Shown here piece after piece: positions 1-64,000 of a DNA stretch of 64,000 bases. Below the pieces are notes generated by a model, which did no database searches, was not told the DNA's origin, and saw only the letters and a program-made list of their open reading frames with translations. This stretch comes from Zygnema cylindricum (taxonomy: Eukaryota > Streptophyta > Zygnematophyceae > Zygnematales > Zygnemataceae): positions 62,001 through 126,000 of the forward strand of contig JBBHKE010001940.1 of the NCBI GenBank assembly GCA_037447655.1, written 5' to 3'. Position 1 is the stretch's first letter. Each line of letters begins with the position of its first letter. The translations under genes and the position numbers were made by a program.

Positions 1-3000
1 CTGGGTGAGGGAGATGGAGCAGTTGTCAATGACAAAGCCACCAATGTTACAAATACTACGTCGAGTGTGGCTACAAATTTAACAGCGAATCTGACTTCCG
101 ATGTGCCACGAAATGTGTCCACATATGTACCTAATGAGGAAGTTCCTGTAGGAAAGCCGCAAAGAGAATTTGGAGAAGACATTGATGGAGAATTGCTTAA
201 GGGAAGCTCTCAACCTCTCAGTAATATAGAGAGTGAGGGGAATTTTGGAGCTCTAAACACTAGTAGTGAAACTACTTTTAATACTTCTCAAGATGTTTCT
301 GGTTCTGTCGAGACTCCTGATCCCAGTATCTTTCTGATTGAAGAAGAACCTCCAAGTAAAGAGCCTGAACTTTTGTCCAGTCCTTGGGCATTTTTGACGG
401 GTAAGTCCCTAAAAAAACATCAAGAACCCTCAAAAACCCTTAAGCTATTCGGTGTTGAACATTAGAGTCATCAGCAATTTATTTGAGATTGAATAGTCTT
501 TGGATCGCAAAAAGTTTATACATTGTCAACTGAGGAAGAGGCCATGTTTCAAAACCATGAAAGTTTTTACAAGATACTTGGGGTTTCTTGGATTAAACAT
601 ATAACATTCTTGTAGGTGTTCAGTGAGATGAAAGTACACCGTGTATCGCTATTAGTGTTAATAAAATTTTCGCCACTTAAAACATCTTTACTCCGTACAC
701 ACTTGTCCGATTTTCACTTTGAGACCACCAATCGGAAGGTGGGAATCTTGGCTTTCGTCAGATCCATAATCCGACAAGCGCGTACGGAGAAAAGATGTTT
801 TAAGAGGCAAAAAAAGCATTAACAATAATAGTGATACACGGTGTACTATGGCATAGGAGGCAGCACATTTAAAGGTAGGGAAAGAAGCTATGGGATTTTA
901 AATGTCGCAACATCAAACGTTTTTGATCTGGAAAAATAATAATGCTCTCGTTAAGCTGCCTAATTCTCTGGTTGCCACTTCTTTTGCCACTCTTCTGGTT
1001 TAATGAAGCTAAAATTTGAAGTTATGATCATTCATCTGTAATAGGAGTTGGAACATTTCTAGCAGCATTAACATTCTTGTTAATGAACGTTAATAAAACG
1101 ACTGCTCAACATAGCTGAATTGCAATTTAGTTGTTTATGGCATTTAGCTTTATATGGACGAGATTCTTTAATTTGCCGGTGTCTGTTTGAACATATGTAT
1201 TTTGGTGCTCTCAAACCAGAAGGGAAACCATTTTTTAACCAAAGCTTGGAGTCTGCGCTTCACTTTTAACTTGACATTGTGAATTTACCATCTTCTCTAA
1301 CTATGTAGGATGAGCAAGTTGTGGACGTGATATCACAATCTATTGACATTCATGCACTAGACACTTAGTTCTCTTGTCAAGAAGGCATGTCTTGGCTTTC
1401 GAGTCTTTCTTTTGAAGCAACGATGTTATTGAATGGAGAGAGGTGCTCTTACTCACATCTGTCAATCTTGGGTGTCCCAATCTATGTTGGCTTTGTGTTC
1501 TTACTAATTCACTCAAACACTTGATTTACCTTTTAAATGCCGTTTTGCAGATTTCGCATCGAATGATTCTGCCAATTCATCTTTTGGAAGTGCCTCTGAC
1601 CTGGCCTCTGAAAGGAGTGGAAACAATTCGGTTGATGAGACAAACGAAATGCCCAGCTCTGTATCTCATGTGCCGAAGTCCGAGGCATTTTTGTCCGGAA
1701 GTGATGTGTCTTTTAGTGAAGGATCATCCGACATGGATACAGATGTTCCATCACCGCAGGTTAGGGAGACTCTTAAACCAGAGTCGGTAGAAGGAGAAAG
1801 ATATGGAGACAGTGAAGGAGAAGAAGGAGAAAGAGAGGGGGAACAGAGAGACAGCGAAAGAGATGGAGAAGGTGATGGAGAAAGGGAAGAAGAAAGGGAA
1901 GGAGAAAGAGACGGAGGAAGAGTCGGGGAGAGAGAGGTTACTGGTGAGTTTGATGCTGTGGCGTCAGATGTGCAGAACACAGGAATATTACATGACAAAG
2001 ATATCAGTACGGACGATTTGCAAAGAGAAGATGTACCAATAACAAAGTCGGAAGTCAGTTTGACTACAGATGATAGGAAAACCGGCAGCAATTCACACGA
2101 TGAACAAGGGGATAAGCACGAGCGTCAGAAAAATGGAGATTTGTTGACAGAAGCTCTGAAGGCTGAGAGTGCAAGTATAGACAAAGAGGACAAAGCTGAT
2201 AACGTCCTCCCTGTGGTGCCTGTTGGGTCAAATGGTCATGACATGGATAAGGATGATTCACAAAGAGAAGAGGCTCGAACTGTGAAGTTGGAAGCGGCAG
2301 TTGTCGACAAAGAAACCACCAATGTCACGAATGCTTCGGATAATGAGGAAGCTCTTGTGGGGAAGCTGCAAAACGAATTTGGACAAGACATCGATGGAGA
2401 ATTGCTGAAGAAAAGCTCTTCTCCTCTCAGTAATATAGAGGGTGAGGGGAATTTTGGAGCTCTAAACACTAGTAGTGAAACTACTTTTAATATTTCTCAA
2501 GATTTTTATGGTTCTGTTGAGACTCCTGGTCCCAGTAACCCTCTGATCGAAGAAGAACATCCAAGGAAAGAGCCTGAACTTTTGACGGGTAAGTCCTACA
2601 AAACCATCAAGAACCTCAAAAAAACCCTCGCATAAGTGATTCCGTGTTTGCCATTAGAGTCGTCAGCAATTTAATCTAATTGAGATTGAGTAGTCTTTGG
2701 ATCGCGTAAAGTTTATGCATTGTCAACCGAGAAATAGGCCACATGTTTGGAAGCCATGAGAGTTTCTTATAAGATACTTGGGGTTTCTTGGATTAAGCAT
2801 ATAACATTCTTGTGGGTGTTCAGTGAAGTGAAAGTGCCATGGCATATAAGACGGCACATTTAAAAGCAGGGAGAGAAGCTACGATAGTTTTTTAAAAGCA
2901 TCACAACATTAACCTTTTTTGATCGAGCAGAAAAATAATACTATAGATAAGCTCGCCAGTTCTCTGATTGCCACTTCTTTGCCACTTTTCTGGTGCAATA

Positions 3001-3600
3001 AAAGCATCTAATTTGAAGTAATGTTTCTACTGTAATAGCACCTGGATAATTTGCAGCAGTCAGAACATTGTGTGGTTAAATCGTTAACGTCTTGTTAATG
3101 AATGCTAATACAACGATCATTTCAGCATAGGTGAATAGTCACCCAGCCTTTATCACTTTCAACTTCTTATAATTGAGTTTCTTTTATTGCCGGGGCCTGT
3201 TTAGAACTTTGTTTTTTTGGTGCTTGCAAACCAGAATTGAACCCAATTTCTGGCCAAAGCTTCTGTTCGTGCTGCTCTTAAGCATGACGTTTTCAATTTA
3301 TCATCTTCCAAGTTTTCTTGTCAAGAAGGCGTGACGATAGTCTTTCTTTTGAATGGTTATTGAATGGAGAGAGGTGCGTCACTCACATCTGTGAGTCTTC
3401 CGTCCAAATTTATACAAGGTTTATGTTCTTACGAATTCATTGAAATCTCTTACATAATTTTTTGTTTTTTTTTCGCAGATTCCCCGTTGAATACTCATGT
3501 CAATTCGTCTTCTGGAAGTGCCTCTGACCTGTTCTCTCAAAACAGTGGAGATGATTCGGATGATGAGGCAAAAAAAAATGATTTGCCTGACATCGATATA
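1..3600 (+). repeat. Tandem segmental duplication of exon plus intron, period about 1.9-2.2 kb
   Basis: Exons and flanking introns repeat in order. Intron sequence after the donor at 401 is near-identical to that after the donor at 2589, including the shared tracts around 466-640 and 2655-2835. The distance between donors is 2188 bp, but 209 bp of this is a MITE plus its extra TA, present only in the first copy. The distance between acceptors is 1928 bp. The last unit lacks the 3' module and ends in a stop codon. Confidence 0.75.
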
Positions 3601-4104
3601 GATGTTCCATCACCACAGGTTAGAGAGACTTTTAAACCAGAGTCAGTAGGAGAAAAATATGGCGAAAGTGAAGGAGAAAACGATGGAGAAAGTGATGGAG
3701 AAAGGGAAGGAGAAAATGAAGGAGAAAGCGAAGGAGAGGGGGGAGCAGAAAGGAACAGCGAAAACGACGTAGGAAGAGATAGAAGAAGGGATGGTATTGC
3801 TGAGTTTGATTCTGTGGTATCAGATGTGCAAAGTATTGAAATATTACTTGACAAAGACATGGATAAGGATGATTTGCAGGAAAAAGATGATCCTATAATA
3901 GCTGAAGTTCAGAGTTTGATTACAGATGATAGGAAAAGCAGCTGCAATTCACACGTTGAAGGTGGTGGCAAGTGTGATCTACAGGACGATGGAGGTTCAT
4001 CGATAGAAGCCTTGAAGGTTCAGAATAATGCAGAAACAGTGAAGATTGCTGACAACGACCCGGCTGTGGTGCTCGCTGAGTCTAGCGGTCATGATGAACT
4101 GTAA
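1..4104 (+). CDS. Acidic Glu/Ser/Gly-rich repeat protein, 3' exons only
   Basis: I do not recognise this family. Three exons are visible: one running in from the left edge to 400 (donor GTAAGT at 401), 1551-2588 (acceptor TTTTGCAG, donor GTAAGT), and 3479-4104 (acceptor TTTCGCAG, stop TAA). All junctions are phase 1, and the middle exon is exactly 346 codons, so it can be duplicated without changing frame. The exons are paralogous: the left-edge exon matches the 3' half of the middle exon (shared GNFGALNTSSETTFN), and the last exon matches its 5' part (shared DVPSPQVRET). Each middle/last exon holds a low-complexity stretch of GE/GEREGE repeats (about 1780-1935 and 3640-3790) that is probably disordered. 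No catalytic domain, signal peptide or membrane segment is seen. The 5' end of the gene lies outside the window. The gene converges on the minus-strand gene ending at 5189. Exon calls are firm; function is unknown. Confidence 0.7.
637..843. mobile_element. TA-flanked MITE, CACCG family (207 bp)
   Basis: Terminal inverted repeats start CACCGTGTATCGCTATTAGT at the left and end with its near reverse complement at the right. A TA dinucleotide sits on each side (635-636 and 844-845). The paralogous intron near 2832-2845 lacks the element and reads straight across the site, which gives an empty-site control inside the window. The ends extend inward (a Ty-like coding capacity is absent; a second inverted pair is seen around 690 and 785). 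TA target use suggests mobilisation by a Tc1/mariner-type transposase, but the transposase family is an inference. Confidence 0.8.
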
Positions 4105-5188
4105 AAATGATTTACAAATTTCCGATACTTGTGTACTTTACGAATGCTAAGCGTTTACTAGCTGTTTTTGTGCATGCGTTGGTTTACATTTTTTCATTGT
4201 TTAACTTGTTTTTATTATTGAATATATAATTTTCAGAAATGATGAAGCAATATTTCAGTCAATATTCAAGTCAGCACCTGGAATAAAATGGCAATGAACT
4301 GTAACAGACAGCTTCATTGATTACTCTTATGAATATCACACAAAATTGTGAATGATGACAAAATCCATACACAAAATGTAACCATCAACATGGCAACCAT
4401 GCCGATAACAATGCGAATTTATTAATCAGCGATTACCATCACAGTGAGGAATGACATATTTTCAGGGCCCACACAGCTCCAAACCAATCAAAATTCCTGA
4501 AACATCCATGGCACCAATTTGTTTTGTCAAAATGATGCGTTAATGACTTACACCTTATCCACACTGGTCAAGAGAACAGTATCCTCGGTGTTTCCTTGCT
4601 GAGACCTCTAAACAGGATGTACTTATCTAAACATGATTTACTTACCCACTAAGGTGGCACCCGCCTAATAATATATATTCTGGTGCCTTTTCCTTCTGCA
4701 ACTTATGGCAGAAGAAGTTCAGGCATTTTTTTTCCAACTGTACATTCCAGTATGCATAACCTGCTTAGCGATCAGAACCTGATTAACATCTCCTTAAGTC
4801 CCATTACGCTATTCAGTAAAGAAATATGAAATGTACTCTAGCAAAGAAAACCATAATCGTTCTTGAGACGAGGATCTACTTTGGCTTACGCCAATTCCTT
4901 GACCACATGATAGACGATACTCTCTGAAAAATCACTTTCACACAAATTCGCCACTCAGAAAAACAAAGCCAGAAGACAATGCCTCGAAAACAAAACACAT
5001 TGCCAACTGCAACGTGAAGAGTTCCAGAGACAATGGAAAAAAACAGCCCCGAAAGAATGAATAACTATGAACGGGAGCACGTTCTACATCGAGCCACAGT
5101 TACACACTTCAAATGCCTAACCAGCTAGTTTGGCTTTAGTTTGCCAAAATGAAAGAAGAGAGAAAAAAGAAAGTATAGTTTTCATCTT
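4105..5188. other. Convergent intergenic region, no gene seen
   Basis: This lies between two convergent genes and holds their 3' untranslated regions. An AATAAA poly(A)-like signal for the plus-strand gene is at 4282-4287. No further open frame or repeat could be supported. Confidence 0.6.
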
Positions 5189-8100
5189 TCACAACGTGCC
5201 ATCGGGAAGAGCTGGCGCATTCCGCAAAAGCCGTTCCAATTCGTCATTTGCTTCTGCTTGGATCCTCCATTCCTGCTTCCCAGCTCTCAAAAAAATACAC
5301 TAAACATTAAGATAATTGTACACATAAACATAAACAAGAAAAACAGACAAAATGACCTCAGAAAAAAACAAATGGAACAAGACTTCATGTACCCTATCAT
5401 CTTCGTCACGATTTTTTCTTTGATTCAGCCGTTAAGGTCTGGAAACTGAACCTACCCTCTGTAACTCGTCAACTTCCTCCAAACGCGTAATTTGCTCCGC
5501 AATGTTGGCCTGCTTTCCCACAACTCCATATTTTTTGTTCAATCAGTCCGCTGAGAAAAAAAAGAGAGATGAGGATACGGGGTTCCAATTGTTTATGCCT
5601 CCCACCGCCCAAAACAAGAGGCAATAGGAATAAAAGCCGGCAAGCCGGGATGCTTTGTCACTTTCCTCCCTTCAATAGTATAGTTAATTAGTATGTACTG
5701 AATCATATAAAGCGCGGAAAACGTAATACACCAGTTTGTATCCAATTTCATGAAAAATACCAATAGTGGAGGAACAGAACGAAGTTTAGGTGAAAGCTTG
5801 TCACAAACGAGAAAGCAAAAAGAAAAGGGAACTTGCAATAATAGAAATGATCGGAAAGTCTGCATGTGAACAAACTCCATTACCCATCGCTATTAGTGTA
5901 CACGCAAAAGAATATATAACACTAGTTTAATGAAGGGATATTTGGCGACTTGTAGACCACTCCCATAAATAGTGTTACCAACAACATTTTGTGATTTTTG
6001 GTCAAAAACAGCTGAATGTGTTCTTAAGACTAATAGCGGTGGGCAGTGTAGTGATTACCACACCCTAAACCGCTATTAGCATTAAGAAACATTCAATACC
6101 AGGACAGTGTTAATAATTTCTAATTCCGGTGCGAATGACGTGGATTCTGTACCGCTAAAAAAAATAACATTAAGAATTAGAATTAATAACGCTATTTTGT
6201 GGTCAGCGGGCTAAAAGAACCGGGACTGAATTAGTGTCATTAACACTAACAACGACGAGCAGTGTAGTGATTACTAGAAAGCAAAATCTGCACAAGTTAC
6301 GAGTCAAAATGGGGGTATGGGAGTTGGTTTGACATACCGCAGCACCAGCAGCTTCTGCTGCGAGAAGGTCCGTGCCCATTTCCACTTCGATTTCTATCAT
6401 GGATGCAATCTGTCCACATTCCCTTAAAAAAGATATCACCCTCACACAAAACTAAAAGATTGTACCGTCTTCTTAGTACTATCAGTCTCAGACACAAAAC
6501 CGAAAGTGTGGGCTGTTTCCTTAGTATTGACTTTGCGGGAGAGTTTCCTGCACAATTGCATTGATGTGAGTCCACATATTACCACCAAATTAGAGTGGAT
6601 TTTGATGATAGGATTTTATTCCCATGATCGCAATGTCCACAAAATTTCATGCCTGACGTTATCGGATTGGGTGTAATCGTAATCCACACCACTTGTTCAC
6701 ACGTTCACACATTATTTTTTTATTTTTCTAGAATAAAACCATTCCGAAACTAGAACAAAACCATTCCGAAACTAGAACAAAACCATTCCGGAACTTAGTT
6801 CACAAACAGTGCGCTTCCTACTGACTATCGGTCAACAGCGTGCTTTATTTAAAAAAGGATTTATGGAACTTGCCTTGGCATAGCTGTCAATCAGCGTTAA
6901 TCGGGCAGTTAATCGCTCATCCAAACCTTCCCGAGCGCGCTGTACTCTTTCTAAACGAGAGCTGTTCCACCATATTCCAAAATCACAAAAAACTTCTCGT
7001 CAATCTGGATTGGTTTTAATACCTTTGAAATCATTAACAACGTGTTGAACCTGCTTTCATCTGTTTGAATCCCGTTGAATCAATTTGGACATAGTTAACC
7101 GATGTGTGCTTGTTTGAATTTAATGCGTTTATTTACATAAACGGGTTTGGATTCATTTCAATGTAAATTCATGTGATGTACAATCAGAAGTAATGTTAAC
7201 CATGATACTAAAGTCGTTCATGCTGTTGTGATTCATTTACATAAGTAAAAACATTATGGTTCCGAAAACACTTGTATACTCTCGTGTCTTTTTTTTATTC
7301 ATTTGAAATTGTTTTGGAACAAAAAATTAATGTCCAATTTCATCTGAATAATCTGGTCAACACAATATTTTAGACGAGTTGGACCTATTAGCGCGACAGC
7401 AACACATAAAAACAATCTTGAACATCGAGTGTTTCTGAAAAAAGGCAAGAAAAACAACTAAAAAATATTTGCCAAATAAAAACTGAAAATACCTCCAATG
7501 TTTTTGTTCTCTTTTTTTAAAACTAAAAACTGAGATGCACCTGTATGTTGCTGGGTCTCCAACTGCCTCCATTTTGTTTTGTAGCTGCCACATCCGGGCC
7601 AGCATGCGAACCTGTAATTTTTTATTTTTTTTAGGTGACAATCGAAAGACGATTACGATTCTATGTTAGCCATTAGAAAGTTGACCCAAAAAGGATATAA
7701 TTGAACCTAGCTACTTTTTTACTTTTTCACTTTTTAGGCTTGCGGTAGATATAGAGATAGACGTAATTCCACCTAAGAATTCACCTTGAAAACATAGGTT
7801 ATACATAGTGTCGACCACACTAATATGGATAACCGGTATATTTCCCATGTGATCATGACATTTTCTCTGAGTATAAAAAAATCTGTGAATAACACTCTTC
7901 CCATAAAAAGCTTATGTTCAATTCGAAGAAAAACATGTTACTACTCCCAAAGAGACTCCAACCCAGAACCTGTCCCTCTCTTTCGTAAAATAAAATAATA
8001 TAAAATCTCCAACCCAAAAAATTGTCTCTCTTCCCTAAATGCAAATCACAACAGTTATAAGCCTATATCTAACTTCCCCTTAAGCCCCGAATTCAAAAAC

Positions 8101-11100
8101 ATTACCGCCTTTACCTCTCTCTCATTCCTAAAGCCCAGATTCAAGAGCATAACAATTTGAAACTCTTCCCTTCCCTAAATAGAAAACATTACAGCCTGTC
8201 ACCCTTCCCAAGACCCAAATTCCGAATTTCTCTCTTCCCTTTAGGCCCAACTTGTAACTCCAAAAAGAATACAACCTGGACTTCTTGCCTTAAAAGCCGT
8301 AAATTAAAAAACGCGTCCTGTCTCTCTTTCCTCCATTACAGCCTCCCTCTTAAAAAACAGCAGTGTCTGTCTCTCTCGACTCTTAACCTTAATTTAAAAA
8401 ACCATACAACCTGCCTTTTCTCTTCCCTTAATTTAACATTACGAAATAATTAGAATAAGGAATTTCTTTTTCTGGTTCAAATGACGTGAATGATTGTGAG
8501 CCAAAAAAAAACTAGCGTTAAGAAAAAAAAAAAAAGTTAGCATTAATAACGTTATTCTGTGTTCAGTGGTTTGAAAAATACCGGGAAGGAATCAGCGTTA
8601 TTAACACTAATAAAGATAGACGGTATACCTCGCTGGCAGCAGCCCCACTGAGATCTAATAAATTTAGTTTCAACGATACTAACAATACAATTTTTTTGCA
8701 GAGTGACGTGGGCCATTCTGGTCCACCCCCTTAAACATAGCATAAGGACTATTTTATGATTTTGGAAACAGTCTCTACTAACTTAGTGTTATTAACACTA
8801 ATCTCGGTGGGCGGTGTACCTCGCTGGCGGCCGCTCCACTGAGATCCTCCAGCCGCTTCTCCACCTTCTCATGCTGCTCCAGCAATACCTGCCGAGCCGC
8901 CACCGCATCTGCACTCCTCTGGGGAAGCTGTCTCTCCTCCCAACCCCCCGAGCTCCTGTCAATCTCCTCTTCCCTCTACCTCTCTTCCCTCACCCTCTCT
9001 CCCACCCACCCTACCGCCCCGCACTCCCATGGGGAAGCTCACTCCTCCTCCCACCCCAGAGAGCTCCCGTCAGTCTCTCTTCCCACCCTCTCTCCCTCCC
9101 TACCTCCCTCCCTCCCTCCTGCACTCCTCTGGGGGAACTGCCTCTCCTCCCACCCTCTTTACTTCTCCTTCCCACCCTCTCTCGCTCTCTCCATCCATTC
9201 CAGCCCGTTCTTCCATCCATTCTTGGGCCTGCCCTCGGTTTCTTCCTCTCAGCTTCCATTTCTGCCTCAAAGGGGCTGTCCTCGATATCTTTGGCCCAAT
9301 GCAGTTCATAAATAGTGTGGATCAAGCCAGCGGTTGTCACAACTGTGATGCTTTAAAATTTACTTCAAATTAATCTCACCTTGTTGGGCAGCATGAGGTT
9401 ATTAGCCGCCAACTTACAAAACCTCAGACAAAACGATATACAAATAATGTGGGTATCACAACAACAATGAAAAATCGTGCAACAACGAACATAGCACCTT
9501 GTTGAAATGAGTAAAACATTAATACCTTGTAAAGTACTGCATTTTCTCACCAATTGTGCAAGAATGTTATGAGCAACAGATGAGCCAGTTCATAAATTGT
9601 GTGGACTGCAATAACAACGGTAATGCAGTATTAGAAGTCACACCTTGTTGAGACGAGGAAGGACAACATTATTCGCCGCGCCTCCCACAGCTGCGGCAGA
9701 AACAGCCACAGCCGCCAGCAAGGCAGGTAAAGTAGGGTCCACAAGACCGGACGCGGCGTCAGTACTCGCAGCCAATAGTGTCGCAGGAAGCAACCAGGAA
9801 GCACCCATGGCTGCCATGGTTTCCTTTGGAGGAGCTCGTAAAAGAGCCGCTTCTCTCCCTGTGACATGGTTTGTGAGAGCCATCGCTTCTCCGGGACGCC
9901 AACCAGGAACTCGAGTACTTGCGGTCCAAATACCTCCAATAGTTCTTTTTTTGGCCGATTCTGGAGCTGCTGAAGCTACTGATACACGTTCTCCTGGTTG
10001 AGCAGGAATGTCCGTATTTTCTGTAGCAAACCGGTGAGTACGAGCTCCACCATCTGGAGCTCTCACCTGGAAAGGGAGGGAACGGAGACAGTGAGAATTT
10101 TTTCTTCTCAGCCACAGACTATTATTCTGAAATAATGCTTTTTTTCTTCCCGCAACATATTTTTCTCTTCGCAAGTTTCTCTTACCAATGTTCTCTCCAT
10201 CCAGCAACGCAGATATGTCGTGCAATAGATTATAATCTTGCTGTAGAATGAAATTGGGAAAAAAATCTGTGATACAAATAATCCGGCATTTTTTCTGATT
10301 ACAACCAGTGTGTCCTTTCCTACAATGAATGTAAACAGCCCATGTATGCTCTAAACCACTTCTACACCATTAAAACAAAACCAACATTTCTTTCATAGTT
10401 GACTCACTCTATCACACATAGTAAAACCATTTTATGATTGTCTTAACGATGCTAATGACCAATGATGTTCAAAAAAATGGCCCACATCAGGTGCATTTCA
10501 CATCAAACAGAGTAGAGTATAGAGTATTAAACAGAGTCACTCTAATAAACCAAACTACCGCTCATGGTGAGCTCATCAAATTCGCCTGAATTTGACTCAA
10601 GAAACCATTTATAAGCTTACTTTACAAGAAATTCTGCAAAACACTAACGGCTGTGCTTTCTCTGCAAATCATAAAGTTTAATAGGAATTCCGACGAGTAA
10701 TTCTGAAAAGGGATAAAGAGGAAACTTACCACCATGGAGTGAACGGCGGCTGCCATTGGTTGTCTCTTCAGACGCAAAATCCTCAACCCTCGCTCAATCA
10801 GCGAAACGTCACTTCTGCAAGACTCTCAAAAAAAGCAGCCCGGCCAGTATTATCATAAGAAAGGCTATTTGTATCTTTTTCGCTCAAAAAAACGCTTTAC
10901 CTTTAACCACCCACAGAAAGAGTTAAACTTACGTGAGTGCCTCTGAGTCGCAACTGACAACTTCACCCGACATAAGCTCATATTGATAGCGACAGCGAGA
11001 GCATGCCACCAGCTGCATCCACCATCCCATCCTTCCATTTTTTTCAGTCATGTTATGGTGCTAGAAGATTATGTCGAAAGTGTTAAGACATTATGTTATG

Positions 11101-13472
11101 ATGTCAGAAAATTATGTTAATGGCGCTAGGAGATTATGTTATGGTGTTATAGAATATGTTTTAGGTGCTATGCTATAGAGAGTAGGCAATACTGGGACGA
11201 CTGGGAGTACTGAGATTGCTGGGAATGTGGGGAATTCTAGGAATGCTGAGAAAGTGGAAAATAGTGAGAATGCTGAGAAAAGTGGGAGAGGATATTTAGT
11301 GGAAATGTTGAGGATAGCGACAGTGCTGTGAATGGGAAACACTTGGACATCTGGAAATTTTGGATATTCTGAAAATCTCGAGCATGCTGAGAGACCGAAA
11401 TATGAAAATTCAAGGCACACTGAGCATTTTGGGAATACTGGGACTTTTGAATAAGCGCAGAATACTGACAATTTTGAGAACATTAGGAATATAGAGAATG
11501 TGGAGGGCATGAAATTAAGAGCCCATTGATCCCTCTATAAAAACCCACCTGGCAACCATGTTGAGGTTGGACCACCGCCACAGGTTTACGACACGTGGGA
11601 CAATCCACAGACTTTCCAAATGGCACCTGCGAGAGAGCCCAGCCACTGACTTTCAGTTTAGGATTACTATAAACACTCTCCCAGTTTAAGAAAAATAGAC
11701 CAGAAAAAAATTAGAGCCGGCCAAAAAAATCCCATGTGGACCCTCTGTCAATAGACTTACTTGCAAAAAGCGAGAGACGGAAGACAACGAGGGGCCAATT
11801 CACACAAATGGTTGGCTGTAAGTATAACACATGGTTCGAAAATGTAACTATGGAAAAACCACATTAAAGTAATGACAATGACCAACAACCCTCCTACAAT
11901 GAAGGCCTATGAGCTCTCCACATCGATCCGTTCCCTTCCCTCCCAAAATCCACTTGACAGCAACTCACCATTTCCACACACAAAAGTTCTGAATAAACAA
12001 GAAAAACCCCACCAAATTAACCGACCATCAGTAATGCCAGCCCTTCCCCTTGGGATCGGCAGCAAACTCAAGTTCAGTTACAACCGGGTACAGATAACCG
12101 GAGCCATAAACTACATTCTGAGTATCACTAGGAAATGAATGAGCCCATACCTCCTCCCCTACAGGAATTCCGCAGCGCCTCACGCTCTGTACCGCCTCCA
12201 CCGCATCCTGAACTCGCAGAGCTGCTGTCAGCCCTCTCACAAGTGCCACGTGGCAGCTCACATGCGGTGCAGGCCACTCCAGACGACGTCCTGTGTTTCC
12301 ACCTGTCACCAGCCTTACCGCCTCCTGTACTGTCATGTCACATTGACTCCTCTCTCTCCCCCGCCGCCCCTCTCACTCCCTCTCTCTCACTCTCTCACTT
12401 GCTTATCGATCGCTTACAGTCATGTCTCTCTCTCTCTCTCCCCCTCCCCTCTCCCCTCCCTCCCCCCTCTCTCCTTATCTCTCTTACTCTCACCCCGTCA
12501 CAAACAGAATCCTCTGCAATATAGACGCATCAGAGCAGGTGTACGGAAAATGCATCACAATAAATGCGCCACTCTGTCAACCAACAATTTTGTTATTATT
12601 CATCGATTCACTATTTATTGATGCGGATTCTTTTCAGCCGCCGTACAAGGATGTCGAGGACATGGTCGGACATCTATTCAAAAGAAGCAACTCCTAACGA
12701 CTCCAATTCACTTCCGACTGTTCCACAATAGGGAGGTTCATAAGTCAAACTGCAATCATGACCATGCAAAAACTAGTGTGGTCAACACTATAACAGCCGA
12801 CTTTTCACTCCCAACGGTTTTACAAAAAGACTAAAAACCATGGCTGCCTCTTGCCGGACTCAAATTGAGAGAGGGAGAGAGAGAGGTGCAAAGACGACAA
12901 AAGCTCTTCTTACGTGTCCAGTTGGCTCTCATGGCCTCCAGCACATCCATTGCCAGCTCAGCGTTTCCTCTTGCTGCTGCCTCCTCTATGAGCTCTGCAC
13001 ACTGCTGCCTTGCCACTTGGCGGCCTCCGATTGTCCCCGCATTTTCCGCCAGGATCTCCATAGCTTCCTCTGCATCTGCCGCCTCTGCTGCCCTCTGCAA
13101 CACTCCTGCAGGAAATTCCCGAACCGCAGATTCCGGCTCCCTGGCCTCTGCCGAGCCTCCGTACTGAATCGTACGGCCGAGAGCAGCCTGAGCAGCTTCC
13201 AGGAGATCCTCCGTAGATTCTTGTCCAGCCAGGGTGGCAAGTACAGCGGCGCCCTCTGATTGGCTGTTTCCAAGATCTCCGCGGCCGCCGCGGACAGTGC
13301 AAGAGCAAGGGGGAAGGGTTGCCGTACGATTCCACGTGTTACCGCATCTAGAAGAGCCAGTTGCTGCTGCCACGTGGCACAACTCTGCAGGTCGCCATGG
13401 CCAGAGGGAACCAGTTTCTAGGGTTCGGGAAGGGAGACACGTGGCACTCCATGATGTAGCTACAGCAGCCAT
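5189..13472 (-). CDS. Plastid-type helical-repeat/zinc-ribbon membrane protein (12 exons)
   Basis: Exons on the minus strand: 13472-12914, 12329-12151, 11626-11549, 11012-10933, 10814-10730, 10066-9644, 8927-8820, 7611-7541, 6961-6874, 6409-6338, 5509-5456, 5272-5189. Together they give 1881 nt, 626 codons plus TGA, with every phase matching. The start has an ideal context (GCCGCCATGGCT). Residues 1-60 look like a transit peptide. About 70-250 are Ala/Glu-rich helices resembling PPR units (for example AELAMDVLEAMRANW). A four-Cys zinc ribbon follows (CPTC and CSRC, split over exons 3-4). Then come a domain with ARTHRFATEN, two hydrophobic segments in the second half of exon 6 (SWLLPATLLAAS, LPALLAAVAVSAA), and a coiled-coil tail containing MIEIEVEM. 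I recognise this as a conserved plant protein of plastids from its order of segments but recall no symbol or proven role. The exon 9 donor is GC (AAG|GCAAGT). Membrane topology is inferred. Confidence 0.85.
5883..6048. mobile_element. Diverged CACCG-family MITE in intron 10
   Basis: The left end reads CCCATCGCTATTAGTGT after a TA (5881-5882). The right end reads ACTAATAGCGGTGGGCAGTG followed by TA (6049-6050). It lies in the intron between exons 10 and 11 of the zinc-ribbon gene. The ends are less alike than those of the 637-843 copy, so it is an older or subfamily copy. Confidence 0.55.
6058..6264. mobile_element. Second diverged CACCG-family MITE in intron 10
   Basis: The left end contains AACCGCTATTAGCATTAAG just inside TA (6056-6057). 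The right end reads TTAACACTAACAACGACGAG, then CAGTG and TA (6265-6266). It lies ten bases from the previous copy. The length of 207 bp equals that of the copy at 637-843. The boundaries are approximate because the left TIR is mutated. Confidence 0.5.
6728..6797. repeat. About 22-bp tandem repeat, three copies
   Basis: The unit contains AAAACCATTCCGAAACTAGA and is repeated three times with one or two changes, in the intron between exons 9 and 10 of the zinc-ribbon gene. No function is apparent. Confidence 0.8.
8595..8850. repeat. Duplicated MITE end plus exon 7 boundary
   Basis: Two direct copies, about 8595-8652 and 8789-8848, each join a MITE right end (TTATTAACACTAAT...) to the 3' end of exon 7 (CCTCGCTGGC on the plus strand). 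The right copy is the functional exon end at 8820. The left copy is a relic that keeps a GT donor (GAG|GTATAC on the minus strand), but its upstream part has diverged into non-coding sequence. In both, the intron begins in the TA that flanks the MITE. Confidence 0.65.
8935..9240. repeat. CT-rich low-complexity tract with repeated submotifs
   Basis: Pyrimidine-rich on the plus strand, inside the intron between exons 6 and 7 of the minus-strand zinc-ribbon gene. A block containing GCACTCCTCTGGGG recurs at about 8911, 9020 and 9120, so part of the acceptor-side exon 7 sequence has been copied into the tract. Open frames here are compositional. Confidence 0.6.
9298..9676 (-). repeat. Relic tandem copies of the exon 6 3' end
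   Basis: Minus-strand sequence 9412-9379 can be read as AANNLMLPNK followed by a GTGAG donor, which mirrors the true exon 6 end (AANNVVLPRLNK, donor at 9643). Flanking tracts also match: AGTTCATAAAT at 9301 and at 9591. A third, weaker copy with CTTGTTGAAATGAG is near 9500. The copies lie within intron 6 and downstream of the working donor, so they are probably silent duplicates. Confidence 0.5.
11040..11515. repeat. Degenerate short-period repeat in an intron
   Basis: The segment is built from drifting 9-12-base units: first ATTATGTTATGATG-type, then TGGGAATACTGAGAATGCTG-type. It occupies the intron between exons 3 and 4 of the zinc-ribbon gene. The open frame of about 120 codons across it on the minus strand is a by-product of the period and lacks any conserved feature. 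Confidence 0.7.
12345..12490. repeat. CT-rich tract next to exon 2 acceptor
   Basis: Mostly TCTC/CCCT on the plus strand, hence GA-rich in the transcript. It sits just upstream of the exon 2 acceptor (at 12330) of the minus-strand zinc-ribbon gene, where a pyrimidine tract would be expected. The frames through it are artefacts of composition. Confidence 0.7.
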
Positions 13473-13600
13473 GGCGGCCGGATAGATATCGACGAACAGA
13501 AAGATGATGCAAAGCTATGTGTGGAAGACACGTGGCACAAATAGAGGTGAGTGCTACGTGGAGAAATATCGCTGGGCTTGCTGAAGATGACACGTGGAGA
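13333..13600. promoter_or_regulatory. Cluster of ACGTG (G-box-like) motifs around the start
   Basis: Six copies of an ACGTG core with G-box-like flanks fall in about 270 bp: near 13333, 13370, 13437, 13529, 13553 and 13590, several as ACACGTGGCAC or CCACGTGGCAC. They span the first codons and the upstream region of the minus-strand zinc-ribbon gene (ATG at 13472). CACGTG is the known core bound by plant bZIP and bHLH (PIF-type) factors; light regulation of this gene is an inference. Confidence 0.45.
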
Positions 13601-14256
13601 CTGCCTCGGTTTGTCTCTCCCTACAGTACCGGCGAGACATCGATGGTGTCCGTTCGCGAGTTGTTTCAAAAATCAAAAATGGACGTACAGTACGTATATA
13701 TTTAGTACGTATATATATAAAATGCTCTGTATATATAGTGCGAAAAGGTTTGGATAGTGGATACACTATATGAGGAGATTGTGTACTATACGCCTCTTGG
13801 CTAGTTAAGTACGCGTTAACTACGCGAATATTGCGGAGAAGACAGAAATAGTGTTTTCGTACGTTTTCGCATTACGGTACGGTATGGGTCATAAGTACGG
13901 TTCATTCTGGCGACTTTGTATCTGCAGCAGAGTACTAGAAAGTGCTCTAGGGAATCATAACTGTTTTAACGTGTACGACATCCTGGATTATGGATTTTGG
14001 ACGCAGGAGTATTCAAACCGTCCGATCGAGTTTCTTCAACATTCAAATATTTAAAATGGAAAACAGTAAAATGATAAATTCCCAGAAAACACGGATTTTC
14101 AAAATTGTGCGCGAAGCGTAACGCGATCGCAATGCGCAAAGGTCGGTTTGAAAAGAGGGTCCGTCACCTTCGTCGACGGTAGCAAAAATTCACCCATGGT
14201 ACGGCAACTTTGCCATTTTTCACATGGAACCGTGAAATTTCATGCGGCCGCAAGTA
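13601..14256. other. Upstream region of the zinc-ribbon gene, no gene seen
   Basis: AT-rich and GTAC-rich sequence with short ATATAT tracts near 13690-13740. No supported coding region. Confidence 0.5.
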
Positions 14257-14795
14257 CACCGCGAATCGTTATTAGTGTCAAAGTTTAAATAGTGTTGAAG
14301 AAAATTTACCGTAATTGATGCTAATTAAGAATTTGTTTTTTTTTTTTCAAAAGGTGTATTCTAATTTCGGCATTATGCTAATTTGGGAACAGTAAAAATG
14401 AAATATTCGCCGTATGATTATATACATTAATATATGTATCCGTACAAAATTTTTGAAATCGTACGGCATCGTGAAATTTGAATATACGTACATGTCAAGA
14501 CTAGTTTACGTGTCAGACTAATCCCGTTTTTGAGCGCACGTTCCTATGCGTGGGCGTATAATTTAATTCATTTTTTGTAAAATTTTCACTTGAAAAGGTA
14601 CATTTATGTACGGTCTGACATCGACCGTACACCACACTATTTAGATTTTATTGTACTTTCGGTCTTTACGCTATTTTGAAGGGTACCTTAATTAACGTCA
14701 AGGAAAAATTAAAATCATGTATCCTATTTGAAAAAAAAAATCAAAATTTTAAGAACCCAAATTAGTGACTTTGACACTAATAACGATGCGCGGTG
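14257..14795. mobile_element. CACCG-family MITE, long form (539 bp)
   Basis: The left TIR begins CACCGCGAATCGTTATTAGT after TA (14255-14256). The right end is its near reverse complement, ending CGGTG before TA (14796-14797). The interior holds the subterminal motif CATCGACCGTACACCACACT (14620-14640), also found inside the array at 22.9-24.5 kb. No coding capacity. Confidence 0.75.
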
Positions 14796-14797
14796 TA

Positions 14798-16159
14798 GTG
14801 TGTTTAGATTGCGGAGCATTTGGGGTTTGAGGGGTTGTTTGTGGTGGTACTTTAGTAGTGTAAATACGCTTAATGTAAACAGATGATTAACCTTAATGTT
14901 TGCAATTTATCTGTACTACTATAGGTTAGAAATATGGCGAAAACAGGTATCTAACGAAGTTTTAATAATAAAGAGCAATTGGAACAAAAATTGAAAGACA
15001 GATGAAACTGTAAAAACTGACTTCGGGAAGGAGTAAATGAAAAAGAAAACACTGAAAAAAACTAACACACAGATCTGGGCAAGCGTCGAAGGACAATAGA
15101 AGAAAATGCAAAGGACAACGAGCGAGAACACAAACCAAACTGCACACTAATTACTGTATAGATTTTGAAAGTAGTCAGGCCATCAACCATACACGCCGTC
15201 TCTGAAACTTAAAAAAAAATGCCTTCTGGTTCAGTTCATTGTGCACGTCACTCAGTTTAATAATACGATTATGGCAAAGACTGTTAATTTTTCAGAGCTG
15301 TAACATACTCTTCATTCCTGAACAAATTGACCTAGCTGTTGCGAAACTTTCTTGGGAATTAGTCAACTTACGCATTGTGTATCAATTATGTGTCAGAGTA
15401 AGCAAACATGCATCAAAAGTTGACCGAATAATGACCAAAAGGCTTGAGTGGGAATAAGCATACTTCACAGCTCCAAACATTCATCCATCCGTTATCAAAC
15501 ACATTTGCAAAAATGCCAGATGTGAATGATTGACCTGATAACAAGGTGGCAACAGGATACCAATACATGGACTAGTAATCGAATTTCATAACCTGGACAT
15601 GATCAAGAATCAAGAAGCTTGTACAATATCCAATATTGAACGAAAACTTCCTTGCCTGGCATGACCCATCAATGTTTTCTCTTTTTTTTTTATTTCATTG
15701 GTCATCTTCTATTCAGGGCCGTTGTAAATTGAGGCGTGGCATAGAAGAGTACTCATATGTCTATTTTTAAGTAATCTACCAGCGGCTTCACAAACTCCAA
15801 GCAAGATACTAAAGCCCCAGAAACAAAGAAAGAAAAACTAAAAAAAATATTTACTGCCAGACAACAGCCGACAAATTATTATTAAGTTGTAAACCTCAAT
15901 TGGTGAGCGATATCATCTAAACTCCCCTTGACCAAAGCTTCGAGAACTAAACTCAGTGCCCTTCCACTATAAGTGAAGCTTTTTAAAAATTTACATGCGA
16001 CAATTTTGATATATGAACCCGTTTAGAAGTGACATTGCTAATAATGAGCCTAAGGTCAACAAGTTGGCAAACCAATCCTGCATCAATGCCTCCAGGAATG
16101 CATCGTTGACACGGGCCTCAAAGATATATAGCGCATTTTCCCAGGCCAACAAAATATAT
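14798..16159. other. Region 3' of the syntaxin gene, no gene seen
   Basis: AT-rich sequence downstream of the minus-strand syntaxin stop. It should contain its 3' UTR. No other gene could be supported. Confidence 0.5.
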
Positions 16160-19100
16160 CTATTTATTTATGTTACTAAGGACTCCCGATTGCACGAGGA
16201 CCACCACAACAATAATAACGACTATGATGATGACAGTTATGATACCACAAAACATCCACTGCACATTCACAAACCACGGTTAAATGTCAGGAACCGCAAT
16301 GGAAATGCCGTGTGAAAAGGCAAATGGGCAAGTCCAGCTTTGTTAAAACAAACCCGTGAAGTATAGGAGCAAAAAGTGAAGGAGTGTAAGAGTGAAGAGT
16401 GTTTATGCTCTTAATGACCAAATTGAAGTGAGAGCCGAACAACCGATAACCAATTGACTCCCTCCTTCAAAACAGGTCATGGTAAAAGATGCACAGGTAT
16501 GCATCTCCACACCAATATCTTTGCCACAATAGCAACTGGCAGAAAATGAATGGAGTATCCTCAACGCCACCAACCTCGACACTTATTTAAAAACGACCAT
16601 TTTTATCACTCCTCCTTTCAGCTGAACTAAGTAGCTATACAATACAAGGTAGCTAGTAGAATAGCCCTCGTACTACGTGTGAAAAGCACAAACGTATGAC
16701 GCCAAAAATCCAGAGATACTACAACCAATACAACAATGAAGACGGTGTCCTTCAACAATAATCAACAGCCCTGATCCTGACTGGTTTTGCAGTAAGACAA
16801 CCTGCTCTACAAGTGCAAGAAAAAAATGCTTCGAAACATATGTGTCAACTCATGTCATGACTACCATAACATAAATCAACACAGAAGCGGCCATTGTCAC
16901 ACTGGTTTCGAAAAGCAAGCAGCAACTACATAGTCGCGACTGACAGCTGCAGTCTGACTTTTGCAGCAGCACAAAGATCAGTTCTTGAAGAAAACAGCAA
17001 AGCTTGCAAGCAAACCAAAAAGTGCCTCCCAAGTTCTCGAGCTTAAACTAACCTTGCGAGTGTTGATCTGCAAGGCTCGTGCCTTCACTAGCATCTTGTT
17101 CCCTGACTGAACATGGTCCACTGCTTTTCCCACCTGTGGAATGAGGCAGGCCTTTTAAACAATAAGATTATAGTAGTAGACTCGACTGATTGAGCAACCC
17201 CTGCTCCGACGTTCACAACTCAAGATGGAGGACGCCTCGGTTGCCCATCTAAGCTGCTGCAGTACTAACCACATACAAAGCTTAACAAGAAACACCGAGC
17301 TTCAAATGTTAAAAACAGCTCAAGTAGTTAGCAGTGGCTGCAGGACATGCAGCTCTTCTAGGTGTCAAGTCGCCTTTTACCCTTGCATGGTCTTTATGCG
17401 CTAGCTGGTCAACTGGAAAAAAATCTCACATTGTTTTCAATATCGTCAAGAAGCTCCTGCTGCGACTCAACCAATGTCGCCATATCCATAAAAATCTGCA
17501 TCCAGTAACAGACATGGCATTCATATTCAGCAACACAACTGAATTGAAACTGCAACACAGCAGGACAGTGAAACAATCGATAGAGAATAGACATGATATA
17601 ACCAGCAGTCATAAAACGTTCACCGCAATCTAGTCCTAGGTTGCTGCTTCCTTCAAAAGAACATGCAGAGACATCCACTTCTTCATACCTTACTTCTTCA
17701 TACTTCTTCATGCACATACACCTGAATGCCACGACAATGACACTTCTCTAACCAACTCTCAGCTGAAGATTATCGATATGGTCAGAGGCTCACCGCATGC
17801 AGCTCCAGCAGCTGCTTTTCTATTTCTTTCACAGCATCATGTCGTTCCTCAATTTCTTTCAGCGTCTCCAGTACCTGTTGCATATCACCCAGAAGTGAAC
17901 CTTCTCAGGATTAGTACCGCGTACCAGATTTAAGCTTATCAAACTCACTGCAAATCATAATTCTCCCAGTCACCCACAATCACAAATTTCATGTTCTCAT
18001 CTCATGTGGGGCAAAGGTAAGTTAGAACATGTACCTGTCCACGGCCCTGGTCTTGGATGGCCTTCCGAAATATTGCTTCAGCATCCCCACTTTCAATCAG
18101 CTTGTCCACTACCTGTACAAGAACGCCACCAGCAGGAAGCCATCAACACACGGTTTTCCTCCAAAATCAAATCAAATTCATCTGAGCGACAAGCCAGCAA
18201 GCCTTCATCATGAGGAACAGAATAACTAACCTCTTCATCCGGTTTCTCGCCAGTCACTGCAACAACCCACGTTCAGCAATATCCCCAGCCCCGACACCCA
18301 TAAAATCATGAAGAAATCAATAACCAGACACAAGCTCATCAACACAGCTTCTTCAAATTATCTATCTCATCCATCACCCTAGGATTCTGATGCATCCTTA
18401 TAACTAATTTTAATGCAGACGAAAGACTAAACAGCGCATTGAAATCTTGCTGACATACTAAACATTTTGTTTAGGCTTTCTAAACAAAACTGTATCAACC
18501 CCCTGATCTTTTTATTTGTTAATTCCAAAATGTCTTTACTTTCTATCCCGAATTTCTCGAGGGCTCCCCAAGCCCTTGCACATAAAAAACAGAACTATTC
18601 GTCCCAAAAAAAAGCTCTAAAAAAGGTCACAGGTTTCTTTAAGCTGTCTTTTGATACAAAAAACAATTAGATGACCACATTCTTCAGTTTTCTGTCCATC
18701 TGTCTATAAACCTGGCCGAAACTGAAACAGAAAAAAGGACCAGGAATGATGTGTGGCAAATGTGCGACAATAAGATACTTGGTTGCCCCTCTGTACACTA
18801 GCAACAAGGGACTGTAAAAGCTCACCTGTATAGTACCGCCGTTCAACCGTTTCTTTGTACTCATTTGCAAGCTTAGACCGCAAATCCTGCATTCAATGGG
18901 AAGTCCTCGTGTTTTATGTAATGAAGAATCAAGGCACAAAAGAACAACAGCAATCATATGGCCATAAGCACGGTATAAATCAAAATTGAAATGTGCCAAA
19001 ACAGTTTACCACTAGAACGCTCTGGTTAGGCCAGATACACACATTTAATCACTGAAATAAAGCCATTGCATTCCACAACCGAACAGACTAATATTGATTG

Positions 19101-21886
19101 AATCAATTGCCTCACCAATCTTATTCCACCCCATGTGGCACTCATCACCCCATCAATTTGATACAATAAATTTGCAGCTCAAGAAAAGCATTAGACCTGA
19201 TTCTCCCAGCTTGAAGCCATACCTGAAATTCGTCCATAATATCCTTCAGCTTTTTCTTCAACGAGCTGACATTTCAACACCAAATAGCCAGTCAGAATTT
19301 GCATTATCATTGCGCAAAGAGTAAGCAGCACAAATGGCCATCGCCAACTGTTAGTTTAATGAAAAAGCGTGATAAGGACTAAGGCAATATAGTAATCACT
19401 TGACAACAGCAATGAATCTTCCCAACAAGGGAGCACATGGACTCACTTAGTAATGGACATTCTGGTACGGTCAGTGCTGCTCCCTTCTCCACACCCAGGT
19501 ACACTCCTATTCTCCATGTTCTGCAAAATACAAATAAAAATATATCTGTTAATCAAGTGGTAACTCTTCCAAAATGCTCGTAATGTAACTCACATGGCAC
19601 CCATCGCTATGCTTTACAATAGGTGTATCTAGCAAGCACGTGCAGGGAAGAATAACTGTGACAGTAACTGTAACTATAACTGTAACTTGTCGAACTGAAA
19701 AAAAATCTTGCACATCAAAAAACTATCCTCGGGAGGGGCAGCGCCACCATGACAAATGAGAGAACTCACCGCCTTGTCAAGCATTTCCACTTTCTTCTTG
19801 ATGTCCCGAGCTATCTTAGTAACCCCAGATATTTCCTCTTGCATCCGCTGTTTGAGTGCTGCACAGGAAATGTAACAACTCATTAGCAATAAAACATTAT
19901 ACTAGGAAGTCCGAGACAATAAAAAAAAAGAAAAAACTGAGCTCCACCTCATGGAACAGCTATGTTCAGCAAAACATGAAGCTACTGACTGTTTCCCTGA
20001 TGATTCAGCCTTGACGTCCACCATCAGCGAGTTTTTCCTGAACTTCTCATTCTGAAACCTCAAATGTCTACTTTGTTCGAGGCGTCGACTAAGAAACTCA
20101 CTGTCCGAATAGCATCTAGTTGATCAAAAGCCTCAGGGCCCTTAAACAAGGGAACCCCGGCAACAGTATGTGGACAGAACAATCACATTCAACCGGCATG
20201 CTCAGCAGAATCGGAAGCACAAACGCACTAACATATCCCTCATGATTCAGCCTTATCTGTCGACACTAATGGTCACTATTGCAAAATCCTTCTGAAGTAT
20301 AGAAAAAGCAATCACATTCAAAAAGCTGTCTTTCACGTATCCAATTGCACATGTTCACTCTCCACCTCTCCGCCGCTCTCTCTCCCCCTCACTCTCCCTC
20401 TCTCTCGTTCCTCCTCCCCTCCCTCTCAATCTCCCCCCTCCTAACTGTTCTCCTATTCCTCCCCCCTCCCTCTCACTCAAAGCTCACCTTTCATCGCTGG
20501 TGCCCTTGTCACCGATTTGCTCTCCTCATTGGCATCCTACAAAGACCTCACAACTCAACATGCGTTAACATGTCACAGCCTATCCGTCTCATGATTGCAA
20601 CAAGATAATAAGGGCCATAGTTTGCATTTCTCTAAAAGAATTTGAAATCCTGGGACTAGATAATGACCAAAAACAAACTAGAGAACATATGTTTGAACCT
20701 ACAGCAGCATGAGCAAGTAAGAAGTTTACATTCCTCATGTGAAATTTGCATTCCTCCGCCTAATGTATACAAATTGTTACAGCTCATATCTCTCCCTTAA
20801 CAACAAACTACTCTTGCGGTATGTCACATGTTATACTTTCACCACCGTTCTAGCTTAAGTATACCTGAAGCTTGTGAAGGTGGCGCCTAATCGTGGCCAT
20901 GCAGTTTTTCACTTCTGCAACCTGCAATACCAGCGATAAAAATAGGTACTCCAAAAACTTAAGTAACAAAATCCATCAGTTAAACATGAAAATCTGGTAG
21001 AGATAACACGGCTTAGTAAATAATACCAGGCAGAATAACAGCTGTCAAAACTTATGACAAAAGTCTCCATCGCTCCACTGCAAAACCAATGTCCATCGTC
21101 GGCAAATGGACGCTTACAAACACAAACATCCAACACAAAATGTGGGAGACATACAGGTGCACATGCAAATCTTTGACGTTCTTTAACCCATCCCAGCTTT
21201 TCAGTGCCCCCCCTCCCAACAAAAAAAAATCAGCCACCATAGCCATGTAGCTTTAAAAAGGGCTTTGATTGCCAGCTGTTCCTCATCCAAACTAGCAATA
21301 ATGCTTTGTGACTTGCAACCATACCTCATCGAAAAACTGCTGCAGATTCCCATCAGTACCAGTTTCTTGCGCTTGATTTTCAATATCAAAGCCACCGGGT
21401 CCACTACTTGTAGGATGCTTCTTTGATATACCTCCCTCCTGCGAGAAACAGTGCACGCACATCTCTTAGTTTTGACCAACAGCTATTCTGATGACAGGAG
21501 ATACTCTTCGAAAGCGTCACAAGGATTGTTGCCGCCATCTTTAGAAGGACAAAATGCACAAGACGGATTGACCGACACTGACCCTATCCTTTGAGAACTC
21601 CAGCTTCCCATCAGTCATTAGTGTAGTTCAAACCACAAAATTTAGTATTGATTTATACAAGAAAGAAGAAAAGCATACAAAACAGAGAAGAAAGAAACAA
21701 GGAAAGTTCTTCGCAAAAGTAACCTCTCACGCACAGCGGTGTTTCAATACAGTAAAATAAGCGAGAGTTACATCAGACACAAAAAAACAGCATCAAAAAA
21801 AAAAATGCATGGACAAATAACTCAAACGTTTTCAACACAAAGTCACAGTATTGTCACACAAATCTTACTCCAAGTAGGTCGTTCAT
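16160..21886 (-). CDS. SYP1: Plasma-membrane Qa-SNARE syntaxin, SYP1 family (14 exons)
   Basis: Exons on the minus strand: 21886-21869, 21438-21325, 20921-20865, 20536-20488, 19858-19770, 19520-19447, 19265-19223, 18886-18826, 18256-18231, 18112-18035, 17874-17794, 17495-17430, 17133-17053, 16258-16160. The sum is 936 nt, 311 codons plus TAG, all phases consistent. It begins MNDLLG like plant SYP1 proteins. It has an N-terminal helical (Habc) part ([34 protein letters not shown]), the family signature [36 protein letters not shown], a SNARE helix ([18 protein letters not shown] through [16 protein letters not shown]) with the zero-layer Gln in LVESQQELL, and a C-terminal membrane anchor rich in Ile/Val after RKWMFCG. 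It should drive vesicle fusion at the plasma membrane or cell plate. The many introns favour the SYP13 branch. The tail after the anchor ([12 protein letters not shown]) differs from the common KPW ending. No lesions are visible. Confidence 0.92.
20370..20475. repeat. CT-rich tract in syntaxin intron 4
   Basis: CTCTCCC-rich on the plus strand, beginning about 12 bases into the intron after the exon 4 donor on the minus strand. It is similar in composition to the tracts in the zinc-ribbon gene introns. No coding meaning. Confidence 0.6.
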
Positions 21887-22866
21887 GGCTGCTGGATACT
21901 TAAGTCGATATTCACAAAAATAACAGGCACACGAAAAAAGACAGGTGAAAACAAGACGATAAACGTGAATGAAAAAAAAAAACACGAGGAAGAGGGAGGG
22001 GAGGGGAAGGCGGGGAGTTCTTCCGGAGGGGTGGAAGAGAGAGACAGAGGCTGTTGAAGTGTTAAAAAGGTCTAAATGGCAACTTCTAAAAGCGGATACA
22101 AATTGGCGGCCAATATTGGTAGAGTTTGGACTCTCCTCCTGACTCTGACCGCCCGTCAGAGCGTCAAGGTAGGTTTGCGAAGCATGAAAGCGAGGCGTGC
22201 GACGGGTATCTCGCGCTTCGCTGGAGCACGGCTCAACCAGCTCGAAGCTGCCAACTTTCGAGCGTGCGGTTGGGTGACGTCGGACGAGATACGTACACAC
22301 TATATAAAGTGAGTAGGTGTCATACGCGTATTTCCAGTTGAATACGCGTACTGTAGAGGGTGGAGGCGTGGAGCAAATAGCGTTGGGCACAGAAAAGGTC
22401 AACACTTCGGTTTGAAGCATCAGTTTTGAAATTCTGAACGTTGAGCCAGTACATATTCCACTGTACTTTCATTGGTACAAAACGGAACAGTCAATAATAT
22501 CTCAGTCCAGTAAAGAGCGTAAAGAGGGTAAAGTGTACCCGTCCTGATTAGAAAAACAAATATGAGACTTCGCATGTGAACAACCCACACTGCTGGTAGA
22601 CACCAAAAAAAAGTACCGTACACAAAACTGTACTGTTTGAGGACATTTCGTGCATCACGAACGGTGTCGAATATTTTTCCGTCTGCTTTGGCGATTCAAC
22701 GGTAATGCCGGTCGCGACGCGCGAGTAAAACCTCGACGAAACGACACGCGGAACCTCAAGCATGTATTCCTTTCGACTTACATATTCTTTAGCTTACGCG
22801 TATGCAGTGATTGCACGAATTCTTGGTTTTATATGTGTTTATACTGTACATTACTGTACAGTACTG
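21887..22866. other. Upstream region of the syntaxin gene
   Basis: It includes a GA-rich stretch at 21969-22055, which is CT-rich in the transcript and would be typical of a plant 5' UTR, and a GC-richer segment at 22090-22290. No coding region could be supported; short frames here do not show family features. Confidence 0.45.
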
Positions 22867-22868
22867 TA

Positions 22869-23915
22869 CACCGCGAATCGTAATTAGAGTAAAGAAATAA
22901 TTAGAGTGAAAATATAAATAATAATAATTAGAGTTTGTGTATTCAATTTTTTTCAAAAACAAATTTTACTCTGATTTATCAATAACTCTAATTTGGGTTT
23001 ATCTTCGTACTAATTGTCCGCGCTGATATCTTTACTGTAAATTAGGTACACGAACAGAATCTGACAAAACGTACAGTTTCACGTCATTATGACGTTTGCA
23101 CTACGCGGTTTGTGAAAACGCAGTTACATGATAACGGCCTGTGTTAAATCGTTTTTTGTACCTTTTTACTTAAAGTACACCGTGAATCGCTATTAGCGTA
23201 ATGAAATAGATAGCGTAATGAAACAATTAGCGTTATTTACGCTAATTGGGAATGTCGTTTTTTTTGAAAATAATTTTTATTCTAATTTTTCGTATACTAT
23301 AATTTGTAAACTGCTTTGTAAAAATTTTCGGTGAAGAATATATACACACTAAATTTTGTGCGTGTACGAAATTGTTCAAATCGTACGCCGTCGCGTTTTT
23401 TTGACATCCGCGAATGCCGGAAAATATTTACGCAATTACATATTAGCGCGACTCCTTGACAGCGTGAATATATTTTCTGTACTTTTCTACTTGAAAAAGT
23501 ACAAAAAAGTACGTCTCTGACAGACCGTACACCATACTATTTACGATAGCACTATATTAGAGTCATGAATCCTATTTTATGGAACACCTCAAATAACGTG
23601 TAGGAACATTTAGAATGTCTAATTCTATTTGAGAATTTGCCCAAAAAAATAGGGTACCTCAATTAGCGACCAACACGCTAATAGCGATTCACGGTGTACT
23701 ATTTTAGTTTATAAATTACAGATTTGCACGGTCAGACATCGACCGTACGCCACACTATTTAAAACAGCACTATATTAGAGTTGTTTACGCTGATTCACAG
23801 AGTACCTTAAATAATGTAAAGAATATTTTAGAATTATGTGTTCTATTTAGGGTGATGGGGTCAAAATAAGGGGTGACGCAATTGGCGTAAATAACTGTAA
23901 TTACGATTCGCAGTG
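22869..23915. mobile_element. CACCG-family MITE (outer copy of a nest)
   Basis: The left end CACCGCGAATCGTAATTAGA follows TA (22867-22868). The right end TAATTACGATTCGCAGTG precedes TA (23916-23917). It is split by the copy at 23178-23696; without that insert it is about 526 bp, in line with its relatives. Confidence 0.75.
23178..23696. mobile_element. CACCG-family MITE nested in an older copy
   Basis: The left end CACCGTGAATCGCTATTAGC follows TA (23176-23177). The right end GCTAATAGCGATTCACGGTG precedes TA (23697-23698), a perfect 20-base TIR match. Its better TIR identity and internal position say it inserted after the outer copy. Confidence 0.8.
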
Positions 23916-23917
23916 TA

Positions 23918-24501
23918 CACCGTCGATCGTATTTAACGTGTTGAACACTAATTCGGCGCCCCTAAATTTTGAGGGTTTTACCTAAAATAGGGTAATTGAT
24001 ACTAATTTTTCCTGCACGCTAATTACGAGATGAACAATTAGTGTACACCATTTTAATTTATGTATGTTTTTATTAGTGTGGAGTACTGAACGTGTCCGTT
24101 CGTATAAAATTGTACTTTTGAATTATACAAGTACAAATAATTTTAAAAATATCTTCTATCACACGAAAAACTGCCCTGTGAATTAAAAGATTTCGAACCT
24201 GTACCTGTTTTAGCGTACATTTATTTGTCGCGTATTGCCTACACCCCTAAAAACCCGAAATTAGAGTTAGGAATTAATTACTGTGAAAGTATGCGACAGT
24301 GTACGAATTGTCAGAATTTGTACTTTTACCTATATTACTGTGAACATCCTCTCGACAAATCAACTGTAACCATATTGGCGTTTGTTGAAAAATTAGTGTA
24401 TAACTTTTTTTTCAAATATTTTCTAAGTCAAAATTAGTGTGCATGACACTAAATTATTCTACACACTACTAATTTCTACACGCTAAATACGATCGACGGT
24501 G
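23918..24501. mobile_element. CACCG-family MITE abutting the nest
   Basis: The left end CACCGTCGATCGTATTTA starts directly after the TA at 23916-23917 that also closes the previous element. The right end TAAATACGATCGACGGTG precedes TA (24502-24503). The shared TA means one element inserted into the target duplication of the other. Confidence 0.8.
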
Positions 24502-25067
24502 TAGTGTTGTGTATCGGTAGCCATTTCCCAATAACAGATATGATCCATTTTTAGGCTGACGATAATCAATATATTGGCAAGATATATCGATACCTGTGAT
24601 ATGGCAATGACAAACCAATATTATTTATAAATCAGCAATAACTGTACGATTTATAATGTACATTTGTACAATTTATTCCAAGTGCAGAACAAATTGTCAT
24701 GATTAGGATTTTTAAGGTACAGTGGCGTATAGGTAGGATGCTTTGTCCTTAGTCAGGATAATAATTGTAGTAACGGTTACCCAAATTAGTGTAGATCAGT
24801 AGATACACACTGTGAAAATATAACTTAGGACTTAGCCGATTTTGTAGTATCAAGTTTTGGGAATATGATTTTATGAGGGCAGTATAGGGAAACTTCCAAA
24901 TATCATATCTTATGGTTTACTAAGACATTTGGGCTGTGATTTTGGGAATTATCAGTTTATTGTATGTTGTATCAATGTGGCAAATTTGAGGCATATTGGC
25001 TTTTTGAGTCCTATTTTGTGTCAGTTCAAAGTTGGCTGTTGAGTAGGTACTTTGATACTTTTTGCTG

Positions 25068-28000
25068 GTGTTCATGTCTACTTCCACTACTAATGCTGGT
25101 TCTCCTCCTACAACGGTGGTTTTAGAACAACAGGTTATGGGCCCACAGTCAAGAATTCTTATCTTCAATGGCCAAAAGTATGCGTATTGGGCGGCGATGG
25201 TTGAATCGTCATTTGAAAGTGCTTACTTATTGGGGGTCTTGGATGGCTCCCTTGATGAAACAGATCCAACTTGGGCGAAAAAGAATTCAATGGCAAGGAA
25301 CAATCTAATTCTTTGTATTTCAAAAAATTTGGTCTTGTTTCGACTAAAAATGAAGAAGGCGAGCGAGATTTGGACATCACTGAAATCCGCTTTTGAGAAA
25401 GCGAATGTTCGAAAGAGCTCTTGGTGGCTAGAAAATTTGGGGATACAAATTTTCGGGGGGTACTATGGTCGAGTATTGTGACAACTTTCGTGCACTCATT
25501 TATGGTCACTCTTCTGCTGGGGGATCATTTCCTGAGTTTCAATAGGTAGCTTTGCTTATTAGAGGTCTCCTTAGTAGCATGAAGGGTGTGTCTGTACAAT
25601 TAAAAAGTCATGATAATGTTAGCTGGTTATTTCAGTTAACATATAATCTTATATCGGAGGAAGAGACTAATACTAAACTCCTTGAAAGAGAAAGAAAGGT
25701 TGAAGCTTTTCACAAAAGAAATCAGATTAATCAGAACAAGAGTCAGTTTAACCAAAATCAGAATCAGTTTACTCAGTATAATCAGAGGCAAAATAGGCCA
25801 TCTTATACTACTTGCTTTTATTGTTTTGAGAAGGGTCATGGATACAGGTACTATCCTAAGCTAAAAAAGGCTAATGAGACAGGTTTATACATGCCAGGTT
25901 GGCAGTAAAGCCAATATCACAAAGGCTTCTCTGGGACTCCTACCCGTGGAAATGCTTTTTTTTCAGCTTTTGCAACTGATGCAGATGAGTTTTTAAGCTT
26001 CAATGAGACAGAGGATGAAGAATTATTTTCTATGGCGGCAATCATGGAGGGTCCTAAGGATGCAGGATGGATCATGGACATGGGAGCGTCTGCCCATATG
26101 TGTTGGAACAATGCGGCATTTACAAATCTGCAACAGACATCTCCAAAGAGTATTTACTATGCTTGTGGCAAGAGTGTTTAAACCTTAGCTCAAGGTGATG
26201 TTTCTTTGATGGTAGATGTGGGGGGAAAGTCGGTAGAAAGAACCCTTCACAATGTTTTGTTTGTTCCAGACTTTTAGAAAAATCTTTTTTCTACATCATT
26301 AGTGGAGGGCAAAGGCTTTGAAGTCATTCTCAAAAGAGGTAAACAAGTTGTTAGCATGAAAGGGAAAGTAGCAGTAACAAGAACTAGAGATGCTAGCAAA
26401 ATGTACCGGATGGACATGGCTGAATATAAAGAAAATGATGTTCTCTACTCCAGTGTCGAATCGGATAATGAGTTGTGGCATAAAAGATTAGGACATATGA
26501 ATTATGATAGCCTTAAAAAAATGGTGAATTAGGGAAAAGTTGAAGGAGTTTCTCTTAGTTCCCATCCTATAAAATCATGTGATGGTTGTTCACTTGGCAA
26601 GATCCACAAATTGCCATTTCCACATGAAACATACCACAAATCGGAGAGAGTTCTGCAACTAATACATTCTGATGTTCTCGGTCATTCACATGTGGCTTCG
26701 GCTGGAGGCGTCCACTATATGGTTACATTTACAAATGACTACTCGAGATATACCAAAGTTTACTTCATGCAACATAAAATTGAAGTGTTTACTCACTTCA
26801 AACACTACAAAGCGTGGGCGGAAAATCTTTCATGGAGTTCCAATCTTGGCTTTGTGATCGGACCATGGTGGAGAATATACATCAAAGGAATTCGAAGAGT
26901 TTCTCCTTCAAAAAGGTATCAGTCACAATCTTACAGTTCCATATACATTGGAGCAGAATGGTGTTTTTGAGAGATTAAATAAGACAGTGACCGAAAGTGC
27001 TCGGTCCATGCTTGCAGATAAAGGGCTAGATTTGAAATTCTGGGGTGAAGCACTTAACTGCGCTGTTTATATTAAGAATAGAATTGCTTCTAGATCTATT
27101 AGCACTACACCTTTTGAGCTTTGGACAGGAAACAAACATGATGTTAGTCACTTTAAGATCTTTGGCAACAAGTATTTTATTCTAGATACTTCACACGATA
27201 GATGGAAAATGGATGCTAAGAGATTACCAAGAATTTTTATGGGGTATGATGATAATGCAAAAGGTTATAGAGTTTTTGTATTCAAGAAATAGAAAGTGGT
27301 TATCTCTAAAAATATCCAGATTAAAGATGAGATGGATTCGGTTGACTTTTTTCAAGTGCAAGACAAACATGCAAAGGAAAACCAAGAATATGTCATTTTT
27401 CACCATTCGCAACGGGTTTACTTTCCACTCCCAAATGGTGCTGTTTTGAAAAGTTGGTTTCGTGCGTACGCGACATTTTGTGCGTGCGCGACGTTTCGCG
27501 TGCGTAATATATTATTGAAATTAATGTGGTGGTTCGAATGGGTTTACGGATTGGGGGAGTAAATATACGAGTAAAATTAAAGGGACGTGAGGGAGTAATT
27601 GAGTGGCGTGGATTGCATCAACAAATGGACGGCGGATTGCGACGCGATCCGATGTGAAATATACGAAATGTACGTCGCCGGTACGGAGCATCTAATTTAG
27701 ACAATTGTACTTTATATGCGACAGGCGACATTTATGAAAAATGACGTGTACTTCATTTGTGACAAGCCGCATTTATTGCAAAGGACGCGGTTGCGGTACG
27801 GAAATGATTTCGGCTGTCTGATTATTATTTCAAGTGGACGTGAATTTGCTTCGCGACGTCGTGGGATATTTGATGACTCGCGTGGATTTCGTTTGGATTT
27901 TTTTGTGACCACGTGGCGTGACATCAAGGGTGCCGAATAAGAGTGACGGACGGCGGATGTAAGCCACCGTTATTTTTCAAGTAGTGGGGACGCGAAATCG

Positions 28001-29640
28001 CGTCAATCACACGATGTTTATTTTGGACGTCCCGGATTGTTTGACGAAATTTGAGGAGTTTCGTTGAGTGACTCAGCATGACCGAGCATACGATTTTGTG
28101 AGATTGCCTGTACTTTGTAAACATTTACAACAATGGTTTGTCTTTTGTGTATTAGTTATTAGTGTAGATTTATTCATTCTGGCATACCTCGAAGTATTCG
28201 GGTATACTAACATTAATAGAGGTAGCTTGTAGATTTCGTACGGCTGGTATGCTTCCGTACACTGAGTAATGAGCTCTAGTATATAATTGTAGGATATAGT
28301 CATTTTTGCACAAAAAAAAAGGAACTTTTCTGTACCAAAAACTGTTTATGGGCATTTTCGGTAATTTTATCTGAGGATTGCTATCAGATCTGCCAGCAGA
28401 ATTATCTGAAATTCTGTATGTGAGTTCCTCTTTGTATTGTTAATGTTGTCATAGATTTGCAGGCCTATTGTGTACCTGGTCTGTGTTTTATTTCGTTGTG
28501 AAGTTAGTCTGTTTTATCAAAGTTCTGGCAGACTGTTTTTCTGCAACTTTGACTAGATGATGTGATCACTCTATTTATTATATTTGTCTGAAACTTTGTG
28601 AGGTTATTCTATAGCCTAGATAATATCTTTTAATGTAGTTTTATATTGCTTTGTTATTTCTTTAGAATTCTGTGTTGATTCAAAGTAGGCTGTTTTTGGG
28701 TAGTCTGTGGTGCTTCCGAGGGTGAATCCATGGCTAGAAATGGCTATGGACAACAAATATGACTACTCTTCCTTCAGTTCCCTTAATGAATTCACGAAGG
28801 ATTCACCACAAGTTCCAGCTCAGGCGGAACAAACTGTTACACCACAGGTTGCGGATCAGCAAAGACAGTCAAATCGGAGACTGCAGACAATTTCAGCCTC
28901 AGAATTTCCGGGGGGAAAGAGATCTAGCAGCCGTCTGCAAGCAGGCTCACACTTTGCTTTTTCTGCAGCTACAGAGGAGCCTCTAACAATTCAAGAGGCC
29001 TTTTCATCACCTGAGAGAAATCATTGGATCGAGGCGGCGAACGATGAAATGAAATCTATTATGGAGGCACAAACGTGGGAGTTGGTGGATCTTCCTCCAG
29101 GCAGAAAAGCCATCGGCAGCAAATGGCTATTCAAGGTGAAGTTGAACCCGGACAACACAATTGAAAGGTATAATGCCAGACTAGTGGCCAAGGGGTATAA
29201 TAAAAAAGAAGGTATTGATTTTGAAGAAACATTCCCTCTAGTTGTTAGATTTCCTACTGTCAAAATCTTTATAAGTCTAACGGCTATAAAAAATATGGAA
29301 ATACAACAAATGGATGTTAAAACTGCTTTCTTGCATGGAGAATTAGAAGAGACCATCAACATGAAACAACCTAATATGTATGTAGAAAAAAGAAAGGAGA
29401 AATTTGTGTGCAAACTGATAAAATCTTTGTATGGGCTGAAACAAGCCCCCAAACAATGGAATTTGAAGTTAGATGAGTTTTTGACTAGGCTAGGTTTTAA
29501 GAGAATTAGCTCAGATCATTCTGTAGATGTTCTACACGGGGAGGATGGGAAAATTTATATTGCTGTATATGTGGATGATCTATTATTAATAAGTAAGTCA
29601 ATGGATGTCAAGCTAATGTGCTTTTCAGACATACCTTTAT
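25068..29640 (+). pseudogene. Decayed Ty1/copia retrotransposon, gag to reverse transcriptase
   Basis: Gag-like sequence starts near 25074. A zinc knuckle near 25805-25860 keeps CFYCFEKGH but lacks the last Cys. A protease-like segment (MDMGASAHM, about 26080) follows, then a GAG-pre-integrase HKRLGHMNYDSLKKM (about 26480), integrase core pieces (26620-27290), and reverse transcriptase from about 28980 with SLYGLKQAP and the catalytic YVDDLL (about 29565). Stops and frameshifts break it many times, and it ends abruptly just after the YVDD motif with no RNase H. A 1.3-kb block (about 27450-28750) interrupts the linker between integrase and reverse transcriptase. No LTR pair or primer site was found. 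It cannot be active. Confidence 0.85.
27450..28750. mobile_element. Insertion in the copia element, type unresolved
   Basis: The copia reading frame stops near 27450 and resumes near 28750. The block is GTACG-rich at the left and T-rich, LTR-like at the right. Its last 55 bases or so (from GTAGTCTGTGGTGCTTCCGA to GGCTATGGACAAC) recur at 32973-33026, so this is the terminus of a repeated element. No coding capacity is seen. Confidence 0.5.
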
Positions 29641-30620
29641 ATCACCAAGGATTTTCGGCCCCTTTTTACCCTGTACGGTCTTCAGAGTACAGCGGAGGGA
29701 GTGCACCTAGCTGGACAAGATCCTTTTATTTCCTAAACTGAGCGGAACCCACTTTATTTCGGGTCTAACTGAGGCCGAATGACCAAGTTCTACCGTTTGA
29801 AAGATTGCAATTTCGTTACATGGGACCAGTTTCCGACAGCCTCCGTGGGGGGTACATTGTGAATTTTCACGCAACTTTCCGGATTTGCATCTAGATTATG
29901 CTGTTAGCCGTCAGTAGGAAGTTAGCTCAGGCTCAGCTAACTTTTGGTCTATTAATTACGTTAGGTCAAAGTCTGGCAAGTAAGTGTCCTATTCAAGACA
30001 TTGTTTTATAATAGTGGACCAAATAATTACTTCGGGCCGCGGATCTAGCCGCAGTCCGGAGCAGAAATTTTTGGCCCGAGTGTAGTACGGATTATTTTGT
30101 CTTATGTTAGTTCCATTACACTAGTTTGTCGCTCATTGGTTAATAGCGTAGCTTTGACTTTTGGACCTGCAATTTGACAAACTTTGATGTATAAGGCACT
30201 TGGGGTCAAAGGAGACATGTTGCTTTTTAGTACTGTCTCCTAAGAAAACCCTCAGAAATTCCAACAAACCTTCTTTTGGAGAATCTTTGTAATGTTTTGA
30301 CTCTATTGCCATCTTGGTTTTGGATCTGTCTTTTGTGGAAATCAAAGTCCAGGCGGGTAGTTGGCACTATCTTCCTTTAGGGTGATTTTGGACTTTTTGT
30401 TGTTTGGAACCGAGAAGAGTCTGGTCGTTTCCAAGCTGCGGACACCGAAGGTTGCAGGAGTACCATACCTTTTGACGATACTATTGGGAGAGGGGTCGCC
30501 TTTTTCTAATTGTCATCGTTGATTGCTGGGGTATGTTTAGCTTGCTTCGCTACATTTTGTATTTTCTATTTTTTATTCTCTTTTCTAGGGCAAGGTTATA
30601 TTGTTAAATCTGGAAAGCCA

Positions 30621-30623
<3 letters not shown>
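29641..30623. other. Unassigned repeat-like sequence
   Basis: Directly follows the truncated reverse transcriptase. No gene or recognisable element end could be supported. Confidence 0.4.

Positions 30624-30680
<57 letters not shown>
30624..30680. repeat. (AT)n microsatellite
   Basis: Twenty-eight uninterrupted AT dinucleotides. Confidence 0.97.
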
Positions 30681-30681
<1 letters not shown>

Positions 30682-30939
30682 GTGGTAGTGCATTTGTGTA
30701 TTCATTTGGAGTTCTCTTTGCTTTCGAGTTACTGTTCTGGGTAAACTGAAACCATTTGGATCAGGTTAGTGGGTTTTGAGGGAACAAGTGCGATAGACTT
30801 ATTGTAGACAAAGCACAATACTGAAAAGCAACACCTGTCTGCTCGGATTAGAGGGGATAGGAGCTTTAACTTTGGAAGATCTCTTTTTGGAAGTAAGGTC
30901 TAGTTACATTCTGTTGAAGGTCATGGGCATTAAGACTCG

Positions 30940-32430
30940 GCTGTGATCCACTCCCACTAGGAGCCACACTTGCACCAGCAGGAGCAGGTGGAGCACTAGG
31001 GCTAATAGGAGCACTTGCAATAGGAGCTGAGCCATTACAGGAGGAAAAGTCTCAACTGTCAAAGGATTCTGTATCCATGTAGTCTGTCTTTGATTCTTCG
31101 ACCAAGGAACCAGCTAGTGCTTCTTTTCCTCCTCTTCCTCCAAGTGTGACTCCCGAACATTACCCCTCCTTTGTAGAGGCCGCCAGGGCTTTTGTTGAGG
31201 AAAGGAAGGAAGCCCGGGCTAAGGCCCAGGAGAGGAACCGAGTGTCTCCCAAGGCCCGGCCAAAGAGGCAGGCGCATAGAGAGCCTCATTTGGGTCCTCT
31301 TCCGGAGGTTGGGCTTCACACCAGATCCAAAATTCCCCAAGCCGAGATCCAAATTGACCACGCGGTTTTGACGGATCTATGTCGCCGAAGTCATAAAGAA
31401 CTCCTTGCCCTTCACGACCTCCATGAGCTGAAGGTGAAAAAGGAGTTGGTACAGAGAGTGGCTCGGACAGATTGAGTCAGAGTGGTTAGACGCGAGGGAG
31501 GGGTGGTGGAAATTTTGAGTAGTTATTCGTAGAGTAGCTTTTCAGAGTCAGTGCAAGACAGTTCCAAAGAGCTCCCTATTCTCGCCGTCCCCCATCTGCG
31601 TCTCAAGACACCACAACTAGCAAACCCTCCGGGGGCGTACCTTTTCGGGACCTCGTAGAGGAGAAGGGGGTATCAAGAGGGAAGCACGAGACCTATTGAG
31701 GGGAAAGAGGTTTGACCACTGTGACAGCAAGGGGAGATTAACACCTCTTCCCAAGGAGGAGACGTCCCCCAATATTGTGTCAGTCTCAACCGAGAAACGC
31801 GCTCTTACAGCAACTCGTGTTCGCCTTGCCAAAGGGCTCTGGCAATCTAAACCGACCGATGCGGAGGTTCCAAGTACGCGACCTGAAGATTTGTCCGAGG
31901 GATGGTGGCGGACGAGACCCAATGATCCTGAAATTCCGAGGTGGGGATAGCGGATCTCACAAAAGTGGTCGAAAAGGCCAAGAAGCTAGTGGAGGTTTCA
32001 AAAATTCTACATACATGCTACAACGGGGGCCGGACCTGCCACCGTAGATTGGGAGGCCTTAGAGGTAGAAAGGAGAAAGGTATGGGAATAGGAATTGATG
32101 TTTATTCGGGAAGCTCGGCGTAGGACAAGTGGGATTCTCAGCGGGCAGACCCCTCCTTCACCGGAGACCGGGCCGCATGCTGAAGCACCAACTCTGGGAA
32201 CTTCTCTTCTCCCAAGCACACATCTCGACATTCGTTCCTTAGGGCCTAGTCGAGAGCCTCCTCTTCAGCGGGAAGGGGGGGAAACAACAAGACCTAACAG
32301 GAGGGGTTTGGTTGCAGATTTATCTACTGAGTCTATTGTTGTTCCCCGGGAAGTGCCAACCTTGGTCTCGTTGGAGGTGTCTTCAGCAGTGGAGGCTTTG
32401 GTGGAGTTACTGTTGAAAAGAGGTAATTAA
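30940..32430 (+). other. GC-richer open block of unknown coding nature
   Basis: Frames of 109 codons (31146-31475), 84 codons (31696-31950) and 111 codons (32095-32430) follow each other on the plus strand. Composition is clearly richer in GC than the neighbours. The predicted peptides are rich in Arg, Glu and Pro with charged helices (KEARAKAQERNRVSPKARPK) and no zinc knuckle or pol motif. It may be a decayed extra open frame of an LTR element or a captured gene fragment. The end motif at 32973-33026 could be the right limit of the same element. I do not recognise the product. Confidence 0.35.
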
Positions 32431-32559
32431 TAGTTCAGTTTTCTATTTTAGTTTTACTTTAAAGAAAGAGAGTGAGGATCAAAGGCACGCCATGGCTGCC
32501 GCCATATTTAGAAAGTGGAAGATTTTAAAGTAAAGGATATTTTACTAAAATGTTGCCTA

Positions 32560-32640
32560 GGTCTAGATTTGGACCTGGGTCTGTGAACCAGTATGTAGAC
32601 GTATGCCTTATCCACTAGGGCGTTATCGAAACGATACACG
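32560..32640 (-). repeat. tRNA-related (SINE head-like) sequence
   Basis: Read on the minus strand it shows an A-box-like TAGTGGATAAGG and, about 35 bases on, a B-box-like CCAGGTCCAAATCTAG. Spacing and order match a tRNA. The cloverleaf is degraded, so a tRNA-derived SINE or a tRNA pseudogene fits better than a working tRNA. Confidence 0.4.
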
Positions 32641-33526
32641 TGACGGGTTTGAAATATATATAAACATTATCGCGATAGCTAAGTAACAGGAAACTAACCA
32701 AAAGGAGCAAATCATGCATGTACGCGAATTTGAACCGTGTAAAATATGTTTTGATCAAACGACCGGCATTGTAACCGCCAGGCGAAGTGAGATTTTGGGG
32801 TCATTTGGAGATAGCGTCACGCGGTGCCACGTGCAGCCACATTATTTGATATTGGAGAAGATGGGAGGAGGAACCGTGGCTGTTGATTTGACAAGTGTCA
32901 CCTTGTAGACCATTGTAATTCTGTGACCTCCATTGGTACATAGATGTCCAACTTATGTGAAGCCTTTGGGGTAGTCTGTGGTGCTTCCGAGGGTAGATCC
33001 ATGGCTGAAAATGGCTATGGACAACACCCTGGCACGCAAAAACTCTGACCGACTACACCCCTGTGTATCTTGGACTCCCCTGAGTCCGCTGCAAAAAGAA
33101 TCACTGAATTTGCTCACCTGAGCATAAAGTTATGGTTGTTCAAATACAACATATTTGTACAGATGGCCTCTAGGAGAGAGGACATTTTCCAAATTTTGTC
33201 TAAGTCCTGAAAACTCCTAATAAATACTCTAAACCAATCAAATTGAAGTACCCTAATTATTGTACATACAAAGTACAGCAGCCGCCGTACTTTATGTACG
33301 GATATATTCGGCACTATTCTCGGTCTGCCACGTGGCAAAATAGATCAATGACATTTTGTCCATTTTCTCTTCCAGCATCCTATAGAATGATGCCACGTGT
33401 AATTTCCTCCCATTTCGTCGTACTTCTCCCAGATAGTCGTTCCGGCATCTCGGCACTCACGCGTGTCGTCCGTTCTTTTCACGCTGATTAATTGCAGCCG
33501 TTCGATCTGACGGCGCGCCGAGTAAA

Positions 33527-33615
33527 TGTTGACCGTTGAATTTCACCGGTCAAAGTTCCGTGTTGACCGTTGAATTTCCACGGTCAACATTCCGTGTTGA
33601 CCGCTTAAATTTTCT
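33527..33615. repeat. 34-bp tandem repeat
   Basis: Two full units and a partial one starting TGTTGACCGTTGAATTTC, at 33528, 33561 and 33595. The unit contains an inner inverted pair (TTGACCGT / ACGGTCAA). Confidence 0.8.
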
Positions 33616-33963
33616 TCTTGCTTCGCGAGCCGTCGATCGCGATATTTAATTTCGTCCGTCGAAATCAAATGTCTGTTTCATTTATTTCGTGCGGTACTGC
33701 ATTTCGTGCGGTACCACACGTTCCATGTGTCGTTTCGTTTTGTAAGATGTTAAACGGAATATGCTGTATGTTATTTATAAATGCTTATCAAGTACAATAC
33801 ATGCATAGATTCATCAAGACCTAACGCATAAGACGAACGCCTTATCCGTACGGCTTTCGCCCGGAGGTTACAGGATCAAATCATGTATGTGGCGACGTAA
33901 CTTTTGCAGGAGCTTTGTCTTCTGTCTATCTTCTCATTTGTCCAAGGCAGCCATGGCTGCCTG

Positions 33964-35318
33964 TCAATTCTCAGTGACTACGACAAGTATGAGAACTGCA
34001 AGACTCAAAAAGGTAGAATACAAAATATCACTTTTCAACTCTCCCCTTATTATCTGGTCTATCTTTTCTTTCAGTCCAAACTTCTCCCTACAAAATTTTA
34101 ATTTGGGAGAAGGAACCGGCTTAGTCATCATATCTGCTACCATCTCTCCATCCGGTCTATATTCCAAACTAATTATTTTATTCTCAACCTTCTCTCTAAC
34201 AAAGCTCAAACGAATATCCATATGCTTTGCTTTAAAGTGATGCTTAGGGTTTGCTGCAATTGCAATTGCAGCTTGATTGTCACAAAATACTTTTTGCACT
34301 CCGCTCTTCATATATCCCAATTCTTGAAGCAAAGATTTTACCCACATCAATTATTTCACAGCCGAACACGAGGCCATATACTCAGCCTTCATGGTGGACT
34401 GAGCAATCACCTTTTGTTGCTTACTGCTCCAACAGCAAGCCCTATTCCCAACATACAACACATACCCAGAAGAACACCTCCTCATCGGAGCATCCCCATA
34501 ACTAGCATCACTCGAAGTGGTGATGTCAGGATTATCCCCTCCCAAATGCAACCATAGATCTCTTGTTCTTATCAAGTACCGCATGAATCTTTTGGCCGCT
34601 TCCCTATCTTTCTTCTTAGGATCATTCAGACTCCTACTTAATACTCCCACGGTTGCAGCTATATCAAGACGAGTACAGTTCATAAAGAATATCAAACTAC
34701 CGACAACCTGTCTGTATGGAATAGTTTGCATGAACTTGCTTTCCTCAGGTCCTAGCTCATTATCCAAGATCAAGATTCCCTCTTCTGAGCTCCCCTCATT
34801 TCCCTTCTTTAAGTCCATTAGAGTCGTACAACTGTTTGCTTTTTCCATTTGAAATTTTTCAAGCATATTCCCAATTGCTTCCTTTTGAGTTAGTATAATT
34901 GTTTTCTTTTCTCTATCCCTCTCCATTTTATTTCCCAAGATGTACTTTGCCTCTCCCAAATCTTTCATTTCAAATCTACCTTTTATATCCTTTTTCAATC
35001 TATTAATTTTCTCCATTGATTTACTCAAAACAAGCAAATCATCAACATATATGGCAATGAAAATTATACCTTTCTCGTCCTCAAAGAAGTAGATAGAATG
35101 ATCCGAACTGATTCGAATGTATCCCAAACTCGTTAAAAACTCGTCCAGCTTTTTTTTCCATTGGCGTGGAGCTTGCTTTAGTCCATAAAGGGACTTTATC
35201 TATCTGCACACCTTGCTTTCCTCTCCTTTCTCCACAAATCCTTCCAGTTGTCGCATGAAGATCTCTTCTTCAAATTCTTCGTGTAAGAAAGCGGTTTTTG
35301 CCCATCCTGGAATATAAT
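33964..35318 (-). pseudogene. Copia pol fragment: reverse transcriptase to RNase H
   Basis: On the minus strand the sequence begins inside reverse transcriptase (KTAFLHEEFEEEIFM), crosses SLYGLKQAP (after a stop near 35203), has an intact YVDDLLVLSKS (about 35045), the connection segment (YRQVVGSLIFF), and RNase H with SSDASYGDAPMRRCSSGYVLY and EYMASCSAVK. After a stop at about 34350 it continues with VFCDNQAAIAIAANP, HMDIR and ADMMTKP. Gag, protease and integrase are missing. Its reverse transcriptase is clearly different from that of the copy at 25068-29640, so it is not simply the other half of that element. Confidence 0.85.
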
Positions 35319-35394
35319 GCCCACCCTTCAATAATTTATTTCAGTCCCCATTTGTTTTTCAGTTCCCCAATTTCACTTGTCGATTTCTAGTTTC

Positions 35395-35605
35395 ATTCTC
35401 ACTTTCAATAATGATATATTATTTACGTACAATTCCTTTTCGATTAGTAGTTTCATTCTCACTTTGAATACCGATATATTGTTTATTTGCAATTTTGGAT
35501 AGAGTTTTAGAAAGTCTTTGAAAATATGTTTATTTGCAATTTTGGATAGAGTTTTAGAAATTCTTTGAAAATTGAATTTATCTCTGATTTCTAAACCCTA
35601 ATCCT
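35395..35605. repeat. Short tandem duplications
   Basis: A unit with TAGTTTCATTCTCACTTT occurs at about 35388 and 35448. A unit with TTTATTTGCAATTTTGGATA occurs at about 35483 and 35529. Confidence 0.75.
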
Positions 35606-36214
35606 ATGTTTAACTTTAGCCGGTCTTTTTTCTTCAAATGTTACCCTTTGTTCTATTTCCCAATTTTCAATTCACACTACGGTTACAATGTCTACTTCAA
35701 TTGAAGATTCTCATTGTTTTTATTCAATTTTCCCACTTTTTTTTTTATTACTTTTGATTTTTTCCTTATTTTTGATGGTTTATTGCCTCACCAGTTTGTG
35801 TGAATGACAAAGCTGCTCGGCTCAAATCTTTGCCAAAACGCAATTTGATGTTTCAATTCCCCCTTCATTTGTGTTTAATGGAATCCACACTATATGTAAA
35901 ATTGATATGACACTTCGAACATACTTATAAGAAGTTCGTGAATCAGTAGTGACCTCCCTCGCGATCCAAACGTACAAGATATAGCTGGTCGTGCCTCTTA
36001 CACAACCCTCATACAATGTTAAGCTTTCAAATTTGTTCTTTGTGAAGAAGTTGCGATGAAAAAGCCGAAAAAACGTGCCAATCAAAAAGATTTCCCGGCA
36101 ATTTTTTCCAAACATATTCACTTTTTACTTTTTTGTACCAGACGTGGAAAAGGAAAAAAATGCAAAGAATAGAAATGTGTGGTATTCGAAAACCATAAGG
36201 AGGAAAGAGTCACC

Positions 36215-36256
36215 TAGGGTAGGGAAAGGTAGGGTAGGGTAGGGTAGGGTAAGGTA
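36215..36256 (+). repeat. (TAGGG)n interstitial repeat
   Basis: Seven to eight TAGGG-type units with a few changes. It resembles telomere-like DNA but has a five-base period, unlike the seven-base TTTAGGG of plants. Confidence 0.8.
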
Positions 36257-36258
36257 GC

Positions 36259-36560
36259 TCAACAGTGATGGACGTTCGACGTCTACAATGTCACGGACAA
36301 CATTACAATATCACATAAAGTCAGTGTGAACAACATTGTAGACGTCTACAACCGTCGCTAGTTTTGAAGACGACACCAACCGTCGCTTGTTTTTAAGTCG
36401 TCTACAACCGTCGCTTCTTTTGACGACGGCACCAATCGTCGCTTGTTTTGTAGACGTCTACAACCGTCGCAATTTTTGTAGACGCCACCAATCGTCGGAA
36501 GTTTCGTAGTCGACTTCAATCGTCACAATTTGTACCCACGTGTACAACCGTCAAAGTTCC
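36259..36560. repeat. GTAGACGTCTACAACCGTCG subterminal repeat array
   Basis: Variants of a 20-30-base unit with GTAGACGTCTAC (itself palindromic) and ACCGTCGC recur at least six times. Related units occur at 47800-47945 and 60565-60740, inside the palindrome-centred elements, so this is probably the subterminal part of a related but truncated DNA transposon. Confidence 0.65.
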
Positions 36561-36799
36561 GATTTCATTTTCGCACGTTGGACTGTTGTAACTAGTGTTG
36601 GATATCGGGTAAATTCATATCGCGATAATATCGATATTCGATATATCGAATATCGATCGAGCAGGATCCTCGATATATCGTACCGAGACCAATATAAACC
36701 ATGGCGATATATATCGCGATATATAGTATTTTTTAAATTTTATTTTTTTATTTTTTTTATATAATATGTTATTTTAGCGAAAAAGTAAAATTGTCTAAG

Positions 36800-37536
36800 G
36801 GTGGCGTTCCATCAGGAAATTCTGTAAACGTACGGTCAACATTACAGAGTGCTACATTTTGATCAGTGTACTATCGCGCAGAGTCTGTAATCCACGTGTA
36901 CAAATAAGAGTGGTTCTATGTAACATAAGATCGTATTTGAAAATCGTCAAATACTTTTTACACCGACCAACTTCAACTAGAAATCGTCATTTGCAAACCA
37001 TGTACGTGTGGACCAGGGTATCGTACCACACAAATTTTGTACTTTTTGCAAATGCTTGTCAGACGCCAGCTCATTATTTTTAGGGTTTCTACTTTTTCGC
37101 GTGACGAATGAGCGCTTCCACAAATAGTGTGAAGAATGGCCGGTAACAAAAAAAATGCAACGAAAGTTCGTTACGAGATTACTTTCGTGATTTCCGTTGA
37201 ATTTCTGAATGCATATATCATGTGCGAAATATTTCGATTTCGGTTGGTTGCCGTCTTGACACGTACATTCATTATCCAAGGTGTCGCGGCCCAATTTTTT
37301 CTGTAAATGGTGATGTACCTCGAGGAGGTACATCACCATTTACAAACACTTTGGAAGCGAATGCTTCGCGAAAATATATCCAACGGTCATTCTTTTCTCC
37401 CAGACCTTTGGAGAATATTGGCAAGATTCTCTGTAATGTTGTTCGCGTATAAAAACAAAATAGCAAGTACGGCGTGGTACGGAGAGGCCCCGATTACTGT
37501 AAAGAACCACACTTTTCGTCTGATGGAACGCCACCC
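36800..37536. mobile_element. Harbinger/Tourist-like MITE with central hairpin (737 bp)
   Basis: TIRs GGGTGGCGTTCCATCAG at both ends are flanked by TAA on each side (36797-36799 and 37537-37539), as in PIF/Harbinger elements. The centre (37303-37343) is an inverted repeat with 18-bp arms around CGAGG. A second copy in reverse orientation is at 61416-62129. No transposase. Confidence 0.8.
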
Positions 37537-38245
37537 TAAGTCGTGTTGATAGCACTGTCTATTTAAGTGGGCCCTAATTAGCCACATGTGGAAACATTAT
37601 TTAGTGTAGTTAACTTTAATAAAGAGTTAACGTTAATAATTCACCAACCCTAATACCGATGGGTAGTGTACGGATAAAGCTCTTACTATTACCAAAAGAT
37701 GATCATCTAAGATAGTCCACAATGGAAAACCAGCATAACTAAAAAGATGGAAAAGTTGAAAACAAGGAATAACAAAAGAGTGAAGAAACCCAACTGTAAC
37801 CCAAAACCCGGGTTACTTAAATAATTTAATCGTGAAATAGTATTTATGTATATTATAAAAGAACTCATCCTTTTCATATAAAAAGGAAAAAAAATATATA
37901 TATATGAGTTGATACATCATCACATACAATTACTTTCAAAGCACGAAACTGAAAACAAACACTTGGAGTCTTACCAACGGATCATGGAAAATAATATCCC
38001 AGTATCCAATTTTTAACTCTTTTCAAAGCCTTCTCCTGTATTAAAACTCAAACCTAGTAAACTGATGTAGAGCTATACTAAAATATGTACATTTTCTGTC
38101 ATTTTTTCGAACTATTTTTCACTATTTTAGTATTGAAAAGGACTCAAAAAAGCAAAGTTTAGTCTTAGGACCCAAAATGTAGCGTGACAACAGTCTTAGA
38201 ATACAAAAACTCACGAGAATTCTAAGTAATTTTGTAACAGATTTT
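37537..38245. other. AT-rich spacer with a MITE end
   Basis: A CACCG-family right end (ACCGATGGGTAGTG before TA) is seen near 37656-37671, but I could not place its left end. The rest holds no supported gene. Confidence 0.4.
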
Positions 38246-38646
38246 TCAAACTTTTGTCGTTTTTTGCGGTCGAGGATTGCTACTGCTTATACCTCCAAGA
38301 GCTTTTCTTTTACTACTGTCTGTCTCCTCCATAGTTTGCATTTTCTTTAATGAACTTAGAAAAGATGAACCCATTTTTACACCTTCGTTGTTTACTGAAT
38401 TCTTTGAAAAGGGGTTTACTCCCTTTGAGAAATTTTTTTTTGCCTTCGAGAACGGGTTTGAAGTCTTCACAACAACTCCACCCTTTTGCTCCTGTCCTCC
38501 CTCTCCCTCCTCTCCGTCGAATCTCTCCTCTTCTCCCTCTCTCCCATTTTCTCTCTCGATCGATTTTGTCGCAGTTCTTTGCCCTGTAACTTGCCTTTGT
38601 TGCGATTTTGGTTCCCCAAAAATCCCTCTACTTTCTTGCGGTACTT
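38246..38646 (-). CDS. Orphan terminal exon of a nuclear-type protein, truncated by copia LTR
   Basis: An open frame on the minus strand ends in TGA after RPQKTTKV. It is Lys/Ser/Gly-rich with an acidic Glu/Gly stretch (REGEEERFDGEEGEGG), two related motifs TSNPFSKAKKNFSKG and VNPFSKNSVN, and a basic tail suited to a nuclear localisation signal. I do not recognise it with confidence. The upstream end is cut at about 38646, where sequence of the copia LTR begins, so the first residues of the frame (MHSSME) come from the LTR. It may be the last exon of a host gene that the element damaged. A short motif near 38500 and its low complexity also allow a purely fortuitous frame. Confidence 0.4.
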
Positions 38647-39047
38647 CCATTGAAGAGTGCACAGTTAGCTAGGGACATACTTTGTCGCTACACTAAGTTT
38701 TGCTTGTCTTATCTTGTTGTCTCTTAGTGCAGGGTAACGAGTATATATAGGCAGCAGTGTACATGTGCAGTGTATTAATTAATCAACCAATTAATCATAG
38801 AGGACTAATCTTGGAGTAGAGATTATTTAAAGAGAAGAGAGAAGAGAGAGAAGAGAGAAGATAGATGATGATAGAGGCTTCGGCCAAGAACACTTATAAA
38901 TCTTTTTGGCTGAATATTCCTCTTGTCTTTTATGAGCTTCCGCTGTGTAATGATTTATGTTTTGTGAATTATTTTAAGTGAAACTCTTTTGCTTAAGATC
39001 CTACAATTGGTATCGGAGCTAGTGCTTCGGAGATAGAGAGAGAGCGC

Positions 39048-42000
39048 ATGGGGAGGAAGAAGAATAAAAATACTCCTTCCCCCATGTCAACTTCGGAGAG
39101 AGCAAAAGAGTTCAGTTTTTCGGGTTCTCAATTTGAGGAGACCCGGAATACGGAGAGAAAATTTGAGGAGATGTTTGATACATTAATGAGATATGTAGAT
39201 TCACGATTTCCAACTCAATATAGTGAGAAAAGAGAATTTGCTTCATTTCAGGCTGCCGATCCATTCAGTGGAGGAGCTAATGAGAGTGAGATAAAAGAGA
39301 GAATTAGGAAAGGTAAAGCAAAGATAGAGGAAGATTCAGATTTTGAAGAGGCATTGGATAATGAAGATGATTATAATATGTCGGGGAAATCCGTGGCCTT
39401 TAATGGCACCAATTATGCGGTTTGGAAGAAATTTATTTCAAATCAACTTATTCTCAAGAGGCTTTGAAGGATTGTCAATGGAGAGGAGAAGATGCCAACA
39501 GAGAGCAAAGCACGTGCTCAATGGAGGTTGAAGGATATTGCGGCAACGACCGGTTTGATGAAGAATTGCACTTCTTCCGTGCTCGATCATTTTCTCGCTC
39601 ACAGCACGGCCCGTGAGTGTTGGCAAGCACTTGAGGAGCAATATGAGAAAGGCGTTGAGAACAAAGGTCAATATGTTTATACGGATTTTATGAATTTTAA
39701 AATCAAGTCAAATGAATTGATGGATGATGCCGTGAAGCGCTTCAATATTATACTCGAGCAATTACTCAACAATGGCCGAGTTATTTTGGATGCGGATAAA
39801 TTAAGCGTGTTTCTTAACGCTTTGCCGGAGAAGCTTTCGCATCTTAAAGCTATTTTACGAGCGAAGGCGGATAATACTTTCGGATTCACCGTTAATTTTA
39901 TCAAAATGTTGGAGGGAACTCCATCGGCTTCTTCAAGTGGAGGAGGAGGAGTTCTCAACTCTACTACTCCCGAAACCCCTGATCTTAACCTTGCCGGTGG
40001 TAGAGGAGGTGGTAGAGGAGGTGGCCCGAGAGGTGGTGGTGGCGGCCGAGGCAACAAGAGGGAGCAAGGTCGTCCACCGAAGGTCCCTTCGGATCTTTCG
40101 AATGTCACATGCTACCGGTGTAACCGGCTTGGACATTTGTCTTCATCTTGTCCGGATAAGGATAAGCAATGTCATTTTTGCGGTAAGTGAGGGCATACGA
40201 TCCCTCAATGTTATGCAAAGAGTGGAGATTCTAGAAGTGGAAGAGGTGGTAGAGGAATTGATAGAGGCGCTCGAGGTGGCGGCCGAGGAGGACGCCGCAG
40301 TGGTGTTCGTGGTTATGGTAATGCAAATTACTTTGACTATGGTAATGAAACCGGTGATGAGTTTCCGGTCCTTAACCTTACCCTTGATTCGGTAAGTAGT
40401 GGAGGAAATTTGGAGAAAGAGTGGATCATTGATACGGGGGCATCTCACCATGTTTGCACGGATGCTACCTTGTTTGATGACATGAGGGAACTTACGGTTC
40501 CAAAGTTTATTACGGTTGCAAGCGGCCATGTCATTTCGGTTGGTACGGTTGGCACGGTTCGGCTTGATCTTCTTTCATGGGATGATGATGGGAAAGAGAG
40601 ATCCACGGAGTATCGTCTTCAAAATACTCTTTACATTCCGGACGGTTCGGTCAATTTGTTAAGCGTTCCACAAATCCAAAAGAGTGGTGGAAGCTTACTT
40701 GCGAGAGGTGATCAATCTATCAAGATTTGGAATGAAAAGGGGAATGTAATTGGAGAAGGAGTTGTAACGGATGCAAATCATAGTCGGCTCTTATGGAGGA
40801 GGCCAAAATCTAAAGTTCTCACCGAGGGAATTTCACATCAAATTTCGGAGTTGAAAGGTGATCTTACCTTATGGCATCATCGAATGTGTCACACATCCGA
40901 GGTAAGTTTGAAGAAGATGATTCGTCATTCTTCGGTGAGGGGTTTGGACCTCGCATCCGGTGAGAAGGTGAACGGATGCGGAGGATGTAGCAAAGGACGT
41001 CAAATTCGGAAATCCCATCCGAATAAAGACATCAAGCATCGAGCTCAAAGTCCTTTGGAGGTTGTTCACATCGATCTTTGTCGACATATTAAACCAAAGA
41101 CAATTGGAGGTAATAAGTATACTTTGGTAATTGTTGATGACTTCTCTCGGAAGTCATGGGTGTATTTATTGAAAAAGAAATCGGATGGATTTGAAAAATT
41201 TAAAGAATGGCATGTGATGGCCGAAAGGCAAATTGATAAGAAGCTTAAGTCCATTCGTTCAGACAATGGAGGGGAGTTTGTTGTTTTTGAGGGGTATTGT
41301 AAGGAGTGGGGGGATAAGGCATCAATTCACGGTGCCTTATTCTCCGGAGTCAAATGGAGTGGCCGAGAGGAAGAATCGTACCTTACAAGAAATGGTCTGT
41401 GAGATGGTTCATAGCTCCGGACGAGAGATGTTTTTGTGGGGAGATGCGATTCTTACGGCGAATTATATTTGTAACCGAAGACTCACTTCGGTTTCCGGAT
41501 GTTAAACACCAGAGGAGTTATGGAGTGGTAGAAAACCCACGGTTCATCATTTGAGAATTTGGGGATGTCATGCTATGGTTTATGTGGAATCAATTAAGAG
41601 GAAGGGGAAATTTGCTCCAAGGTGTTGGCCGGGAATTTTTGTTGGTTATAGCGCAAAGGGGAATTTGTATCGTGTGTATGATCCGGCTTGTCACAGCGTG
41701 GAGGAATCTCAGAATGTGGATTTTCATGAGGATCTCAAATCCGCCATAAATTCTGTTGGGAAATTTAAGGAAAATTTGGATTTTTATGAGGAGAGTGAAA
41801 TTGAGAATTTTCCGTTCATTGAGGATTCGGAATCCGATGTGAAACCAAATGAGAAAATAAAAAAAAAAATTTGAAGAAATTGGTTGAAGTAAAATTTGAA
41901 AGAAAGAGTAACGGATCTTTGGATTCCCGAGTGCCTTCGAACATTCGGAAATCTCAAAGCTCTAAATCGAGTTCTAAATCGAGTGAGAAGGAAATTGAAA

Positions 42001-43730
42001 TTGAATCCGAGGAAGAGAAAGAGGAAAAGGAGGAGGAGCAAGTTATTAGGAGGAGCTCTCGGATTACAAAGGGGAAGAAACCGGAGAAACTCACTTACGA
42101 TCGAAAAGGGGAAAATGCATCAAATTCGCATTATTTTCTTTCCGTGCTAAGGAGACGGAGTTTCTTTTGTAGCAATTACTTACGGAGAATATGACCGGCG
42201 ACCCTCAATCTTATATCGAGGCTAGGAGGTCGATTGATTGGGAGAGTAAGTGGAAACCGGCGTGGGAGAAATAATTTAAGTCGGTGGTTGATAATCGAAC
42301 TTTTGAGGAAGTGAAATTACCGGAGGGGAAAAAGGCGATTGATGCAAAGTGGGTCTTTAAAACCAAAACTAGAGCGTCGGGTGAAATAATTAAGTACAAG
42401 GCGAGGCTTGTGTGTAAGGGGTTCCAACAACGTGAGGGAATCGATTTTAAGGAGACTTATGCTCTCGTGGTGAAGTTTGACTCACTACGGATTATTATTG
42501 CAATTGCAGCGATGGGGAACAAGCACGTCCATCAAATGGATGTTGAAACCGCGTTTTTAAATTGTGAGTTGGAGGAAGAGGTATATATAAAGGTGACGGA
42601 AGGTGTCTCTCCTTTGCAAGAAGGAAATGTATGGCGTTTGCAAAAATCATTATATGGTTTGAAACAAGCACCATGCACTTGGTATTTGAGACTTCATCAA
42701 GTACTATGAAGTTTGGATTTGTACGAACTACGTCCGATTCTAGAGTTTATGTGAAAGGTGAAGGAGTTGACCAAATCATCTTTTCTGTTTATGTGGATGA
42801 TTTCTTGATGGCATGCGACAAGTAGGAACGCATTAATGAGTTCAAACATTATCTTGGATTACATTTCAAAGTAACGGATCTTGGAGAGGTACAATATATT
42901 TTGGGGATTAAAGTGATACGTGACAAGGAGGGGAACATTAAATTGAGTCAAGCTCAATATTGTAAGGAGATTTTGGAGAGATTTGGTATGTGTGACGCGA
43001 AACCCTTTTCTACACCGTTGGATGCAAACCTACACATTCGTAAGTTTGAAGAGGAGGATTCTATCGACGGACCATATTGAGAGGCGGTTGGTTCACTTAT
43101 GTACCTTAGCGTTGGTACTCGTCCAGATATTTTGGCCACGGTTTCCATTGTCAGTCGTTATTGTCATGAGCCAAAGAAGGCACACTGGGAGGCCGTACGA
43201 CGTATCTTTCGATACTTGGTTGGTACGATTGATCTTGGACTTTTGTTTACTTCTAACAAAATTTATTTGGAGTGTGTTGGGTATTGTGACGCGGATTGGG
43301 GCGGCGACTTTGATTCGAGTAAGTCCACGTCAGGATACGCATTTATTTTTGGAGGAGCTGCGATCTCGTGGAGTTTTAGGCTACAACCTAGGGTTGCGTT
43401 AAGTTCCACAGAATCTGAGTATATGGCTGCGTGTCATGCATCTAAAGCATCGATTTGGATTAAGGAGATGTTACGTGAGTTAAGTATTCCTATTGGTTAT
43501 ATGACGATTTATTCTGATAGCATGAGTTCTATGGCGTTTGCGAAAAATCATGTGTTTCACAAGAGGACGAAACACATCAGGATCTAATGGCATTTTGTAA
43601 GAGATTTGGTAACAGCAAACGAGATTGTATTTTCATACATTCCAACAAAAGAATAGGCGGCTGATTTGTTGACAAAGGCTGCCACACATGATGTGTTTGA
43701 GAGGGGGCGACCGAAACTTGGATTATTTTG
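39048..43730 (+). pseudogene. Copia gag-pol, frameshifted
   Basis: Gag starts at ATG 39048 and shifts frame near 39465. Two zinc knuckles follow a Gly/Arg-rich tract (CYRCNRLGHLSSSC about 40110; CHFCGK then a TGA before GHTIPQC at 40188). Protease WIIDTGASHHVC is at about 40422. The GAG-pre-integrase zinc region LWHHRMCHTS is at about 40870. The integrase core has VVHIDLC (41065) and RSDNGGEF (41258), with a frameshift near 41340 and a stop at 41503. Reverse transcriptase: FKTKTRASGEIIKYKARLVC (42358), a frameshift near 42700, then YVDDFLM (42790) followed by a stop. RNase H: YCDADWGGD (43283) and STESEYMAAC (43407). Domain order PR-INT-RT-RH is that of copia. At least six lesions make it inactive. 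Confidence 0.92.
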
Positions 43731-43764
43731 AAGAGTTTGGCGATTCCAACAATAAGAGGGGGAT

Positions 43765-44437
43765 TGTTGGGATATTGTCGTTTTCGCGACATTTCGCGAA
43801 GCGTCATTCCAACTTGAATTTGTTTGACGCGAATTGTCGCGTCATCATACAAAAGTACGACATCGTTTCGCGACTGTACTTTTGATGTCCGCGAACGAAA
43901 CATACTATTTTGTTTTGCGTCACTTGTTTATTTCGTGCGCAAGTGTTACATTTTGCGTGCAGGTGTGTTCGTGAAGCGACACGTGTTTAAGTCAACATTT
44001 TGGAGTTTGTTGTTTTGAAGGAAGAAGCGTGTGCGCCTTCCTTCGTGGAACTTTCATTGAAGAGTGCACAGTCAGCTAGGGACAGACTTCGTTGCTACGC
44101 TAAGTTCTGCTTGTCTTATCTTGTTGTCTCTTAGTGCACAGTAGCGAGCATATATAGGCAGCAGTGTACATGTGCAGAGTATCCATAGAATTAATCGTAA
44201 TCTATCAATTGTATCTTACATGATTGAATCATAGAGGATTTGATATTGGAGTAAGAGATTATTTAAAGAGGATAGAGAAGAGAGAGAAGAGAGAAGAGAG
44301 ATGATGTAAAGAGGCTTCGGCCAAGAACACTTATAATTCTTTTTGGCTGAATATTCCTCTTGTCTTTTATGAGCTTCCGCTGTGTAATGATTTATGTTTT
44401 GTGAATTATTTCAAGTGAAACTCTTTTGCTTAGATCC
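43765..44437 (+). repeat. Copia 3' LTR
   Basis: Starts TGTTGGGATATTGTCG straight after the polypurine tract. The right end stops at GCTTAGATCC and runs at once into a GGAGAGAGAT repeat. A TATATA motif near 44151 probably marks the promoter. Confidence 0.88.
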
Positions 44438-44652
44438 TTGGAGAGAGATGGAGAGAGATGGAGAGATGGAGAGAGATAGATGGAGAGATGGAGAGAAATG
44501 GAGAGAGATGGAGAGAGATGGAGAGAGATGGAGAGAGATGGAGAGAGATGGAGAGAGATGGAGAGAGATGGAGAGAGAAAGAGAGAGATTGAGAGAGATG
44601 GAGAGAGAGAGATGGAGAGAGAGAGATGGAGAAAGAGAGATGGAGAAAGAGA

Positions 44653-44712
<60 letters not shown>
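44438..44712 (+). repeat. (GGAGAGAGAT)n then (GA)n microsatellite
   Basis: About 275 bp of GGAGAGAGAT-type units passing into pure GA. The long frames on both strands (Glu/Arg-rich, or Ser/Leu-rich) are artefacts of the repeat. Confidence 0.97.
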
Positions 44713-44713
<1 letters not shown>

Positions 44714-45329
44714 TGGATAGTGTAAGGGAAAATTACAAAGAAGGTGCTATATAGAGATTGCAGATTTCTGGTATGAAATCTAAGGCTCACAAATTAAGTT
44801 TGAAGTATGGCAGGAAGAGGGAGAAAGGTGGGACGAGAAGATAAGGGGAGGGGAGGGGAGTGGGAAGGGGAGAGGGAGAGTGAGAGCGAGAGTCACAAAC
44901 AACCAACGATTGTAAATTAGACGTAACGATATCAAACTAGTAAAATTGGAACCAAAAGAAGATTACATTTCCAAAACAGCGGTGGTGTAACCATCAAAGT
45001 ATGAAATATGATTGAAATGTAAAATTGTTGACGACCATTTTAGGTAAGAGATGAAAATCCTCATGGACTAAAAACTCGTCTAAAAACAAGTTCGTCTTGT
45101 TATTTGTACAAATTCAACAAAGACCTGTATGGTCGTACATTTTGCTCAATGTTCCATCGACCATTACGGGACACGATTTTAAATTCAATTAGTCGTTTGC
45201 ATCACAGTCAACTACATAAGATCTACATAACACTCAACTACATAAGATCTACATAAATACTGTAAGTTTGTAAAATATGAACCTTAAAACTTATAGTTTT
45301 AGCAGTGTTGTGTATAAATATTCTCTGAT
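44713..45329. other. Spacer, no gene seen
   Basis: GA-rich at the start, then AT-rich. No supported feature. Confidence 0.5.
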
Positions 45330-46575
45330 CGATAACGTATATATATCTTTTTTGACCTACCGATAACTGATGTATTAATTCAATATATCGATAAGGAAAC
45401 AATTGCGATACGTTGCCGGTAGAATGTACCAATTTTTTCAAAAATATAAATATCGCGATAATTGACTAGGCTCTTGAATAAGCTCTCCCATGTTATCCTC
45501 CTCTCCACCTATGCTGCTTGGTTTTTCTTGAAAATCTATAAGAAGATATATGAAGATATTTTTCACGTTAGAAGTTGTTGACCATTTTTGAAAATTCTTA
45601 GGGTTTGGAGCATGAAATTTCAAAAGGTTAGAAAATAGAAAAAAAAAATGCTCTACTTAATGGTCACGGATTGCTGGACTGAAAATGCTAATGGTTTGAT
45701 TTTCAAAAAGAAAAAAATTATTCTGTTCGTTTTTGCTAAATTTTGATCTTGTACTTCTGGTTTTATAGAGTAAAACTTTTTTGTAAGAGTAAATAAGTGC
45801 GGCGCAGTCCGGATTTTTGCGTACTTACGAACCGAATATTGATACGTAATATGACATACTATAAACCATATATAGAATAATACTATAGACTATATGCAGT
45901 AGAGTATTACATTTTTTACAATACTAAAGTAAAACAATATTAAAAATCTACATATATTGGCGATAACAAATTGTGTCGGAGCTATATATCGGCCCCCATT
46001 GTTGTTCAATAATAAATAGTGTTGTTCAATAACAAATAATGTCGATAACTGGAGTTTTTGAGTTAGGACATTTCTGATACAAAACAATTTCTAAAATGCA
46101 CGTGTATTTCACTTTAGAGATCGTACTTGTACGGCTTTGCGAGAGAAAATACTGTACGACCTTTGAGCCCGAGGTGTTCGCGCTACAAACAAAATTATGG
46201 AATGTGGGAGAGGAGCAACCGACACGGAAGAGGCTGTGGGCGGCCAGGTGTCAGCAACTAGTGTGAATGGCCGTCCAGGTGAATATGTAGAGACGATCAC
46301 AACTCGCGCGTGCCGGCCATCAAAAGCGGTCGTCCGCTAGACGGTCAAGTTGGGATCTACTGGTTTGTCCACGTCTGCAAAAAGCGTTGTACAGCGTGGC
46401 AAGTCTTGATAAACGATCTTCGGTACATCAGCCCAGTTTTTATGGTCATTGGAAATGTTCGAAAACTTGTGCAAACGCTATAATCTGGTAACCTCGTATT
46501 ATATGCGTATCGTGTGTGTTTCCAACAATAATCCGCATTTAGTTTTTGAATTTTTGATGCATGATTGCAAGGACG
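45330..46575. repeat. Dispersed repeat X, copy 1
   Basis: From ATATCTTTTTTGACCTAC to the tract with GATGCATGATT it is collinear with 48525-50425. It keeps the empty site (AAGTGCGGCGCAGTCC at about 45796) for the solo LTR present in copy 2. The right part (46100-46460) is GC-richer and exon-like on the minus strand but has stop codons here. Confidence 0.75.
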
Positions 46576-47689
46576 CCTAGTTGTTCAATATGCGCTATTT
46601 TTTCCTTTTTTCTAGTTTCTACATATTGTACGTGACTTTTCAAAAAATAGCAAAAAAATGTCTACTGTAAATTGAAACTGAAATTTATGGAAACTATAGT
46701 CAAATTACGATAACTGTACGAATATTTACGGAAACAGTACGGAAATTGACGAAAAGATTTGATGCACGTATCAGTACATTCTCTTCAGTAAATTGTTCGA
46801 ATGAACATTGAATTGTACGGAAGTTTAGCGTCACGTCTAACATTTCCAAAGAGAGACATTGCGGCGTCACATTATTTGAGCGCCGTAAGTTCAAAATGTG
46901 TATGGACGTCTTCTTTAAATTTTGGAAAAGAAGCCGCCATAAATACTTCAACAGTTGAAAGCGAAAATTCAAGGAAGACACCAATACCGACGCCACGGCA
47001 ATAGTTAGACAGTTTTATTCTGACAAAAAATGAGCATTTTGCAAGATTTGAACCTGGGCTAACTTAATTACATACTAACAGCTGACAATATTGACCGTAA
47101 CTAGATGATGTAGACGTTCCAATGTATGCATGAGGAGTAATAACTATTTAAATAGGGAATTGCTTATCGCGGAGACGATTTTTGCTGCACGCTTGTAGTT
47201 GTCAGAAATTGTACATTAGAAGTACAGTTTTGTGCAAGCTACATAGCTTTAAGATCAAATTAGACAGTTAATCCGTCGAACAACTATCACTGGCGGAACA
47301 TTGTAATAGCGGTTAAAAAAAGAGTCGCGCTTGCGAACGTCGACCGTCATAAAAAAAACAATTCACACGGTCGGCTATGGTTTACTGTAACAAAATTGCG
47401 TCATCCACATATAAATAAAATGGTTGCGCGCAGGTAGTTCACACTTAAATTTGACTTGGACGATGACACAAATTAAAGGACGACATACAACCCGTATGAA
47501 CTCGCACGAAACGAAATAAACTTAGTACAAAATAAAAAAGCGTATCCGCTTTTAAATATGGATGAAACTAAAATGACGCTTCGTCACGCGCGACCAAATG
47601 AAATCACACTATTTACGAATCAACACCTCCACAAAATGTACTTCACGAATTCAACGTCCCGGTTCGCGAGTAGATTTCATTTTTGCGAC
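46576..47689. other. Unassigned sequence with a tRNA B-box-like motif
   Basis: GATTTGAACCTGGGC at 47048-47062 is the reverse complement of a tRNA T-arm, but no cloverleaf could be closed. No gene supported. Confidence 0.35.
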
Positions 47690-47692
47690 TAA

Positions 47693-48465
47693 GGGTATGT
47701 CCCCATGTAATTGTTACTTAGCAAACTTACTTTGTATTTTAGAGCGGATCCGGCGGACCCGCTTTTCAAGTGTCCCTATGTGTAAGAACGTATCGTAAGA
47801 TACGGTTGTGACGATTGTTTACGTCGACAATACCTGTGACGGTTGTCAACGTCTACAATATATGTTGTCGGACGTTATTTTTTGGAGCTGCTTCTGTGAT
47901 GTTGCATGTCTTTCCGTGACATTGTAGACGTAACGCCTTCCACCCTGTAACGTTTCACGATAGAAGAAGTTGCGCTTTGCCTTTGCGTCTCCTGTCCGGT
48001 CGACGTGAAATAACATCAGAATTTCGAGACCCCTGCAAAAAAAAAATCCGTACTGGACGAATACAGACAAAACCAAACAAATTGTGTAATTTTCTTTGTC
48101 GTATTAAATGCAAACGGACAAAAAATAGCGACTTCCGTACTTTCCTTTGTCTTTGAAAATCGTGTGAAATACTTCGAAAATTACGGCACGTGCGAATATG
48201 TGTTCCTATTTGTTTACATAAAATCCCTAGTTTTAAAACACATCGCGCATGTGTTTTAAAGATAAGGTTGAAGATGACGTTTTTTGTCGTCGAAGTGGGT
48301 CGAAAAACACAAGACGACAATTTTTCGTACATCCTAAGTTCGAGGGTGACGCAAATTGTACTCTACAAATTTGCGATTCCTTCGTACGGTTGGAACTTAG
48401 GCAGTACGACGCTAAGTTTTACAGGAAAACGACAGAAAAAAACCCTTACTTATGCNNNNNNNNNN
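47693..48465. mobile_element. Palindrome-centred MITE, interrupted by an assembly gap
   Basis: The left end GGGTATGTCCCCATGT follows TAA (47690-47692). GTAGACG-type subterminal repeats are at 47815-47930, TTACGGCACGTGCGA is at 48181, and a central inverted repeat with 12-bp arms around CGCGC is at 48232-48260. The right part ends CCCTTACTTATGC at the gap of ten Ns (48456-48465), so the right TIR is lost. Confidence 0.6.
48456..48465. other. Assembly gap (10 N)
   Basis: Ten Ns followed by TCCAGTTTTTTC and a long AT microsatellite. The gap size is nominal. Confidence 0.99.
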
Positions 48466-48474
48466 TCCAGTTTT

Positions 48475-48477
<3 letters not shown>

Positions 48478-48530
<53 letters not shown>
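48478..48530. repeat. (AT)n microsatellite
   Basis: About 26 AT units beside the assembly gap. It joins directly to repeat X copy 2. Confidence 0.95.
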
Positions 48531-48532
<2 letters not shown>

Positions 48533-50425
48533 TTTTTGACCTACTGATAATTGATGTATTAGTTCAATATATCGGTAAGGAAACAATTGGGATAAGTTGC
48601 CGATACAATGTCCTTATTTTTTCAAAAATATAAATATCGCGATAATTGACTAGGCTCTTGAATAAGCTCTCCCATGTTATCCTCCTCTCCACCTATGCTG
48701 CTTGATTTTTCTTGAAAATCTATAAGAAGATAAGAAAATCTATAAGAAGATGTTTTTCACGTTAGAAGTTGTTGACTATTTCTAAAAATTCTTATGGTTT
48801 GGATCATGGAATTTCAAAAGGTTAGAAAATAGAAAAAAAAAATGCTCTACTTAGTGATCACGGTTTGCTGAACTGAAAATGCTAATGGTTTGCTTTTCAA
48901 AAAGTCAAAAAACATTCTGTTCGTTTTTGCTAAATTTTGATCTTGTACTTCAGGTCTTGTAGAGTAAGACTTTTTTGTAAGTGTAAATAAGTGCTGCGTG
49001 AAAGGATCGATAACACAATCGGAATGCGCAAAAAATTGACAAAATTGCACAATGCGGAAGCGAATTTAACTCACATCAAATATCAACCAGCTCACATTAC
49101 AAACATTAATTTATCATGAACATAGATAGACACATTACATAATTCACAAGAGGAATTTACATTAATTCACATATATTAACTCTACAATAATATCTCCTTA
49201 ATTTCTCTTTAGTGGTTTCTTAGTTGTTACGTAATCCCTCACAAGCTGGCATTTTAACTAAGTCGCCATATTACATCTAGAAATCTAATTCTAGAAGCGT
49301 CACATGTACTTAGACGCAAAATAGAGTACGACGCAAACTGAAAATTCGTGAAACGAAATATCTAGAAGAACCGTACTTAAAGTATAACGTAATTTACACG
49401 AAACGAAACTTCTAGACGTACACGCACGAACCGAAAGTACTAGAAGTCCCGCATACAAACGAAAAAGGACCAAACGTTCACACTTAATCAAACGAAACTA
49501 AAAGTACTAATGAAACGAAACAAAATGCGCGACGTGACGCGCGACAAAACTGACCCACACTAAAAAAGGAATCAACATTGAAAAAATCCCACATTGCAAT
49601 CCTAACACTGCGCAGTCCTGATTTTTGCTTACTTACGAACTGAATTGTGATACGTGATATGACTTACTGTAAACCATATACAGAATAATACTATAGACTA
49701 TATGCAGTAGAATATTACATTGTTTACAGTACTAAAGTAAAGCAATATTATAAATCTACATATATTGGCGATAACAAATCGTGTCGGAGCTATATATCGG
49801 CCCCCATTGCTGTTCAACAATAAATATTGTTGTTCAATAATATATAATGTCGATAACTGGAGTTTTCGAGTTAGGAAATTTCTGATACACAACAATTTCT
49901 AAAATGCAGGCGTACTTCACTTTAGAGATCGTACTTATCATTCACTGCAATGACACGGCGAACGATCCCATGTGGTGTACGGCTTTGCGAGAGAAAATAC
50001 TGTACGGCCTTTGAGCCCGAGGTGTCCGCGCTACAAACAAAATTCTGGAATGTGGGAGAGGAGCGACCGACACGGAAGAGGCTGTGGGCGGCCAGGTGTC
50101 AGCAACTGGTGTGAACGGCCGTCCGGGTGAATCTGTAGAGACGATGACGACTCGCGAGTGCCCGGCCATCAAAAGCGGCCGTCCGATAGACGGTCAAGTT
50201 GGGATCTACTGGTTTGTCCACGTCTGCAAAAAGCGTTGTCCAGCGTGGCAAGTCCTGATAAACGATCTCCGGTCCATCAGCCCAGTTTTTATGGTCATTG
50301 GAAATGTGCGAAAACCTGTGCAAACGCTATAATCTGGTAACCTCGTATTATATGCGTATCGTGTGTGTTTCCAGCAATATCCGCATTTAGTTTTCGCACT
50401 TTTGATGCATGATTTCAAGGACGTT
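48525..50425. repeat. Dispersed repeat X, copy 2
   Basis: Collinear with 45330-46575 except for a 609-bp solo LTR plus its duplicated CTGCG, and about 45 bp near 49938-49980 absent from copy 1. On the minus strand 50323-50099 is open and reads like an exon (DLPRWTTLFADVDKP, VYRTAAFDGRALASRHRLY). I do not recognise the protein. Confidence 0.75.
48999..49607 (-). mobile_element. Solo copia-type LTR with target duplication
   Basis: On the minus strand it starts TGTTAGGATTGC and ends CCTTTCA. CTGCG flanks it on both sides (48994-48998 and 49608-49612). Repeat X copy 1 carries the uninterrupted site. The interior was removed by LTR-LTR recombination, as is usual for plant solo LTRs. Confidence 0.9.
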
Positions 50426-51091
50426 TAAAGCAATCACCCGCTTCCATGGCCAATGAAATGACTCGAGTCAATCTTATTGGCCCTTAGGAGCTCTCCACGT
50501 TGCCAGTAACAGTAACAAAAAATACGATTCCGTGAAGGACAAAAATATGTGAAAAATAGAAAATCCTTCTTTCTAGGTTTTTTTGGAATCAAATCCTAAG
50601 TTTGACGAATCACAATTTGACAGTTTGCTGTTTGCGCTGACGAAAAAGGTTTCCTAAACTTGTTATCGGGCATTTTCCGTATTCTTTTCTGAATTCGTTC
50701 CCCAAAAGTACACGCGTACGGACAACAAACGGTGCGCCCGACATGCCCCGCCCCGCGAGTCGTTTTTTTCGTTCAGATCGTTGCAACTGTCCCGAAACTT
50801 TGGCCCTAGGGAGGTCGCAATCCTTTTTCAACCGTACGGAACTGCTGAAGAACGTGTCGCTAGGCGACAAAACAAGCGTACATTTGCTCGTCCCGTTTCC
50901 CCGTCCGTACGGCTATTCTTTGCCGCCACACGAGTACAAATAAAACGAACGCCGCCGGGAAACAGAACAGCAGCGACACCGCCTCTCTATCGCCTTTCTC
51001 CTCCGACTCTTCCACTTTTCGCTTCCTCGCTTCCCTCCCTCTTTTACTTTCTTTCCACCCGCTCCTTCTACCTTTTTACGCTTTCCTCAAC
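50426..51091 (+). promoter_or_regulatory. Upstream region of the Ole e 1/root-cap gene
   Basis: GC-richer between 50700 and 51000, then a CT-rich leader (50980-51075) just before the ATG, as is common for plant 5' UTRs. No clear TATA box was identified. Confidence 0.35.
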
Positions 51092-51549
51092 ATGTCTGTC
51101 TCTCTATGGTCTTCAGCGGCCGTTTTCGTTTTTGTTCTTCAAATGATTCTGCCGTCTTCTGTGAGTTTCCATGGATTTAAAAATTAGCGCTGGAAAGTAA
51201 ACTAGAATTACAAAAAAATTACATTGAATATTGAACCAGAAACGATTTACATTAATTAAGGCATACGTTTTTATAGGCAATATACCAAGATAAAAAGGTG
51301 TAATATCCGCTTGCTACCTTGTCATTGTAAGATCTTCTCCGGAAGCATTCCCGTTCCTTACTAAATAAAATTAATCCCATTTGTATGCGAATACTTTACT
51401 TGTGTTTGTAGGAAGCATGTGCGATTATGGGAAAAGTCTATTGCTGTTGGATTGGCACGTGAAGCCGGTCCAATACGGGGTAGAATATGGAAATATCCAT
51501 ACTCGAGCCGCCCGTAATAAATGGGTACGGACCCGCCAGTCTCAACATC

Positions 51550-51621
51550 GAGCTGGTGGCACAGTGGTAGTGCGTTCGCAGCTGAAGTGAAAGGTCCCAG
51601 GTTCGAACCCTGGCCGGCTCA
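51550..51621 (+). tRNA. tRNA-like cloverleaf in the 5' LTR of the TRIM
   Basis: All four stems pair: acceptor GAGCTGG/CCGGCTC (one G-T), D stem GCAC/GTGC, anticodon stem TTCGC/GTGAA (one G-T), T stem CCAGG/CCTGG with loop TTCGAAC, and discriminator A. The A box is TGGCACAGTGG (51557-51567) and the B box GGTTCGAACCC (51600-51610). TTTT at 51623-51626 would end Pol III transcription. The anticodon loop is AGCTGAA. It lacks the invariant U33 (G instead), with CTG in anticodon position, so decoding is doubtful. More likely a tRNA-derived promoter or RNA module than a working tRNA. Confidence 0.8.
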
Positions 51622-51835
51622 ATTTTCCCAAGTGTGGGACATGCCGAATCCCGGATTTCTAGGAAATCTAACATGGTATCGGAGCCAGCGGGATTGCGGA
51701 TGGTTTGACCGGCTTTCCCGTGAGGGGGGGTGTTGGATTGGCACGTGAAGCCGGTCCAATACGGGGTAGAATATGGAAATATCCATACTCGAGCCGCCCG
51801 TAATAAATGGGTACGGACCCGCCAGTCTCAACATC

Positions 51836-51907
51836 GAGCTGGTGGCACAGTGGTAGTGCGTTCGCAGCTGAAGTGAAAGGTCCCAGGTTCGAACCCTGGC
51901 CGGCTCA
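51836..51907 (+). tRNA. tRNA-like cloverleaf in the 3' LTR of the TRIM
   Basis: Same 72-nt cloverleaf as at 51550-51621, displaced by 286 bp, with the same A box, B box, U33 change and following TTTT. Pol III transcription from here would stop inside the LTR. Confidence 0.8.
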
Positions 51908-52615
51908 ATTTTCCCAAGTGTGGGACATGCCGAATCCCGGATTTCTAGGAAATCTAACAATTGCAACCGATGTTGGGAAGCTCGAGAAGATTCCAAGTTC
52001 CATGAGCCTATCAGTTGGACCAAGGTATGTTGTACGGACACATGTTGGTGCGATACAAATTTATTCGTGCATGTCAGTCCAAGAAATTTAACAAAAAGCT
52101 TTCCTAGGTCACCCGGGAAACGAACAACACGAGAAAAAACTTTAATGAAAGCACTACAAGTCAAGATTTTACCGTGGAGAATTGCGACCGAGACAGCTGT
52201 CAGTTTCTAGCAGGAATCTTTGCATAGGTGCAATGTAGAAACCATGGAGAACCCGAGTATCAACATTGAATAGGAAAGATACCTGAATTGAGGAAAATTA
52301 GGAACGCCCTAAATTTGCCAAAAACGTAACCTGAGATTATTAAAAAGCGTCTTCTTCAATTTGTTTTATTTTATCTATGTGCAGGTAACTGTGAACTGCT
52401 CGGTAAAAAGCAACACGAAGTCTTCTTTCATAGTGGTCACCGGCAGAAGCGTTGGGGATGGCAGCTTCAAGGTAGGAAGAACTCCAAAATAGTTTAAATA
52501 AGGGAAAATGGCGGCAGAAATTGTGACGAAAAACGATGACACTTGAGGTTTTGAAAATCGATTTGGGAGTCAATGTACAAGATAGAAATCGTCAATGCAA
52601 ATAAAACACCACCGC

Positions 52616-52815
52616 AGAGGAGATGACGTGCATGTTATTTTCAACGTTACTGTTAATCTCAATTTCAATGAAAATGTCCATGGAAATATTGAGACAAATG
52701 TAATGTCAATGTCATTCCATTTCAATGTCGTTTTCAATGTCGATTTTGATGTCAATTCCAATATCAATGTCAATAAAAATACCAGTATCAACGTCAATGT
52801 CAGATTCACTGTCAC
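52616..52815 (+). repeat. Degenerate TCAATG hexamer repeat in an intron
   Basis: Roughly 200 bp of drifting AATGTC/TCAATG units in the intron between exons 3 and 4 of the root-cap gene. The Asn/Val-rich frame through it is an artefact. Confidence 0.85.
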
Positions 52816-55260
52816 ATCAACGAAGTAATGGTGGAACAAAATATAGACGACTATGTTAATATCAGAAAAAAAAGTCGCTAAATTTCAGCAAGTGGTCGTG
52901 ACGTTGCGATTGATTTTTCCATGCCAATCACACACCTGGTTATTTATTTACATGTTCCTGGTTTTGCTGCTGTTTTTAAATCCCACAGATTTTCCTTGAT
53001 GACAAAACAAAATTCACATTCTTGAATACACTTTATGCTTTCGGCAATCCCATCCGAGGACTGCAGCAAGGAGGAGGTGTCACCAGCTGTACAGTGACAA
53101 TAGACAGCAAAGATTGTGAAATGCAAACATTCAATGATGGGAGATGCAGTGAAGGAGGAAAGAGGGTAATTCAACAAACTTACTTTTGACTGTCGGTATT
53201 TTGATTCCCTGGTTCCATTCAAAATTAAGAAGGGAAAATCAAATGTCTGGCATGACTTTATTTATGCAAGTGATGCGTGATGGAGTGCTGGTCGTTTTGA
53301 AACAGCCTTTTCCTTTCCGGTGCACACTTATCGTAGCTATATAGCCTTCAAACTAACCTCCCCGTCTCAACTTCACAGGGTAACGGACGGAGTAACGACA
53401 TCGATCTTGTAAACATCGGGTTCGAATCATCGGATATCCGCATCAACGGCGAGATTTGTAACTCTCCTTCCAAACGGCCCGCCATCTGCTCAAACCCTTC
53501 TCCTCCTCCACCAAAAAAATCCCCCCCACCCCCTCCACCTCCGGTCTCTTCCCCACCTCCTCCACCTACATTATCCTCTCCTCCGCCTCCAGTCTCTTCT
53601 CCACCTCCTCCACCTACATTATCTTCTCCTCCGCCCCCAGTCGCTTCACCACCACCTCCAGTCTCTTCCCCACCTTCCCCAACTACAAATCCCTCTCCTA
53701 CTTCTTCACCACCGCCTCCAGCTGGAGCCACTGGGGACCCTCACTTCACTGGGGCGGACGGTTCACGTTTCGACTTCTCAGGTGAATGTTGTTGGCCAAT
53801 GAAACCCATTGAAATAGGATAAATAAAATAATAGATTTACCCATTGATGAAGTTCAATCGGTTTGTTTTTTTTTTTGGAGAAGTGACACAATTTCTATAA
53901 TATACAAAGTATTGCACAGAGGATTCAAAATAATTACCAAAATGTATTCAAGTCAAATTTCTTTGAACCGATGTAGATTTTAACATTTAGATTATGAGAT
54001 AAATAATGAGAAGACATTTCATATGTTTCCAGGTGAACCAAACAAAACGTTTTGTTTGATTAGCGATGCACACATCCATGTGAACGCGTATTACGGCGGC
54101 CGATACGAGAGTAGTGGAAACGACATGCACAAATCTCTCACATGGATCCGGAAAATTAGCATCCTATGGGGACATCATACCATTGTTGTGGGCGCACGCG
54201 AAGGCGCAAAATGGGAATACGACAACGGATATCTGGCGAGCGTAGAAGTTGACGGCGAACCTGTCAAACTCAGACAAGTGGGAGATTTTGTCTCGCGTGT
54301 TGACAGAAAGCTGGAAATTCGGTGGGTCGGCGCAAAAGTACGGAGCGCCGACGATTTAATCGACGTCTACCAAGTGACAATCGCAGACATTTAGAAACTG
54401 CGACTGATGATTCGCCCCGAAATCGCTTTACTGCGAACGGCAACGGACGGCCTTGTCCATATAGATTTTGAGCTCCCATTGCTCGATGTCTCCAATAGCG
54501 TGCATGGCATCCTGGGCCAAACCTACCGCGCCGACCATAAGACCAGACTGTAAGGCATCTGCGTCTTTCGTTATTGCAATTTTTTTTTTTTTTTTTTTTG
54601 GAATTAGCGCTGTCTAGTATTGTGAATGTGAATTTGATGCAACTGTTCTGTACCGAACCTATGAAACACTGAAGTTTGTAAAGCAGCTGATCATTTGATT
54701 ATTTCATTATTATTTTTTTGACTGCGAAAACTGGAAATTGCAGGCTTCTTGCCTTTGTAGCAAGTTATTCCTTTGTATTTAAATTACTGAAATAGGGCTA
54801 GCTACAAGTGTGTTTTTACACAAAAGAAATTTACGCATGTTGACTGTAAAGACCTGTGGGTGGAATTGATGATAAATGCATGCTTTTCAATCATTCTTAT
54901 GTCAGCCTTTGTTTTTTTCTATTCTATGCCTCAAATGTGGGGCATTGATTTTAACTCACTTCTATTTTCGCCATAATGGCCTATTGCAGGTCAACACAAA
55001 AGCTGGAATGGAGTGATCTTCTGAAAGCGAATGTGGTTCCTGGCGACGATGCGGAAGGTTTCCTCGATGGGAGCGTGTCCGATTATGTTTCCTCCGGTTT
55101 GCTTCATACTAATTGTCTCTATTCACGGTTTGCTAGGGAATACAGGCGAGACGAGGAAAGGTCTCAAGCCATTGAGATAACGACAACTCAAGTCATCAAC
55201 ACAAACAACATTATCAACAGCAAAGTGACATCTAGTTGCAAGTTGCTGACGTATTCATGA

Positions 55261-58200
55261 AGAATGCAGCAAACTTAAGCGAGAAATCGATTTACCTTTC
55301 TATTTTTTACTGCTTTTGGGCATTGCTTAGCATTGGAAAATGCCGCTCTTTGCGTTTCCAAAACGTGTTCTTCGAAAATGAAGGTAATATTATGGAGAAA
55401 AACACCTGATATTTTATCTTCGGGTGTGAATAGCGGCAAGCTGTGGAAAAGACCAGAATTCCAAAGGCAGTGTGATTCGGGATTGTATCGAGGTGCAAGT
55501 TAAAAAACTTGGTATACCAACAGTTCATTGATAGTAAGTTTTCCATTTGTTGTGTTAGTGATGTTTGGTGCCGACATTGTAGGTTTTCATTCAATATTTT
55601 CCATTTGTTTGTTTTTATATTGAATGTTTTTATTCTGAAATATTTACTCGGAAAAACAGTTGCAATTAAAAGTGACCAGTAGATTGGTTTGTGTTAGTTT
55701 CGTGCATTGGTACGAATCTGTCGGTGCCTTTGTTTCATGAGCGGCAGATTTCGGTCTTGGTCCTGTGTGGACTTCAGTGTCGTGTGAAAAATAGTTTCGT
55801 CTCTGTACGTGGTTTTGAGCGGCAGTGACGTTGAAGTATGAATTGTTCAGTGAAGTTCGTAATTGAGAAAAGAGAGATAATGGAGTTTGAAAATTGAATT
55901 GATTATGGGACATCTTTGTTGTGAATTTTCCTGAGTCATTACGTTCAAGTCTTATTTCTTTCAGTTTGTTCCCACCAAAATATTGTGGAAGTAGAATACA
56001 AAATATTCTAAGTTAATTATGTACGGATAGTATTCGTATTTCAATATATTGAATGTAGGCAACTATTGAACTAGCGCCAATTCATCCAATTTGTTCCTTC
56101 AAATCTATATATATGCACGCATAACCCTTTACTATGTTGATCAGTGTTTACCATCATGTTCACGTGTGTGGGGATACCAACAAATGTGTGCAGTATACTA
56201 GGTAAAAACTACGCGCAAAAGGAATCAAATAATATAAATGTTTAACACGAGTGAACGAAACCAAGTTTGCACGATTACATGGCAATAGAAGATGTTAACT
56301 AGTTATTCTGAGTGTAAGAATTTTGAAGTCATGGTATGTTCATGTCACAGACTACATGAAATCTATCATTGACTCCTTTTTTTAATTTGACTATGGCTGC
56401 CTCTATCAAAACTAATTGTTGCCTTTTACTTGTTAGACAAATTCGACCTTCTAAAAAGCAATGACTTACCTGCGCGCAAAATTGACCAAAAATGATCAAG
56501 GGGTGCACAGTTGACCGCTCCTTTTGTACTCGAATTTTAGTGTATCTTGTAAAACAGTTTAAAAGTTTGAGCTAGACCTTCGACTCCTGGACGCCTTTGA
56601 CCCTCTTCCCTTGCCTCTCCTCACGTCCCAATCCTTTTCCCCCCTAACTCCATTTGACTCCATTTTACTATGTTTGACTATGTATGACTCCATTTTATTG
56701 TTATTTACACAATACAGCTAAATGCGACACGTTTCAACTTCAGTTGTCACCTTTTGACTTCATTCGAATCATGGAATTAATTGATATCCATTCAACTCCA
56801 TTCGACTCCGTTTGACTTCAGTCTACTCCATGCAACTCCAAGTGACTCTATTCGACTTCACCTATTGCATTAGACTTCATTCAATTTCAGTTCCTCTCCA
56901 TTTGAGTACAAACGCATGAAACCGTTAGAATTATTAATTTGTTTATATCACTTCGATAAGCGATCCGAGTTTGTTGCAGTTACATAAGTTCGCCTGGAAA
57001 TGCGTAATGAGCTCAGGTTTTACAAGTGATGTTTAATATGGACAGACATCGCGACATTCTTATCTCTTGGATGCGAAGTGTCCACTTGTAAGACCTAAAA
57101 GCGGTCTTGTATGATATGGTCTGTTAGTGTGCGATTGAGTTTACGGGTTTGCTTAGGAGTTCAATCGTCCGCGTAGTACAACAAAGCTTGCTTAAACATT
57201 TGTGGACCTACATTAAGTGATAAGGGAGTATTTTGAGTAATTGAAAGAGTAACTTGAGCAGTAATTTAACAAGTAATTTCACCCTTGAGAATTTACGGAA
57301 TTTTTCTATAACAAAGTAGACAACATTGTGATGTAAACAACAATAAAAGTAAACATCAGTTTCAAATAATCAGAAAAATGGGAAAGAAGGAAACCATCAA
57401 AACAGAAGGAGAAAAAAACAAACTGCGCATTCAAGAATAATTTGCGCATGCTCTATGTCCAATTAAAATGTTCAAAGATAAAAAAGTGAAATTATCAAAC
57501 GATTTTTTTGTGGAAAACATAAAAAAATTATGATTGCAGTGAAATAAATCCATGTTTCATATTTATAACATGCTTCCGAACTTAAAATAAAACATTTCCT
57601 TTTCAAAGTACAAATGTACAGACAGCAAATGAATAAACTGATCGCTTTTTACTAGGATATAATGTCATCTTAAACAACGCTTTTCAAATTTTCCAAATTT
57701 TCCAGATTCGGGATTACCTCTGTCTTTCTTAATTCCTGTCTTGCTCTAATGAGGTAAAAAGGGTAAATAAACGTCAGCTCCCAAAAATTATTTTTAATCA
57801 ACTCCACTCTTAAAACTCGAATTTCCATACTAAATTACTCGCACATAATATACAGATTTGAATAATCCTAAACAATGAGGCTTAAACCCCTTTCCATCTT
57901 TTCCTTTAAATTTATATCCTCCATTAACTAATGTTCCCTCAAAACCTCCAAATGCTGTTCGAAAATCTTCAAATTAGAATAAAAAATTACAGAAGGCACT
58001 CTAAATCCTCCAAATTTTGCTCCAAATGTCCAAATTCGGGTAAAATTCTCCAGTTTTAATTTAATATGACTAATCTGCAAAAAAACAAAATCCGAAAATA
58101 TGTAATAATTACATAAGTAAAACTCAATGCTACAAATTCTTTAAAACAATTAATAATATTTAATGAGACCCAGGAAAAAACACAAGAAACCTTACTAAAT

Positions 58201-58280
58201 AAATAACATACGAAGTTAAAAAGCGAAAAATAAAATACAATAACACTATTACGAATCAAAAATATTCACTCACCTTAAAG
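55261..58280. other. Intergenic region, no gene seen
   Basis: AT-rich. Contains the repeat at 56600-56900 and, around 57350-58260, sequence with no supported coding region. Confidence 0.5.
56600..56900 (+). repeat. Degenerate TTTGACTCCA repeat
   Basis: Drifting 8-11-base units of the type ATTTGACTCCATT or ATTCGACTTCA repeat about twenty times, interrupted near 56700-56770. Confidence 0.8.
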
Positions 58281-58766
58281 TCAAATTTTACCATTCTTCC
58301 CCTTAGGAGGGTGAGGCGGGTGGGCCTCTTTTGGGGGGTGGGGCGAGTGAGGAGGATGGGGAGAATTGGGACTCTTGGAGGGGTGGGGAGAGAGAAGAGG
58401 ATGGGGAAGTTTGGAATCCTTCGAGGGGTGGGGGTAGTGGGGAGGGTGGGGAGGTTTCAAGTCTTTTGTAAGGGGGGGGTGGGGAGGCTTCTTTCCTTCT
58501 CCCTCTCCTCCTCCACTTTTGCTGAGAAGATGACGGTGGGGACCTTTCTTAGGGGGTGGAGAGAGAGGCTTGGGAGGAGAGTGAGGTTTTGGGGATTTGG
58601 GAGAGTGGGGAGGAGAGAGGTGTTTGGATTTGGGAGGAGAGAGAGGCTTGGATTTGTGGGGAGGAGTGGGCCCATGTGGCGGATTCATATGGGCAGAGAC
58701 GGAGAGGGAGAGGGAGAAGGTGAGGAGGAGGAGGGCGGAGAGGAGGGAGAGGAAGGAGGAAGCCAT
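58281..58766 (-). CDS. Secreted proline/histidine/serine-rich cell-wall protein
   Basis: A single-exon frame of 161 codons plus TGA. I start it at 58766 (context GCAGCCATGGCT), not at the more distal ATG at 58952, because a signal peptide begins here (MASSFLSLLSALLLLTFSLS, then SVSA). The mature part is made of PHPP, SPPK and HPPHSPHP repeats with Lys, lacks Tyr and Cys, and ends KGKNGKI. This fits a hydroxyproline-rich or arabinogalactan-type wall glycoprotein; no SPPPP extensin cross-link motif with Tyr is present. Proline hydroxylation and O-glycosylation are expected from the family, not visible. The antisense frame is compositional. Confidence 0.7.
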   Translation of the reverse strand: MASSFLSLLSALLLLTFSLSLSVSAHMNPPHGPTPPHKSKPLSPPKSKHLSPPHSPKSPKPHSPPKPLSPPPKKGPHRHLLSKSGGGEGEGKKPPHPPLTKDLKPPHPPHYPHPSKDSKLPHPLLSPHPSKSPNSPHPPHSPHPPKEAHPPHPPKGKNGKI

Positions 58767-59338
58767 GGCTGCCTTCTTTTCTTTTTTGGAGCTCTGAGGC
58801 GGAGAAGTAAAAAGAAAAGGAGAGGCAGAGAGGGGCAGAGAGGGGGGAAGGGAGGGGGAGAGTGAGAATTCAGATGCAAATGAGGAGGAGAGGGGGAAAT
58901 TTATAGGTGGGAAGCGAGGGAATTGGGAGGGTAGTGAGAGTGGATATTCCAAAACGCGTTATTTGGGAAAAAGTGGATTTCCGAAGGTGGGATTTTGATT
59001 TTCCTGTGATTTACGGCGAAACGGCCTCGCGAACAAGGATTGTACGGATTATAATAAACTGTGAGTTTGGCACGTGCGATTTGGAGAGTGTTAGATCTAT
59101 GCTCGTGACTCGTCTACCGCGTCATTTATTATTCGATAGTACAAAAAGTACAAAATGTACGGTACGTAGTGGTCTTTTCATGCGGATTGGGTATGGATTC
59201 GTTTTCATTTTTTGGATCGAATTTTTTGTCGTTTTCTTGTGTGGTAAACACTTCCATTTGATGCAGTTTTCGTTTTTCCTCACTCACGAAAAAAGTACTC
59301 ACTGTTGTTTCCGTGTACGGTCACTGTACGAATTAGAA
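58767..59338. promoter_or_regulatory. Upstream region of the proline-rich protein gene
   Basis: The first 150 bases upstream are GA-rich on the plus strand, hence a CT-rich leader. TTTATAGG at 58899 reads CCTATAAA on the minus strand, a good TATA box about 135 bases before the ATG. Confidence 0.5.
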
Positions 59339-60354
59339 ATTAGGTGATGTCAAGAACCACTGAGTGTCAGCAAATCTTTGACCAGATTTGAATCCGGATT
59401 TTCGTTTTATACTCCCGCCAAAAAGAGATATTATTCCGAATACCGTCAATGCATGCACATTAAAGTTTTAAATGATACGAGGAACTTTGGAATGGGACAA
59501 AGGAAGATACCAGATTCCCTTTGGCATGGTGTGGAGGGCGGCTGATTTTGTCAGTCCATCTGAATGTACCTTTTTAACGAGATTACGAGGCCTTTTTGGT
59601 CTAGATTCTTTTCCCCTCACACACACTTCCACTAAATACCCTCTACATAAACAAAGAACAAATACAAGTAGAAGCAATACTAAACATAATCACTTAACTA
59701 AAGATGACCAGGTTCACGCAAAGATGCGCCGGCCATAGTCTACAGCTCCTGAAGCAAACTCAAGCTAACCTTCCAGAATTCTCTCTCTGTAAGCCGAAAC
59801 AGAATGTGGCAGAATCGATGCAGTATCGTTGCAGTTATCGGCCGTACAAAAGTCCTACTGCTTCGCCGTACACATTGAATATTTCGGTGAAGCGAATCGC
59901 GTCGCACTTCGCCAACATTGAATCAAATCGCTAAACGTCCGATTCACTTGAAAACATCAAGTACCGAAAGTACAGTACCGAAACGTACACAAATAAAGTA
60001 CTAACGAAACAAACATAGAACCGAACCAAGACATTAAACGGCGCGATTTCGGCAGACGCCGATTCGCCCAATATCCTAACAATTAGGTGGTGTCAAGAAC
60101 CACTGAGTGTCAGCAATCTTTGACCAGATTTGAATCCGGATTTTCGTTTTATTACTCCCGCCAAAAAGAGATATTATTCCGAATACCGTCAATGCATGCA
60201 CATTAAAGTTTTAAATGATACGAGGAACTTTGGAATGGGACAAAGGAAGATACCAGATTCCCTTTGGCATGGTGTGGAGGGCGGCTGATTTTGTCAGTCC
60301 ATCTGAATGTACCTTTTTAACGAGATTACGAGGCCTTTTTGGTCTAGATTCTTT
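59339..60354. repeat. 273-bp direct repeats flanking an LTR-like segment
   Basis: 59339-59611 and 60082-60354 are near-identical (a few single-base differences). Both begin ATTAGGTG and end TCTAGATTCTTT. The ends are not TG/CA, so they are not ordinary LTRs. Each contains GATTTGAATCCGGA, the reverse complement of a tRNA B-box-like motif. Confidence 0.8.
59612..60081 (-). mobile_element. Copia-type LTR fragment
   Basis: On the minus strand it starts TGTTAGGATATTGGGCG, like the LTRs at 43765 and 48999, and has the GTACTTTCGGTAC-rich texture of those LTRs. Its other end (GTGTGAGGGGAA) lacks the expected CA, so it is truncated or the limit is misplaced. Confidence 0.5.
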
Positions 60355-60522
60355 GTCTGATTAGCGTGAAAACTTCACCAGTAGACATCAGCGCTGGACC
60401 GCTAAAAGAAATAAAAGAAAAAAGTGAAAAATAACTAATTTACGGTGTACGGACACTTTCGCATGTAACCGAAACTTTAATCTTGTAAATTTGTTTTTAG
60501 CGAAGATTCTCCGTACTACTTT

Positions 60523-61412
60523 CAGAGCATTCCTATGTAAAGAAATGAATCGTTACTTTAGATTGTGACGTATGTAGACGTGGGTATAATTTGTGACGGT
60601 TGTAGACGACTACAAAACTCGCGACAATTGATGACGTACACAAAATAGCGACATTTGTAGACGTCTTGCTACTTATGACACTGTAGATGTTTAGGGTTTG
60701 TGACATTTTGGCGTCACGCTCAAATTATGACAGCGTCGGCGTCATAAATTCTATAACTTTCCCGCATGGTTTCTCGATTTTATTTTTTAGTCTTTTCTCA
60801 CTCTACTTGCCATCAAAATACGCCCAAGATAGTAAAAAGAAATGGTTTTTTAGAGATATTTCATTTGATACCATTATTGACGTTTTTCATTGCAAGAATT
60901 GTGTGATACACGTCGTAGTGGGAGAGGGAGAGAGAGAGAGGCGCTTTCACGGACTTCGCTTTTGCGAAAAAGCATCCGTTGGTCGAGACCCCCTCCACGG
61001 CCATTGTACGGAAATAAGTACACGGAAAAAAGTCACGCACAGGATGGAAATGCGGAGTGGGTTTATTTTTTGGTACTCCGCTCACAAAAGTTGTCAAAAA
61101 CTTACGGCACGTGCGACAACATCTGCCTATTCGCTCACCTTATGGGACTTTATATAAAATCACCTCGCGAGGTGATTTTATATAAAGTTTGAAGATGAGT
61201 TGGAAGGACGCGAAATTGGGTCAAAACGAGCTAGACAACAAAATGCATCGCGCTAGACAATAAACACCAATAAATATAAAGTTTCAAGGTAACGCAATTT
61301 GTACGGTGGTAATTTCAATTTTTTGGTAAGGCTACAAATTTTTTCGTTTTTTTTAAGTTATGGAGGAAAACGACAAAAAATAACTGGAACTTTAGCAAAT
61401 GTGAAAGTGCCC
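60523..61412. mobile_element. Palindrome-centred MITE (about 890 bp)
   Basis: The right end GTGAAAGTGCCC precedes TAA (61413-61415). The left end near AGAGCATTCCTATGTAAAG is decayed. Subterminal GTAGACG repeats are at 60570-60700. TTACGGCACGTGCGA at 61103 is shared with the element at 47693. The centre 61147-61188 is a perfect 42-bp palindrome through CCTCGCGAGG. Confidence 0.6.
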
Positions 61413-61415
61413 TAA

Positions 61416-62129
61416 GTTCCATTAAAGGAAAAGTAAGGTTGTTGATAAAATCGGGACCTCTCCGTACTAAGCGGTAACTCTTGTTTTGTTTTTATCCGCG
61501 AACAACATTACAGATAATTTTGCCAATATGCTTAAAGGTATGGAAGGTAACAATGACCGTTAATATTCATTCGCAAGCATTCGCTTCAAATTTTTCTGAA
61601 ATTGAGAATCCACCTCGAGGGGGCTGGTAGCTAGCTGTGCTGCGACAAGTTGTAAAATGTACATACGTGTCAGTATAGCAACTAATGGAATTCAAAAAAA
61701 TTGCACATGATATAAACATTCAAAAATCCAACCGAAATCACAAAAAGTAATCGCGTAATGCACTTTTTTCACACTATTTTTGTTAACGCCTATTTGTCAC
61801 ACTATTTCCTGTAGCACTCATTAGTCACGCGAAAATATTAGAACCCTAAAAAATGAGCTGGTAATTGACAACGCGCGTGTGGAAGTAGTACAAAAATTGT
61901 GTTGTACGATTGCCCGATATGTACGTATATTGTACGCATTGAAGATTCTATGTTAAAATTGGTCAGTGAGAAAATCATTGACGATATTTAATTTATTATC
62001 TTAACTTACATGGTACCACTCAATTTTGAACACGTGGATTACAGGACCTCGCGATAGAATATCGTTCAATATCTAGCATCTTAAAATGTTGGCCGTACAA
62101 TTACAAAATTTCTTGATGGAACATAGGCC
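61416..62129. mobile_element. Second copy of the 36800-37536 MITE, reversed
   Basis: Collinear with the reverse complement of 36800-37536 throughout: CGGGACCTCTCCGTAC, GCGAACAACATTACAGA, CACGTGGATTACAG and TTGATGGAAC near the right end. It abuts the previous element at a TAA. The central hairpin has decayed to CCACCTCGAGGGGG (61611-61624). Confidence 0.75.
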
Positions 62130-62286
62130 TACTCTATTTTGCAAAACTTGACATGGTAAGGTAATTTGGATACAAAGGGGAAGAAAAAAATAGTCGCGGG
62201 CGACCGGTGCTTTGCCCTTTGGTTGCCAAGGGCCTGTCTTTTTTCTACACACGGACCAATAGGAGCATCACAATTTGTCGTAGGAG

Positions 62287-62420
62287 TTAGGGCGTGTTCC
62301 CATGTGTTCAAGTAAGGGTTTTTTTCGTCGTTTTCACAGAAAATGGGACTTCCAACGAGAAAATATTACGCAGTACGAAAAATGGGCAAAAACACAAATA
62401 CATTTTCCGTCATCTTGGAA
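62287..62420. mobile_element. Left end of another palindrome-type MITE
   Basis: TTAGGGCGTGTTCCCATGTG, then AAGTAAGGGTTTTTTTCGTC, matches the reversed right ends of the elements at 47693 and 60523. I could not find its other end. Confidence 0.45.
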
Positions 62421-63480
62421 CTTGGAAGGTACGGCAATTTGGCGTTATTATCATCGCGACCCACTTCCAACTCATCTTCACACTTGTAATGGAATCACTT
62501 GGTTTTTTTTTTTTTTAATGCTTGCGTTTGATTGTAAGTTTCATCTTTTCTTTTCTTTCTCTTTTTCCGTTTTTTGTATTTTTTTTTTTTTTTTTTTCGG
62601 GTTTGCTTGAGTTTGAGTTACTTTAAGTTAGCAAGTCTTTGTTACTCAATCATTTCAAACATTTTTGAAATTAATTTTGAGTTTATGTAATATTATCGTT
62701 TTTTGTTTTCTTTTTTTTGCAACAGATGGATTCCCTGGCCAAAATTTAATAATAGGTTGATAAATTCAAAACGTTTTTTGGATATTTGTGAAAGAATATT
62801 GGAGATTTTAACACATATTTGGAGCTAAATTTGGAGATTTTTGGGCATCACTAGAAATTAAGGCTGTAATTTTAAAGGAAAAATATTAACTTTTATTGTT
62901 TACTGATTAAATGTTGTTTAAATTCGAATCTTATTTGGAAATTATTTACTATGGATACCTCGGTTTCTTAACTGGAGTGAAAAAAGATTTGATAGAGGTT
63001 TAAGTCTTTGTCCTTTTGATAAGGTTAGAAAGGGAAAAGAGGAAAACTCGGGATTTTAGATTGAGATGTCCTTGTAATTTACATAAGAAGAGATTCACTA
63101 TTTTTTGCTTTAGTTTATTTTTCATTACTAGTTTGAAATAGACTTGTTTTTCATTTTTTGTAGCGAATCAAATTAACAGTGTGAAATATGGGAACATTTA
63201 ACTACTTTAATATTTTGTGATATTCTCCATCCAATCGTATTTGTTTGTTCTCACACCGCCCCAGCTTTATTTTTTGTAATGTTTCGATCTATAGTATTAT
63301 TAGAAATATTTCCGAATGTGCATCCTTCCCCTTTTGTTTAAATTTTTTCTTTTCAATTTTATATCTCTTTCCCCATTTCTAGTTTGAGAGAACATTTTTT
63401 TCTTATTTTGTTTTTTTGACTCCGCAATTCTGTCTTTATCTTTTGATATATACTCTCTCAAAAGCATCTTTAAAATTTTA
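62421..63480. other. AT-rich region, no gene seen
   Basis: Contains poly-T runs at 62503-62516 and 62580-62598. No supported feature. Confidence 0.5.
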
Positions 63481-63807
63481 AGGTTAAGATTGAAAGGGAG
63501 AGTGGGAGAAAGGGAAGAAGATGAGGGAGAAAGAGAATGAGGGGGAGAGAGAGAGGAAGGATGGAGTCATTTCATCGACAATTTTCCATTTCTGTAGAAA
63601 TTTGATGTAACATCTATTTTCAATTTTTGCAAAATCCAAAATAAAAAAATCTTAGAAGAAGCATCAAACAGAGTACCACTTGAAAAGGTTAAAAACTGAA
63701 AGTGGAAATGGGGGAAAGAGAGAGAAAGAGAGAAAGAGATAGAGAGAGAGAGAGAGCGAGAGAGAGAGATATAAAGAGAGAAAGAGCGAGAGAGAGAGAG
63801 AGAGAGA
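63481..63807 (+). repeat. GA-rich tract, pure (GA)n at the right
   Basis: GGGAGAGAAAGAG-type sequence at 63495-63560, interrupted by AT-rich sequence, then GAGAGA from 63715 to 63806, ending exactly at a copia LTR. Confidence 0.85.
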
Positions 63808-64000
63808 TGTTGGGATATTGTCGTTTTCGCGACATTTCGCGAAGCGTCATTCCAACTTGAATTTGTTTGACGCGAATTGTCGCATCATGATACAAAAGTA
63901 CGACGTCGTTTCGCGACTGTACTTTTGATGTCCGCGAACGAAACATACTATTTCGTTTCGCGTCACTTGTTTATTTCGTGCGCAGGTGTTACATTTTGCG
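63808..64000 (+). mobile_element. Start of a second copia LTR (same family as 43765)
   Basis: TGTTGGGATATTGTCG onward matches 43765-43957 with only a few substitutions and no indel seen. It continues past the window, so it is either a 5' LTR or a solo LTR. Confidence 0.9.

Follow-up and report, generated by a model that had tools for sequence, protein, structure and literature searches.

A young miniature LTR retrotransposon of probable Helenus type, with a tRNA-derived module in both LTRs, in the alga Zygnema cylindricum

The window, the whole stretch of 64,000 nucleotides of Zygnema cylindricum DNA that was analysed, contains a 515-bp element at 51445-51959. Two plus-strand LTRs of 229 bp each, the 5′ LTR at 51445-51673 and the 3′ LTR at 51731-51959, are identical at 229/229 positions and enclose an internal domain of 57 bp (51674-51730, plus strand). 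The LTRs have TG...CA ends, the termini of the element read TGTTGG...TAACA, and the target-site duplication ATTGC, which has no strand, lies on both sides (51440-51444 on the left, 51960-51964 on the right). A primer-binding site of initiator tRNA-Met type, TGGTATCGGAGC (51674-51685, plus strand), starts at the base directly after the 5′ LTR and differs at 1 of 12 bases from TGGTATCAGAGC, the plant primer-site consensus (PMC7215508). A G-rich polypurine tract, GTGAGGGGGGG (51720-51730, plus strand, with the purine run from 51722), finishes at the final base before the 3′ LTR. As a bare 12-mer the primer site is within chance, with 2 matches at up to one mismatch in the 64 kb against 0.61 expected, and at least 2 in 13 of 100 shuffles; its exact placement after the LTR is what counts. 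The preliminary description of this locus had named each of these parts, and their positions bear it out, with the single variant base in the primer site as a refinement. The bounds are those of a normal LTR retrotransposon integrated by integrase. The identity of the LTRs marks the insertion as recent; their divergence would, by the rule of three, be below about 1.3%.

No stop-to-stop open reading frame of at least 150 aa lies wholly within the element; a 195-aa stop-to-stop frame on the minus strand crosses the element into the flank. BLAST found no second copy of the element within the 64-kb window. Folded at full length, the LTR has more structure than shuffled sequences do (z = −4.17, with 0 of 200 shuffles as good). 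A 12-base inverted repeat (92%) joins the interior at 51704-51715 to U3 at 51748-51759 and would place the polypurine tract in a hairpin loop; a competing hairpin of 12 bp lies where the LTR begins.

About 1.4 kb downstream, at 53337-54391, lies a gene resembling those of plant root-cap proteins, one exon of which is proline-rich. Its homologues carry PF06830 in 22 of 27 cases. Sixteen of the 27 are named to taxon, 15 from Closterium and one from Mesotaenium (identifier prefix Mesen1), both Zygnematophyceae; the other 11 comprise four transcriptome proteins and seven metagenome or sequence-archive entries that carry no taxon name, and the best homologue, at 64% identity, is one of those seven. 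The named homologues point to a streptophyte alga, probably a zygnematophyte, as host. Against this, the homologue search reaches only relatives sharing exact words, so that missing land-plant matches are weak evidence, and the second exon alone matches no Pfam family at E 0.001. Several repeats lie elsewhere in the window. The copies of one direct repeat, about 275 bp long (59338-59611 and 60081-60354), are 98.9% identical, lie about 470 bp apart and have no TG...CA ends. A gene-sized tandem duplicate (132-2264 and 2341-4118) has pieces that are 69-83% alike and open reading frames encoding acidic, low-complexity proteins. A pair of repeats, of 0.5 and 0.8 kb and 89-91% alike, recurs at 45338-46575 and 48522-50423 with its order kept and its spacing changed. 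At about 48.1-48.6 kb, the translation of an open reading frame contains an X run, and the window seems to have a few undetermined bases there, beside a TA-rich simple repeat.

Each LTR contains a 72-nt tRNA-like cloverleaf on the plus strand, at 51550-51621 in the 5′ LTR, with CTG at the anticodon position, and at 51836-51907 in the 3′ LTR. The preliminary description had proposed a tRNA-detection check on the LTR, and this gave a positive answer by two routes: ARAGORN calls tRNA-Gln(ctg) in both LTRs, and both cloverleaves match the Rfam family RF00005 over the full model length, scoring 53.6 bits where the gathering score is 29 (E = 9.9e-9 over the whole window and all Rfam families). RF00005 is the only family with a match to the element at E values of 1 or lower. 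A Cassandra or 5S element was rejected, there being no 5S rRNA match in the element within the same limit. The stems, previously described as fully paired, are paired at 7/7, 4/4, 5/5 and 5/5 positions, two of the pairs being G-U. ARAGORN made no tRNA call in 5000 dinucleotide-shuffled LTRs and did call the real one. The 72-nt fold taken alone is ordinary for its composition (z = −0.66, with 48 of 200 shuffles as good), and the outstanding feature of the module is its tRNA pattern rather than its fold energy.

The module has the parts of a Pol III gene. Box A, TGGCACAGTGG (51557-51567, plus strand), and box B, GGTTCGAACCC (51600-51610, plus strand), have 32 bp between them, and both agree with the consensus. 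The two cloverleaves are the sole matches in the window to an A-box/B-box pattern that was composed after the sequence had been seen, and 0 of 100 shuffles match it. A TTTT run, a putative short Pol III terminator, begins two bases past each cloverleaf, at 51623-51626 in the 5′ LTR and at 51909-51912 in the 3′ LTR (both plus strand), the latter being where the genomic RNA is proposed to end. The good boxes and terminator of the preliminary description are thus present. There are no T4 runs in the element beyond those starting at 51623 and 51909. Their absence elsewhere is unremarkable against shuffles, since exactly one T4 occurred in 1806 of 5000 shuffled units and none in 2926; among 429 stretches of 12 bases sampled in the neighbourhood, 38 contained T4.

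Additional evidence concerns the sequence upstream of the module. A TATA-like motif, TAATAAAT, which contains AATAAA, lies at 51515-51522 (plus strand; −35 to −28 of the module), with its 3′ LTR counterpart from 51801; a promoter role for it is suggested by plant tRNA genes. A CAA, a putative Pol III start context, lies at 51543-51545 (plus strand; −7 to −5), with its counterpart from 51829. These two motifs were picked after the sequence was seen, and shuffled U3s carry a TATA-like motif at the same place in 176 of 5000 cases, CAA within the final ten bases in 652, and both together in 26. Flowering-plant tRNA genes, as described in PMC11700998, have an upstream TATA motif in about 22-32% of cases, CAA within the final ten bases in 36-45%, and a T run of at least 4 within 50 bases in 67-72%, with a mean of about 5; CAA is there given as a common plant Pol III start context. 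The CAA at −7, the TATA-like motif at −35 and the T4 two bases after the module plausibly fit plant Pol III genes.

A group of elements already in the literature has the same design. Kojima 2024 gave the name Helenus to TRIMs with tRNA-derived LTR sequence, from a screen for elements under 1000 bp with two LTRs and no coding capacity (PMC10886601). According to that paper, Helenus occurs in Pucciniales, several Agaricomycetes, six animal phyla and one plant, Selaginella moellendorffii; together with Cassandra and Ajax it makes up TRIMp3, for which a Pol III model was proposed. The Zygnema element has the structure that defines Helenus. It is likewise a TRIM with tRNA-derived sequence in both LTRs and with a primer-binding site and polypurine tract at the ends of its interior; it has a 5-bp target duplication, as do plant and fungal Helenus, and its 515 bp fall inside the published range of 311-1263 bp (PMC10886601). 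Most members are said to have TRGCY...YGG as box A and GGTTC as box B; here GGTTC and the TGG are present, and TGGCA departs from TRGCY at its last base. The Selaginella moellendorffii element has an LTR of 120, an interior of 85 and 5-bp duplications (PMC10886601), in contrast to the LTR of 229 and interior of 57 found here, and the host is a zygnematophyte alga instead of the one plant listed.

Other known systems share part of this design. Cassandra also has a small-RNA Pol III promoter in both LTRs, a short non-coding interior and a primer site of tRNA-Met type (PMC10853983, PMC7215508), but it carries 5S rRNA instead of tRNA, and its primer site is TGGTATCAGAGC rather than TGGTATCGGAGC (PMC7215508). 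Ajax has the TRIMp3 architecture and a 5-bp target duplication, but is described from nemertean worms with a partial 5S rRNA sequence and a tRNA-Leu primer (PMC10886601). A tRNA-derived SINE (SINE2) resembles the element in its tRNA-type internal Pol III promoter and in being non-autonomous, whereas SINEs, with a tRNA head that stands alone and a LINE-type tail, are without LTRs, primer-binding site or polypurine tract and are moved by non-LTR elements; this candidate was rejected, the module sitting within LTRs with both a primer-binding site and a polypurine tract. A literature search, with most subscription journals outside its reach, showed no report of such elements beyond Kojima 2024 (PMC10886601) among the titles and abstract openings listed. 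For plant TRIMs, the main text of Gao 2016 (PMC4717578), as searched, has no word beginning with tRNA. Patterns of 23 bases each from the promoter and the interior had 0 exact matches in viral contigs, and a 30-base pattern had 0 in prokaryote genome contigs, negatives that say little because these collections may omit the element's own genome. The preliminary description had suggested a tRNA-type Pol III counterpart of Cassandra; this is the best-supported reading, but its novelty falls away, because Kojima 2024 defines Helenus and thereby had already published such a counterpart (PMC10886601).

The locus is likely to be a non-autonomous miniature LTR retrotransposon of Helenus/TRIMp3 type that inserted recently, with the tRNA-derived module as its putative promoter. 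Under this model, TFIIIC and TFIIIB would position Pol III at the CAA just before the cloverleaf of the 5′ LTR. Some transcripts would leak through the TTTT of the 5′ LTR and end at the TTTT of the 3′ LTR, giving a genomic RNA of about 365-370 nt. U3 would correspond to about LTR positions 1-100, R to the cloverleaf and on to about position 182, and U5 to the remainder. The primer would be tRNA-iMet, the repeated cloverleaf would serve the first strand transfer, and an autonomous element, probably Copia, would supply reverse transcriptase and integrase in trans. The module would be retained for its promoter boxes rather than for decoding. Helenus and Cassandra are the closest precedents thought to work likewise, according to the summary in PMC10886601; for Helenus, Pol III promotion was inferred there without validation.

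A hurdle for this model is passage of the first terminator. The preliminary description had pointed to a read-through problem, and the problem is real, given the TTTT in the 5′ LTR and a study of human Pol III in vitro in which longer T tracts gave better termination (PMC8531034). In that study, T1 and T3 were read through and T5 and T7 mostly terminated, with some read-through; T4 was absent from the templates named. Terminators of 4-5 T are common (PMC8531034, PMC11700998), this being the usual length in vertebrates (PMC8531034). By analogy, leakage of Pol III past TTTT in this alga is plausible, and with T4 confined to the terminators of the two tRNA modules, a polymerase that leaked past the first would face no further stop before the second. 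Against the model, Pol III may halt at the first TTTT and yield only a tRNA-sized RNA, and a cloverleaf folded at the RNA ends could draw RNase P and RNase Z, destroying the genomic RNA.

In an alternative, Pol II drives the genomic RNA from a conventional start in U3 and the module is a passenger, derived from a tRNA gene or SINE that inserted into an LTR and was copied to both, whose Pol III transcript is only a short side product. This alternative, though unlikely, has several points in its favour: TAATAAAT at 51515-51522 could act as a TATA box for Pol II, placing a start some 30 bp further on, most Pol III transcripts may end at the first TTTT, and RNAs started in U3 are predicted to hide the acceptor stem and so might escape tRNA processing. 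The state of the module argues in the other direction. It is nearly undamaged, at 53.6 bits with all stems paired, whereas a passenger in an error-prone copying cycle would be expected to decay, barring a recent acquisition.

Evidence on the hiding of the acceptor stem came from predicted folding of the module behind leaders of different lengths. With a 7-nt leader, the cloverleaf forms with a mean acceptor-pair probability of 0.96; this falls to 0.07 with a 15-nt leader and to below 0.01 with leaders of at least 17 nt. In the predicted folds, the loss is due to a hairpin with 51533-51543: the sequence at 51533-51559 (plus strand) is able to pair with the 5′ acceptor strand in a hairpin of 7 + 3 bp that disrupts the cloverleaf. 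Neither acceptor forms locally in the modelled genomic RNA. Shuffled leaders disrupted the acceptor as fully in 51 of 1000 cases at 30 nt and 13 of 400 at full U3 length, and brought its probability to 0.05 or lower in 255 of 1000 and 143 of 400, respectively; 196 of 5000 shuffled U3s paired as strongly as the real leader. As a designed switch, the leader hairpin would thus stand weakly above chance. Under the modelled folds, Pol III RNAs started at the module would have a clean cloverleaf, one that could be excised and spread as tRNA-like fragments, and in U3-containing RNAs and at the 3′ end of the genomic RNA the alternative hairpin could hide the acceptor stem, which could shield the genomic RNA from tRNA-processing enzymes. 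This reading as a whole, in which the cloverleaf would be an RNA device as well as a promoter, the choice of start site would set whether a tRNA-like product or a packageable genome is made, and the algae that are sister to land plants would already have had this Helenus lineage, is a long shot.

A further alternative is that the product of the module is a functional tRNA-Gln(CUG), or another working tRNA, and that the element spreads tRNA genes. The ARAGORN call in both LTRs and an Rfam score well over the gathering score speak for it. The anticodon loop, however, reads AGCTGAA and has G at position 33. tRNAs nearly always carry U33. The anticodon arm is also the least confidently aligned part of the RF00005 match. 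Working tRNAs are predicted for few Helenus families, 7 bivalve and 15 fungal, in the account given in PMC10886601. The functional-tRNA alternative is accordingly held to be highly unlikely, with G33 as the main objection, and the "complete" tRNA gene of the preliminary description stands as regards the full model match and the stems and fails in the anticodon loop. Because G replaces U33, the module is probably a promoter unit and not a decoding tRNA. That the cloverleaf arose by chance within an ordinary TRIM has a probability close to nil: the single copy seen in the 64-kb window and a 72-nt fold no stabler than shuffles are in keeping with it, but it is refuted by the 0 of 5000 shuffled LTRs with a tRNA call and by the Rfam E value.

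The model of a Helenus-type element driven in trans raises the matter of a partner, and the window contains a Copia element with LTRs at about 38631-39002 and 44037-44438. This repeat pair is 85.6% alike, and the element is old; gag, zinc-knuckle and integrase domains lie inside 38631-44438, and the coding frame is broken by stops. Its primer site at 39008-39019 is the same variant, TGGTATCGGAGC, as in the TRIM. This agreement counts in favour of the model and points to a host tRNA with the matching base or to a tolerated wobble, although two 12-mers of this type in 64 kb are within chance (13 of 100 shuffles, as above). By BLAST, the two elements have no more than about 15 bp in common, all of it at the primer site, and no match was found between their LTRs. 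This Copia was therefore set aside as a candidate for the driving partner. Among the best 120 of the 144 matches to its protein, the top one has 34% identity, the named ones are mostly from land plants and Phytophthora, and none bears a zygnematophyte name, so that this protein gave no placement of the host. Two more Copia reverse-transcriptase fragments (PF07727) lie at 28704-29741 on the plus strand and 34351-35199 on the minus strand. The genome of Z. cf. cylindricum SAG 698-1a is reported in a preprint to contain 73.3% repeats and 29.8% Copia (PMC9915684); by comparison with it, a Copia-rich window would not be out of place for Zygnematophyceae.

As a Helenus-type element, the insertion possibly reveals something new, since a zygnematophyte host would give Helenus a second plant lineage and would place tRNA-promoted TRIMs beyond vascular plants in the streptophyte line. 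LTR-borne tRNA modules of this kind would also inflate annotated tRNA gene counts, an effect shown in rust fungi (PMC10886601). Because its LTRs are identical, and the element hence young, and because its tRNA module is nearly intact, it would be a good test case for Pol III transcription of Helenus, and it bears on how a Pol III transcript may pass its own terminator to become a genome.
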